Source of the DNA: Polytrichum commune
Lineage: Eukaryota; Streptophyta; Polytrichopsida; Polytrichales; Polytrichaceae
Direction of reading: 5' to 3'
Assembly: GCA_950295325.1 (NCBI GenBank)
Contig: OX485806.1
Coordinates: 45,999,169 to 46,063,168, forward strand
Length of the DNA stretch: 64,000 bases
The notes under the pieces are model-generated. The model worked only from the letters and a program-made list of their open reading frames with translations, was not told the DNA's origin and did no database searches. The translations under genes were made by a program, and so were the position numbers. Of this stretch, positions 1 through 64,000 are shown piece by piece (position 1 is the first letter of the stretch; each line of letters opens with the position of its first letter).

Positions 1-23
1 AGAAAACTTAAGCATTATCTTAC

Positions 24-371
24 AGTTGATGGTAGATTTATTGGGGATGTAAGATGAAGGCGGTTCATTCCCCACCACTCTTTCCAAATTGCAAAGCCAT
101 ACGATTTGCAATATCCAAGAATATTGGACTTCGTACACATACGAAAAGGGTGAAACAAAATAATTGCCCCGTCGTCGAGCAGATGTTGGTCGGCAAAGTC
201 AAATAGTGGTTGTAACCACTCTTTCGATTCTTGATTCCAAGCGGGAATGGACGATGGTGGGTTTGATATGCCAGGAACAGGAAGACATTTCGGTATATCT
301 GCAAGAATCAAGTCCAAACAGGGATGGTCCTCCGGAGAACCTTTGTAGTGCCGGGTTTTGTCTTTTGAGTG
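24..371 (-). CDS. Copy A exon, methyltransferase-like domain, motif IV region
   Basis: Acceptor TGTGCAG|CAC and donor ACT|GTAAGA are canonical. The exon encodes DLILADIPKCLPVP, then a helix-rich segment and LLDDGAIILFHPF, ending WWGMNRLHL. In N4-cytosine/N6-adenine DNA methylases the catalytic motif IV is (v)Dli(t/l)DPPY, followed by a helix and an LxxGGxlxxF strand, so the layout fits. The tetrapeptide is DIPK rather than DPPY: the first Asp and one Pro stay, but the Pro and aromatic residue needed for base binding are missing. Copy B has DILE. Probably catalytically dead, or a related fold with another role. The later part lies outside the window. Confidence 0.5.
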
Positions 372-1111
372 CTGCACAATCAAAGGACATTGTCACAATT
401 TGTACATGACAAATGACTTCAATAAAACCAGGTTTAGGGTGAATAGATAAGCATTCAACTAGTTCCATTCAACGAGGAGTTTAAATCATTTTGAAGATTA
501 CCTACCTCTACAACAGCCACAAGACATAAATCTCCCTGATGATGTGTGACTTGATCAAAAAGTTGTAAGTAGTGACTGTCGAACAATAACAAATTTGAGG
601 ACCCTTATCAAAAGGATTAAAAGAATCCTCCTTGCTTTGTACATTGCCTAGTACTGGAATGCAAAACAAATTCTTTATACATTTTTGTACCCTCCTAAAG
701 TGTTGCCACTCTAGATATCAATCACAGTTACTTCAAATATTATAAGCTACTGTTGAGTTGCAACAAGAGGGGCTTGCAAAACTAAGTTGGATCCTAATAC
801 ACATTATAATGTGATGAAGTCCTTTAAAGCAATGGTGTAACAAAACAAATGGCCGATTGCAAGCACAAAACAAATTGTCGAGTCCGTTGAGGGCTCAGCT
901 CACACTCCATATGGTTTTTCGGTCCTGAAACAAAAGCATAAACTATTCCCTTTCGAGCCCTTAGTTGTCAGAATCCATGTTTCGGTCCCGAAACAAAACC
1001 CGATTGCTGAAATATGAAAAGCAATACCTACTGAATGAAAAATTTGGACAAGATTGAAATGCAAAAATTTGAAGGCAAACATGTTATGACAAAATTATGG
1101 AAGAGCAGTAC

Positions 1112-1802
1112 CTTAAGCATGAATCTTTTCAACTCATTGTAAGAAGGGGTGAATTCCTCTGTGTCACCGCCAAGAACGTCTTCCATTGAGGCGTTGAGAA
1201 TGAGCTCTTGAAGGTGCATCTCGAGCTCTTCTCCCGATGTCAAAATAGGAATTTGACTCAACTGCTCGTAGGAGGAATCGCATTTTGTTCCTCTAAAAAA
1301 TGTTGGAGCATGAGAACCAGATTTATATGTGGGACTTGGAGCAACAAGACTTTTACCTTCTGGCTCTAGGGGGGTTCATCTTCTTTTTGCCCTTCTTGAT
1401 GGACTTCTCCAGTGATTTTTGTAGCTTCTCCCGCTCTTTTTGATCAGCTCTCTCCTCAGCCTCCTTGACCCTCAGCGCTTTCTTTCGGTCTTCTTCGATG
1501 TGTCGTTTCATTGCCTTTGCCCTCTCATTCTCATCTTCAATGCCCTGTAAGTCCACCATTTTAATTCCAGACTCACGTACAACCTCCCTTGACTTCCTGG
1601 CTCAATCTCAAAAGAAGGAGTAAAACTTGGAGCGCAATCAAGATACCAGGCACCGCCGGTAAGGTGAGAAGTTGTCCACGTGCATTGTTGAAGAGCTGAG
1701 AACATGCACGCTGAGTTTGATCTATCAAGCCATGTGGTCAAGAATACAAAAAGATCTTGTTTGGAAATAGCTCCTTTGGCCAGAAGCTCGTACTTAAAGT
1801 AC
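1112..1802 (-). CDS. Copy A exon, middle region 5 with coiled coil
   Basis: Starts YFKYELLAKGAISKQDLF and contains GGAWYLDCAPSFTP (copy B: ARGWYLDCSGGFVP). A long charged, coiled-coil-like stretch rich in Lys and Glu follows, with runs such as DRKKALRVKEAEERADQKE, then an acidic tail ending SYNELKRFMLK before donor AAG|GTACTG. Copy B ends AYTRI(stop)EFIAN at the matching donor. Two frame changes, near 1,570 and in a C6 run near 1,370, split it into three readings. A 32-nt GTGAGT...TTACAG intron could fix the first, but that is too short for a usual plant intron. Confidence 0.45.
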
Positions 1803-1921
1803 CTGTGTTACGAAATAGCACATAACATTACATTCTAGAACTTTCGAACTAGCAAATCACATAATATGAACGGAAACAATTACTGAAATTAATGAAAAAT
1901 ACTTCAAGATTTGAGACGTAC

Positions 1922-2157
1922 TTAAGAAAAACTTTGCGGACAACTAGGTCATATCCGTTAAATCCAACAAAGTCGTTACCTTTTTTGAAGGAATCGTGTC
2001 CTCTGAAATAGGTGTTGAACGCATGGTCCCATAACTTCATGCGATAGTCTTCGATATACGCGGGCAACAACATCGATTCACTGGCAACACTCATGTTGAT
2101 AGGAAGTCGGTCTTGACGCATGGTCTCGTCAAAAATAATAATGGCCTGCTCAAAAAT
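1922..2157 (-). CDS. Copy A exon, middle region 4
   Basis: Acceptor TTACCAG and donor AA|GTACGT are intact. The product holds LLPAYIEDYRMKLWDHAF and KKGNDFVGFNGYDLVVRKV. Copy B has LCPRKYVDH(stop)RILIWDRTF and VKGDNILEFEEGTLAIKRV. Hydrophobic positions and the RxxxWDxxF motif are shared. No family recognised; it sits between the ParB-like and methyltransferase-like parts. Confidence 0.5.
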
Positions 2158-2315
2158 CTGGTAAGCAAAACAAAAAGCATCAGCTGGACCAATTGCATAA
2201 GCAAGACAACAAATGCATGATTGCGTCAATGAAATTAAGAATGTGAGGTAGGTAAAAGTCATGCCAACGAGGAACTCAACTAACTAAAAATTCAATAAAA
2301 TCAGTGGACTTAATC

Positions 2316-2532
2316 CTGCCCAGAAACATGTTTTTGCCAGGAAATTTGCCAATTTCTCTTCGTTGACAGGCTTGGGAGGTAGCCTGCGGGCCTCGCGAAT
2401 CAAAGCAGATGAATTAAAGTATTCTAGCCATTTTATTTTGAATGTTGGAGACGCCCTAGAGGTTGCAATGAGCTGCAGCTTCTCTAAGTTGACTTCCGGT
2501 GAGAGTGAGTTTAACGTGTAATGTCGCTCAAT
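2316..2532 (-). CDS. Copy A exon, middle region 3
   Basis: After acceptor CACACAG the exon encodes IERHYTLNSLSPEVNLEK, then SPTFKIKWLEYFN and ends near TCFWAG. Copy B has RHFNEFASTDMTIEK, EPSLKAKWLHWWN and ESFWAQ in the same order, so homology is clear. The donor is odd in both copies (A: GG/GA; B: GC), so either a non-canonical donor is used or both sites have decayed. Function unknown. Confidence 0.5.
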
Positions 2533-2620
2533 CTGTGTGATAGAGGGCTTGTGAGTTCCTTAGTCCTCTTCTCAGGATAAGATGAACAGATTGATATGGA
2601 CAAAGGTTTAGGGTACGTAC

Positions 2621-2812
2621 CTCACGAAGCCAACCATTGGTAAGCTCCAGGTTCGACACAGCAACCAGTTTTTCCATCTTCATGCGAAATGCCACAGCTC
2701 TCTTCTCAACTGCGGCTTTCATCGCAGCCGCCTTGTTAGCAGGGGAGACTTCTCCTTCTGATTGCTCCACAGGCTGACGTACACCATCGTCCGCAGCGAG
2801 ACCCAGTTCGTG
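2621..2812 (-). CDS. Copy A exon, middle region 2
   Basis: Corresponds by order, phase and end (GWLRE| with donor GTACGT; copy B DFFHE| with GTATCC) to copy B exon 39,630-39,827. The internal sequence is weakly conserved and Ala/Lys/Glu-rich (NKAAAMKAAVEKRAVAF), probably helical. The expected acceptor reads GTGCAA instead of GTGCAG, a G-to-A change that would disable splicing if the exon model is right. Confidence 0.4.
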
Positions 2813-3059
2813 TTGCACAAAGAAAGAACAAGAATGCGGAAACCAAAAGGTCAGAAGAAATTGAAACTAACGAAATGAGGAACTTGAGTTTGACCCCTTG
2901 TTTCGCAGCCGAAACAAGGATTGGAGATTCACAAAATCATCCGGTTGGGATTCACAAAATCAGACGAATTATTTCATGACTCACAAAAAAATGAGGAAAT
3001 AAAACTAGTACATCGCCTGAAATGTGAAATTTGTAAACACATGTAATGGTAACGAATAC

Positions 3060-3204
3060 CACGTCTTTTTGTGACTTCTTGCACCTTTTGAGGTCAGTTG
3101 GACTGAAAATGTCATTGAACTGGTCAATTGACATTAGACCATACTTCTGAACCCTGAACATGGTATGAACAATGTTGGTCTTCACGTGAGAGTCCTCGGT
3201 ATGT
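3060..3204 (-). CDS. Copy A exon, conserved middle region 1
   Basis: Encodes HTEDSHVKTNIV... YGLMSIDQFNDIFSPTDL, matching copy B exon 39,338-39,533 (TEHDYVKASIHA... FGRLELSTFKDLISPANY). The acceptor TTCAG|ACAT and donor GTG|GTATTC are in place. The pattern (small helix, then a DLxSPxx turn) is reminiscent of the linker after ParB nuclease domains, but I cannot assign it to a family. Confidence 0.5.
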
Positions 3205-3310
3205 CTGAATTCAAAACCATATGCAAGATATTAGATTATTGTAATGAAAAGAATTCGAAACCATGTCGAAATTAATATGAAAATTTGCATATAAAAAAAA
3301 ATGCACTTAC

Positions 3311-3952
3311 TTGTTGATGTTGTGTATGAAGTGCATAACAAGTTCAGGTTTCCCATTTGTATCAAGGAGAATTGAGTCCACCAAATAATGCCAAGAACCC
3401 TCAGTTCGGTGAAGTCTATCAATGTGATTTAACCAAGCTTGACGCCTATGGTTTCCGTCACACGCAAAAAACATCAAATTTGTGAAGCGGGCCAATTGTG
3501 GATCTGATAGGAGAAATGTGTTGAAAATGTCGTTTTTGGCATTCCAAATAGGACCCCAAGGAGCTTTATCAGCTTCTATCACTTCCTATGTCTTACCGTC
3601 TTCATTGGTGGTTGAAACATAAAAGACCGAAACGCCCTCCCTGTATTCGTGGACAAACTCTTACTCGAGCTTAGCAAGATCGGATGATAGAGTTGGCCTA
3701 ACCATTAGCATTGCCAACATTTTGCACAAGGGAATACTAAATCGCGAGGAACTGATAGGTTGGAATCTCAAGCTTGTGATCGTGGCCACAGAGTTAAGTT
3801 TCTGCCGAGTCCGTATCTCATCCTCATCACCCAGAAAGTGAGCATCATCCCCAAGTGATTCTTCTTCTCCTTCAGGCCCGTCCTCTAATTTCAAAATATG
3901 GCCGCGTTCCCTCTGATACTTGTGTCGCAGGTGGCGAAGATGTAGCATGTAC
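3311..3952 (-). CDS. Copy A exon with the ParB-like segment
   Basis: The exon begins with a charged linker (LEDGPEGEEESLGDDAHF). It then has a strand-like segment, TSLRFQPISSSR, comparable to the first strand of ParB N-terminal domains, and ends in a ParB/sulfiredoxin-like motif, MFFACDGNHRRQAWLNHI, at about 3,400-3,455. Copy B has MFFVWEGNYRLTAWWRHI in the same place. Known families: ParB N-terminal nucleotidase/nuclease folds carry G-x-(H/x)-R-(x)2-A here. After it, A reads SWHYLVDSILLD and B reads SWHVSVNCIVVD, fitting the strand that follows in ParB. Copy A keeps about 60 residues between the two motifs that copy B lacks. Two in-frame stops (TAA 3,661; TAG 3,586) interrupt it. The ParB assignment rests on one motif and local order, so it is moderate at best. 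Confidence 0.5.
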
Positions 3953-4274
3953 CTACCATAGAGACAATACATTTTCAATAAAGTAATAATCACTTGCTCG
4001 GCAGTGCACATAAACGCTATTAGCTGAACAACATATTGACCATGTTCAATTGAAAATCAACACTAACATCTGCAGAGCAAGATGAAGTTTCTAATCATTC
4101 GGTCCCGAACATTAATTCCTAAGGTTGCAGGATTGTAGGATCACAAACTTTTCAAGAAGTCAGCTGTGAACAATTACATTCCAAGTCTGTGAACATTTCA
4201 TTTCGGCACCGAAACACCAGAATTCCACTTCTCGGAAACCTAGGCAATCAAACCGAAACAATTAGTTTCTAAGA

Positions 4275-4447
4275 CCGAAACCTCTCACTCAGACTCTACC
4301 CTCAAAATCAATTTTGGGGCCGAAACCTCTCACTTAGACTCTACCCTCAAAATCAATTTTGGGGCCGAAACCTCTCACTCAGACTCTACCCTCAAAATCA
4401 GTTTGGGGGCCGAAACCTCTCACTCAGACTCTACCCTCAAAATCAGA
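4275..4447. repeat. 45-bp tandem repeat, about four units, inside a copy A intron
   Basis: Units begin CCGAAACCTCTCACT at 4,275, 4,320, 4,365 and 4,410 with only one or two differences each; the fourth is shortened. They lie between the tentative first exon and the ParB-like exon. Confidence 0.85.
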
Positions 4448-4557
4448 CTGCAACCTCTCACTAACCCACAACCACAAGACCCAGTTTCTTAGACCGAATC
4501 CTAACAATCATACAACCAGACTGAAAGCTAACAACCAGTTTTGGTTTAACTATTTAC

Positions 4558-4830
4558 CTCTTCGGTAGAGTACTCGCCATCCGTCTCCATGCTGGCTTCT
4601 CCTTGACCCAAGTTGTTCTTGTCGCAATGAACGCCCTCCTTGCTGCGTTGAATCTGCCTAATGACCTTCTGCCCAGTGTGCTTTAAAGTAGATGCACTCG
4701 AGGTTGCGTTTCGTCGTTGCTGCTGCCTTTGCCCGGGACGTGCCAAGGAAAGCTCAAACAGGTGGAGCAACATCCATCGATTGCTAAGGGCCCTAGCCTT
4801 TTCCATCCAAAAACAACCATTCACCTCTCT
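4558..4830 (-). CDS. Possible N-terminal exon of copy A
   Basis: An open stretch on the minus strand ends STEE and meets a good donor (GAG|GTAAATAG) at 4,557. The composition is basic then acidic and includes a Gln/Arg-rich run (QRQQQRRN). I found no matching exon in copy B, and its end phase does not join the next exon directly, so at least one small exon may be missing from the model. The start is uncertain: Met codons lie near 4,875 and 4,807. Confidence 0.3.
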
Positions 4831-4879
4831 TGGTAGGGAACAACAAAATCCGCACCCACTAGCATGCCTCACCATTCAG

Positions 4880-7185
4880 TCAGGGATGTTTGCATTTCCT
4901 AGAGTTAAGAATGCAATTACCACCTAATCCTTACCTAGACAGGTTGAAAAGAGAGGATTTGATTTGGCTATGTGTGTGCTAGATGTGGAGTGGAGTTGGT
5001 GTCTGCCCTCGTGACAAGGCATTGTGAGATAGATTCAGTGGACTCGCTGAATTGAGCAATACCAAAAGAGAAGAAATCCGATCTAGGTGTTGTTGGTATT
5101 TTTGCTCAGTACTGCCACTCAAAGTTGTATTGGAGGTAAAGGTGTCGTTGGCATGTGAAGCAACGAGTAGCACATGCTTTTGGGGTTGGGCATGTATGAC
5201 CTTTTGGACCTAGCCTTGATTAAATTACCGAGGTATGAAGGGTCGATTCAAGGTTGGGGAGAAGTGAATTGTTTGAACACATCCCAAGGGTGCTAGGTAA
5301 TATAACCTCTGTAGAGACCATTGAAGTAGCAAAGGTGTAATTTGTTGTTGATTTGTTACTTTCACGCTTTGATAGTCAACAAAGTAGAATAAACATAGTT
5401 GCATTGTAGCAAAGGCCTCAATGAGATCCATCCTATTAGACCTCGTCCCCAAGGTGAATATTAAACCTAGGGTTATTCAATTTACAGTAGAAAAATGATT
5501 CTAGTGGGTTGTGTAATTAGGTTCTTGAACTCCACCATGGTTTTGGGGCGATATTGGGTTGCACGAGTTTCAGTGCCAGCCACAAAATTCTAGTTGGTTA
5601 TGTTGAGTCGAGCTCTTGGACAATAGTCTATGCCACCTAGTGGTTTGTAGATACCTGCTCGTTGAATTCAAGGTCAGGAAGATTGGAGAGTGCATAGGCA
5701 TAGGTTTGGCGGAACAAACGACTTGCATCTAGAGATGCTAGGTTCTCATCTAGGATACATCATCAGCAAATCAAGGAACTTGTTGTCCAATAGGTGGGGC
5801 TTACATATCACATGCAATCGATTGGGGTAGTCGGTGGTAAAGTTCTTTGTGAATTGGGACGATACAAGTGCCGGTGCAAGTTGCATTGTCCATACCGGCT
5901 ATGGCGGACCAACTGTAGGAAAAGTGGTCAAACTTACTTAATTAGGTGACGACCATTGAATAGGCAGCAATGGCACATTCTAATTTTCTTCAATGACGAC
6001 CATAAATAAATAGGCTAAAGGATACAAAGGTGATGACATTCATCCATTTTCTCACGTAACGGTTGATTCTAATCACAGCTGTAGCCTCAAAAGGATGCTA
6101 TGAACAAAATTGCAATATTGAGTTCATTAGGGAAACATTCACGGACGCCAATAGTGAACACTTTATGCTAATCCAGTGTACACATGTGAAGAATTTGGAC
6201 GTGGGTTTCTTCAATTGTTTCACTAGCTTGGTTTTTTTAAGAAACTCAAGACTGACAACCTAGTGGAAGGAGGAGAATGTGGCCGTGAGGAACTCTGTGT
6301 ATGCTTGTGTACTATAGTGTCATGCTTGGCTTTCCATACTTTTGGCATCTGGGAAATAATTTGGGACCCTCTGGCAGCGAATACGTAACATTTACATGTT
6401 TTCAAACCCTAATCCAAATAGGATGATGGAGTTGTTAACTACACAAGTTAGAATCTTAGCATTCACAGCAATGCATGACGCGGATTGGTAGGATGTTGAT
6501 TCTCATGTTGGGTGCAACCTCATCGCACTATGAACAGGGCAAACCTTATGTACTTTGGTAATGAGTTTCTTAATCACATCACAAAAGCACTTGAGTTTAT
6601 TTGTGAGAATGTAACTTAAGTGGTTGAAAAAAGGTTGCTGAGCGAATGTGGGTTGAGTTTGAATTGGTCTGGGTGAATGGAGGTGGCAGCATATGCAATT
6701 GGTGAGTAGTCGTAAAGAATAGTGGGCTAGTCTTGCAACTGGGTGTGTTGTGGGTGTGGATGGATGTGGTGCAGTTGCAGCGGAGGAGGTGTGCACAGCT
6801 AGTGCTGCCCAAGGGCCCAAGCAATAGTTCAAGCGATATTCCACGCTCAATTGGATGGGGTTGTGGTAATTGTGTTAATTTCGTATTGCAAGTGGTAAAT
6901 GGTGGGGGAAAGGTCATTTGGTCATGAGGTTGAGAGTTGTTGATTTGTTGCCTCGCGGCATACAACATTGCTAAAATTGCTAATTGAAGCTAGGATGGTA
7001 GAATGGCTCTCCATACTTTGTTTTATGTTATCTTTGAGGTGTTGTTATAGAAGGTAGAGCATTAGATTGCTCGTAGTCAATAGAAATATAAAAGAAGAAA
7101 CTTGAGAATGATTAAGATTATAATAAGGCTACCATACTAGTTTGAAGAGGAATATGAGTTATCCCATATATTTTGTGTAAACCAA
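4880..7185. other. No gene recognised
   Basis: Unique-looking, moderately AT-rich sequence. Open stretches here (up to about 123 codons near 6,600-6,968) are short, overlap on both strands and show no domain motif. I see no structured RNA or element ends before the L2 element at 7,186. Confidence 0.5.
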
Positions 7186-7550
7186 TGTGAGCCCAAAATG
7201 GTGCCCACATGTGGTGATTAACTCTTCGAAACCAATTTTAGTTTGACTTTGATGTGTTATGATTATTCACAAAACATAAAAAGAGTGAAGTGTGGTTTGG
7301 ATTTAAGTTTAGGCTTTAGAATGTGTTGTGTGATTATTTCAAGGTTGAATTCAATAAGAGTATGCCTTGATAATGTGAGTAGGGGGTAAGGTGAAGCAAG
7401 GTGAGCTCCGCGGGTTAAATGCCCACTTTTGGATCCACCTTGGTAGTTTAGGAAGAAGGAAGCTTGGTGGAAGGGGATTAGTCCCTACTTTGAAGGTGAA
7501 GGTTAAGGGATTGTGATTGGAGGTGCTAATCCTCTCACCCTATCCTCACC

Positions 7551-7580
7551 TCTCTCTCCCTCTCTCCCTCTCTCCCTCTT
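7551..7580. repeat. CT-rich microsatellite (TCTCTCCC type)
   Basis: A near-perfect run of CTCTCTCC units on the plus strand within the L2 element, next to further CT-rich sequence to about 7,620. Pyrimidine tracts of this sort are common near plant transcription starts. Confidence 0.75.
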
Positions 7581-7939
7581 TGCTACTTAAGGTGTTTTCT
7601 CTCTCATTTTCTTCTCTCTCCATCAAGCGCTCTCAAGAGAGCAAGCTCTTAAAGAGCTTGAGCCACGTGTGTGAGACATTAGTTCTTAGTGAAGTTAATT
7701 AGTTAAGCTCTCTCTCTCAATGCCTCCCAATTGAGGGAGCTCTTAGAGTTTAAAGTTGCACGTGTTGATTAGTTAGTAGTTAGTGGAATTAGTGTGTTAA
7801 ATTAGTTTATTGTTTAGGAGCAAGGAAAAAGAAAGAAGAAGAAAAACTTAGAAAACATGTGATTAGGGAAGGAGAGAGTTTGGATTAGGGTGCAACTAGT
7901 GGTTGGGATACCCATTCGGGTATTATAACTTCATATACT

Positions 7940-8236
7940 GAAATCAGAAGGCAGCTAGGCTTGGAGGTTAGACCACCCGGGACTGGAACAGAAGGCAGCT
8001 GGGCTTGGTAAGTTAGGCCACACCGCGACTGTAATCAGAAGGCAGCTGGGCTTGGAGGTTAAACCACCCGGAACTGGAACAGAAGGCAGTTGGGCTCGGT
8101 AAGTTAGGCCACACCGCGACTGTAATCAGAAGGCAGCTGGGCTTGGAGGTTAGACCACCCGGGACTGGAATCAAAGGCAGCTGGGCTTGGAGGTTAGACC
8201 ACACCCGGGACTGGAATCAGAAGGCAGTTGGGTTGC
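7940..8236. repeat. Tandem array of ~50-60 bp units in L2
   Basis: At least six units start near AGAAGGCAGCTGGGC. Two variants alternate: one continues with a cluster like GGAGGTTAGACCACCCGGG, the other with GGTAAGTTAGGCCACACC, giving a higher-order period of about 110 bp. The L2 copy at 41,233-43,379 has a diverged counterpart of GGAGCTGGGTTTATGAA units around 41,940-42,160 (minus sense). Confidence 0.8.
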
Positions 8237-8468
8237 CTAACAACAATTCATTTAGACTATCTAGGGGTTAGCAAGGCTAGCTCAAGTAGTAAGTATTAGC
8301 ACATAAAAAACTAGATCACATTAGGCCATCTTTAGTGGTAGCTAAGAAGTTATATTCATTTAGGCTAGTTGGTGCCACGTGTGGGTTTGTATGAGTGTGT
8401 TTAACCATTGAGAAAAGTGTTTTTCAACACTTGCACCTCTTGGTCAAAATAACTCACTTGCATTATTA

Positions 8469-8633
8469 ATGGAGAATGTGGAAGATTCTTGCAATGGCAA
8501 GAAAAATGAAGTGAAGATTAAACGAGCGAGGGGAATGTCCTTAAGGGCATGTGTGGCTAAAGCCACGGGTTGGACGCTTGAGAAAGCCAACTCTACCACA
8601 AGCCAAGAGGCTAACATTAATAAAGTACAATGA
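8469..8633 (+). CDS. Small L2-encoded protein (54 aa), unknown function
   Basis: Met start MENVEDSCNGKK; a core RGMSLRACVAKATGWTLE; stop TGA. The copy in L2 at 41,233-43,379 (minus) keeps MENVEHSRDGK and RGISLRACVAKAAGWTLE, although the reading is interrupted and extended there by a Ser/Thr/Asp-rich stretch. Upstream DNA (AGTGTTTTTCAACACTTGCA) is also conserved. Two copies agreeing at protein level suggest it once coded, perhaps the first codons of a retroelement gene. Short length keeps confidence modest. Confidence 0.4.
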   Translation: MENVEDSCNGKKNEVKIKRARGMSLRACVAKATGWTLEKANSTTSQEANINKVQ

Positions 8634-8764
8634 GTGGAAACAATATGTGTTCTTTTGGACATAAAAATTACTTTGCACATGGTTCAAGTTTGTAAGAGAT
8701 ACATGTGACTCGCAAAGCCATCACCCGGACTAGGACGCTTAAGGGTGGTGGATTTGGCCTCACA

Positions 8765-10430
8765 ACCAATGAAAAGAAAAACAATTAAAGACAAAACAAG
8801 AGGAGCATGAGATCATTTCACTCCAAGCATTGTTCATATGCTTTTGTATAGAAGTCTATGATTGAGCAAACATTTATCCTATTGATTCCAATACGTTAAG
8901 GGCCTACCATGCAAGTGAAATGCCTAGAAATTTGATTGCATTTGAGTTTGTGAAGTGGATCTTGAGGAGTTGGTGCTTCCAAACGTTGCAAGTGTCCGAA
9001 GGCGAAATTTGTTGTTGTAAGTATTTTTTTGTTTTCAATTTTGTTTGAATGTATGTTTGATGCAAGAGCATTTGACCTGAGTGTTTTGAATATTAAGGGT
9101 TTTGTGAGAGTTTTGAAAGTGTTTAGACTCCAATAGTACATCACTTGATGAACTTGAATGCTGAAAAACTTATTTGAGATGTTTGGAGGTGTTTAGTTTT
9201 TAAAGCAATTGACTTGAATGTGTTGAACATTTAAGAGTTTCTTTGAGAGCTTTGAAGGTGCTTAGACTCCAACAACTCATAACTTGAGATATTTGAATGT
9301 TCATAAACTTTTTAAGATGTTTGGAGTTGTTTAGACTTTATAGCACTTGATCTTAAGTTTTGAAAGTTCAAGAGTTTCTTTGAAGGTTTTGAAGTTTTCT
9401 AGACTCCAATAGCATAGGACTTGAGAGGCTTGAATTTTGAGAATTTGTTTTTAGAGTATAAGACACATTTGAATTAAAGAAATATCATTTGAATAATTTT
9501 AGTATCTTAATAATTCTTTTGAGGTGTAGAAAATCTTACTTAAATGATTCAAAAGTATAAGGCATGTGAGATGAACAAGATCTTATTTGAATTATTTGAG
9601 TGTTGTAAGAATTTTTACGAGGTGTAGAAGATCTAACTTAAAATATTTGAGAGCATAAGGCATTTAGGGTGAGAAATATATTTTATGATTATTTTAAGTA
9701 TATATCCGAGCATACAATGCCATGATTTGAAAGTGAGGCCATTAAAATCATTGAAAAATTCAATAGAAAGAAGTTCAATAGAAGGAAGTTCAAAATTAAA
9801 ATGTTGTTGGTATCCATGGATCTTTGGAATATTATGGATAGATTTAAGGACCTTCATCTTTCAATGTGGATTCCAAAGTGTTGAGAAAGTACCAAAGTCG
9901 TGTCCAAAAGGTTGTGTCCATCACAAACTTTAACTTGGCAGACAACCCACTTGCGTACATCAAAAATTGCAAAAGACCCGTGGAGGCGTGAAAGACTCTT
10001 TGCAACATTCATGTAACAAAGAATTTGTCTTACATCATATTCATTTGCTGCAAGTTCTTCACGTGTAAGATGCAAGAGGGCAACGATTTGTTGCAACATG
10101 TCAAAAACATCAAGGTACTTGCGGATCAACTCACTTGATTGGAGGTACCCATGAGAGACAAAATTTTTGTCATTACCTTGTTCAAGAAATCGCGGGTGTG
10201 GAGCGAAAGGAGGCCTTGCATTGCACACATGCATATGTTTGGATGGATGAACAAAAAACACAAAATGTTTGTTTTTGGTTTTTTTGAGGGAACAAAGGTG
10301 TATAGGGTAATGTGTTTACTAACTAAAAAATTAATAAAAAAAATAGATATGTGGTATACATGGAAGATGCCACGAGCTTTGAAAACACTTTGGTGATTCG
10401 TCCAAGTGGGAGAAATTAAGGCCCTACGGC
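8765..10430. other. No gene recognised; contains direct repeats
   Basis: AT-rich DNA between L2 and a copia fragment. The only notable open stretch is 135 codons on the minus strand (9,854-10,261); it shows no domain I know and has no homologue elsewhere in the window. Confidence 0.5.
9081..9432. repeat. Three diverged direct repeats, ~137 bp period
   Basis: Three blocks share the order GAGAGTTTTGAA, then TTTAGACTCCAA, then ACTTGA...TTGAAT, starting near 9,081, 9,219 and 9,354. Further weaker TTTGAGT/TAAGGCAT repeats follow to about 9,680. Confidence 0.65.
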
Positions 10431-10539
10431 GGTTGTTGTGGACAAATCTTCCAAATCATCTTCTTGTGATGATGGTGGGTTGTGCAAGAGCAAGTGGGCC
10501 CTTGCTCCCATGGCCAAGTTTATCACCATTAGATGCATA

Positions 10540-11360
10540 CTCGCGGCTATGAATTGAATATTGGAGGTGGAGATTTATATGGATCAACCAGAGGGTTTTG
10601 TACAAGAGGGGAAAAAAATCTCGTGTGTAAACTCAAGAAAACTTTGTATAGGCTTTTAAAGGAGCCAAGCGGATCATTCATTGTAAGTCAAACAAATGGT
10701 TGAGTATTTATTGGTGGCAATCCTCTACATGGATGATTTGATCATATTGACAAGCAATGTAGATTGGTTGAAGTGGCTCAAATTGGAGCTCGAGAATTAC
10801 ATTATTGTCTAGGAGTAGAGTTTGAGAGAAATAGGGAAACCCGTATCATTACAATGAAATAAAAATAGCTACATCGAAGAAATCTTTAAGCATTTTTACA
10901 TGGAAGAATGCAAACCGGTCGGAACTCCATTGGATGTGAATTCAAAATAATTAAAACTTTCGGATGAGGAATTGATGAATGTGCAAAGGAAAATGGACGA
11001 TGTTCCATACAGGGCCGGAGTAGGATCTCTCGTGCATGCAATGGTGGCCACGAGGGTTGATATTGCATTTGCGGTAAGTACGATGTGCCAATTCATATTG
11101 AAGGCCAGTCCACAACATTGGATGGCCATGAAATGTATCATGAGGTATTTGAAAGGCACTTTGGACTTCATATTATGCCTTGGAGGCAAGGATATTGTCT
11201 TAAGAGGTTTTAATGATGCATATTGGGCGGGAGATGCAAACCCCCAACGATCCACCACGAGGTAAGTATTTTTTGTAGGCATTGGAGTCATTTCGTGGCA
11301 TTATCTACGACGGAGGCGGAGTACAGGGTTATTAGCTTCAACAAGTTTTGGCAGATATGG
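10540..11360 (+). pseudogene. Ty1-copia reverse transcriptase/RNase H fragment 1
   Basis: Several frames give pieces in copia order: EIYMDQPEGF, reverse transcriptase core ILYMDDLIIL with YMDD at 10,726-10,737, YCLGVEFER, then CKPVGTPLDVNSK, VPYRAGVGSLVHAM, RYLKGTLDFI and the RNase H entry region. Frameshifts and stops separate the pieces. No gag, integrase or LTR was seen, so this is a 5'-truncated, dead fragment. A related but diverged fragment lies at 15,001-16,264 in the same orientation. Confidence 0.85.
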
Positions 11361-11369
11361 AATATGTGC

Positions 11370-14300
11370 AAGGAGGACTGACATCCATCATATGTGTATC
11401 CGACTTCATGTTTTTATATTATAATGTTGTCAATTCAAAGATGCATGTAGTTTAGTTCTAAGGTTATCCATCAGTTAAATGGAAATTCTGAGGCAATGAG
11501 TTGTAGTAATGATTCTGTAATTCACACTCTATGATGCTAGAAGTCAAGAGTTGGGAGGAAAAAAATTCTCCTCCTATTGTCACTTAAAGCTCGTCGAGGC
11601 TAGAAGTAGTGTGGTTGCACTACAATGGTTGTTTTGTTTATGTTTTTTGGCTGCTTGTTGGCAAGCCCTTTTTGCAAATAGCTTTTGGAAGTTGAGGGAG
11701 GATTTTAAAGATGGTTGCAACTGTCATAGGGACTCAACCTCGGGGGGATGTGTGTTGAGAACAAGTGTAGATTGGCCACATCAACAACCAGGGAGGGCGG
11801 CACCAAAGTGGCAAAGAAACTAAGTTGGGAATGAATGCGAGGCCAGAAAGGGACCGGCCACAGAATTAGGAGCAACCACGGCATTGGGCGGAATTAAAAA
11901 CTACTATGGAATTAAGAGAAAAACGTGTGGTGGTAAAGTAGGTTATTTATGGCCAAAACATTAATAGAAAAAATCATAAGGATAAACCCTAATATAAAGA
12001 TAGTATTTAACAAGATAATCATTTTTTAATATTATCTCAACTATATCTTGAATAATGGTAAATACCAGAGTTTTTAAGATTGAATAATAGCATTAGACTT
12101 TGAGCCCAGTCGAGAAGAGGAAACATTTCTGCAATTGATGGGTTTAGACATGAGTCACATGGGAGATTTTGAACATAGAGGCATTCCAAGAAGTAATTAC
12201 CAACTTGGACACCAAAACCATGGAGACGAAGCTGAACGGGCCAGTCATATGAATTTTTGGCAAGGACTAGAGACAAAAAATGAAGGGAGTATTCTACCTC
12301 AACGTCTTCTTAACGAAGAGGGAACCAGAGATACCAATAGTCAAGGCAACAAATTTGTCTCCCAATATCAGTGACAAAATGAAAAACAAGTTGGACATGT
12401 GCAAAATCAATGACTGCATCATTCATGAGGTAGGAAAACCTCTCAAATGATTCAATTTCTTGTTTTCGCTCAGAACAAGTACAAACACACTATAATGCAC
12501 AACAACTGTACACATTCATGATGCTCTTAATGGGAAGGCAGTGGATGGGCCTGCATTATTCTCAGAGCATATGACAACAAAATTGATCACTCCTAAAAAG
12601 GAGTTGTATAAGGATAAGACCACCAGTTTAAGAACTTTGATAGGATCCCCATTCACCATGTTTTTAATCAGTGACGGATTCTCGATGATACAACAAGAAA
12701 TAGAAGCACGGATATAAATGCCTTCAGTTTTAAAGGAAAAATCGTTCAACAAGAAAATGAAATATGAACAGGAGATGGGACAAATGAAAGGGAACTCGTC
12801 CAAAGGGGGTAGGGTTTTAGGGTTTTAAGGAGAAAATTCACAAATTATGGTTGCAATAATGGATTTAGAAGTATGCAAAAATGTGCTTATAAGCACAATG
12901 GGAGGTCGTATGTTGCAATTAGACGCAACAACATTAAGAGATATTTTGTAGAAATTCAATCACACCAACCAGTTGTTGGAGAATTGGATCACATAAGCCT
13001 CAAGTCTAAGCAATAGAGTTGAGCACAAAGAAGCACTCGTTACAGGCTTCGGGAAGAATAACCCCACATCAGAACAAGAGATTTCAAATTAAAAATCTCA
13101 AATTCATAAATTGTAAAGCCAGTATGCCTCAACAGTAGAGGAGAACCAATAGATCGCCACAAAAATGTGAATCTAAGGAAAAATGGTAGCTAATCCAAAA
13201 TTAACTCATAAATAAATAGCAAAGAACAGCCATGGCATGTCAACATCTGGCCACATTTCGAAGCCTCATTTTAAAAATTTGGCAACATGCGGAATCATAG
13301 ATCCAGCATTTTCAAAATGAGATCAAAGGCTACAAAATCCAATTTGAGCGATTAGCCAAAGACTCACACACATATGAAAACCAAATAATGGAACTCGCCA
13401 AGCTCAAAGTTTTCCACCAATGGATCCAGAAAAGCCCAAAAACAAAGGGTCATATTTCGACACAAACCATGTTATACAGAGTGACAACAAAATTGAATCA
13501 TATTTTTCAAAACCTCAAATCATAATGTTATCAAAATAAACACAGAGAGGGACGAACTCCACTTTAAGGTTGAATAACAACAGGAAGAGAGTTTGACCCT
13601 CTTGAGTGGGAAACCCTTTTTGGGTATAACAAGATTGAAAATCCAATAAACATCATTACAACAACCATGAAGAACTTAGCACCCCCAATTAGTATTTTTC
13701 AATACTATCAAGCCTATAAACCCATGATTCTAGATTGAAGGAACCTTCTAGATATTAGAAACAATAAACATCGCTCACAAGAATAATTTTGAGTATTGTG
13801 GGAGAAAACTAACTCTGCAGCCAAGGATGCATATGTCTTTATGTGGGTTTTGAAAGATCTACTCATTCCAAGAGGTGTGGTTGAAATCACCATAGCAAAT
13901 TCTCCATTTTACCTCTAGATTTTGCATCTCAGTTCTTACACATATGAGAAGACACCATGAGGAGTTCTACACGAATGTAGAGAACATGAACTCCTTGCCA
14001 TATCTAACATCATACAAACCAAAAAGTATAAAGGAGATTCAAGAAATAGCAAATTGGCATCCAAAGACTCGTGTCCAAATCAACCAAAGGTGATGGCAAG
14101 GTTTGTGTCCATTGCCATACTAACTAAAACCTCAGCAAGATAGGAGGGTAGCAACTCAACAAGATAGGAGGGTAAGAGCAAGCTCATAGGTGGCCTAGAT
14201 GTGGTTCCTAGGCAACTTAGAAGCATGTATTTAGGTAGCTTAGGAGTGCATGGTAAGTTTTTCCGTCAAGGCATGAGGCCAAAAAGTAGTGTGAGCAGTA

Positions 14301-14430
14301 GAGGTGGTAGTTTTTTTGACATTGTACCTTGACAAAAGTATTTGTAAATGCTTGGATGTCTTAATAAAAGGATGTCATGTACACCACTATATTTCCAATT
14401 GAATAGGATAAAAACACATATGTGAATGGT
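11370..14430. other. No gene recognised
   Basis: AT-rich, mostly non-repetitive DNA. Short open stretches (for example 12,135-12,374 plus, 79 codons) have no motif. Decayed non-coding retroelement sequence is likely but I cannot show it. Confidence 0.4.
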
Positions 14431-14439
14431 CACCTAGTA

Positions 14440-14506
14440 ACTGGGAGAAGAGGATTTCCCACCCGGACTAGGATGCATTGAAGGGTGGAGAAGATTTTGG
14501 CTCACA
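14440..14506 (+). mobile_element. L2 3'-end fragment
   Basis: Carries the L2 terminal signature CACCCGGACTAGGA, then AAGGGTGG and a final TTTTGGCTCACA, as at 8,721-8,764. The 5' part was not found, so the fragment is truncated. Confidence 0.55.
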
Positions 14507-15000
14507 ATACTACAATGCATACCATCTTCACTTTCACCTGTTAGTCTTTTCTCTTGAAAGACATTTTTGCATTTCTCCTACATATAGATGTACACACCAT
14601 ACGTATTACAATGTTAAGAAATACATTAACCATGATGATGATAAATTATGGAGATCACCCTATTCAAAGATGGTATGTGGACCTCAGAGATCCCACATTT
14701 TCCCTCCATGAGGACCCTCTAGCCAAATTTTCACACTAAAAGGTGAGGGTAGAAAAACGTATTGGTGCGCATTTTTTTGATGATGGATTTGCCTTGTTTC
14801 TTTTGCATTCTTTGCTCCCTTCCATTGATTTCTGACAATCTACCAATTGCAACCATGTCCTTGATGCACAATCGTCAAACTTACTATGGTTACCGTGTAA
14901 GGTCCAACGACGATGATACATTACTTTATTTTTTTTGTAAACATGTTGGAAAAATCCTACTACCATGCCCTTTAGAAGAGATTTCTCTCTTATGAATCAG

Positions 15001-16264
15001 GGCGGCCATGGGCTTGGAGATGCATGAAATGGACATAAAGACGACATTCTTGAATGGCGAATTCGACGTGGAAATCTACATGGAGCAAAGGGGCCGAGAG
15101 CATCTCGTATGCAAGTTGAAGAAATTGCTCTATAGATTGAAGCAAACTGGAAGAATATGGTACGCATGCATTCACATATTCTTTGTGAATAAAGGCTTTA
15201 CGATGAGCCATGTGGATCACTTATTGTGTATTTTACAAATTTGCCATTACATTGTAATTATAATCATATATATAAACAACCTCATCATTTTGGCAAACAA
15301 TGTGGACATGATCAATGAGTTGAAGTCTAATCTTGAGCACTAATTTGAGATGAGTGACCTCAACGAGTTGTATTTCTTTATCGGAGTTCATTTCGAGAGG
15401 GACAGGAGAACCCACATCATTATCATGCATCAACGGATCTACATCGAAACCATTTTGGAATGATTCAGAATGGAGGAATGCAAATCCATCGAAACCCCGC
15501 TCAACACAAAGACCTCATTGGTGATGCTTTCGGAAGAGGAGTACAAGGAATATTCACACGAAATGAAAGATATTCCGTATCAAGAAGCGGTGGGTTCTTA
15601 ATGTACGCAATGGTGGCCACAATACCGGACCTGCATTTGCGGTGAGCGTGGTAAACCAATTTATGTCAAAATTGGGTCCAATGCATTGCATGGCGGTCAA
15701 ATGAATCATGTGGTACTTGAAGGGCACCTTAGATATGAGGTTGTGCATTGGAGGCAAACACATAAACCTTAAGGATTATTCGGATGCAGATTGGTCCAGC
15801 GATGTGGAAAATTGTAGGTTTACTTCCACATATGTATTCATCATTGGGAAGGGGGCCGTGTCATGGAATAGCAAAATGCAACAAACTGTGGTACAATCTA
15901 CAATGGAGGCGGAATACATGGTCATAAACTGATGCACGAGGGAGGCCATTTGGCTTAGGCTACTAATGGAGGTCGTAGGTTGTATACAATAAGAGGCAAC
16001 AACCATCATGTGAGACAATCAAGGTTGTCTGGCCTTTGCCAAAAACCCCATGAACTATGATAGGTCAAAACATATCGATGTGCAACATCAATTTATAAGA
16101 GAAAAGATTGAAAACAAAGTTGTAGAGCTAGAATATTGTCCAACACAATATATGGTAGTGAATATTCTAACAAAGACTTTAGCGAAAGGCATGCATGAGT
16201 TGTTAAGTGAAATAATGAGGTTGGAGTGCAATGCCACCTCGCAAATTAAAAGTATTGGAAAATA
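15001..16264 (+). pseudogene. Ty1-copia reverse transcriptase/RNase H fragment 2
   Basis: Opens within the reverse transcriptase (MHEMDIKTTFLNGEFDVEIY), passes LLYRLKQTGRIWY and an active-site region read YINN where copia proteins have Y(V/M)DD, then ECKSIETPL, YQEAVGSLMYAM, YLKGTLDM and an RNase H block. It ends with the typical copia tail (HIDVQHQFIREKI, VVNILTKTLAKGMHELL). Multiple stops (TAA, TGA) and frame changes make it non-functional, and both catalytic Asp appear changed to Asn, as G-to-A transitions would do. Confidence 0.88.
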
Positions 16265-19200
16265 ATATTAGGTTACATTGGTGAAATCGTCCCAAATGGG
16301 TTGTTAACGTTGGTCGTAACCTACACATATAAATAAAGGCACAAGGGGAGGAGCTAACCACTTTCTTCAATGTATGCAATCCTTGTGCATTGTGTTCTAC
16401 CTTCCTACGTTAGTCTCTTTTCTTTATTCTCTCATTTCCCAATAGCCAAAATTATACAAATTCCCGCATTATTCATACAAATTACACCGCCACACCATTA
16501 GACACCTAGGAATTCATTGTATAAAATGGTCCAAACTTATATTACTACTTCCACCAAACACTCAAACCTCAAATACCCTACCAATTGTCAATTTAAAACA
16601 GGGGCCATCCTTCAAATACCCGCCATAATTTTGTTATTAAATAAAATGATCATTAAAAACAACCAGAGAAATAACCAATGGACATTTTAAACATGAAAAT
16701 ATGGTTATGGAATCTATAACCTTTTCAACAACCTAAGAAATGCCAAAAGAGTATAGAAAATCCTTGTCACAAATATCAATAGTATATCTAAACAATTCAA
16801 CAAAATCACCATAAAATATATACACTCCAAACTTAATCCATAAATTACTTTAAAAAAACCAAAAATACATAGCAAATATGCCAGACCTACCTAAGATAAA
16901 AAAAATCGAGAAAACTAAAAAAAAATTAGAACACACAAACCTATGTTGTAGGATTTGTATTACATCTTGCAACCAAACAACCTAATGTAGACCTTCTAGA
17001 CCTGCCATAAACAACAATATAACAAAAATACTTGGTAGTGAAGCAAACCATTCAATTTAACTCAATTTTAAATTGCTTAGGGATAACCCATTGGATAAAA
17101 CTATAATTTTTCCAATATTTTAAAAACAACACCATATCATTTTAAAATTGGATCCACTTAGAAAAAACTACAGAGGGGATCTAACATGTACAAGATGATA
17201 TGAAATTCACATCCACTCCCAAACAACATGGAAATAATGGTGTCCACTCAATTCCAAAAGCACACTCTTATGTCCTACCTCCTAAAAATATTACAATATT
17301 AGACAACATCCAATAGACATGGTTACATACTATTGGACATATTACTATGGTTTTTTTTTTTTTTTTTTTTTGGTATGTACAAATGCAACGTGCCATGATG
17401 AAAAATGTCAAACTAATGTATTCAAATAAGATTCAACCATGTGTTTAATACAATACAAAAATTAGGTTTAAATTTTAACAAAATTGGGAAAGATGTTTTT
17501 AGTATCTTAAGATAAAAATCATTTTCACTATGACCATGGAATCATTGCATTTCCATTTTCATTTTGAGTTTGAAAATGTAATCTCGATGATTCATGATTA
17601 TTTTTCACATGATACAACTTCCAGTCTAAAATAATTGGAAGAATGAAAATAGAAGAGCCCATAATAAAACCACATACTCAATGTCCAAAAATTGCTCCCT
17701 ATTACATTAATTATAGTAAATGATGTAGACATTTTTATAGTGTGATGTACCCTTCAAAACGCTATAGTGTGGCTCACAATAAAGACCACCACATGTGAAA
17801 ATAATGCGTAATGTTGGACTCTCAACTGTTCACTATGTTTTCATCTTTCATGATACTTATATATAAGGTATAAGATGGAAGCTTTTGCTAGTGCATTTTC
17901 ACCAACCTTTTATTTCATGGCAAAACATAACCAAAATGAAAATTTAACTTAAAATTGCTTGCTCAGAATTCATACCAAATATGACATAAATTGTCAACAA
18001 ATCATCTATTTGGTTATTTTTCATTTATTTAAAATTATCACATCCAAAATACAAATGAGTGTGTTATATTTTTATTAAGTTGGTGCTATCTACTTGAAAA
18101 ACAAAAAATGTAGAAAATGGTTGGTACCCGCTCACATCCTAGGTTGAAGATTTCACATAAAAAACAATGAAAAACAATCAAATATATTTTTTGAATGGTA
18201 ATTGTGTCCAAATAGCTAAATATTAGGAGGAAATATTGTTGAATGTATAATAATGAAAAGCCTTACAACATCAACTATTCTTTGTGGAAAACAAACAAAA
18301 TTTGAAAGAAATTTTCATGTTTTGAAACAATATGAGGTGTTTTTTGAAGTTAAGATTTGGTGATTTTTTAATGGTCAATGTGCCTAAATGCCCATTGGTG
18401 TCTATAGAAGATCATGAGGAAATATACTTAAATTTTTGTTGTTGTGGGAGAATGAGCAAAACTTGAAGGATTATCATCATTTGAAGCAAGTAGAGGTTTT
18501 TCTTGAAGGTAGGTTCTGGTGAAATTTGAATGGTTATTGCGTCCAACTGGCTAAGAGTTAAGGGTTGATCTTGGTGATCTACAAAAGGAAAATACAAAGT
18601 TTAAATTATTTCTTGTGAAAAAATGAAAAAGATTGAAAATATATTTCATCATTTGAATTAACATAATTGTTTCTTGAAGACAATGTTTGGCAATGAACAT
18701 TCTTTTATTAGGCTTGTGTTTGTTTTAGGGAATAAAAACCTTTTGTCCAATAGATAATAGCACATAGCACACTATTTTCAACCAATGTAAATATTGCAAA
18801 ACATGCAACGTAGACCTTTGATGTTTTATAATGTGGGTTGGTAAATACTTACATGACCCCAATACTTGTGGTTTAGATTGTTGTTGTGGCCTGAAGTACT
18901 TATCATAGTCAATATAATTATACATAAGATATAATAGATTAAACCATGGGACTAATCCCAAGCCATGAGTTTATGAGAATAAATACAAAGTCACCCAAAT
19001 TTAGTGTTTAAATTATCATACACCTAGAATGGTGTTGGGTTATTAAAAAACCATTTTTCCAACTTGTCCCACTAAGATGGTTGGGCAAAGCTACGTCGCA
19101 TAGGTTGATCCGGGATTTAGGACAATGGATCCCATGCGCATAAACTATTTAAAATTTTGAAATACTCTCAAAGTTTGAGAGGTGAAGATATGAGGTCACA

Positions 19201-20230
19201 AATATTTCATTCAACTTTCAATATAGGATTCAAAACATAACGTGTTAATGAGCTCATAATGGAAAATATTTTCAAAGAGGGCTCAAAGCCACGACTTTGT
19301 CCCCTTTATAGATTTTATGCATAACTCTAGCATAGCTAGATTTTGAGGTGTCATTTAGAAAATATAATGTATTAAGAGGATTTACACAAATATATGAGTA
19401 CATTTTATTTATAAAGAATGAAGTATCCCGTGTTACACTCTATTGTTGGTGTATTCCATGCGGAATAACCATGCAAACCCATGGTGTTGGAAACTAATGG
19501 CCTCCCATGGGTCGCATTAATGTATGTGGCCTTTTCGAGAGGAAGTGTTGGAATTAGGTGGAGCCCATTTCCTTGAAAAAAAGTTAGAAATACTTACATG
19601 GGAGAATCAAACATTGAAAATAAAGAACACGATCAACTTAATCATGATAAGGTAAGCATGGTTTGAAAGACAAGATATCTATTTCCTATTCTATTGCTAT
19701 GATTGGTTGGTCACTTGGTGAAAGTATTTAAAGCCAAGTTAGTGTGTAATTAACTCGGTTCCAAGACACATGATGAGTGTGTAAAAATAAACTAAGAGGT
19801 AGTATATAGTTAAGATCGATTCTATGATAGGAGTTGTTGAATTCTAATACGAGACCTTTTGAAATCTATTATAACACACTCTTATTGAATATTAAAATAT
19901 AAGTAATTAAAAATGATAATTAGAAATTAGAAATTATAATGGCATATTTCTATATGGTTCCTCTACATGGAAAAATAATTTATGCCAAATACTATAACAT
20001 TATTTAGTTATTATTAACCGTTTCATTTCAATAATATCAATGATATTTGCTTCACCCAATTTTCTCAAACCGAATTTGCCAATGCATTGCTATGCTGAAA
20101 AAATAAATAAAGTATAATTTAAACTAGAATATGGCTTATTCCCGGTCCCATCCAACGTACAAACGCAGTCGGATGATATTATGGCCAATGTACATAAATA
20201 GCAACAATTGCTCAAAGATGTAGCCCTCTA
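16265..20230. other. AT-rich region without recognised genes
   Basis: Directly after the copia remnant may lie the edge of its 3' LTR (a TATAAATAAAGG box near 16,330), but no matching 5' LTR exists here. The rest is very AT-rich with a poly-T run at 17,350-17,372. No open frame above about 80 codons and no RNA gene that I can recognise. Confidence 0.5.
17350..17372. repeat. Poly(T) run
   Basis: An uninterrupted run of about 22 T. Read on the minus strand it is poly(A), which could mark an old retroposed 3' end, but there is no coding body next to it. Confidence 0.7.
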
Positions 20231-20255
20231 TAATAGGGCAGCACACCTTACGCTT

Positions 20256-20262
20256 TATATAT
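20256..20262 (+). promoter_or_regulatory. Probable TATA box of the RZ-1A-like gene
   Basis: TATATAT in the context CTTTATATATCG, 660 bp before the start codon and about 180 bp before the 5'-UTR donor site at 20,438. The expected transcription start is near 20,285-20,295. A telobox-like TAGGGTT lies at about 20,356. Confidence 0.5.
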
Positions 20263-20437
20263 CGAACGACAGATGCCTCTGGGGCTCGCTGCATTACAGT
20301 CCACCAAGAGGCAGGGAACTACTCCCGAAGGACACGCAGCGCAGCCTCGTGTGCTAGGGTTGTTAGCAGAGGTCATTTGTTTTTGTTAGTACTTAGCATT
20401 GCCGAGCTACTGGACCGTCAGTGCTTCTCATTCACTG

Positions 20438-20885
20438 GTACGTAAGGTCCACTGTCCAGTTGGCTATCATTGCGTTGAGCAAAGTCTCAAGATCGGAGAC
20501 TTTGGTTGTTCTTGACTGCTCGAAATGTTGATACTAATGTTTTTTGTTGTCTGTTTGAGGAGTTGCAAGTATTTTACCGTGGAACACGTTGGTGACGGAA
20601 GTTTGTCCTAACGTGTTCTACATAATGTCTCTTATTTTATCGTGTGGGATGATTGCTTCGTGAGGTTGTTATCTACATCCTTGGTTTTCTGTGGCTGGGT
20701 TTTCTCCGTTTTAGCTTAGTGAGAGTGACTATGTCATTGAGTAAGTGATTTCACGCATTTTCTGAGAGCCATCACAGAAACTTGGACATGGCTACATGCG
20801 GTTCTAATTACTTGCCTAGATCTTCAGATTTGTACATCATGAAACGTTTTCATCTCTTGTAAGGAATTAGTTTATATCGGTGCAG
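20438..20885 (+). other. 5'-UTR intron of the RZ-1A-like gene
   Basis: Donor ACTG|GTACGTAAG and acceptor CGGTGCAG|ATAG fit plant consensus. No coding start lies upstream in frame, so the intron is in the leader. Leader introns often raise expression in plants; that is general knowledge and not shown here. Confidence 0.55.
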
Positions 20886-20915
20886 ATAGCGGTGTCTCAA
20901 GGCGGAGAATCTGCG

Positions 20916-22067
20916 ATGGCCGAGGCGGAGGAGTTCCGTTGCTTCGTAGGAGGGTTGTCTTGGAGCACCACCGACAAGGGCTTAGAGGACGCATTCCGGA
21001 GCTTTGGCAATGTCCTCGAGGCGAAAGTAAGTTTTTATATTTGGCGTTATTCTTGTATCTCTCCTCGGGCGTACCCATTATACCCTCTGTCTACTTTATG
21101 GTTATACCTGGTGGCGTACATTTAAAGTCGATAAGCAATCGACCTCTTCAGCAGTATTTGATGTCGTGCTCAGTCTTAAAGTCTTTAACCATGCTCATTG
21201 TTGCCTGGAAACAGGTAATAGTGGACAAGGAAACTGGCCATTCTCGAGGTTTTGGTTTTGTGAACTTTGGGGATGAGCGGTCGATGGATGAAGCAATTGA
21301 ACGTCTGCATGGAAAGGAGCTTGATGGTCGCCCAATAACCGTGAACAGAGCAAAGCCCAAAGGTAGAGATGGAGGTGGAGGATTAGGAGATAGGGGCTAC
21401 TCTGGCGGAGGTGGTAGGGGTGGCGGTGGCGGTGGAGGCGATTGCTTCAAATGCGGGCAACCTGGCCACTGGGCCAGGGAGTGCCCCTCTGGTGGAGGAG
21501 ACCGTGGTGGAGGTGGTGGTCGCTACTCTGGTCGGGATCGCTATGGAAGTGACGGTGGAAGGTAAGTAACAACTGTGATATATGTTTAAGGTTTTATGGA
21601 GACACTAACGGATTTAGTGAAGTCTTTCTTGCTTACCCAGTGTATGCCTTGGTTTCAGTTATCTTGCACAAGTATGTGGTTTGGAGGCTGCTGTACATTT
21701 GTTGTATTTCTCATCTATGCTCTGTTTGGTGTTTATGTTAAATGGAAAGCTTACTTGTTGCAGTGATCGATATGGTGGTGGAGGTGACCGCTTTGGGGGA
21801 GGTGGAGGAAGTCGATATGGCAGTGACCGTGGTGGTGACCGATACAGTGACCGTTCTGGGGGTGTGGAACGTCGAAATGGGGGGCCCTATCCTAGAGAAA
21901 GTCGTGCAGACCGTGATAGAGATAGTAGAGGCAGCGATCGCTATGCAGGTGGTGATCGATATGCCAGTTCCGGAGGACCTTCACGGTATGAAGCTAGCAT
22001 CAGAGACCGTTCAGGTCCTTATGATCGGCCCAGTGGAGGCTCTCGTTCTCATGATGATCGTTATTAA
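20916..22067 (+). CDS. RZ-1A: Glycine-rich RNA-binding protein with RRM and CCHC zinc knuckle (RZ-1A-like)
   Basis: Three exons, 20,916-21,026, 21,215-21,561 and 21,764-22,067, join in frame to 253 aa (762 nt with TAA). All introns are GT-AG. The start ATG (GCGATGGCC) gives [16 protein letters not shown]. Domain order: RRM at about residues 8-82 with RNP2 CFVGGL (9-14) and RNP1 RGFGFVNF (48-55); Gly-rich linker; zinc knuckle with C114, C117, H122, C127 (C-x2-C-x4-H-x4-C); then a tail of Arg/Gly/Asp/Tyr repeats ([17 protein letters not shown]). Plant RZ-1 proteins are nuclear and act in pre-mRNA splicing, and RZ-1A also in cold response; the DRY-rich tail points to the RZ-1A branch. Codon use and Gly richness are normal for the family, no damage is seen, and it is the sole intact host gene here. 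Gene symbol is by family resemblance. Confidence 0.92.
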
Positions 22068-25000
22068 TAGGACATGTGGGGGAAAGGCCATGATTTTATT
22101 CAGCTTTGGTCCTTCAATGTCTGACCTATTCTGGCTGGCCATAGAGACTCAAAGAATTTGTATACAAGAAATAGCCGGGGTGGTGACTATTCGGGTGCGT
22201 TTTGAGAGGCCCATGTTAGACGAAGTGACGAGAAAGTGATGTGGACTTGTGCACTTGTGGGTAGCGGTTGGCAGTCACCAGCCCTCGGAATATGTGGAGT
22301 TCTGGAATGGTTCAGAATGCAAACACATGTCGTTGGACCTGGGTACCTGTTCTCATGAGGTTTTTATGCAATATTCAACATCTAAGTTCTCCTTGAGCGG
22401 TTGTACTCCATGTGGCTCTGGCCCTTTTCTCTGTTCGGTCTCTATTACTTTCCTCAAGTTATGATGAGCACTTGATATATGCGCTATGCTGACGAAGAGG
22501 AGGTGGGAGATTGGGTTGTTCTTGCCCATCACCTGGCATGTGACGGGAGGGAACATTGGACTGGTTTGGCAGCTGGGTCTGTTGTTCTATTGTGAGTTCC
22601 TCTTGCTTCATCCTCAGATTCAGTGTGTGGGACATGTGATCCTGTTGGAAGCCATCATTTTTTTCATCGGGACATCTGAGTATGCAGCGGGAAGGTTAGT
22701 GATATCAGGTTGAGTGTGTGCATGAAAGGTTAGTATTCTCTGACCCTTTTGTGCTTGTAAAGTTGCTTTAGCAGTAATTGTATGGTGTGCAACACGCAGT
22801 AACTTGGGTCACTTGTAGCCTCAGAATTATGTGGCTTTGCTCATTCACTAAGGTCTTGGTCGTTGGTGGGTTGGTTGGCACCTACAGGATGTAACTTACT
22901 GAGTCTCACTTAAAGGAATCCGTTTTTGAAGGGGGACATTTTTGTGAGGCGAAGCATTCACTCTTAGATCAGCATGATGTTTAGGGCATGTTGAGAATCA
23001 TGGACATTAAGGAATATGTATGAGGAGAACTGGAAGGCATGGACCTGTTTAAGGGATACCTGTGCATGTTTTTTTATTGCAGAGGCCTAATTTTTACGAG
23101 GTCTCTGCACATTCACAATAGTGATGTTTAGTGTGTCCTTTATTAGATGAGGACACAGTTTAATGAAGGATGATGATTAGTCAACGTTGTGTCACTCAAC
23201 CATCACAGGATCACATCTTCTATATTTGATTACATTATGATACTGCTCTGTCTGGGTGTGGCTTAGTTGCATAACCTAGGAATGGCTATGTAGTTTTGAG
23301 AAGGAGTGCTTTCTTGCAGTTTAACACCTGCCTTCGGACAATTGGCACTAACGGCTTGAGACCCTCCCTCCAAAATTCCCTACCCACAAGTCACCCTGGT
23401 TGGTGATATAGCTCGACCAGAATCCATCATACATGGGGTCTAGGGATTGGTTTAAGGAAGTTTGTGGTTTTGACTTTGATTAGTCATCAAATATTCAATT
23501 TGAGACTAAAGTGGTTACTTCCTTCTTTATACCTATGTTTAGCCTAAAGGCTAATAGGAATATATATTATAACAACCACAGCCTGAAGTGGTTGTATGTG
23601 TAATAGCTTGAAGTGTTGCTTTAAGCACCCTCTACATCAGACCTTGTTACATAGGTATTACCAATGTAAGACCATGATATGAATAAGCACACTATTGCCA
23701 AGCTAGATCAAAGCCCAGCATGGACACCTCCATGATCCCACCTGTGGTTTGGTTGGAGAACCTTCCCTGACCCCCTTGCATCCTAGGTACTGACCCCCTC
23801 TATGCCCAGAACTTTGGCTTTGTGGGTGTACTTCCTTGGCTTCGTGACTTTAATCATTCTCCCTGTGAATAGAGCGGTTGGAATAGGCATTGACAAGCCA
23901 CCCATCTTAACCCACCCCGAGTGGAGTTTGTCACCTACCCTATGTGGAGGTAGTGGAGGTTAGTATGTGGTGGTGCCACTAATGGCACATAAATCTGTCA
24001 CTCTGTGGGCCCGGGCTCTCCTATTATGTGGGGAGTATTTCATGATAGTAGAGCGTTGGTGAGACATTTATAGGTGGGGTGTTGGTTTTAGTGCCCTCTA
24101 CCTTATGCCTCTGTTACACAATGTTAACATGTAAACAAATGACATGGCTTTAATAAGCTCAATTGTTTCTTACGCTTGCCTACTAAAATGCTTTAGTATG
24201 CTCAATAATATCTTCCCTCTTGCATATTGAATGCAAACACATTACACTTGGCAATGGAATTGAAAAATATCTTCCTCCTGCATAAAACTATCATCTCAAG
24301 CATCCCAATTTGCTATGCTATCTATCACAACATACATAATTATGCACTTCATTAAGGTACTTCTGTTGGCAATCACTAATTGTGACACTACTAGGCCTCC
24401 AGGCATCTAGTTTAGATTGTTTGCTAATAGTACATGTGACATTAACCAACATTAATGGTCTTGTGGCAGTGATTGTAAGGAAGTTGGTCATGTGGCCTAA
24501 GGTGAACACATCTACAATTGATGTGTGGAGCATATTTTCTATAAATGAATGGTTCAATTCAATTTTATCTTTGCAAGATGAAGAGAGTTTAACACTGAAG
24601 AGCGTATTATTTGGATATTGTATGCAAATTTAGTTATAAAGATTGAAAGTTTCATTTGTAGGTGATCTAAAACTAACACCTCTCGTAGATATTTAGGTGG
24701 TGTACATCTTCATACTCGATATGTACCTAATGGACACAATTTCTAAGTATTGATTTAGGGCACATGTTAGTTTTGGATATACACATCTTATACAAAGAAT
24801 TACTGGACCACCATATTGTGACAAAAAATGGCAAGTATGTGAGATTCAAATCAAATATGAGTTGTTTGTGAGAGACACATCCTTGCCATGTCTTTGCCAT
24901 TATATGTGTGGTTTTATGTTGCAAGAGGTCTTTATACAACCAACTTGATTTTAATTTAGTTTTAAATAGACTACACCATTTATGATATTTATTGTTGCCG

Positions 25001-25440
25001 GCCCAATATTGTTACTTGTGTTATGATGCCAATGTGTAAGTTGCACTATAGATCAACCACTTGATCATTAAATGTAACCACATGACACTTTGTATTAATG
25101 TGATCACAAATACCTTGACAGTAGTATTCTAAATTATGTCTTCCTCTTGCATACTATAATTGTATACCCATGACACTTGATATTAACCCCTAAAAGTCCA
25201 ACAGGCCATTCGTGGCTTTTCCAACAATTTTGAGGAGAACCACTGGTTTGGGATTTAGGTCAAATTGAATGAGATAAAGTGTAGGGAGTCTGTCATGTAG
25301 TTCTTAGTGTTGTGCCAAAAAAATTGGTGATATTGTGATTTATTTTTATATTTATAATGGGGGATAAACATGGTGACATCTTGTAATTTTGCCCTGGAGC
25401 CTACCCGGATGATTTTGTTAAAAGTACCTAACTCAAAGGT
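22068..25440. other. 3' flank of the RZ-1A-like gene and unassigned DNA
   Basis: The first part should contain the 3' UTR, but I cannot place the poly(A) site. No further coding exon is convincing. The open stretches (up to about 83 codons) lack motifs. Confidence 0.4.
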
Positions 25441-25442
25441 CA

Positions 25443-26196
25443 ATGACTTCCTTTCCCTACCCTTTGCCATCAGTCCCACCGCATTTGGGTGCTACATGCA
25501 ATATTATCACAAATTGGATGAGAGGGGTCAAGGACGCGAGTGACCAACAAGTGGCTCTAGTTCTAGTGTTCCTAAACGAAGACTATTTATGTTCAGTTCC
25601 TCTCCATATGGGTGCTTTCTTTGCGAAGGTCCTAGCGGATGTTGTTGCTGGTTCAAAGTTTTGACCTCATGGGTATTGGGCTGGAAGTGTTGGAAAGACG
25701 AGGGAGTTCCCGATGGATTCCCCTTGGAGCTGAATTTTCACCTCCGAAATTACGTTTGGCCCGATGAAGGCACCCCTCTCAAGTGGTGGAGGGAGTCTGT
25801 CAAAGCCACTAAGCATGGGAAGAGCGCCTACACCAATAACGACGTTGGACCTCCAAGAAAATGTCCTGCAAGATCAAGAGGTAAGCAAATTAGAGGCCCG
25901 CCATCTTTATCGTGTTCATGTCGAACCTTGTCAAGTTGAAAGGCAATGTTTTGATGCCGTAATGTACGATGGCATGCCATTGGCAAATCTAAACACAAAC
26001 TTACGTAGCAGGGGGAAAGCCACGAGTGACCAAAATAGGCAGATTGAATGCGTCGAGTGTGGGCACAAACGGATTGTTCAAGAAGTGAGCAGAGGGAGAT
26101 ATGGACTCGGAGGTGAAGCGACTGAAAACGAGGTCAACGACCAAGACACAACAGACTCCAACGTATGAACTCCAGTCTCTGCAAGTCGTCACCAAG
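25443..26196 (+). other. Unassigned open stretches beside a solo LTR
   Basis: Two overlapping frames (25,589-25,939, 116 codons; 25,764-26,168, 134 codons) have fairly even amino-acid use (for example WPDEGTPLKWWRESVKATK), which suggests decayed coding DNA. I do not recognise a family. The solo LTR at 26,197 was inserted immediately downstream. Confidence 0.25.
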
Positions 26197-27137
26197 TGTC
26201 GCGCACCTCTCCATGAGGAGTGCCCGCAACACCATGGGCACAAGGGGGACCCCGGAGTGACACCCGGGACTTGTGACGCCATTGGTGAGAGGGACCAAGT
26301 GATCCTAAGGTGGGTGAGGGCCCCGGGCGTTTAGAACGCCTCCCACCCACAAAGACTAGGAGTCATGAGGGTAAAGCCATAAGCTATGAGTAGCTTATGG
26401 CGTCCCGATTCTAGAATGCTAAAGAACACCTCAATCTGAGGTGTGAGCTAGGAGATATGGCACTTTGAGTGGGATGCTGTCCCGGGACAGCGCCCTGGAA
26501 CAGCAGGGGCCTGGGAGTGGCTCCCGGGACTGCAAAGGTTTAAACAGGCATAACTTCCTCAATACTTGCCCGAATAGGGCAAGTGAGGTGTCCATAGGGA
26601 TCTACGTGAAATGTAGATGACGATAGAGTGGTTGGTTGTTAGATTCAGAGACCGCACGTGGAAGTTATGAAGGTCTGAAGCTGCAGGGAGGCTTCTAGAC
26701 CCAGCGGCTAAGGGAAAATGTCTACTTGGCCCCAACTCTTGGTAGAGAGACAAAAGGGATGTTGACGGTGGGGGAGGGGCCCCGCCAAAAGTCCTAGAGG
26801 CTTATATGGGTGAGGCGGCTTTGCCGACCGACCCCCCCCGGAGCATACTTGGCAATGTGCTCCGGGTGGTTGTAGTGTTGTCCTAGCAACACTATGACCA
26901 AGTAGGGAGTGGACTTCCATGGATGGAAGTCCACCTTAGCGATGGGTTACCTACTAAGGGGAAAGAGTCCCGAATGCATGTGTAGGAGGGTTTGGTGACC
27001 AAATATGGGATTGAAGGTCCGCGGTTTTGGGAGCTAACCATGCATGTGCGTGGGATGTGCAGGTTAGCGCTCGGGACACTTGCTAGAGTTGGAAAGCGAT
27101 TGAGCTAAGTGGAGAAAAACTAGCAAGGGTCGCGACA
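26197..27137 (-). mobile_element. Solo LTR, family L1, with 5-bp target duplication
   Basis: Runs from TGTCGCGCACC to GGTCGCGACA and is flanked by CCAAG on both sides (26,192-26,196 and 27,138-27,142), an intact 5-bp duplication. Three further copies lie at about 57,470-58,352, 49,452-50,287 and 50,312-51,144. On the minus strand it has CACCCATATAAGCC, a likely TATA element, so the transcribed direction is probably minus. No internal retroelement sequence flanks it, which marks it as a solo LTR left by LTR-LTR recombination. Confidence 0.85.
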
Positions 27138-27319
27138 CCAAGTGCCCAACTTCATTGCAACTCAACAAAATCCACATTCATGGAGTTTTGAATCATGTCA
27201 AGCACAGATACTTACCAGGGCGCCATCAAACGCACTGCGCACGGAGAGGTCCTCACAGATCGCAACACGGAGCTATCCTCAATTACCCATGCAAACTCCC
27301 TAGAGACAACACATGCTGT

Positions 27320-27360
27320 CACTACAACAGATTGGGTATTTTGTGACTAAGGAAATGTGA
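27320..27360. repeat. CACTA terminal and subterminal repeat
   Basis: CACTACAACA followed closely by TTTTGTGACT and GTGACT motifs, typical TNPA-type binding repeats at CACTA ends. The flanking 3 bp (TGT) have no obvious partner. Confidence 0.6.
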
Positions 27361-28247
27361 CTGGGGATGACTGGTGACTATAGGGTGTCACATTTGGCCC
27401 GGCCTCGACCTTTGGGGGGGACGAAATTCAAAAATATGACTCGCAGTCATATTTTACTGTCGTATTCGGCAAATGTATTGTATACGGCGTATGGGAACGA
27501 CGGGTGCCTTCATAGGGAACGACGGGGAACGTGTCTGGTGGACGCCCAATCATGTGTGGCAGTCACATTTTCATGTGAGTCATATTCTTGAGTCACATTT
27601 TGACGAGGACCATTTTTTTTTTTTTTTGGGAAACCCTTGAAAATTTATGTTGCCCTAGACGGGCCGCTTGTGTTTTTGCCCCATAACTCATTATCTAGTA
27701 TTATGGTTTGGGGTATTTATTTAATAATGAAAAATTTTGGTAAAAAATAAGTATTTTTTGTGTTATAGTATGAACGGCAATGAAAATTGGGAATGGCCCA
27801 TGTTTATTTATTGAATAATTAATTGATTGATATTTTAGGGAATATAGGGGAGAAATTGGGGAGGACATTTGAAATTGATTATTGCCAAAAGACTAATTGA
27901 ACATGTATATAATTGAACTTAAATATATACCCACCTAAGTTTCATTTATACTACTTCTTGCTCGGACGGGGAGTCAATCACCGTCCGAGTCGCAATACTC
28001 TAAGTCATCTACCGATGCGTCGTCCGGTCCCTCTAGACATTCTAATGCTTTAGCAACCACTCCTGGCCCTACTTCCACTGCATCGCCCAATATGGGTGCC
28101 TTCGGTACGGTATCGTCACTTACAATCCGGAAAAATCAGAAGTCCTGCCCAGTGTTATGCATTGTATTTCATCCGTTCTATGTTGTTTGGAGAATATCCG
28201 AACGCCTCTCGGTTCCTTGCGCAAAACAACTTCCCATCTACACTTCG

Positions 28248-28823
28248 CTATGTCGGGTGCAAAAAAACTTGTTCGATGTGGAGAGGAAAGACAAATGATT
28301 GTGCTAAGTAAGGAATCAATCTGTCAAAGTTTACAATGGTGAAACCATAGTCATCGTGCTTCATGGTGGCCCCATCTCCCTTAATGTTTGCAACGACCCA
28401 ATTGCAATAGAGGACCACCACCTCAAAGAATCCATAGTCTACGGATAGGATTTCCTCCACCCAACCCACGTACTCCAACTCTGCTGCCTTTGGATTTGTG
28501 TCCTTCAGGCCCGAGCGACATAATTATCGAAATGTTGCGGCCACTCCAGAGTCCATCGTTGTCAATTGCGCCTGCGCGCTTCGGACACAGATGTGGTTTC
28601 CGAACGCATACATGGATCGATACGACTTCGCTGTATCTGATGGAGGTAGCATCAAGGCTCTAACGTCCTCTTGTACCTCCTCAGTCCCTTCTTCTATGGC
28701 GCGCAACACTGCTTTTGGAAACCAAATGTGAAAATCCTCGTCGCGCAATTCCGCTGGGTACATTACCCGCGCCTTCCGTTTCTTGCGCCTGTACTTGTGC
28801 CACTCACATTCCCGCCGTGACAT
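28248..28823 (-). pseudogene. CACTA transposase C-terminal part with DUF4216-like domain
   Basis: The first half reads RRECEWHKYRRKKRKARVMY and DFHIWFPKAV. After a frame change near 28,500 comes YVGWVEEILSVDYGFFEVVV, then LYCNWV, DYGFTIVNFDRLIPY and HIEQVF. DUF4216 typically has YYGvlkeIieLdY, cdWvd, yGFtlVNF and AeQVFY, so the match is good. This belongs to the same transposase as the segments at 29,230-32,686. Stops and frame changes make it dead. Confidence 0.75.
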
Positions 28824-29149
28824 GTCATCCTCGTGTTTCCTGCATGATAAACTAATTAGTTGACAAATACATGTAGTTCATGCAGAAGTCAAGTTTTAGC
28901 ACGACCGCTTTGATCGACTTCCCCAGCTTTGGGCAAAATCTACATTGCCCGGAGATTTTGGATACAGCCCATCACATCATTACCCGTGACTCGCTGAAAT
29001 CACTGAGGGCAGTCATAATTGCATACAACTGTAGTTGTAGTGTATCGCGATAATTACAAAAAAATGCATATTTTATGACTACATTTTGTGATTGTACTCA
29101 GTCATAAATCCCAAAATGTGACTGAGTGCAATCATAAATTTAGTCATAA

Positions 29150-29169
29150 AAGATGCGTTTTGTTGTAGT
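29150..29169. repeat. Second CACTA-type terminus inside element 1
   Basis: Reads TGTTGTAGT at the end. On the minus strand ACTACAACAAAACGCA is followed by several TATGACT repeats, the same start as element 2 at 62,201. The last base is C where G is expected. No 3-bp target duplication with 27,320 is evident. Confidence 0.55.
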
Positions 29170-29229
29170 CCGTATGGACTGGAGTGTTGTTCTAAGAGAG
29201 GGGATGCATTTATGGTTCTTCCCCCCTAA

Positions 29230-29443
29230 TATGAACTCACCTCCTCCACTCCTCCCGTGGTGCTGCATTGTTCACCACGAACTCATGTATCTATTGTCGA
29301 AGGTCGGATGGGAGATGACGCGCCCGCGCGCCACCTTCGAGGACCTCATCATACATTGTTGGGTCTTCTTTGTCATCCCACACTCTTCGAGTGGTGACTG
29401 TATATTCTTGCATATACTCTGTACAAAATCCCAATGCCTCTAC
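29230..29443 (-). pseudogene. CACTA transposase segment between DUF4218 and DUF4216
   Basis: Encodes VEALGFCTEYMQEYTVTTRR, VWDDKEDPTMYDEVLEGG and a damaged IHEFVVNNAAP, a well-known signature of plant CACTA TNP2 proteins. One TAG stands at a conserved Trp position (TGG to TAG). It joins in frame to the DUF4218 segment once the MITE-like insert 29,447-30,204 and one copy of its 3-bp duplication are removed. Confidence 0.75.
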
Positions 29444-29446
29444 TAT

Positions 29447-30204
29447 GGGGGCCATTCACGGTTGGGGTACTACTTTTGGGACAAAGAACTTAAGGACTTT
29501 GTCGCATTGATCTTGGTTTTTATCATGATTTACTATTATTTGATCAATAAATTTTACATAAATAAGTAGATAGTTTATAAGCTTTATCAAGAAAGATTTT
29601 TATTATTATTTAATAATCATCCTAAACCCTAAACCCTAGGCCACATCAGTGGCATTTTTTTGTTATTTAGATGTGCATTGGTGGTCAATTATTTCCTGTT
29701 ATGTATTTTGGTACCTTGGTAAAAGTGTCATGTGTCCATTCATATAAATTTTTTTGTCCAATTCTAATACTAGACGTTTCTTTTACGTGTGGCCGTGAGT
29801 ATATGTATATTTGGACATGTTTGGTGCCACATGTAAAGTTGGGCAATTGCTATTCAATACATATTTGGTTCTATTGGTACACACTTGAACGATGAGTGTG
29901 AGGAAAAAATTTAGGATCGTTTCGATTGATTCTTGTTGTCCTTTTCATTCCTTGATCCTAAGGTGAACAATTAAGACAACAGTCCTGAATGTCCTTTAAG
30001 GAATCAAAAGGATATCTTAGATGACCCTATTCCCTCTAAATTAACTTTGTCAGTGTACTCGATATGGAATATGAAATGTAGGTATGATCCAAAATATGCT
30101 TCACAATACAAATCTAAGCATATATACCAAGCATGTGAAGTTATCCAAAAAAGTCCGTTTTCCACTAGACGGCCAAAAGTAGTACCCCAACCGTGAATGG
30201 CCCC
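29447..30204. mobile_element. MITE-like insert (758 bp) with ~30-bp terminal inverted repeats
   Basis: Both ends carry the inverted sequence GGGGCCATTCACGGTTGGGG and then TACTACTTTTGG, ending at 29,447 and 30,204. Flanks are TAT on both sides (29,444-29,446 and 30,205-30,207), read ATA on the transposase strand. Excision in thought restores an unbroken reading (EGYVI then VEALGFC). Terminal repeats starting GGG(G)CC and a 3-bp duplication resemble PIF/Harbinger-type (Tourist) elements, although their usual duplication is TTA or TAA. No transposase inside. Confidence 0.7.
29621..29638. repeat. Interstitial plant-type telomere-like motif
   Basis: CCTAAACCCTAAACCCTA, two and a half CCCTAAA units, inside the MITE-like insert. 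Short stretches of this kind occur in plant promoters (telobox) and transposons. Confidence 0.7.
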
Positions 30205-30207
30205 TAT

Positions 30208-30930
30208 GACATAGCCTTCAGCCATGCAACCCTTTGGTCGAGCACGGTTTCGGACGTACCCTTTTAGAGTCTTCAGGTACCTCTCAATAGGGTACATCCA
30301 ACGTGTATGTACGGGTCCACAAATTTCCACTTCCTCCACGAGGTGCAGGACCAAATGGCTCATGATGTCAAAAAATGATGGCGGGAATTCTTTTTCCAAC
30401 ATGCATAGTGCTATGGCCGCTTCACACCTCATCTCCTGTATTGTTGCGGGATCAATGGACTTAGCACATACCATCCTGAATATACGGCTCAACATTATTA
30501 TTGATGTCTGCACTTTCTTTTCCATTGTGCAATGCACACATAGTGACAACACTTGCTGCATGAAGACATGGTAGTCATGGGATTTCAGGCATTTTATGTG
30601 CCCATCCACGTTTACGCGGTTCTTCAGCTTACCCACATAGTGGGTGGGGGTTCGCAATGCACGCACTTGCTCCACAAAAACTTCACGCTCTTCTTTCGTC
30701 ATAATGTACGAGGACCAAGGTAAAATGACGCTCCCGGGTTTTGTTCCTGCTACGGGCCAAAGATGCTTGCGTATACCCGCCTCCTTCATGTCTAGACGAA
30801 CTCCAAGTGCGTCCTTCTCTCCAAATATGGTTTTCATCATATTTTCAACGATGTTTTTCTCACAGTACATAACATCCAATGTGTGTTGAATTAGAAGATC
30901 CTGCAGAATGACTCGAGCTAGCCAGAAATT
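30208..30930 (-). pseudogene. CACTA transposase, end of TNP2 and DUF4218-like region
   Basis: Reads LIQHTLDVMYCEKNIVENMM, a hallmark of TNP2, then ILPWSSYIMTKEEREVF, LKSHDYHVFMQQVL, FPPSFFDIMSHLVLHLVEEV, GPVHTRWMYPIERYLKTLK and NRARPKGCMAEGYV. The last blocks match DUF4218 (sHD.hvfmqqlLp, HL...ev, Y.fERymk.LK, N+a+pEgsiaegy). The frame stays open for about 225 codons before the MITE-like insert interrupts it, so decay here is mild. Confidence 0.85.
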
Positions 30931-31049
30931 TGCCGGAGCGAATCACAATATCACTACGTGCAATCATGTGACTGTACATGGCTACATCCACTCACATAAT
31001 TCTCATAAACAATATTACTACGTGCAATCATGTGACTACGTCCACTCCC

Positions 31050-32686
31050 TTAATTCTCATAATAACATACACGTACTTTCCAGTATGGAAGGTCATATAG
31101 ACATGTCCTCCTCTTCACTCCGTGTTCGTGTACGGGGTCTGTCGTCTGTCTAGTTTGGTTTTTGCAGTGTTTTTTCGTCCACTCTTCTCGCTCGTTTGCA
31201 TATCGCAATTGCTCTCGACCACTCATCCTTCTTGGCGGTGGTCTCATCTCGGGCTGCCCATCAAAATTGGACTTCTGTCGTCTCTATTGGTGGGTCATTG
31301 GCAGTTGTCGTCTATGCCCAAGGTAAACATTATTTTTCAACGCTTTGGAACGCCGTGTTGCCATGTTGGGGCCACAGACGGGGCAAACCCTATGTCCTTT
31401 TGTTACTTGCCTGGAAATTAATCCGTACGCCGGGAAGTTAATCCGTATGCCGGGAAGTCATTCACCGTCCACAAAAGCATGCCATGTAGCTTAAATGTTT
31501 TCTCTTTGGAGTTTCCTTGCGATCCGTCCAAGCAATCGATCCCTTTCCAAAGCTCTTGGAGCTCCTCAATCAATGGTGCTAGGTACACATCCACGTTCAT
31601 GTCCGTCATACTCTCTTTTCCTGGTATGATTAGCGTAAGCATCATGAAGAAGTTTTTGGTCACTAACCAAAGGGGGAGATTGTAGTTCAGCATGACCACG
31701 GGCCAAGTAGAGTGGCTGAGACTTTGGTTCCTAAACGGATTTACGCCATCCAGTGCAAGGCCAAGCCTAACGTTCCGTTCCTCTTCCGCAAACCACGGCC
31801 ACCTATTATTTACGTGGTCCCAAGCCTTCGAGTCCACCACGGACCTCATCACCTTGTCTTTACTTTTCCCACCTACATGCCACTTCATTAGCTCCGCCAG
31901 CTGTGTACAGCTGTACATCCTTCACAAACGAGGAATCAAAGGAAAATGTCTCAAAACTTTGACTAGAATTGTTTTGGAGTTCGTTACAAACCGCGATTTG
32001 TGGCATGTTGGGCACTCCGTTGCATCCTCCAATTCTTTCCGAAACAAACAACATCCATCTCTACACGCATGTATTGAGTTGTAGGACAACCCCAACTTCA
32101 TCAACAAGCCTTTCGCCTCATATAATGATTTTGGTAGTGTGTTGTCCTTGGGTAAAATTGTTTCCTTCAACAACTTCAACAACTCATCCACAAAGTTGTT
32201 TGGTACGGCGAAGGTGGTGCAACACAATAGTAGCAAGAGTGTCGATGTGAGACGGTTCGAGGGGCTTCCCTCATACAGTGGAGTTCCAGCTTCGCATAAA
32301 AGAATCTCGTGGTCTACCCCACTGGGGTCCTTGCTGTTCATGGTACTCCCTCTTGTTTCCATGGGGTCATTCATTTCTTCCCTTTCCTCATCGCTACCTT
32401 TAATGTCATTCGTTGTGAAACCATCCTCCCCTTCATTGTCTTCAACTAATGCATCCCCGAGTCCCTCATGTATGGTGGCTTCGGTTTCGTGTCCGTCAGA
32501 ATTGAGGCTATCGTACTTGCCGAAGCACTCTGCCACCATACGTAGAACCTCAACTTCTCCATCTTGTCCATCGTTTGTGTTAGGGTATGTCTGGCTTCTT
32601 TGTGTGGGAGCCCAAAAATCCACGGAAGTCCAGATTGGCTTCCTAACCGGATTAATATCCGGATAATACCCTGGTATTGTTCTCAA
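31050..32686 (-). pseudogene. CACTA TNP2-type transposase, N-terminal and central part
   Basis: The N-terminal part has LYEGSPSNRLTSTLLLL, NFVDELLKLLKETILPK, LPKSLYEAKGLLMKLGL and HACRDGCCLFRKE, then the Cys pair ECPTCHKSRF. A single TGA at 31,922-31,924 replaces an expected Arg (CGA to TGA); the frame continues MYSCTQLAELMKWHV, RLGLALDGVNPF and LTLIIPGKESMTDMNVDVYL to 31,418. There a 20-bp tandem duplication breaks the frame, and VCPVCGP, YLGHRRQLP and the next blocks continue in another frame to 31,050. These are TNP2 (Transposase_21) signatures. The enzyme would cut CACTA ends; this copy cannot make it. Confidence 0.88.
31418..31457. repeat. 20-bp tandem duplication in the TNP2 gene
   Basis: Two adjacent units TTAATCCGTACGCCGGGAAG and the same with one difference (T for C). 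They add length and lead into a frame break. Confidence 0.8.
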
Positions 32687-33124
32687 AGTGGGGTTCCCTA
32701 GGGTCGGATAGTTGTTTTATGAAATAAGGTTCTACGCATCCGCCTTACGTGTTAAAATGGTTAGAACGGACACTTTGGTTGGACCGGAACTTAATCCTGG
32801 GGGACCGTTTTTAAACGGTCCGGTCCGGAGCGTCCGGACCGGAAGACGGTTACACCGAAACCCGGACGGTTGTAACGGACTCGGAGCGGTTGCAACGGAA
32901 ACGGTTAAGGACTCAAGCCCATTAGAGGAAGAGGGAGAGAGTACTTAAAGGAATTTCTCTCCTTCTTCGAGCCCTTTGCGCGAGCGGCATTGTCGAGAGA
33001 ACAAATGGTGAGCTGCTTTTCGAGTCGCCAGCAATTGGATTGTTGGGATTCCTTAGTGATTGGCATATAGAACTCCGGAGGGAAGAAGCCGGGGATTGTT
33101 AGAGGATTGAGGGTGCGAAGCAAA

Positions 33125-34060
33125 ATGCCGGAAGCGCGAGAGGAAGATGGGAGGGAGCAGGTCCCGATTCCCGTGAAACCGGTATTGCCGGCCACCCCGA
33201 AGAGAGATTCCGAGCTCAAAGAGCTCATAGAGGACCTTAGTCGGATGGGTTGTGAGGGATTACTCGCCAAGCCCTGGAATCTCCGGGCGGAGGCCACATT
33301 GCAGGAATTTTTGTTTGAGAGAGGCAATCAGTGGATTCGGACGATGAGGCAGGAGCCAAAGAAGTGGATGCCGGAGGTATGGGCTGGGCTAGCCACAGGG
33401 ATAGTTTTTACGTAGGGAAATTCAGAATGGACCCGGATCCTAAGGACGGATTCCATCCCGGGAATTGCCGGAACCCTAGAGAGAGGAGAGTCATAGAATT
33501 TATTCTCCCCATCCTTAGTCCGGAAAAGCCCAAGCGGCTCAGCATTACCATGGCCAACACCCTGTTCGGGGCCATGTTCGGAGCACGGCCTGTAAATTGG
33601 GGTAGATTAATTCAGGAATATGTGAAGAAATCCATCCCCCACATTGACCAGAAACCCTCTTTTCTTTCCCCTTACATCCTCCACCTCTACTAGCACCACG
33701 GCTGCATCAACGAAGAGGAGGAGGACATGCTAACGATAGCGGAAGATGAGGTGGTGTACAAGATCAATCCGGAAATCGAAGTGGCGGAGACCGGAACAGA
33801 GCATTCCAGCGACACAGCGGTTCCGGAACCACCTCCGGTTTCGTCCCCTCCGAAGGTCCGGAAACCCGCCTCACCACCGGCTTGACGGGAAGCTGGACCC
33901 AGTCGGGAAGTTTCCTGGAAGGACATCGACCTCTCCACCTTTCGGAAGCCCCCTTTAAACGCATCCGGGATGAGTTGACGGAGCTCCAGAACCAGTACTT
34001 CCGGACTACCACTACCTTGGACTTAACTCAATCTGAGCTAACTGGGCGATCCGTACCACT
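33125..34060 (+). pseudogene. Gag-like protein, left copy (decayed)
   Basis: Starts MPEAREEDGREQVPIPVK and follows the right copy through LLAKPWNLRAEATLQEFLFE, DGFHPGNC, RERRVIEFILPIL, LTMANTLF-like and ILHLY. There a TAG (33,691-33,693) stands where the right copy has Gln (ILHLYQH). A frame change lies near 33,400, and a further one after the acidic segment. The final recognisable block is FKRIRDELTELQNQYFR. It then departs from the right copy. Confidence 0.65.
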
Positions 34061-34369
34061 TTCCGGATTGGTCCGTCTAAGGACGGTGGGACCTCTTCAG
34101 AAGATCAGATTGGCGGAAGTCCGGATCCCTTCTGGATCTCACCCAATCCTCCCAGCGGCTATCCCACCTAGACGTTATTCAACCATCCGGAATAGTGAGG
34201 TTTCCCTCCCACTACACATAGAGAGGATCCGCAAGGCAATAACTAGTGCTGATCCGGGTCTCTTCTCCTATGCCCTATCCAAAACTCCTATCCCCTCATG
34301 TTCTCTCTCCTCCGCTAACAATCTCAGCATCATTCATGCGCAAAGTCAAGCAAGGACAGTCAAGGAGTG

Positions 34370-34680
34370 AGAGATCAAAAGAGTTTATTAGAGTAAGAGC
34401 AATCAAAATACAACAATGGAGAAGAGAACCCTTCTCCAAATCCTTATTTATCTTTAAGTAGAGGCCCTAAAATCCCTAAACTGAGGGCAGCGGCCCAGGC
34501 GGCCGCCGCTACCAAAAAAAACCCTAACGGCATCCGTTCTCCTGGATTTCCCGGATCAACATCCGGATTTTCCGTTGACAAAACCCAAGGGAGAATTTTA
34601 TTCCTCATCTTCAAAAAATCCTAAGTCCTATCTTCCTACCTCTATTCTGCCTAACTGATCTAACTACCATCCTAACCTAA
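34370..34680. other. Centre of the inverted gag-like pair
   Basis: About 300 bp between the convergent copies with stretches of CCTAAAATCCCTAAA and GCGGCCGCCGC. No gene. It may hold their 3' ends. Confidence 0.35.
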
Positions 34681-36724
34681 GAAGAGCGGTGCTTCTTTTT
34701 AGCCGCTCCCTCCTTCGAATGGCTGCCGAGTCCACTGACGGCGGATGAGCCCCCTCCCGGCGATGCCTTCTGCAACCGCGTAAGCATCCTCCTCATATTC
34801 GGAGAAGGGGCAATCTCATCCTCCGAGTCTGCTGCTCCTTCGGTCCGCGGTGTTCCGAAACCTGGTGTTCCGGAAATTGTACTTCCCTTCCGGATGCTCT
34901 AGATCAGGGAAGGATTGCTTCCGGTGCGCTGTTCCGGATTCTGTCCACCCGAGATCGAGGCGGTCCGCGGATCCCTGTTGGAGGCTGCCCTTGAGGGTGG
35001 CGGAGGGAATGGGCTCACCATTTGGCAGTTTGGAGGAAACGACGGCGAGGCTTGGATCATAGGGGCCTTACCCCTACTCGGAGTTGCCTCTCGATCCGAA
35101 GTCTGGTGCCTTATCGGCGTCCTAGCTCTGTCCGGAGTCCGGGACCAATCCGAGGTCCGCGGGATAGGGGACTGGCCTCGTCCGGATCTAACAGACCCGG
35201 TGCTCTTTCGCCTCACTTGGGGAGAGCGGATCCTCTCCGGAGCTCTTCCGGAACTAGCAGGCCCAGAGCCGCCTCCCTGCTAGCTGGGTCCTGCAGACAA
35301 TGGCGGATTCTAAACCAGGGCAACTTCACCAACCACCTCGTAGAGGGTTCCGGTTGGTGACCCAGGCGGACCCGGATAAAATACCCGCCGGGGTGTTCCG
35401 CTTGGCGGAACCACCTTCTGGATTTCCGCCAGGAGATCCTTCATCGTCCGTGAGTATTTCACGAGGATGGAGAGGGCCTAGCGGAAGTTGGTTCCCCGGA
35501 CTCCATCATCCGGTCGTAGAGATGCGCCTTGTTGACAATCTCTGCCGGATGCCCCACCAGCTCCCGGATCCGACTGAAGGCCACCGCCTGCTCCGCGTGG
35601 TACTTCCGGATCTCCTCGCTCTTTTGACTCAGCTCCTAAGTCATGGCCGCTACCTGCGCGGTGAGGTGAGCATTATCCGTCTTGGCTTGCTCGAGCTCTT
35701 TCCTGTCCGCCCTCTTCGCCAACTCCCGGAGAATATTTCCGAATCCGCAGTCAACCAAGGCCTGGTTCGCTCCCCGGACGATGTGTTCCAGCCGCAAGTA
35801 CTGGTTCTGCAGATCCTCCAGCCCTTCCTGGACCCGCTTGAAAGGATTTTCCGGAAAGTCCCAAGCGGAGAGATCCACATTCCGCCAAGTGGTCTCTCGG
35901 CTGGGTCCGGGTTCCGGATGATGATGAGGGGGAGGAGAGATTGGCCTCTGGAGGGTCGGCGGCGGGCTTCCGGGTGAAGAAGGAGGTGCTTCCGAAATGA
36001 TGGGGTCGCAAGAAGTCTCCGTCTCCAGGTCTCCAGCTTCCGGATGGAGCTTGTAGGTGACCTCGTCCGCCGCTATCGCCAGCAGGTCCTCCTCCTCGGC
36101 CGTGATGTAGTCAAAGTGCTGATAGAGGTGCAAAATGAAGGGGGAGAGGAAGGAGGGTTTCCGGCCTATGTGGGGGAGGGCCCGCCCTACTATCTCTTGA
36201 ATTATCAGCCCCCAATTCACAGGCCGGACTCCGGACATAGCTCTGAACAAGGTGTTAGCCATGGTAAGGCTAATCTGCTTCGGCTTGTCCGGGTTTAGGA
36301 TGGGCAGGAGGAACTCTAACACCCTCCGCTCCCTAAGGTTTTGGCAGTTTCCGGGGTGAAAGCCGTCCTTTGGATCCGCGTTCCCTTTAAACTTTCCGTC
36401 GAACAGGCCATCGCGGCGGCCGGCCCATCCTTTTGTAATTCCCCTCGGAAACCCGTAGACCCTATTCCAAACATCGGGAGTCCAACTATCCGGATCCCTC
36501 CTCTTGGTTCCTAACCACTGATTCCCTCTCTCGAACTTGAATTCCCGGAGGGTATCTTCCGCTCGGAGGTTCCAGGGTTTGGCGAGCAATCCCGCGCAGC
36601 CCATAACCCGGAGATCCTCCGCTAGCTCCTGCAACTCCCCGTCCTCCCTCGGAATTGCAGGGATGAGGGCTTTGAGCGGAACCGGGATGGGTTCCCTCCG
36701 ATGCTCTTCCCGTGCTTGCGGCAT
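34680..36724 (-). CDS. Gag-like / plant-transposon-like protein, right copy
   Basis: From the conserved start MPQAREEHRREPIPVPLK (36,724) the frame is open for 362 codons to a TAG at 35,636. Blocks in order: LLAKPWNLRAEDTLREF, DGFHPGNCQNLRERRVLEF, LTMANTLFRAMSGVRPVNWG, SFLSPFILHLYQHFDYI, a Pro/Ser-rich stretch and FKRVQEGLEDLQNQYLR (coiled coil). After the TAG the same frame continues (ELSQKSEEIRKYH), shifts by one near 35,500, and runs to about 34,680 with TAGs as the only in-frame stops. The tail is basic and Ser/Pro-rich and ends SKEGAAKKKHRSS. It loosely resembles plant transposon or gag-like proteins; no reverse transcriptase or protease is present. Family assignment is weak; the gene itself is well supported by the second copy. 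Confidence 0.5.
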
Positions 36725-37339
36725 TTTCCTACTTCTCCCAACTTCGGTCTCAACCACGGAAATTCTCTCCCCTCCGGATTCCCTCTTTTCCGCTCAACTG
36801 CTACGGAGTCCCGGCAAGCCAACTACCGGTGACTGGAAATTACGGAGTCCTAGCAATCCAAATGCTGGCGGCTCGAAAAAAAACAGCCTTGCCACTCGTT
36901 CTCTCAACAATTTTTCTTCTTTCAAAAAGTGGGGAGGAGAAGGAAGGGACCCTTAAATATCCTTCCTCCCTCTTCCTTGTCCTGTTACCGTTAGTGTTTA
37001 ACAAAAAACGGTTGCCAACCGTTTTCCGACGGTTTTCCCCCAACCGTCATAAATCCGTTGTAACCGCCACTTCCGGGCCGTTGGTTAATATTGGCGCAAC
37101 CGTTACTTGGTCTGGACCATGATCAAATGGTCACCCTAATCCAATTTGACGGACCGATAATAATACTCATTTTTATCCTATTTATCGCGCGAGGCAGATT
37201 TAGAGTGCCCTATTCCCTAGTACAATTAATTTAACCTAAGAGACCCTATCATCCTCATACAAGCAGGGTAGAATACAGAAAATGGTTCCGTATTTCCGTA
37301 TTTCTGAATTTCCGTCGAATATTGGACTCCCACAGATGT

Positions 37340-38440
37340 GAGGGTATGGACTGAGGCCTTAGCCGAGGGCCTTGTATTTGTTGGATTCAATAGACTAGCA
37401 TGTATGTAAATAGGCACTTTGGTTGGATTTGAAGTATTTAAACTAGTGTTTGGATGAGGCCTCGGATCTGAGGCTTTTCGGCCGAGGGCCCTATATTTGT
37501 TGGATTCATATAATGGCTTGTATGTAAATGAGGCACTTTGGTTGGATTTCAGTATCAAAACTAGTGTTTGGATGAGGCCTCTCAGCGGAGGCCACTTGTG
37601 GTTGTTGGATTCATAGACAAGCTTGTTGAAATGAGGCACTTTGCTTGTTTTTTAGTATCAAAACTAGGGTATGGAGTGAGGCCTCTCTGCCGAGGGCCTT
37701 GTTTTTGTTGGATTCAATAGACTAGCTTGTATATAAGGAGGCACTTTGGTTGTAATTGAGTATCAAAACTAGTATTTGTATGAGGCCTCGGATCCAAGGC
37801 CTCTCGGCCGAGGGCCTTGTATTTGTTGGATTCAGATAATGTCTTGTATGTAAATGAGGCACTTTGTTTGTTTTTTAATATCAAAACTAGGGTATGGAGT
37901 AAGGGTATGGAGTGAGGTCTCAGCCGAGGCCACTTGTGGTTCTTGGATTCAATAGAATAGCTTGTATGTAACACAACGCTTTGGTTGTTTTTTATTATAA
38001 AAAAGAGTGTTTGGATAAGGCCTCGGATCCGAGGCCTCTCGGCCGAGGGCCTTGTGGTTGTTTGATCCATGTAATGGCTTGTATGTAAATGAAGAACTTT
38101 GGTTGTTTTTTATTATCAAAACTAGTGTTTGATGTGAGGGTATGGAGTGAGGCCTTGGCCGAGGGCCTTGTATTTGTTGGATTCAATAGACTAACCTGTA
38201 TGTAAATGAGGCACTTTGGTTGGACTTGAGTATTTAAACTAGTGTTTTGATGAGGCCTCGGATCCGAGGCCTCTCGGCCGAGGACCTTGTGTGTGGTGGA
38301 TTCATATAATGGGTTTTATGTTAATGAGGCACTTTGGAAGGATTTGAGTATTTAAACTAGTGTTTGGATAAGGCCTCGGATCCGAGGCCTGTCAACCAAG
38401 GGCCTTGTGTGTGTTGGATTCATAGACTAGATTGTATAGA
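37340..38440. repeat. Minisatellite, units ~105-145 bp, rich in palindromes
   Basis: At least eight imperfect units share the order GGCACTTTGGTTG, AACTAGTGTTTGGAT, GAGGCCTCGGATCCG, GGCCGAGGGCCTTGT and TTGTTGGATTCA. Several units contain a perfect 22-bp palindrome centred on GGATCC (for example 38,252-38,273), followed by a TCGGCCGA palindrome. Units vary by insertions. The array ends about 320 bp before the first exon of copy B. Confidence 0.85.
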
Positions 38441-38761
38441 ATGAGGCCTTTTGTAGATGTTTTATACACTGTACTTGGGTATGGAAGTGGCCGTGGCACT
38501 TTGTGTATGTTGGTAGTGTGCTTACATTTCTTAACCGTCCGATACTTTCCATTCATGAGTTTTTTATATGTACATCGCAAGGACCTCTTTGACACTTTTT
38601 ATCTCATCATGACGGCGGCAATGAACGTGGTCGGTTCTCGCTTGATTCCCCTTTCATAATTCAATGAATTTGGGTTCAAGCCAAATTGTGAGTATTTGTT
38701 TGTTAATAATTTCTTATTTGAGTGTTCTTTGGGAATTTCTAATGTGCTTTCATGTTCTTAG

Positions 38762-39270
38762 GATTTGGAATCCTTTGAGGTTGCGTAGTCACAACACCAA
38801 TCCGGAGAAGACGTTGTTCTTGCTGCCCCCCCCGTCAAAGTTGACGCCGTCCAGGTTGAGAGTCCCAATTCGTAAGGACTCCTGCATGGGACTGTTGCAA
38901 TTGGCCAGGATACCTTCTTGGCCATCTCCGACACGGATCCTGTTGTGTGTGAGCTTGAGTTCCGCAAATTACAAAAGGAGGACTCAAACGGCGTTATCCA
39001 ACGCCTCCGGATTAAGCCCACCAGTATGTCCCGCTAGCAAGATGCCTCCGCGGAGTTCGATGTCAAGCTGAAGGAGGATCCGGATCTTGCACATCTCTGT
39101 GGGAAGATGTTTTTCGTGTGGGAAGGAAATTATCGACTCACAGCATGGTGGAGGCACATCAACAACAACCACGTTGACGAGAAGAGTTGGCATGTCTCGG
39201 TGAATTGTATTGTGGTCGACCCCAAGGGTTGCACCGGTGTCTTCCTCAATGTAATGAGCGACATTAATTA
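38762..39270 (+). CDS. Copy B exon with the ParB-like segment
   Basis: After acceptor TTCTTAG it encodes a Val/Ala/Pro-rich lead, GTVAIGQDTFLAISDTD, VIQRLRIKPTSMSR (ParB strand-like), and MFFVWEGNYRLTAWWRHI followed by SWHVSVNCIVVD. Stops at 38,786 (TAG), 38,873 (TAA) and 39,035 (TAG) each stand where Gln would fit. The exon ends in a split codon TA|G. ParB-type domains hydrolyse CTP or cut DNA in bacteria and phages; what this relative does is not known. Confidence 0.5.
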
Positions 39271-39337
39271 GTAAGCATAGATTTTTTTAATTTCTTCCGT
39301 TATTTTCATTGGCCGGTTTCATTTGTTTTTCTCTCAG

Positions 39338-41219
39338 GCCTACTGAGCATGATTACGTCAAGGCGAGCATTCATGCCAAGCTCTTTCGAATTCGTACGTT
39401 TGGGAGATTGGAATTATCGACGTTCAAGGATCTCATTTCTCCTGCTAACTACAAAACATGCGAAAAGATTAAAGAGAGTCGCCCTACTTGGTACACTCTC
39501 ACCGCGGATGTCTTCGTCAAATTCCTTTACAAGGTATGATTTTGCATTCCGTCTTCTCCATTTCCCGAGCTACATTCCATTTTGCATTTCCATGCCAATT
39601 GTATTTGCTCACAAGATCATTTTTTGCAGAGAGTCATTTTGGCACAAGTTGACCTTGCAGTGAGGCATTACCGTGAAACCACTCCGGTTGACAAAATGAC
39701 TGCTACTGAGATTTGGAATATCATGACCAAGGCCCAAGAGAGGACAATCAAGAGCATTCGGGCACGCACATTTAAAATATATATCTCGGTCGCACACCCT
39801 GAAAATGGGGAGGATTTCTTTCACGAGGTATCCCTTCTTCACTTCCATGTTTTCCTTTATATGAATAATCCATTCATTTATATACCCTCCTGAACTCATT
39901 TCATTTCTTTGGATGTGCGCAAATTTACCGGCACTTTAATGAGTTTGCCTCGACCGACATGACAATTGAAAAATTATAGAAAATTGTCACATGTCCGGTC
40001 GAACCTTCATTAAAAGCCAAGTGGCTTCATTGGTGGAACGCATCTATTCGTAAGAGGTCGGAGAACAAGTTTCTCATCGACAAGCCTATGAGGGAAAAGG
40101 CTTTGGACGACTGGCTTTACAAGGAATCATTCTGGGCTCAGGCATATCCATTCTTTGGCCTTCTTAATTTTGTTCATTTTAGTTGGAGAGAGAAGTCTCG
40201 GTCCAGATTGAATCATTTCAGGACGACCTCACCATATATATCAATTGGGACGTATCGGAGACTATCTTGTGCCCTCGTAAATATGTTGATCACTAGAGGA
40301 TTCTCATTTGGGATAGAACTTTCAAGCCTTACCTCGGCAATAAGCCTGACATCCCCTTTGTCAAAGGTGATAACATCTTGGAGTTTGAGGAGGGTACTCT
40401 AGCTATCAAGCGCGTCGCCTATCGTTTTTTACATTTTTACATTTTTACATTCTTCGCTCTTCATTTCTTACATTCTTGCACTCCATTTCCTGCTCTTTCT
40501 CATGATTATCTTAATTCTTTTTGTTTTGTAGTTATATCATGAGAGAGTTGGTTGCGAAGAATGCATTGGCATCATCTTTCTTGCCCACCTACATCTCGGA
40601 TTGGGTGAACGTGTTTTCTAGCCTCTGCGTGTATACGACCACGCAAACAACCAAGTTTCCTGAATCTCATTTGCAGGCTAGGGGATGGTATTTGGATTGT
40701 TCTGGAGGATTTGTGCCTAGGGAAGAAAAACTTTTTTTTGCTAGCCTAGTGAGTAGTGCTCCCGATGAGAACATTGTCCCCTTTGAGGAGCCCGACATCG
40801 TTGAGCTTCCTTCTCCTCCGCCTAAGGCACCAAAGGAAAAGGGCAGAGCAAAGAATACCACCACTCAAGCCTCTTCCCAAGTTGTCACTCGGTTTGCTTC
40901 AAAGACCCCCGCTCAGCCACCCATCTTACTACGGAGTCCATCTAGCACTCCCTACGTTGCTCCATCAGCTGCCCCTTCTGGTACTCCCTCAGCCTTTCGT
41001 CCACAAACTGTTGTTACGCCTTCTCACAATGACACTTCTGTTCTCTCCTTGCCTCGCAAGATGAAGGCGGCCCTCTTGGATACGAGTGTCACCTCTTCAG
41101 AGTCGCCTACCACGCTTGCCCTCATCAAAAATGTGGACATGGTGCAACTCATGCTGGATTCTAAGCTTGCAGGAAGTTCCCTTCCAGCATATACCCGCAT
41201 CTAGGAGTTCATTGCCAAT
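39338..41219 (+). CDS. Copy B middle exons (five exons, family-specific region)
   Basis: Exons 39,338-39,533, 39,630-39,827, 39,923-40,141, 40,207-40,424 and 40,532-41,219 match copy A region by region: LSTFKDLISPANY, KAKWLHWWN, ILIWDRTF, VKGDNILEF and ARGWYLDCSGGFVP. The last exon continues into a low-complexity Pro/Ser/Thr/Ala stretch (about 40,800-41,050) instead of the charged coiled coil of copy A, then ends AYTRI(stop)EFIAN. TAGs at 39,977, 40,294 and 41,202 interrupt it. No known family recognised. The length, about 450 residues between the ParB-like and methyltransferase-like parts, is unlike simple prokaryotic fusions. Confidence 0.5.
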
Positions 41220-41232
41220 GTTTGTATATTTC

Positions 41233-43379
41233 TGTGAGGCCAAACCCCCCACCCTTAAGCGTCCGTAGTCCGAGTAGTGGGTTTGGGCTCACATTCCTCC
41301 GCGGTATTGGATTTGGACTTGGATGAGTCCATAGTGCAAGGTTCACCCTTTAAGTGGTCTTGGATTTAACTGGAATTTCACTTTTAACAACTCAATGTAC
41401 AATTTCAATACGTATGTGGAGAATGCACAAGTTAACTATGTTATTTTAACCTCCTTATGCTCAGGTGCTATTTTGTCTTTGTTTGCTTCTAACGTCCATC
41501 CGGCCGCTTTAGCTACACAAGCCCTTAAGGATATCCCTCTCCTAAATGGAGTCCGTGCCGTTGACTCTATACTACCACTTGAACTATCACTTGTGTATTC
41601 CGTATCGCTACTATAAGAGGTCTCACTTGGTGTCTCCATACCGTACATAAGCCTTTAAGTATTAAGAAATACTTATGTGACTTATGTCAATCTCTCCCTC
41701 GCACCTTTGGTCTTTGCTTCCTTTGTCTTGCCATCGCGAGAGTGCTCCACATTCTCCATTAATTTGTGCACGTGGTTTATTTTTAAAGAGAGGATGCAAG
41801 TGTTAAAAAAAACACTATTCTCTATAGTCAATCTCAAATACATTTACTTGTGAAAGCCACCATAACACTAACTAGCATAATGTAACTAACTACTTGTCTA
41901 TGAGCTAATTAGGTAGGCTATCTACTAAGCTCCTTCATGAACCCATCTCTTTACTTTCTAATTACATAAACCTAGCTCCTTCATAAACCCAGCTCCTTCA
42001 TAAACCCAGCTTCTTAGCTTCTAACTAAACAAACCCAGCTCCTTCATGAACCCAGCTCCTTAGCTTCTAACTAAACAAACCCAGGTCCTTCATAAACCCA
42101 GCTCTTTACTTTCTAACTAAACAAACCCAGCTCCTTCATAAACCCGGCTCCTTCATGAACCCACAACTTTGTAGTTGTAAATCCCAACTACCTCACTAAT
42201 TATTCAAGCCCTTAACTAATCTTCCTACCTAATTTCCCTAATTCTACTAACAACCCCTTTCTAATCACACAATTCTTCTCTAATCCTAAAATCCTAAAAT
42301 CCTAGAGAGGAGAGGGGGAGAGAGAATTTCCTAACTTCACTAAGACTAACTAATCCACACAAGTATATTTTTGCACTCATCACAACATCAAGTGCTCAAC
42401 TCTTAAACATGGAACTTGTAACCACGTGTATTCAAAACATGAACTTTAAGTACCACAAATTGGAATCATGAATTAACTTTAAAATCCTTCACGTCAACAC
42501 TAATTCTACCAAGAGGTCAAGCCTTCTTCAAGGCTAACAAGCCTTGGCTCTCAAACTAAAAACTAAGCACACGCATGTGCTCCAATATGGCTTCCCACAC
42601 CCACACTTATAACTCGTGGGGTGCCTTGGAGCACAAAGGAAAGAGAGGATGAGTGAGGGAAGAATGAGGGATTATATAGTAAGCTTGAGGGGGTGAGCAC
42701 CCTCAAGGCTCACGATAAGCCCTTGAGATTTCCTCCTACTTAGTAGGCGCCAATCCTATCTTCTAAGCCTTCCTCCCTCAAATGATCAACAAGGATCCTA
42801 ATTCGAACATTTAACTAGCCTTGGCTTTCTACCTACCACACTTTACCAAACTTGGGATGCTTCAACCCAAACTTAGCCTCCTTCGCTTTCCGCCGCCATA
42901 ACTTTCTCCCCTTACTTTTCCAAATCGTCGCTCACCACTTAATTCAAACCACGATGCTTAACTCGTGATTTGATTGGTGCTTTGAGAATTTGCTTATCCT
43001 CCACCTTGCATTCTTCCTTGGGCCTTCCCCATTAAGTGGCCATGATGAGGTGGTCCACTTGTGCGCTCCATGTGATCCTCCATTCATCCCAATTCGAATG
43101 CACTTGCCTCTTGAGTCACTTTGGTTGTCTCCATCCATTTGTACTAGCCTACTCACTAACTACTCAATCCAAGTTCTCCTTACCTATCCTCATTCACTCA
43201 AATCCTTCCGAAGGTAAAAACACAATAACAACTCACATCCTAGCCTCTTACAACATGGTACTTCTAAGACTAACATTTCACTCTTTTTATATTTTTGTGA
43301 AGTAACATGCTACTTCAAAGTGCATCAACTAACGTTTCAAGGGTCTAAGACTAAATGTGGGCACCCTTTTGGGCTCACA
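41233..43379 (-). mobile_element. Solo-LTR-like element, family L2, inserted in copy B intron
   Basis: In minus sense it starts TGTGAGCCCAAAAGGGTGCC (43,379) and ends GGGTTTGGCCTCACA (41,233). The 5-bp duplication ATTTC is at 41,228-41,232 and 43,380-43,384. It lies 13 bp beyond the donor of the preceding exon and lengthens a once-short intron by 2.1 kb. It carries a diverged copy of the small L2 ORF (ATG at 41,757-41,759; core RGISLRACVAKAAGWTLE) and GGAGCTGGGTTTATGAA tandem units. Confidence 0.8.
41900..42180. repeat. Tandem units CCAGCTCCTTCATAAACC in L2
   Basis: Eight or more short units AACCCAGCTCCTTCATRAA separated by CTTTCTAACTAAACA, a diverged counterpart of the array in the other L2 copy. 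Confidence 0.75.
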
Positions 43380-43456
43380 ATTTCTCTTTGTCATTTTTTA
43401 GGCTTCTTTATTTTTGGTTTGTTTCTTCTTTTCCTTGCTCTTGTTTTCTTATGAAG

Positions 43457-43797
43457 TTTAAATTACAAGTTGGGGCAGGTCGTTCCCGTGTGAACACCTC
43501 AACTACAACTCACAAGGGCCTCGATTTGCTCTTAGCAGATATTCTCGAGAATTTGCCGGTGCCCAACATCTCCACCGATGTTCCTTCTTGGAACAAGCTC
43601 CATGAATCATATTATGAGTGTCTTTATGCATTTACAAAATCTAACCTCTATAATCATGGTGTCCTTGTCCTTGCCCATTGTGCTTTGTTTCCAAGATTGT
43701 TTTTTATTGGGCACACACTTACGATTTCTAAGTCGCTGAAGATTGGTTTGGTATGAATGATTTGGACCTCCAATCCCCTGTGGTCCCCTCCGGAGTG
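43457..43797 (+). CDS. Copy B exon, methyltransferase-like motif IV region
   Basis: Pyrimidine-rich tract, acceptor ATGAAG and donor GTG|GTAAGT. Encodes DLLLADILENLPVPNIS, a helix, LYNHGVLVLAHCALFPR, and after a frame change DWFGMNDLDLQSPV. It matches copy A exon 24-371 closely in plan. Where DNA methylases have DPPY the sequence is DILE, so the catalytic motif is lost. A TAA near 43,725 (Gln-like position) also breaks it. Confidence 0.5.
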
Positions 43798-43886
43798 GTA
43801 AGTAACTCTTTGTCTCTTACTACGCTTGTGTATTGTGTTTTGTTGCACTTCTTCTGAGTCTTATGAAATCATTTTAATTTTTTCAG

Positions 43887-44142
43887 ACTCGGAAATTCAA
43901 CATTAAGGTTTTTGTTCGTGTTAACTCCGTTCTCAGAGTGCGTGAGGAGGCCATGCAAGAGTATGGTTACAACCTCCAGCAAGATGGATGGTTGAATGCC
44001 TTCACCGATGAGAGCCAGGCGATGCACTCTGATGGGATACCTTGGAGAGGTGCTCGTGAAAAACATCATGTTTTCTTCTCTATCCTTCTCGCTACTCTCA
44101 CCGACAAGAATGATGTTATTATGGACTGGCAGTGTGGTGTAG
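43887..44142 (+). CDS. Copy B exon, methyltransferase-like motif X to I
   Basis: Acceptor TTTCAG and donor GTAG|GTACGC. After a charged stretch (VREEAMQEYGYNL, perhaps part of the recognition region) comes REKHHVFFSILLATLTDKND, then VIMDWQCGV. In beta-class DNA methylases the KPxxLLxxLI helix is followed by (G)DxVLDPFxGSGT; the layout here is the same, with D and G kept but the F and last G changed (DWQCGVA across the splice). This permuted order supports the methyltransferase assignment while suggesting poor or no SAM binding. Confidence 0.5.
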
Positions 44143-44253
44143 GTACGCCTTCTTTTTCAACATCATCCTTACTTTGAATTTTCAGTTATCTTTGCTTCAC
44201 TAGTTTCCATACTAACATTTTACCTTTCTTTGCTTTATGTGATTCGATTACAG

Positions 44254-44757
44254 CATGTCGCTCCCTTGAGCGGCATATTGTGGCCCTTGAGAGTGACCCC
44301 ATCATTTTCAATGCATTCCTACTTCCCATGCGCGATCCCTAGCCTGCGCGTACATCTCGCTCAGTTGCCCCACCGTCTACATCTATTTTTGATCCGCCTT
44401 AGAAGATGACCAAACGGGCATTCGGTTTCCTTTGTGCGTAAGTTTGCTTTCTGTGTTTTGCCATGTTTGCGTTGATGTCATTTTTCCATCTTCCTGTGTC
44501 ATTTTGTTTCTAATCTTTTTGTTTGGGGGTTCAAAGAGCCAGCGGAGAACGCAGTCCTTCGTCAAGGCATGTTTTTGAGTCCTCCGAAGCCATTTGAACT
44601 TCCCCCGTATGCTAGTGCCATGGCGGATTGCTTTGCTAAGGCAGAGTTCCCACCTCCTCATCGCGTTTGCCATTTCTCGCGTGGGACGCGAAATCTTTTT
44701 TTGTTAGAAGCAAAGGAGGGTGAGGAGAGTGATAGGGAATGTTGTCCAAGCCCTTAG
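44254..44757 (+). CDS. Copy B C-terminal exons
   Basis: Exon 44,254-44,437 continues RHIVALESDPIIFNAFL, comparable to the (G)RxxxGIExxxxY/F-xxA segment after motif I, then TAG at 44,340 and 44,400. The last exon can be read two ways: in phase it stops at TGA 44,595, but the neighbouring frame (FELPPYASAMADCF, HFSRGTRNLFLLEAKE, stop 44,757) looks more protein-like, so a frame change at the splice or in the exon is likely. Confidence 0.4.
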
Positions 44758-44849
44758 TTTATCATTTTGGTTTTGGAGATTATAACTCCTTTATTTTGTT
44801 GTTTTCCGGATTCAATAAGAGTTGTGTGTTGGTTTTATTTTTGAGTTAC

Positions 44850-45401
44850 GGCGCAAGTCTCATACTTTCTCTTCATTATTTCATATTCATATTCATATTT
44901 CATATTAACCGCTAGTCACAAAACAATGTAGCATCCACCCGTTCCATTAAAAAGTTGGTGCCTCACACACCTCCTTGTTTCATTAAATCATAAGTATTCA
45001 AGAATACTTAAGTTGCACACCACACAACACACTCCAATTCCTACTACCCACAAGGCTCTCATGCTACTCACTTCCACTTCCTATTATACCTAATTCTAAT
45101 TGATTCACTATTTGGCTAAGCCTCACATGATTTAACACTTAAATTAACCCCACCCAAGTCCAAACTCACTGGCCTAATGTACTCTCACAATCTAAATAAA
45201 CTAACTCAATCTTTTTAAATTTTTACCCTTTACATAACCCCCTTTTTGCATCTACAAGAGTAGCACTAAATTAGTTAAAAATGTGTCAAAACTCTAATGT
45301 TTCCTGCATATTATTACGTTCACATTTCAATAACCTAAACTACCAAGGTCTTTATAAGTTTTAATCTTAAGAACGCATGTGGGCACGATATTGGGCTCAC
45401 A
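44850..45401 (-). mobile_element. L2 5'-end fragment
   Basis: In minus sense starts TGTGAGCCCAATATCG then TGCCCACATG, the L2 start. The sequence then diverges. The other end was not found, so it is truncated or interrupted near 44,850. It contains a CATATT microsatellite (44,881-44,909). Confidence 0.5.
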
Positions 45402-45619
45402 TAGTGCTGACGTCAGCCGTAATTTATGTTTATTTCAACGGAATTGGGCTCCCTTTTCAATAAATGTTTATCCTAATACCCCCTAAACCCACGTTAATAT
45501 GTCCATTTTTTGTCAAAAATTATTCCAAAAATCCCAAATCTCCGCTTTCCGCTCTACGCTGACATACTCACGTTCCCCAATAAACTCACCTACAGAAATC
45601 ACGCATAATACCAAAAGAA

Positions 45620-48600
45620 AGGATTGTGCTATAATTGTCATGAGCCAGGACATTTGGCTAAGGAATGTTTGCGACCAGAGGAAAAATGTCCAAAACAATA
45701 TGCAGCGTTGGTAATGGAGGTGGAACCGTCAATGGTGTCCAAGGGTAAAGAAATAGTTCATGAGTCAGCTGCAGTCTGTGAGGAGCGGGTAGCGAGTGAA
45801 CCTACAGTGCTCCATGTTCAAGGGTCAATTGGTACTCAATCAACTTCTATGTTGATTGATTCAGGGACAACCCATAATTTGCATAAAAGTTGGGATTTCC
45901 AGTCACTTAGACCGAACCTTGTAAGGCTTTCTTACCCAATGGTGAGTCCAACCCGATTGACTGTCGATTGTTGGACGTCCCTGTCATATTGCAAGGAACA
46001 CAAACCATTGCAAATTTTGAAGTTTGGATAGGAAGTCAATACGACGTCATTTTGGGAATGGCGTGGCTCAATGACGTGGACGTATGGATTGCTTGCAAAC
46101 ATGGGGAGGTTCATGGCAAAATTTCCGACGATAAACATTTCACAATCAAAGGTACGAGAACTCTACTTAAAATACCTTTATTTTGTGCTACACAAATGAA
46201 AAGGTGTTTGAAAAAGAAACAAAAAGTCTTTGCAATTGATTATTCGTAAGGTTTCAAATGAGTCGGAATCAAGTTGCAAAGAACCAATAAATGTTGAGGA
46301 TTTTCTTGCAAATTATTAGGGTTATTTTCTTGATGAGTTGCTAGGAATGTCACCTCAAAGAGAGGTGGATCATACTATTGAATTGTTACCTGGTGTGGCA
46401 CCGATAGCTAAGGCATCTTATAGATATTCTTTTAAAAAGAATGTTAAGTTGGAAACTTAATTAAGAGATTTGTTAAAGAATGGTTACATTTGACCTAGCA
46501 AATCTCCGTAGGATGCTCCTGTATTATTTCAAAAGAAAAAAATGGTAGTTTGAGGCTATGTGTGGATTATAGAGGTCTCAATAAGCATTGAAAACAAATA
46601 TCCATTGCCAATATTTATTGAATTGGTGTATCAATTGAGTAGGGCTAAGATGTTTTCAAAAATTGATTTGAAAATTGGATTTAATCAAATAAGAATAAAT
46701 AAAATGGCATTGCAAAAACAACTTTTCGTAGTCGTTTTGGTCACTATAAATATTTGGTAATGCCTTTTGAACTTACCAATGCACCTGCCACATTTATGAA
46801 TTTCATGAATATCATATTCAAAGAATATCCGAGAGTCTTCACCTTTGATTTCATGGATGACATATTAGTATTTTTCAAAAACAAGGAGCAACATAAAGAA
46901 CACGTTGAGAAGGTGTTTGATGTTTTGAGAAGACATAAATTTTATGCTAAAAGAAGCAAGTGTCAATTTTTCCGCACCCAGATTGAATACCTTGGACATG
47001 TGTTGTCTGGCGAAGGTGTGTCAGCTGATCCTAAAAAGATCAAAACGATGGTTAGGTGGCTCATGCCAAAGGATAAAATTGAGGTCAGACGCTTTTTGGG
47101 GTTGGGTACTTACATGTGGAAATATGTAAGGGATTTTGCCAAGATTGCAGCGCCATGACAGATTTGTTGAAAGGAAAATTTGAAAAAATCACTTGGACTC
47201 GTAATTGTCATGAAAGCTTTGTGGCTTTAAAGAAAGCTCTGACAGAAGCCCCAGTCTTTAGGATCATGGATCCCTTGAGAGGCGGGCTAGTCTTATGTAC
47301 AAATGTCAATGATATGGCTATAGGTGTTGTCCTTATGCAAGAAGGCAGGGTGATCGCTTATGAATCTAAACAATGCAGAGTTGAATTATCTTGTTCATGA
47401 GAAAGAGCTATTAGCGATAATTCACGCATTAAAGGTTTGGCGTCATTACTTACTAGGTAGTGAATTTAAGATAGAGACAGATCATCAGTCATTATGATAT
47501 TTGACCAATGAAGCTAATCTAAATCGTAGACAAAGTCGTTAGATAGAATTGATGCAAGAGTTCAATTTTGAGATTCAATACGAGAAAGACAAAGAAAATG
47601 TTGTTGCAGATTCTTTGTCACGTAGACCCTTTTCAAATGCAGTGTCTTTAGTGAAAGACACTATATTTGATAACGTCAAAGGATGTTATAAGGATGATGT
47701 GTTATTCTCTATTCATTTTGAGAGTTTGTCGAAAGAATCTATAACTCAAGAGGAAATTGATAAGTTTTTTGCCTATACTTTAGATGCCGATATTTTATAT
47801 TATAAATCTAGAATTTGTGTTCTTGAGGTGGGAGATTATAGAGAAAATATTATCTATGATTGTCACAATATTCCTATCTCAGGTCATCCAAGGTTTCAGA
47901 AAACATATGCGGCAGGTAAAGAAATATTATTTTTGGCCAGGATTGAAAAAAGATGTGAAAGATCATGTCGAGAGGTGTTTGTTATGTCAAATGAACAAAG
48001 TGGAGCAAGTAAAACATCTAGGGTTGTTGCAGCCATTGTCAGTGCCTAATAGAAAATGAGAGTCTAATTCTATGGATTTTATTGTGGATCTTCCTAGGAC
48101 TCAAAAGGGCTTTGATAGCATTTTTGTGGTCATTGATAGACTAACTAAGGTAGCTCAATTTATACCTACAACTACAACTGTGATAGCTTTGGGAGTAGTT
48201 GAGTTGTTTTTTAAAGAAATATTTGTGAATTATGGGTTGCCGTGAGAAATCATTTGTGACAGAGATAGAAAATTCTTGAGTGAATTTTGGAAATCTTTGT
48301 TCAAATTATGGGGCACCAAGATTAGTATAAGTTCGGCATATCATCCAAAAATGGATGGACAGACTGAGAGAACCAATAGAACTCTTGAAGACATGCTTCG
48401 AATGTATGTTGGTAAAAGACAACAGTCTTGGAATAAGTGGTTGTATTTGATACTATTTGCTTATAATCAACGAGAGCATAGTAGAATAAAAATGAGTCCA
48501 TTTTATGTTTTATATGGTCAAGAATGTAGAACTCCAATCTCCTTAGCAACTCCTAACTCTAAAATTGAAAGTTTAAATCAAGTGATTCAAGAAATGCATG

Positions 48601-49130
48601 GTATATTGGAATGTGCTAAGCAATGTATGCAAGGTGCACAAAAGAGATCTAAATTCTATGCTGATCAAAGTGGTAGTGTAAGAGAATTTGAAGTTGGACA
48701 AAAGGTATTTTTGAAAGTAACACCTAAACTCTCTAGATTAAAACTTGGAAGGTCTAGAAAATTATCCTGCAGATTTTGTGGTCCGTTTCAAATTATTAAG
48801 AGAGTTGGTCAAGTAGCATATGCATTAGACTTACCCAAGGACTGGAAAATTCATAATGTGTTTTATGTAAGTCTGTTAAGAAAATAAGTATCTGACCCCA
48901 ATCATGTACTTCCAGATTTACCTCAAATAGTTCATGAGGGGATGATGTTGGCTGAACCTGAAAGAAATTAATAGGTTAATTTGCAACACCTCAGGAATAG
49001 GTCATTCAGAAGATTTCTTATTAAGTGGAAAGATTATCATGAAGATGACGCATCATGGGAGTTAGAAAATGAGTTTAGGGAAACTTATCCAAATTTTGTC
49101 ATTACGGACAATGACTTAATTTGAGAGCAA
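45620..49130 (+). pseudogene. Ty3-gypsy chromovirus polyprotein remnant
   Basis: In order: gag zinc knuckle CYNCHEPGHLAKEC (C-x2-C-x4-H-x4-C, about 45,626); protease LIDSGTTHN and YDVILGMAWL; reverse transcriptase FSKIDLKIGFNQI, VMPFELTNAPATF and FMDDILVFF; RNase H (WTRNCHESFVALKKAL, VVADSLSRRP); integrase (MDFIVDLPRTQKGFDSIFVV, SSAYHPKMDGQTERTNRTLE); and a chromodomain (FLIKWKDYHEDDASWE) near 49,010-49,060. The chromodomain places it with chromoviruses, whose chromodomain steers integration to heterochromatin. It has TAA, TGA and TAG stops and frame changes and lacks most of gag and the 5' LTR, so it is dead. Confidence 0.92.
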
Positions 49131-49149
49131 AAGAATATAATGGACTAAT

Positions 49150-49440
49150 TGGAAATATATTGTTGAGGATGGAAATAAATTGCAGGGATGAATGTTCAAG
49201 ACTAAGAAGCGTGGATGAATGGAAAATTGAGGGACGAGAAGTTGAATGATTCTTATCTATGGAAAAAAAATGATTTGAACGTATAAATAAGGAGACTTCA
49301 GTCTATGTATAGAAAGACTTAAGACTTCTAAGAATATCTCATAGATACTATGTATAAATATGGCTCGGGAGAATGTGTGTCTAGGTTGGGAGGTGAGTTT
49401 TACTTAATAAATGATTGTTTTTATGCAATATTGGCAAGGT
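49150..49440 (+). mobile_element. Probable 3' LTR piece of the gypsy element
   Basis: Follows the chromodomain stop directly. It contains a TATAAATAAGG box near 49,281 and a second TATAAATATGG near 49,353. With no 5' LTR to compare, the bounds are guesses. L1-type sequence starts at about 49,450. Confidence 0.4.
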
Positions 49441-49451
49441 ACGTTACACTA

Positions 49452-50287
49452 ACCCTCCTACTTTGCATTTAGGACTCACCCCTTAATTGGTAACCAATAC
49501 TTAAATGTGGACTTTCATTCATGAAAGTCCAATCATATGTTGATCATCACTTTGCCGGAGCTATACTATAACAACCCGAACCATATTAGACAACTATGCC
49601 CTCACATTGGGCCAATGCCCATGAAGGCCGTGCCGTTTAACCTTGAGTGGATTTGGCGGCCACATCGCCTCACCCATATAAGCCTCCAGGACTTTTGACA
49701 AGGCATGTACCCCACCGTCAAGAAATATTTTTGTCTCTTTACCAAGAATTGAGGCCAAGTAGATATTTCCCCTTAGCCACTAGGGCTAACAACCCTTAGT
49801 AGCTTTAGATCACCATCACTTCCTTGTATGATCTAAATTGCTAACAGGCGACTGCTTGATTATCATCTATGCTTCATGTTAATGTCAATGGACTCCTCAC
49901 CTGCGTCATTCGAGCAAGTATTAAGGAAGTGATGCCTATTCAAACCTTGGCAGTCCCGGGAGCCACTCCCATGCCACTGAGGAAGCAGGGCGCTGTCCCA
50001 AGACAACGCCCCACTCAAATTGCCATATCTCCTAGCTCACACCTCCTATTGAGGTGTTTTTGAGCATTCTATAGTCTTCACGTCATAAGCTATGCATAGC
50101 TCATGGCCTTACCCTCGTAACTCCTAGTCTCCATGGGTGGGAGGCATTTCCAACGCCCAGGATCCTCACCCATCCTATGATCACCAGGGCCCTCTCACCA
50201 ACGGCATCACAAGTACCGGGTGTCACTCCAGGGTCCCCTTTGTGCCCATGGTGTTTTGAGCATTCCTCATGGAGTGGTGCACAATAC
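49452..50287 (+). mobile_element. LTR, family L1, plus orientation (5' end missing)
   Basis: Matches the L1 solo LTR through ACCCTCCTAC, GTGGACTT...AAGTCCA, CACCCATATAAGCC, GGCAGTCCCGGGAGCCACTC and the final GGGTCCCCTTTGTGCCCATG to GGTGCACAATA. The first ~130 bp are absent. It stands about 25-30 bp from an inverted L1 copy. Confidence 0.75.
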
Positions 50288-50311
50288 TAGGCATTGCGAA
50301 CATCTCCCACT

Positions 50312-51144
50312 TACTTAGACTAAGAGTCACGAGGGTAACATTACAAGCATTGGTTAGCTTATGATGTCCAGGATTTAAAATGTTCAAAAACACTCCAATC
50401 AAAGGTGAGCGCTAGGAGGTATGGCAATTTGAGAGGAGTTTTGCCTAAGGACAATGCCGAACATTCTAAGGGACGACAGTGTCCTAGGAGTGGTGCCCAA
50501 GACTACCAAGTTTAGAACAACCATAACTTTTGTAATACATACCTAAATGGGGCAAGTGAAGAGTCTATTGGCATTTATGCAAAGAGTAGATGTTGATGGA
50601 ATAGTTGCTTGATATAATAAAAGGTAGCACAACAAAGTTATGGAGGTCTGAAGCTATTCGGGGACTTCAGGCCTAGAGGCAAAGTAAAATTGTCTACCTA
50701 ACCCCAAGTTTTATAAGAGGGACTAAAGGTTACTTGATGGTGGGGTAGGGGCCCTGCCCAAAGTCCTAGAGGTTTATACGGGTGAGGCGGCATTGCCGAC
50801 CCACCCCACCCGAAACGGAATGGCACGGCCTCCACAGGTGTTGGTCCAACATGGGGACATAGTTGCCAAGTATGCTACAGGTAGTTGTGATGTTGCTTCG
50901 GCAACGCAATGATCAACTCAAGATTGGACTTCCATGAATGGAAATCCACATCTAACAATTGGCTACATACTAGTGGAAAATGCACAAATGCATGTGTAGG
51001 AGGATTAGTCACCAAGCTATAAGCTTGGAGGTATAAGTAGCTAACCATGCGCGTGTATACAATGTGCAAGATTAACGCTAGAGTTGAAAAATGGTCAAGA
51101 TAAGTTAAGGGGAGCTAGCAAGCCTTAAGTTAAGGGTTGTGACA
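50312..51144 (-). mobile_element. LTR, family L1, minus orientation (3' end missing)
   Basis: Starts within the L1 sequence at GACTAAGAGTCACGAGGGTA and ends AAGGGTTGTGACA at 51,144, the L1 outer end. It faces the copy at 49,452-50,287, so the pair forms a ~0.8-kb inverted repeat. Confidence 0.7.
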
Positions 51145-51149
51145 CCTTG

Positions 51150-52600
51150 CTACTAGGTAAAAATGAATATTTGCCATTTTTTAGCAATTTATGGGACAAT
51201 GCAAGAATGGTGTGGACGAGGCCCAATACGATTTGAGGTTAGAGTTGCGTTTCACACCCATCAACATTCAAAGTCCGAGGTAAGTTCATAACTTTCCCAT
51301 TCCAATGGGGTCCATTGTGAATATCCCCCCTTTGTCCATTTTTTACCATTTGTGGCCCCTAGTGCATATCGGTTGGTCTCTACACTAACTTGCAATATAT
51401 ATTCATCCCCCATACATCATTGAAATACTCGATCCTGCTTTGTATTTTATACAACACATTAGTGAATCTAGATGTGGACCCAATATATTCTTTGGGTGGT
51501 GGAATATAATCTACGTGGGTCTTTGACCATTGGTCATTATTATATGTTTTGTGCATGCTTGGTGTTGTACTTGCATAATTCAGGTTGGTTTTGATTGTCT
51601 TAATTGAACCTTTGGTTGTCATGGAGCTTGTTGGAGTGTGTTGGAACCATTATTGGACATGTACATATGTTAGGGCCTGGTATAAGCATTGGTATCAAGT
51701 AGGGTATCGCAGACCATACCCAAATGGTATAAAAAATGATAGTATAATAGCTCATACCTGTGCATCATGGGCAGGAGATATTTATGAGCATACCAATACC
51801 AAGGAGGAGTTTAGAATGCAATACTAAGACCATTTTTGTGCACATGGTTACGTCATTTCTCCATAGTATTGTTCTTCACTTTCTTAGGGTTGCATTCGAA
51901 GGTTGTAGTTCAACAATTACGGATGGAAGATATTGGCATGCCACTTTAGTTTTGATGTAGAATGGAAAGAAATTTGCTGCATTAGTATTTGAAGATTCAA
52001 GCCGACACTACCTTCATGGTGGTTGTTGAGGTTTGCCACAAACGTGTATCACTTAGTTTAATTCAAGATTTCATGTTATTTTGCCATGGTTGATGGGTGT
52101 GATTTTTGTTTTCTAGTTGTGACCAACACATGTTAACAAGATCCTTGTGTTCATGGCTTGGAAGGTTGCATGAATAAGATGTGATTTGTTTACAAAGATG
52201 AGCTCTAAAATACTAGGGTTCTCCTTTTAGGGTTTTGTACTTAGATTTCAGTAAATATGACAACAACTTTGATTCAATTTGAATGGGGAGGACAAGGTTT
52301 ACCAGGAGGAGAGCCCTCCAACACAGAGCCAAGAACAACATAAGACACACACAACACCATTGCGGATGTTGGAGTTACAAAAGAAGAATTGCATGTTTAA
52401 AGAAGTTCGCAGTTTGACGTGTGCGACTCACTCATCTAAAAAACAACCACAAGTTTTGGATACCTTATCATAGAACATCTTCAGTGTGGGCATTTTTCTT
52501 GTTGCATATGTAAGGAATAAAGGCCGATGTAAAGGTACCACAAACAATGAGGTGTGTTTTGTGCCAACATCATCCACTTCAATTGTGTCTAAAGGGCAAA
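51150..52600. other. No gene recognised
   Basis: Open stretches of 60-80 codons on both strands (for example 51,585-51,827) without motifs. AT-rich and non-repetitive. Confidence 0.4.
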
Positions 52601-52639
52601 ACTCCACTGTCTCGCAACTTACTACTCGTTTGTTAAGTG

Positions 52640-52870
52640 CACATTTAAGACCAATTCAGAGAGCACTGAGCAAAGCAAGGTTAGCAATTGAAGCAAGTAC
52701 AAGGGAACTGTGCAAAGCAAACAGGTTAGCAGCGAGCACAAGGGAACTATGCGGAAAAGACTAAGCAAGCTGATTAGCGGTTTAAGCAAGCAAAAAGGAA
52801 CTAAGCCAACAGGTTAGCAACTGAAGCAAACAAGCAGATTAGCAGTTGAAAGGGAACTGTGTAACAAGGG
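52640..52870. repeat. Degenerate tandem repeats, ~45-60 bp, purine-rich
   Basis: Four to five units built from GCAAACAGGTTAGCAACTGA and AGGGAACTGTGCAA. Spacing varies. No coding sense. Confidence 0.6.
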
Positions 52871-55800
52871 AAAGCAGCTTGCGCAACCAAGGAGAGCAGC
52901 TTCTGTAGCAAGGAGATGGTAGAATAGGCGTTAAAGGAGGCAGCCGGTATGACAGAGGAAAGCAACTGTGCGAGAAAGGGTGCCAGCATGGGCGAGAAAG
53001 AAGTGAGCCGGCGCGGCAGCTTGAGGTGACTGGTGCAATGAGTAGCCACGCGGAAGAAGGAGAGACGTCAGAGCAGAGAACCTCGGCCACGGAATTAGGG
53101 TTAGGACACGGGCTTGGGAGGCTACGCGCGGCCTTAGACCCCTTTACGCGCGGGTTTAGGACCACCAGTAGGAAAGGAAGAAGACCTTAGGATTTTGGCA
53201 AAGGATTAATATTAGGGAGTTATACGGGGTAATTAGGAATGTTAAGATTTGGTCTAAGGACCATTTTCCGAAAGACAATATGAAGTACTACGTGATAATA
53301 GATTTGGTCTAAGGACTATTTTGAAAGGCATTATGAAGTTATTACATAGATAGAATGTAGGATTTTGAAGAAGCATAATTATGATAAGAATTTTAGATTC
53401 TTAAGTTACAAAGGCATTATGGAGACATTAAGGAGAATATAAGACTAGAGCACATTCTACGAGCATGTTCTAAATACCAAGTATCGAAATGAAATCAATC
53501 AAAGATTTGATTTACTATCATGGAGAATATATTGAAATCTTGGTAGTAAGAACATTTAAGTAGTGAAACGGTTATAACCGTTTAGGATAGGAATCATCTA
53601 CATATATCAAAGATAGTTAGTGTAAGACTGTTTTTTGGCTATCGCCTAGCCGAATTAGGCCATTTTCGAAATCTGATGATAATCATCCACCAATTCGACT
53701 GTACCTGGCGTCGGAGAATGACAGTTGGCGGCTATGGGCGTCAAGAAGTGGTTATCGCCTCCAACCGTCTCCTCCTCCTCCGTCGTCATAAGGAGGAGGC
53801 GAGCCAGTAGAAGGCAGGCTATTTTCCCAACGTAGAATTTGACGTAGTCTCCCAGTTAGCAATAGGCTTAGCGACATCAGATTTCTGTGATAGAGTCTGA
53901 GGGCTATTAGCAACTCCGTGATGGAGTAGTAACAGTAGGCACAGAAGAACTGAGTGATTCAGTTGTTGACAAATATACTTTGGAATGTTATGGAAGCAAT
54001 TCTTGGATGAGCAATAGTCGTGTAAGCATGTGTTGTGTATCTTTAGGTCCTAAATAATCATGAGACATCGGTAATAGTCGAGATCAAGGCGAGTTGTCTG
54101 GAGTCGAGTCGAGTCCTTAATGAGGGCAAGAGTTGAGATGTTTAGGTTGCAGTTTGAGTGAGAGAAGTCTGAGGGCAATTACAGGTTGCGAAGAACCTCG
54201 CTAGAGACTGATAGAGAAAGAGAAATGTGATTGAGTCAAGGACTCAGAGAAGGCAAAGCCTATTGAGGCAATAGTCTTTCTGAGGTAAAGACGTAGTCAT
54301 GTGCCGGAAGGGCAATAGGCTGTAAGGTCCGAGAGCGGACACATGAGCAAGTAGTCAATTTTGTGGAAGAATGTCATATTCTTGGCAAATGGCCATGTAG
54401 TAGAGTCTGAAGATGTGAGAGGGTTCAGTCGAATGTGAGCGGACGAAGTTTGAGCAGGCGATAAGCTGCAAGATAATCACTTACCCTGTGAGGGGGAGTG
54501 AAGACGAACAGACGGCAGTAAGGCCATATTCTGAAGCCGTTGGTGAAAAGACATGACCGCTGAAGGGTCTAGACGGAAGTAACTCCATGAGGGAGATGAA
54601 AGGGCAATTGGCCTAAGGAGAAATCTGTGGTGATAAGCAGAGAGGACGCAGCCTAAGCCATAGGGCAATGGGCAGAGAAAAGAAAGTACAGGAGAGGCCT
54701 GAGATGGGCGAGACAGTCGTTGAGAGAGGCTGATGGGCCATAGCCAGTGCAAGGTAGCATGAGAGCTATAGACTTTACCTTATGGTAGTTTTCATGAGAG
54801 AGGATATCGCCTGAGTTAGTTAGCCGCATATCGCCAGCCCGTTGTAAGCAATTAGGCAAAGGTTGACGTAAGCCTGAACTACAAAGTCAGAGAAGAGGCA
54901 GATTTTACCTTGTGAGATAAGACTATTTGCATGCACTTATTTTGGATAATAAAGCTTGTTGATCAAGGGATATAGCCTGATAAATTTATACATATCTAAT
55001 GTATTGACGGAATGGATATTCTTTCAGATGTATCGCCAGGTCTATCGGAAGGTGATGATGGCGGTTACAGTCTTTTGAAGAATTATCAACAGATGGAAGT
55101 AAGTATAATCATAATTAATTTGAATTACATGCAAAACATAATTCATCACAAATAAAGACGAAGATGGTTACTCAAAAGACGTTGTCCTGCCTATGAGTTA
55201 CTTGACAACTTGCCAAGCTTTTGAGCTTCACGACTGAAATAGGTCAAGACATAGAGTGATAGGAACTTACCCCAAAGATAGGACAGAATCACCCACGACT
55301 GTAGAAGCACAAAGGAACCACAAGAGTGGGGAAATGAATGGAGTTAAGAAGGAATAAAGGAAGAAAAACCCTAATATGTTATTAAGATCCTTAATCCAAT
55401 GTGACATTAACCCTTATAGACACTATTTCAGTCTTCCTAGAGACTTTGTTCCCTGGGTTTTGTTGTTTTGAGCCAGAGCAAAAACTTACTACAGTTAGTA
55501 TCTATGAAAATGGGAGTTAACAACCACTCTTAGTATAGATTTTGGATAGGAAGAAAATATTATATAAGGGATGCAATTTTAGGAGATAACACCTCATTTT
55601 CTACACAACGAAGTTATCTTAAATTTGAGTGTCAAGAATCACTTGAAGCTTTTGTAACTCTCCTCTCGAGGAACTTTTGCAATACACTTATCTTTTCTAC
55701 AATATGAGTGATCTCTCTTACCTCTCCCTCTCAATTTGAACTACGAGTCGTCAATGGTACTTTGTAGCTTAAGTGATTGAGCAACCGAGAGTAGAGTAGA

Positions 55801-56220
55801 TTTAGTAGACTCTTTTGAGAAAGAACTCAAAAGGTAGTGTGAGGGTGAGAACAAATCGCTCAACACAATTTGGAGAATCAATGGAACTTTGAGAAAGATT
55901 GATATGAGAAAACAATTATCAATTTATACAACTTGAGTGAAGGAAGCACGATTTTCTCTCAAAGCGGAACTTATCATTGATCTCCTCAAAAGGGAATTAT
56001 AAATATACATGTGATTGTATGTTTGAAGAATTATATGCATGTTATGGATAATTTAAGTGAAACTTCTTAAACGATTACAAACTCCTTCAAAAGAAGAGGA
56101 ACTTATTATCATAAACTACATAATTGACTTACAAGTATTATGCATATTATATTATATAACATATGTTTGAGTATCGAACTTATTTTATGATTAACAAGAA
56201 TGATGAAGACATAAATTGGA
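52871..56220. other. No gene recognised
   Basis: Includes a GC-richer stretch (53,030-53,160), a hairpin at about 53,768-53,806 (CTCCTCCTCC against GGAGGAGG), and 53,900-54,900 with recurring GAGTCTGAGG and GGGCAAT motifs that suggest a non-coding repeat element, boundaries unseen. Confidence 0.35.
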
Positions 56221-56224
56221 ACTA

Positions 56225-56545
56225 CTTTTACTTTCGAGATTCTTTATGAGTTGTTGGATGTCATTATAAGTTGAAAGAGTTGTCTCTCTTGAACAAACAT
56301 TCAAGAGAGTAATGTAAGAATAATGTTCTAATCTTCTCGTCATCAAGAAACACTTTGTAGTAAAAGTGCTTCTTCTCTTAAGATACTTTGTGAGTTGTTG
56401 GATGTCATTAACAATCAAAGAGGAGTTCTTTCTCTTGAATAAACCTCAAGAGAGTTATAATTATTCTTGTCATTAAAACACTTTGAAGTTAAACGTGACA
56501 TTGCAAAACAATCAATGATGTGTTCATGAAATTATAACTACTATA
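56225..56545. repeat. Two direct repeats, ~160 bp
   Basis: Both contain TGAGTTGTTGGATGTCATTA, then TCTCTTGAA with an inverted partner TTCAAGAGAG or CTCAAGAGAG 6-8 bp on, then TTCTCGTCATCAA or TTCTTGTCATTAA and ACACTTTG. The CTCTTGAA...TTCAAGAG part forms a small hairpin. Confidence 0.65.
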
Positions 56546-57469
56546 TATATACATGTCAAGTTACAATATTATAAATAGTAACACTTGAGCTTAAAAAGGA
56601 AGACTCAAGAATATTAAATCTTCTTCATCATTATAATATTACTATCAATTGTGTGATTTATGTTTATGAACTACTAACCTTAAATGATTCATACAACTTA
56701 TTGAACACTATATTATTATCAAAGATATTGTTACACCTCTTGAAGCTTTCTTTAAATCTAATGGTTCTTATTATCAATGATGCCTTACATTGAGAGTAAG
56801 AATTAAGATAATGAGATTGTGTTCACTCCAATAATTATATTCATATCATAAGGAGAAGAGAGGGATTATTAATTCGAGACCGAACATATTAATGAGGCAC
56901 GGTAGTTCTCAAGCGAATATAAATTTACGTGATGTCTCACCGTGAGTCTTCTTGAGCTAAATTGCAAGGGAACGACCCACGGGGTGCATCATCGTTCTAG
57001 GAAAGGTATCCTTAACTACAACCTTGCACATGGATCTACCTCTATAATGAAACATGTGATTAATGAACACGCTGCTCATATAAAGAGATATAAGGAAATT
57101 GTGGCAGCCACTGATGTAGAGGGAAAAAAATAGAAATGCAAGAAAAAGAAACATGTGAACCTTAGTGCCATAACTAAATACTATGGTAGTACTAACCCTT
57201 ATGGGAAAATAGATGTAGCACAACAAAGGTTTTTGGAGGATCTTGTTTTTTATATTGCAAAATGATACATCGCATTATCTGCAGTGGAGAATCCATGGTT
57301 GCGGCGTTTGGTGCTACGACGCGATCCAAAGGTCAAGTTTTCCACATGAAAACAGTTGGTGAAGGAGATCATCCCATCTATCTTGCAAAAGACTATGGAA
57401 CGTATTGTCGCAACCCTTGCTAGCTCCATTAACAATATTGCCAATCTTCATTTAAAGCAAAGGTTACGA

Positions 57470-58352
57470 GCGCCAACCCTTCGCATTCCACCATGCTAAT
57501 GATTAGCTCCTCTTACCCCGGACCTTATAATTCATAGGAGGAGAACCAACCCTCCTACTTTGCTTTCAAGACTCACCCCTTAATCGGTAACCAATTCTTA
57601 AATGTGGACTTCCATCCATGGAAGTCCAATCTTATGTTGATCATCGTATTGCCGGAGCAACACTACAACAACCTGAACCATACTAGGCAACTATGGCCTC
57701 ACATTGGGCCAAAGCCCATGGAGGCCGTGCCGTTCGGCCTCGGGTGGGTGAGGCCACACCACCTCACCCATATAAGCCTCTAGCATTCTAGGCGGGGCCC
57801 CTACCCCACCATCAAGAAACCCTTTGTCACTCTACCAAGAGTTGGGGCCAAGTAGACATTTTCCTTTAGTTGCTGGGCCTAGAAGCCCCCAGCAGCTTTA
57901 GACCATCATAACTTCGTTGTATGATGTTTGATGCTAACAAGCAATCACACCATCTGCATCTACGCTTCACGTAAATGCTGATGGACCCCTCACTTGCCTC
58001 ATTCGGCCAAGTATTGAGGAAGTTAGGCCTATTCAAACCTTGGCAGTCCCGGGAACCACTCCCAGGCCACTGCTGTACCAGGGCACTGTCCCGGGACAGC
58101 GCCCCACTCAAATTGCCATAACTCCTAGCTCACACCTCCGATTGAGGTGTTCTTGAGCTTTATGGAATCACCACGCCATAAGTTACGTATAACTCATGGC
58201 CCTACCCTCGTGCCTCCTAGTCTCCGTGGGTGGGAGGCGTTTCCAACGCCCGGGGCCCTCTCACCAACGGCGCCACAAGTCCCGAGTGTCACTCCGGGGT
58301 CCCCCTTGTGCCCATGGTGTTTCGGGCACTCCTTATAGAGAGGTGCACGACA
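57470..58352 (+). mobile_element. LTR, family L1, inserted in the hAT remnant
   Basis: Close to the solo LTR at 26,197-27,137 in inverse sense: ACCCTCCTACTTTGC, CATCCATGGAAGTCCA, CACCCATATAAGCC, CAGTCCCGGGAACCACTC, final GAGGTGCACGACA. The 5' edge is diverged so no target duplication could be shown. Interrupts the transposase between its zinc-finger part and its catalytic region. Confidence 0.7.
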
Positions 58353-58944
58353 CGTATTGTATTGCCGACATTGGCAAGTTGTGCAATAATTGCAATGACT
58401 TTCGATCTGTAGATGTTGCATATGAGAGTGGACACGTTCTGTTTGGTTGGGAACTTCATAGATAACGATTAGGAACAACGACATACCATTGTGGGTATTT
58501 TTGAAGCATCAAATACTGTAGGAGCAACTTTAGCAATTATTGTGAAGAGGTTTCCTTCGTATTTCCACCTCACAGACAAAGTAATCTTGTATATGAAAGA
58601 TGAAGGTAGTAATTTGAAAACATCGGTGTCAGCTTTAACATCAGTTATCTCTTGCAAGCCTTTGGCTTTGTTGCAACCCAACCCGCGAGTGGGTTTTGGA
58701 CAGATTATGTAAAAGGCATGCCAATATTCTACATACGACACAAAAATTTGTATGGGAATGAAGAAGGTGTCCATTAAAGAGGCTCAAACAAACTTGCAGA
58801 AAACAATTACATGGATTAAAAAATCCGGAAAATAAAGAGTAGAGTGGGATAAAGCATGCGTTGAAGTGAGACTTGACTTTTGAAAGTTAAAGACACTTGT
58901 GAAAACAAGATTCACAAGCAAAGTCGTGTTTTTTCAAGTGGGAA

Positions 58945-59015
58945 CTTGAATTGAATTTGAATTGAATTTGAATTGAACTTGAATTGACTTGAATTGACTT
59001 GAACTTGAATTTGAA
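58945..59015. repeat. (TTGAATTGAA)-type microsatellite
   Basis: A run of GAATTGAATTT and GAATTGACTT units, twelve or so, in the hAT remnant. Confidence 0.8.
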
Positions 59016-59939
59016 CCATCTCCTTCTTCTTCTCCGTTTTTTTTCTTATGAAAGGGTATCTAAAAAGGAATGTAGAATGGTTATGGGAAGTGTTTGGTCT
59101 TGTATGTAATCTGATGTGCTTTGATTTAAATGTAAGTTGATGTGTATGTTGCAGGAAATACAAAAGTATGCAACGGCGATTAATATATGTTATGGTAGGT
59201 AGACTGCAACCTTGCAAGCCTAAGTCCCAAGTGGGCTGACTTGGGTTGTGGCAAAGGCGGTCATTGAGACTTTGCGCCCTGTCCTGTAACAATGCATTTT
59301 AAACCAATCTCACCAGTATTGGCTTTTGAGTGATGCATTGTATGCAACCTTCCATATAGGCATCCAACTACAAAATGAGTATGATCGGAAGATGCTTGCG
59401 GTGCCAACACTTCGATGTGGGCAGATGGATTCGGAGCTGCAATTACTTTATGGCCGCATGGCTTTTGAATCAATAGAATTTATCAAACCATGTCTTGCAT
59501 TTGCAGTTGATTTCACTCGTAAGAAGGCACATAATATGTTGTCGTTGATATTAAACCCTAGGTATAAGGGGTTGCAGGTGATTATTGACTACGTGGGACA
59601 TGAAAAGGCCATGTACATTGTGGCAGAATATGATCAACTTGGTTTGGTGCCTTTATTTGTGAAGGTGTTAATTTTGCTAAATCCAAGCTTGGAGAATAAC
59701 TTGGCACCCACATTGGAGGCTACAAGTGATTCTTTTTTTGGGCACACGAGTTCTATAAAGGAGGCTAGTGAGGGCATGCTGAAATCGGAGCTCATTTTGT
59801 TTCGAAAGCCTTTTGTACCTGCAGATAAAGACATTGCTCCACTTGCTTGGTGGACGGATAATACCCCTCAATTTCCGCACGTATCATTTCTTGTGAGGCA
59901 GATTTTAGCAATACTAGGTTTTCAAATCAAGACATAAAT

Positions 59940-61120
59940 TTTGTTTTAGTGTTGCTGGACTTTTGTGTTCCTTGTGTCGTTGTAGGTTGGGCATCCAAAA
60001 TTTAAATGCACTCGTCATGATACTCAAAATTGGCCCATAGATGCTAGAGATGAGTGCAACTCTTTTGCAAAATCTGATCTTGGTGAATTTTTTGGTTGAC
60101 GAGGCTAAATTAGTGGATGCTCATGAAGATGAATTACAAGTAGCAGGTTGCTTTGAGGAAGACCCTACTTGCTCATATGAAAAATTAGATGAGTATAATT
60201 AGTATAACATCTAATTTAAAATGTTGGATGGCCAAGATGCATTTTTTGGGGGGGGGAGACAAATGAAACAATTTATATCATCGCCAACAAACCACGTTGC
60301 ATTTTCTCACCACTTGTATTTGTATGTTCACATCTATAAACAAAATTTGATGAAGTTTCATTTGTTTTGGTGACATGGGCCAGTATGTTTGTCTTGAACT
60401 TTTAAATCAACAATTGGAGTTTGAAAATTGAACTTTACCATGCATTGAAAAATAAGACTTTAAATCATAAAATACCATTGTTTAGCCTTGGATGTTATCA
60501 GCAAGGCGCTTGAACTAATATTTGATACCATTGCAAAGCCATAATTTTTGCATGTTTAATATTATACCAGGCTCTACATTTCATGACCCCCTAGTACCTT
60601 GACAAGGCCTAATAGTGAGCTACCAAGTCATTGCATACCAGGACCCCACTAGTATCATAAAATAGTAATACCAGTCCAACACTGGTTGGAACTTGCTCGA
60701 GTTTCACCACTGATGGTGAAATCTTCATAAATGTTTAATCCATTTGTTTCTCCTTCTTAGACCTATCTCATTGGTAGCTCTACTAACTTAGTAGCCTTAC
60801 TAACATGGTATACTCTTGATTCTATGTTTGGGCCCACTTTATATTTGGGGCCAGATTGAATTCCGGCCCGAACTCTCTTAATTTGGGCCAATAGGATCGC
60901 TCGGTTTCATCAAATTCGGCCCAAGAGCTTTATACTAGGGTCTGACCGAACACCCATTCATCCCATATGGCACCCTAGGTGGTACAATTTTGGTGCCAAA
61001 CCATCGGGCTGAGTTTTTCCTTAGTTCGAACTTTCAACATGGGCCAGATTGGGCTCATCTCTACCGTCAATCTTTAGAAGGTAAATTTTTTTCCTCTCCT
61101 GTGCACTCCTCTAATAAACA
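59940..61120. other. No gene recognised
   Basis: Contains a G9-10 run near 60,249. From 60,830 on there are repeated GGGCCxxxATTxxGGCCC-like motifs, seen again at 61,990-62,150, around the tandem array at 61,125-61,760. Confidence 0.4.
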
Positions 61121-61124
61121 CAAC

Positions 61125-61760
61125 TTTTACAATGAATATAATTACATTAGATTAATAAAGCAACAATTAAGGCCCTAATCACACTTAAGATATAAAAATA
61201 ACATTCAAGCATTTAATCAGGCATGTGGTATGGCATAGGCTATGAGTTAGTCTAATAACGCCACAATTAGGATAATTATGATTGCATTAGGCTAATAACA
61301 CAACAATTTGGGTGTTAATCTTACACTTAAGAGAAAAATGAGATATTTTAGCATTTAATCAAACATATGATATGGTTTAGGCTATGGCTGAATTTAATAA
61401 GACAACAATTAATATAAGTATGTTAGCATTACACTTATATTACAACAATTAAGGCGTTAATCATACACTTAAGAAAAATTTAAAACATTTAAACCATTAA
61501 TCAATAATCGACGTGCATTAGGCAATGGGTTAGTCCAATAACGCAATAATTAGCACAAATATGGTGGCATTAGGCTAATAGCAAAACAATTAGGGTATTA
61601 ATCACACACTCAAGATAAAAATGAAACATTATTATGATTTAGGCAATAATTAGTATAAATATGGTAGCATTAGACTAATAACACAAAAATTAAGGCGCTA
61701 ATTATACACTTAAGACAAGAATGAAACATTTAAGCCGTTAATCAAGAATTGGTATGCCTC
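61125..61760. repeat. AT-rich tandem repeats, ~110-150 bp units
   Basis: Five or so imperfect units share GCATTAGGCTAATAACA, CAACAATTAAGGCGTTAATC, ACACTTAAGA and AATGAAACATTT. Units vary in length. Confidence 0.75.
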
Positions 61761-63006
61761 CTAAACCACACCCATTAGTTAATCCATTGAACATGGTAGA
61801 TAAATTTATAAGAGCATTTGACATCAGAATTAAATTCAAAGGCGCCGATTTAATCTTATGAGACCCAATTTTGATTCATTAACCACAACCTTATTGAGGT
61901 TATCCCCCATGGCAAGTGTCGTGAGACATAGTTGTTGAAAATACCAGGCATTGACCAAGGTAAGCTCCATGATACTTAACCCTCAAGATCATTGGGCCCA
62001 AGAATTGGGCCTCAGCACTTTACATGTGACAAGGTTGGGCCCGAAAAAAATTCATAAAGTGGGGCCCGATTGAGGGCTTAAAATACATGAATCAGGTTGG
62101 TGCAAGGGCCCAAGCTGAGTATAAAGTGGCCCTTACAGGTATTGAAACATCCCTACACACATCACGCCTAAGTTGCAAGTTCATTCCACTACTTGACACA
62201 CACTACAACAAAACGCACAATTTATGAATACCTTAAGTCATAAAATCCCAAAATATGATTGACGAGGCTCCGGATGAGGATGACGCGTGTGGTGACTGGG
62301 TCTAGTCATTACCAACGAGTCGTTTCGGACATGAGTCATATGAATATACACGGTTGTGGGGGCGTATAAAAGGACAGATTCTACGATCCCCACAGCACGT
62401 GGGGCATACCTTGACTAGCCTTGGAGTCTGTGCCCTTTTTAAACCTGCCCGGGCAGAAAAAGTACCAATCCGACGTAGCATGTGACTCCATGTAGTCATG
62501 TTTTCTGCTGACGTGTAATATGACTTGCATGTGTCATAATTTTGCCGACGTGGTAGGCCACGTGGAATGTGACTGCTAGTTTTTTTACTGCTTGTAGTCA
62601 TGTTTTTTGGGGTGTTAGTCGCATTTTCTGTGGGGATGACATTATTATATGACGTCTTATAGTCATATTCTTAGTAACATGTGATGCACAATATGACATG
62701 ATGGAGTGATATTCGCGCAGATGGAGAGTCACATTGTGTAGTTCTTTGTACGTGGTTGTAACTGTATTGAGTTAGATTCGTATTACTTGCAATTTTGAAC
62801 ATCAATCACATTTTTGGGCACATTCCAAGCAATGACGACACATTTAAGTCATACGCTACATGACTGAGCCAGGTAAGAAATTAAGCACACAAATTGAACA
62901 GATAAATATAAATAACTTAAATGATATTATGTAGTCCATGTCTCCAAACATATCCAAATGTGTTCATCTTTCCCACATTTTTCATAAATGCGTAAACTAC
63001 CGAATT

Positions 63007-64000
63007 CTAAGAGGCTTGTTGAGGTTTCGGAATGATAGCCTTCAGTATTTCCATTGGGCACTTGGTGATGGACTTCAGTGCATCGTCCAAACGCAGTATC
63101 GGCGGATCGTCGTCATTGTTGTCCTCGTGCAACAACACGGATTTTGCTCCCAGCTCGATTGAGAACACGCAAACTGATACGTTGCCCTCCTCGATGAGCC
63201 GCCCGTGGAATGAGCCTCCTGCAAGGCTCACGATGATGCCTTACCCCACTACGTTCGCCTTGGCCTTGTTCTCCTCGTCCAAGTCAAACAATTTGACATT
63301 GGACCCCGTGGCCAACGGCAAAGGTGCATCCTCCACCAACGCATTGGCCGTCTCCGACAATACGGGAGTGACCTCCTGTGCCTGCGACTGCAAGAGAAAA
63401 CGTAATTGTCAACAAACAAAAATAATTCGCGTGGAGTTACAACTGCTTCAATTTTCAATATATGACCTCACAGTAGGCTATGATTGCATAATATAACAGG
63501 ACATACTCATATGACGCACCAAGTCATGATATATGACAACAATGAGTAATATAATTGCGACCTATGACTGACCATAGTCATAATTCCTATGACTGACCAT
63601 AGTCATATTTCCTATGACTGACCATAGTCATATTTCCTATGACTGACCATAGTCCTATGACTGGACAGAGTCATATTGTATGACTACAATAAGTAACATA
63701 TTCACCTAGGGTCCTCATATTACTTCGTGGAGTGACATACCTATGCGGACATATGTTATCAATATTTTCTCTGTCTGCGATTGGAGTGAGAACCAAATAG
63801 AAACAAAAAATATCCAAGAGCAGCTTACCTGTGTCGATGAACCTACCAGGTTCGTAGGTACCGACGCTAGACCAACCTCCTTGGTCAGATACGCCACGCA
63901 GTATTCAATGTCGGATTACTTGCGGGCCAATCATTCGAATGTCCTGCAGATTCTGCGGAGGAAGTCATCGTTGGGGTTTAGAGGATCCCATTGCGGAAAA
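63007..64000 (-). pseudogene. CACTA second-gene (TNPA/Ptta-type) C-terminal exons
   Basis: An upstream exon (64,000-63,829) ends YCVAYLTKEVGLASVPTNLV then SSTQ| with donor GTAAGC; it has TGA and TAA at Arg- and Gln-like positions. The next exon starts at 63,387 after CTCTTGCAG and has KLFDLDEENKAKANVVG, TAA (63,241-63,243), GIIVSLAGGSFHGRL, VCVFSIELGAKSVLL and LRLDDALKSITKCPMEIL, ending TAG at 63,007. The (V)VxGxIVS...hGxxL...V.V...L...DA..... pattern is usual at the C-terminus of plant CACTA accessory proteins. Decayed. Confidence 0.5.
63560..63665. repeat. 25-bp subterminal repeats with palindromic core
   Basis: Four units CCTATGACTGACCATAGTCA in tandem, each a small inverted repeat (TATGACT...AGTCATA). 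Transposase-binding sites are commonly of this form in CACTA elements. Confidence 0.8.

Follow-up and report, generated by a model that had tools for sequence, protein, structure and literature searches.

Transposon-borne ParB-methylase proteins are already known from algae, as described in the passages of PMC12477816 that deal with them. In these passages, the giant DNA transposon Sola1-1_Ec32 of Ectocarpus encodes an accessory protein of 1,104 aa that combines a ParB-like part with an N4C/N6A DNA methyltransferase (MTase), from a gene on the strand opposite to the transposase, and transposons of green and red algae are cited as having similar proteins. The VANDAL transposons of Arabidopsis, by their description in the relevant excerpt of PMC5735166, also pair a DNA transposon with an accessory protein, the anti-silencing VANC, and their lineage-specific short motifs are amplified in noncoding tandem repeats. 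Outside eukaryotes, phage and bacterial fusions of ParB_N and N6_N4_Mtase (PF02195 and PF01555) have a ParB-like domain followed by a permuted MTase domain, and the three that we scanned are about 420 to 440 aa long. We know of no ParB or MTase part in VANC and, to our knowledge, VANDALs are without long terminal inverted repeats (TIRs).

In the 64,000-nucleotide stretch of the Polytrichum commune genome analysed here (the window), an earlier note made from the sequence had described two diverged copies of a spliced plant gene joining a ParB-like segment to a permuted MTase-like domain. The extent of the plus-strand copy (38,762 to 44,757) was confirmed, and this locus proved to be one decayed copy of a MULE-like DNA transposon that has TIRs and carries two genes or more; neither a left TIR nor a transposase match was found for it within the window. 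The exon order shared by the two copies held up, as did the motifs MFFVWEGNYR, DLLLADILENLPVP, VIMDWQCGV and RHIVALESD in the plus copy and MFFACDGNHR and DLILADIPKCLPVP in the minus copy. However, both copies are broken: stops and frameshifts disrupt the exons of the plus copy, from whose ParB exon 193 bp are missing relative to copy L014, and the ParB exon of the minus copy holds two stops. VIMDWQCGV and RHIVALESD had been ascribed to the minus copy as well, but its motif I exon sits left of the window, where the counterpart reads ILDYTVATG / GSSIHACRNVHRHIAALEAD. Exons 8 to 10 of the plus copy present, in this order, a degenerate DPPY (LADILENLPVP), motif I and the acidic motif II. Other copies are without the 2.15-kb repeat at the exon 7/8 site, the gene continuing from 41,231 to 43,381 or 43,413.

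Features of the two transposon copies in the window (positions in the 64,000-nucleotide stretch)
Feature	Position	Strand	Remark
Accessory gene for ParB-like and MTase-like protein, decayed	38,765-44,757	+	exons mapped from copies L014 and L019
Plus copy, exons 1-2	about 38,765-38,893, 38,894-39,268	+	first intron absent; internal 193-bp deletion
Plus copy, exons 3-7	about 39,338-39,533, 39,630-39,827, 39,923-40,141, 40,183-40,424, 40,532-41,219	+	mapped from L014 and L019
Plus copy, exons 8-11	about 43,469-43,797, 43,887-44,142, 44,239-44,437, 44,535-44,757	+	mapped from L014 and L019
ParB-like exon, surviving part with MFFVWEGNYR (G-N-x-R motif)	39,035-39,268	+	193-bp deletion relative to L014
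MTase-like exons 8-10	43,469-44,437	+	searches made with other family copies
Unrelated 2.15-kb repeat between exons 7 and 8	41,232-43,380		96% match to the repeat copy in L010
Remnant of intergenic tandem array, 118-bp units	37,362-38,453		
Type-I palindrome AGGCCTCGGATCCGAGGCCT	38,018-38,037		
Type-I palindrome	38,253-38,272		
Type-I palindrome	38,371-38,390		
Right TIR of plus copy	about 45,532-45,580	-	
Second decayed copy	18-3,825	-	more diverged, type III
ParB-like exon of minus copy	3,310-3,825	-	
MTase exon of minus copy holding the DPPY position	18-392	-	
Tandem repeats, 45-bp unit, upstream of minus-copy ParB exon	4,275-4,445		
Palindrome TTTCGG-NN-CCGAAA near minus copy	4,201-4,214		
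Palindrome TGTTTCGG-NN-CCGAAACA within minus copy	978-995		

The family proved far larger than the two copies first noted. The VIMDWQCGV pattern was found at 76 exact, dispersed places in the 408-Mb genome (none for the reversed control), a query built from the minus-copy ParB exons gave at least 319 matches (150 of 1,634 candidates scored), and family copies are spread over seven contigs. Two copies elsewhere in the genome, A and B (16.6 and 18.7 kb; 99.3 to 99.4% identical across two long stretches), could be delimited, and both have imperfect TIRs of about 50 bp and 10-bp target site duplications (TSDs; CAACTGGCCA and GAAATACAGG). They encode a SWIM-type transposase and, divergent from it, an 11-exon gene for a protein of 1,087 aa. 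Among 64 transposase matches, 35 had an accessory gene no more than 30 kb away in divergent orientation, none in convergent orientation and one on the same strand, compared to a mean of 0.19 and a maximum of 3 under random placement (n = 1,000). The odd spliced gene belongs to a large plant DNA transposon of recent mobility, in which it is an accessory gene, and this membership in a mobile element explains the expansion of the family. A family of host plant genes derived from phages or bacteria, as first supposed, would account for a spliced, constrained protein with a bacterial-type MTase domain, but each of the two fully delimited copies is enclosed, together with a transposase, in a repeat bounded by TIRs and TSDs, and the copies are scattered over the contigs and paired with transposase genes. 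On the dispersed motif matches, the boundaries and the pairing, we rejected this scarcely credible reading; an old acquisition of the protein from bacteria or phages may nevertheless have occurred.

MULEs have TIRs, TSDs of 8 to 11 bp, an invariant D/D/CxxH and a C-terminal SWIM domain, and the element is like them in all four respects. The Pfam MULE domain was not matched in the transposase (two ORFs searched at E ≤ 1, core pieces at E ≤ 10) or in any of 19 transposase homologs at E ≤ 0.5. Of these 19, one has a SWIM zinc finger on the C-terminal side of its DDE core (PF04434, E = 6.8e-5), and 17 are at most 855 aa long and probably end before the SWIM region; the transposase of copy A shows the C-x-C...C-x-H pattern, with no Pfam SWIM match there.

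That the gene is spliced was borne out, with 3 of 20 loci keeping uninterrupted frames across the 11 exons and splice sites largely consistent between copies; one junction is proven, since copies L015, L020 and L025 are without that intron. A splice model lacking the residues GGSIT, with which a full-protein search gave nothing at E ≤ 0.01 among 8,000 scored candidates, was rejected on intron-less copies, and the best PDB E-value went from 0.57 to 0.0083. Between subfamilies, dN/dS was 0.16 to 0.25 overall and 0.13 to 0.23 for the MTase exons, indicating purifying selection on the accessory protein; inside the young subfamily, the MTase exons gave 0.44 to 0.74 from few changes.

Sequence comparison supported the assignment of the C-terminal part as a permuted N4/N6-methyltransferase domain, as the earlier note had held. 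Profile-profile alignment (hhalign) to the phage and bacterial ParB-MTases, which are similar to the plant protein in this domain, covered 193 columns with Prob 96 and E = 3.6e-9, and it scored 68.5, whereas none of 40 column shuffles exceeded 19.6. Furthermore, the MTase part matched DpnA by phmmer (E = 0.0083) and a PHROG methyltransferase (E = 0.0023), but the PF01555 profile gave E = 0.16 only, and of 33 pattern matches in an IMG/VR scan for MTase relatives none was confirmed. The SAM-site glycines (G-G-S) and an acidic residue are retained. Unlike in the phage and bacterial fusions, the catalytic [DNS]PP[YFW] is lost: all six aligned sequences read D-[IV]-[PS]-[EK]-[NC] at this position (DIPEN, DISEN, DVPEN or DIPKC), without a conserved aromatic. 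It could be hypothesized that the protein works as an N6A/N4C methylase, binding to its own element and marking it, in line with the equivalent proposal for algal proteins in the passages cited (PMC12477816), and with the MTase homology, the retained G-G-S and acidic residue and the selection between subfamilies. Given the altered DPPY position, however, we consider an active methylase distinctly unlikely.

The ParB assignment of the N-terminal part, which rests on the GNHR motif, is plausible but unproven. GNHR-x2-A, a G-x-x-R-x2-A motif, is invariant in all four aligned sequences, and to this extent the first description stood; Pfam and PDB gave no ParB match. Specifically, ParB_N (PF02195) was not matched at E ≤ 1, and neither the three matches of a PDB profile search at E ≤ 10 nor the 19 of a phage search included a ParB. 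Alignment to phage ParB domains by hhalign was local, on the GxxR motif, with a score of 17.8 against 16.7 for the best null (n = 40); in a second local test 2 of 60 nulls reached the score, and in global mode 37 to 38 of 60. Removal of an insert of about 45 residues from the profile (exploratory) brought no improvement, and a single-sequence fold of the window ParB exon (pLDDT 35.5) was discarded. The plant protein has its two parts in the same order as the phage and bacterial fusions, and differs from them in having hundreds of extra residues between these parts.

The intergenic space between transposase and accessory gene holds arrays of two-fold symmetric palindromes with the core CGG-NN-CCG, whose arms vary by subfamily. 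This layout is kept with different arms in types I, II and III, while type IIb (L015, L020, L025) departs from the core. One 20-mer palindrome occurs exactly 2,137 times in the genome (reversed control, 0), type-I elements carry 3 to 43 palindromes each (mean in shuffles, 0 to 0.1), and the minus copy in the window has two only. A GATC centre in the type-I palindrome had suggested a Dam or BamHI-type target, but the centres listed for type II (TT, AA, AG, TC and CA) led us to abandon this idea. In all 20 informative copies, which by our reading represent about seven lineages, palindrome type agreed with the type of the ParB half: type-I ParB halves went with palindrome I only (14/14) and type II with II or IIb only (6/6). 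The MTase exons are 79 to 93% alike across types.

Since the array adjoins the ParB exons, linkage alone could produce this association, and the palindromes would then have arisen neutrally as the tandem repeats grew. Their location in noncoding tandem repeats of varying copy number fits this, as do the flanks still similar between L019, L023 and the window copy. On the other hand, the core is retained where the remaining unit is unlike (L024 and L055 compared to L019; L012 compared to L016), and the symmetric layout persists under different arms, making neutral growth quite improbable. Alternatively, the palindromes could bind the transposase or host factors as enhancer or promoter elements, with the ParB-MTase-like protein acting elsewhere, for instance as a transposition cofactor. 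Arrays lying between divergent genes are consistent with this, and so is L055, with 35 sites beside a transposase and no accessory gene found within the 8 kb read; the palindromes of A and B, however, lie between the genes and away from the TIRs, and the arms change in step with the ParB half, and we regard such sites as unlikely.

We lean, at a little short of an even chance, toward an accessory protein that binds the palindromes of its own element to counter silencing, by analogy with VANC in VANDAL elements. ParB loads densely at parS, and VANC does so at its motif arrays. The ParB-like half would recognise the array proper to its subfamily and load densely across the promoter region common to both genes, and such loading would protect this region from silencing; the MTase-like half would be mainly a SAM-binding or DNA-engaging module and not a working methylase. 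More broadly, and with greater reserve, the element may carry a plant transposon self-recognition module, a ParB-like/pseudo-methyltransferase fusion with a matching parS-like array, in which arms and ParB half co-diverge and the MTase half recombines freely; anti-silencing would then have evolved independently of VANC from bacterial or phage parts.

Compared by description to Sola1-1_Ec32 (passages of PMC12477816), the element has a protein of similar length and the same gene arrangement, but differs in its LEAFY-bearing plant host, 10-bp TSD, MULE-like character, SWIM transposase and degenerate DPPY, and in its palindrome arrays, of which the passages on Sola1-1_Ec32 make no mention. As in VANDALs, lineage-specific motif arrays occupy noncoding tandem repeats of the element; the VANC motifs quoted in the excerpt of PMC5735166 are non-palindromic, unlike the arrays here. 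The question of how transposons escape silencing extends beyond VANDALs. Should the accessory protein indeed target the palindromes, the family would offer a protein and its binding site in naturally occurring specificity variants, would connect the ParB-methylase proteins of algal transposons with a lineage of land plants and would suggest a role for the DNA-binding half of the algal proteins.

Both copies of the accessory gene described in the earlier note, the plus copy at 38,762-44,757 and a more diverged minus copy at the left edge, were indeed present in the window. A degenerate DNA pattern for the accessory-gene peptide VIMDWQCGV matched exactly at 76 places (42 forward, 34 reverse), spread over seven contigs in this 408-Mb genome, and its reversed control had none. 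Twenty of the 76 places were studied as 10-kb loci, 11 of which belong to one young subfamily with identities of mostly 96-99.5% over kilobases. LEAFY-like loci numbered three in the genome, with 70-74% identity to the A. thaliana domain over 103-104 residues, in keeping with membership of the land-plant lineage.

To delimit the element, we assembled two near-identical copies from elsewhere in the genome, A and B, by joining neighbouring stretches (L029, L014, and L030 for A). They were 99.3-99.4% identical over the 7.3 and 6.5 kb flanking a variable repeat region, and this identity was lost beyond both element ends. The termini are imperfect inverted repeats of ~50 bp (in B, 1472-1520 against 20133-20086, 94%; in A, an 86% alignment of ~75 columns that takes in ~20 bp of flanking sequence). 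Direct repeats of 10 bp enclose them, CAACTGGCCA for A and GAAATACAGG for B. On the minus strand, the left part of A has open frames of 766 and 555 codons; fused at a guessed junction, these served as the transposase query, and of 7,116 candidates 39 proteins matched it at E ≤ 0.01. D, D, and C-x2-H residues were invariant across the 19 of these 39 homologs that were aligned, and a SWIM zinc finger was found in one of the 19 (E 6.8e-5), 17 of which are ≤855 aa and probably end before the SWIM region. Because of the terminal inverted repeats, the length of the target site duplication, the SWIM finger, and the D/D/CxxH pattern, we call the element MULE-like; no MULE Pfam domain was found in the transposase. 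The plus-strand frames 4002-4487 and 8590-9661 of A may represent additional genes, possibly a third; the two frames within the latter interval also occurred in L009, L017, and L023, and their counterparts at the transposase locus L055 were 70% and 38% identical.

The query had at least 65 matches in its own genome (64 of 2,400 candidates scored); 13 of them round to 100% identity, and four of these, A among them, tie for the top score. As two of the 65 are pieces of one gene, pairing was assessed for 64. The accessory-gene motif lay within 30 kb in divergent geometry for 35 of the 64, in convergent geometry for none, and on the same strand for one, and random placement gave a mean of 0.19 and a maximum of 3 divergent pairs (1,000 placements). 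Twenty-nine of the 64 were unpaired, and 41 of the 76 motif sites were without a transposase among the matches listed, a list that is a lower bound.

Features of the elements and of the window
Feature	Location	Strand	Remark
Element A	A 3507-20137		~16.6 kb
Element B	B 1461-20144		~18.7 kb
Further open frames	A 4002-4487, 8590-9042, 9143-9661	+	inside element
DUF4218-containing frame	window 30007-30942	-	Pfam
Frame with Tf2-1-like SH3 domain	window 48246-48884	+	
hAT transposase dimerisation domain	window 59290-59934	+	E 8.4e-5
RRM and CCHC zinc-knuckle frame	window 20843-21562	+	glycine-rich
Repeat of ~0.7-1 kb, four copies	window 26192-27137, 49448-50291, 50290-50966, 57406-58353	both	

Elsewhere in the window, DUF4218 is a domain associated with CACTA/En-Spm transposons, and the long frame neighbouring it (31925-32716, minus strand) had no Pfam match. 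The SH3-domain frame probably derives from a Ty3/Gypsy retrotransposon, of which it would be the integrase end, and the RRM frame is likely a host RNA-binding protein gene. The four-copy repeat was also matched within the L005 stretch.

The accessory-gene frame comprises 1,087 aa from eleven exons. In three of the 20 loci (L014, L019, and L027) the terminal stop was the sole one in frame; every intron was GT/AG in L019 and L027, and one donor of L014 reads AT, not GT. The exon 9/10 junction was proven by three copies without that intron, which read DWQCGVGGSITACRS uninterrupted. The loss of one intron of the gene in the subfamily L015, L020, and L025 was precise. The window plus copy is a pseudogene: it has stops and frameshifts, lacks 193 bp, and carries an insertion of 2.15 kb. 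Between subfamilies, dN/dS was 0.16-0.25 over all exons and 0.13-0.23 in the methyltransferase exons; within the young subfamily, it was 0.30-0.39 overall and 0.44-0.74 in the methyltransferase exons, where changes are few. Comparing L019 with L015, L016, and L012, dS was saturated in exons 2-6 where alignable and 0.3-0.6 in exons 7-10, and the gene therefore looks mosaic.

The two protein families proposed in the earlier note fared differently. In Pfam, PF01555 matched weakly (E 0.16), and there was no ParB match at E ≤ 1. With the corrected exon junction, all five PDB matches at E ≤ 5 were amino-methyltransferases (two DpnA entries, E 0.0083 and 0.0087; two N4-cytosine methyltransferases, 0.33 and 0.38; CcrM, 0.51), and a PHROG methyltransferase matched at E 0.0023. 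Searching phages by tblastn gave 67 records at E ≤ 10 (best E 1e-3), with a methylase or methyltransferase annotated at the match in 20 of 20 among the matches listed. The permuted methyltransferase-like domain was supported by profile-profile comparison of six family sequences with 10 phage or bacterial methylases (Prob 96, E 3.6e-9, over 193 columns that span the DPPY region through motif I), which scored 68.5 against at most 19.6 in 40 column shuffles and 13.8 for the reversed profile. The catalytic motif was degenerate in all six aligned sequences, and G199, G200, S201, and E216 were invariant.

For the other half, GNHR-x2-A and SR-x-SIPLC were invariant in four of four copies with identity as low as 40%, and PDB and phage searches, like Pfam, gave no ParB match. 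Against 17 ParB sequences, the best local profile alignment fell on the ParB GxxR motif and was not significant (17.8 against a best of 16.7 in 40 nulls); the score was reached by two of 60 nulls in a second local test and by 37-38 of 60 in global mode. We infer the ParB identity at the level of motifs, strengthened by an algal precedent.

Between the divergent transposase and accessory genes, tandem repeats contain sites of two-fold symmetry. The perfect 20-mer AGGCCTCGGATCCGAGGCCT was present 31 times in A and 42 times in B, all intergenic from first to last and none close to the element ends. Genome-wide, this type-I 20-mer had 2,137 places and its reversed control 0; among the 50 distinct sites listed, 44 were in two known copies (L009 and L010), two were ≤0.9 kb from a transposase match without accessory-gene motif, and four were 6-13 kb from matches to the ParB exon of the minus copy. 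The palindrome is CCCTCTCGG-NN-CCGAGAGGG in L011, L012, and L016 and CTCTCG-ATT-CCGAGAG in L015, L020, and L025, and the window minus copy has TTTCGG-NN-CCGAAA-type sites (two only). Counting perfect CGG-NN-CCG palindromes with arms ≥6, we found 3-43 per type-I element, and 8, 24, and 23 in L011, L012, and L016; when each sequence was dinucleotide-shuffled 20 times, the means were 0-0.15. By this count there were none in L015, L020, L025, and L028 or in 34 kb of other window sequence. The core was kept despite unlike repeat-unit flanks in L024 and L055 versus L019 and in L012 versus L016, and the flanks of L023 and the window copy were still similar to L019. At L055 (C4:33617662-33625661), 35 palindromes, mostly spaced ~128 bp, lie beside a stop-free transposase frame, and no accessory gene was found in the 8 kb of this locus.

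When 21 copies were typed by exons 3-5 of the ParB half, the 14 of type I (13 loci and the window plus copy) had only palindrome I and the six of type II only palindrome II or IIb, copies within subfamilies not being independent (~4 type-I and ~3 type-II lineages in our reading). L028 had neither palindrome type in its 10 kb, and the methyltransferase exons were 79-93% alike across types. The palindrome array adjoins the ParB exons, and linkage can therefore explain the association.

Among the literature matches listed, from a coverage outside which most subscription journals fall, there was no land-plant report of a transposon-borne ParB-methyltransferase protein. Transposon-borne accessory proteins of the ParB-methyltransferase-like kind are known from algae (PMC12477816), and new here is the degenerate catalytic motif together with the matched palindrome array. 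In VANDAL elements, short motifs have been multiplied in tandem repeats, and VANC proteins are described as binding them (PMC5735166). The Polytrichum accessory protein would bind the palindromes of its own element and thereby act in anti-silencing.
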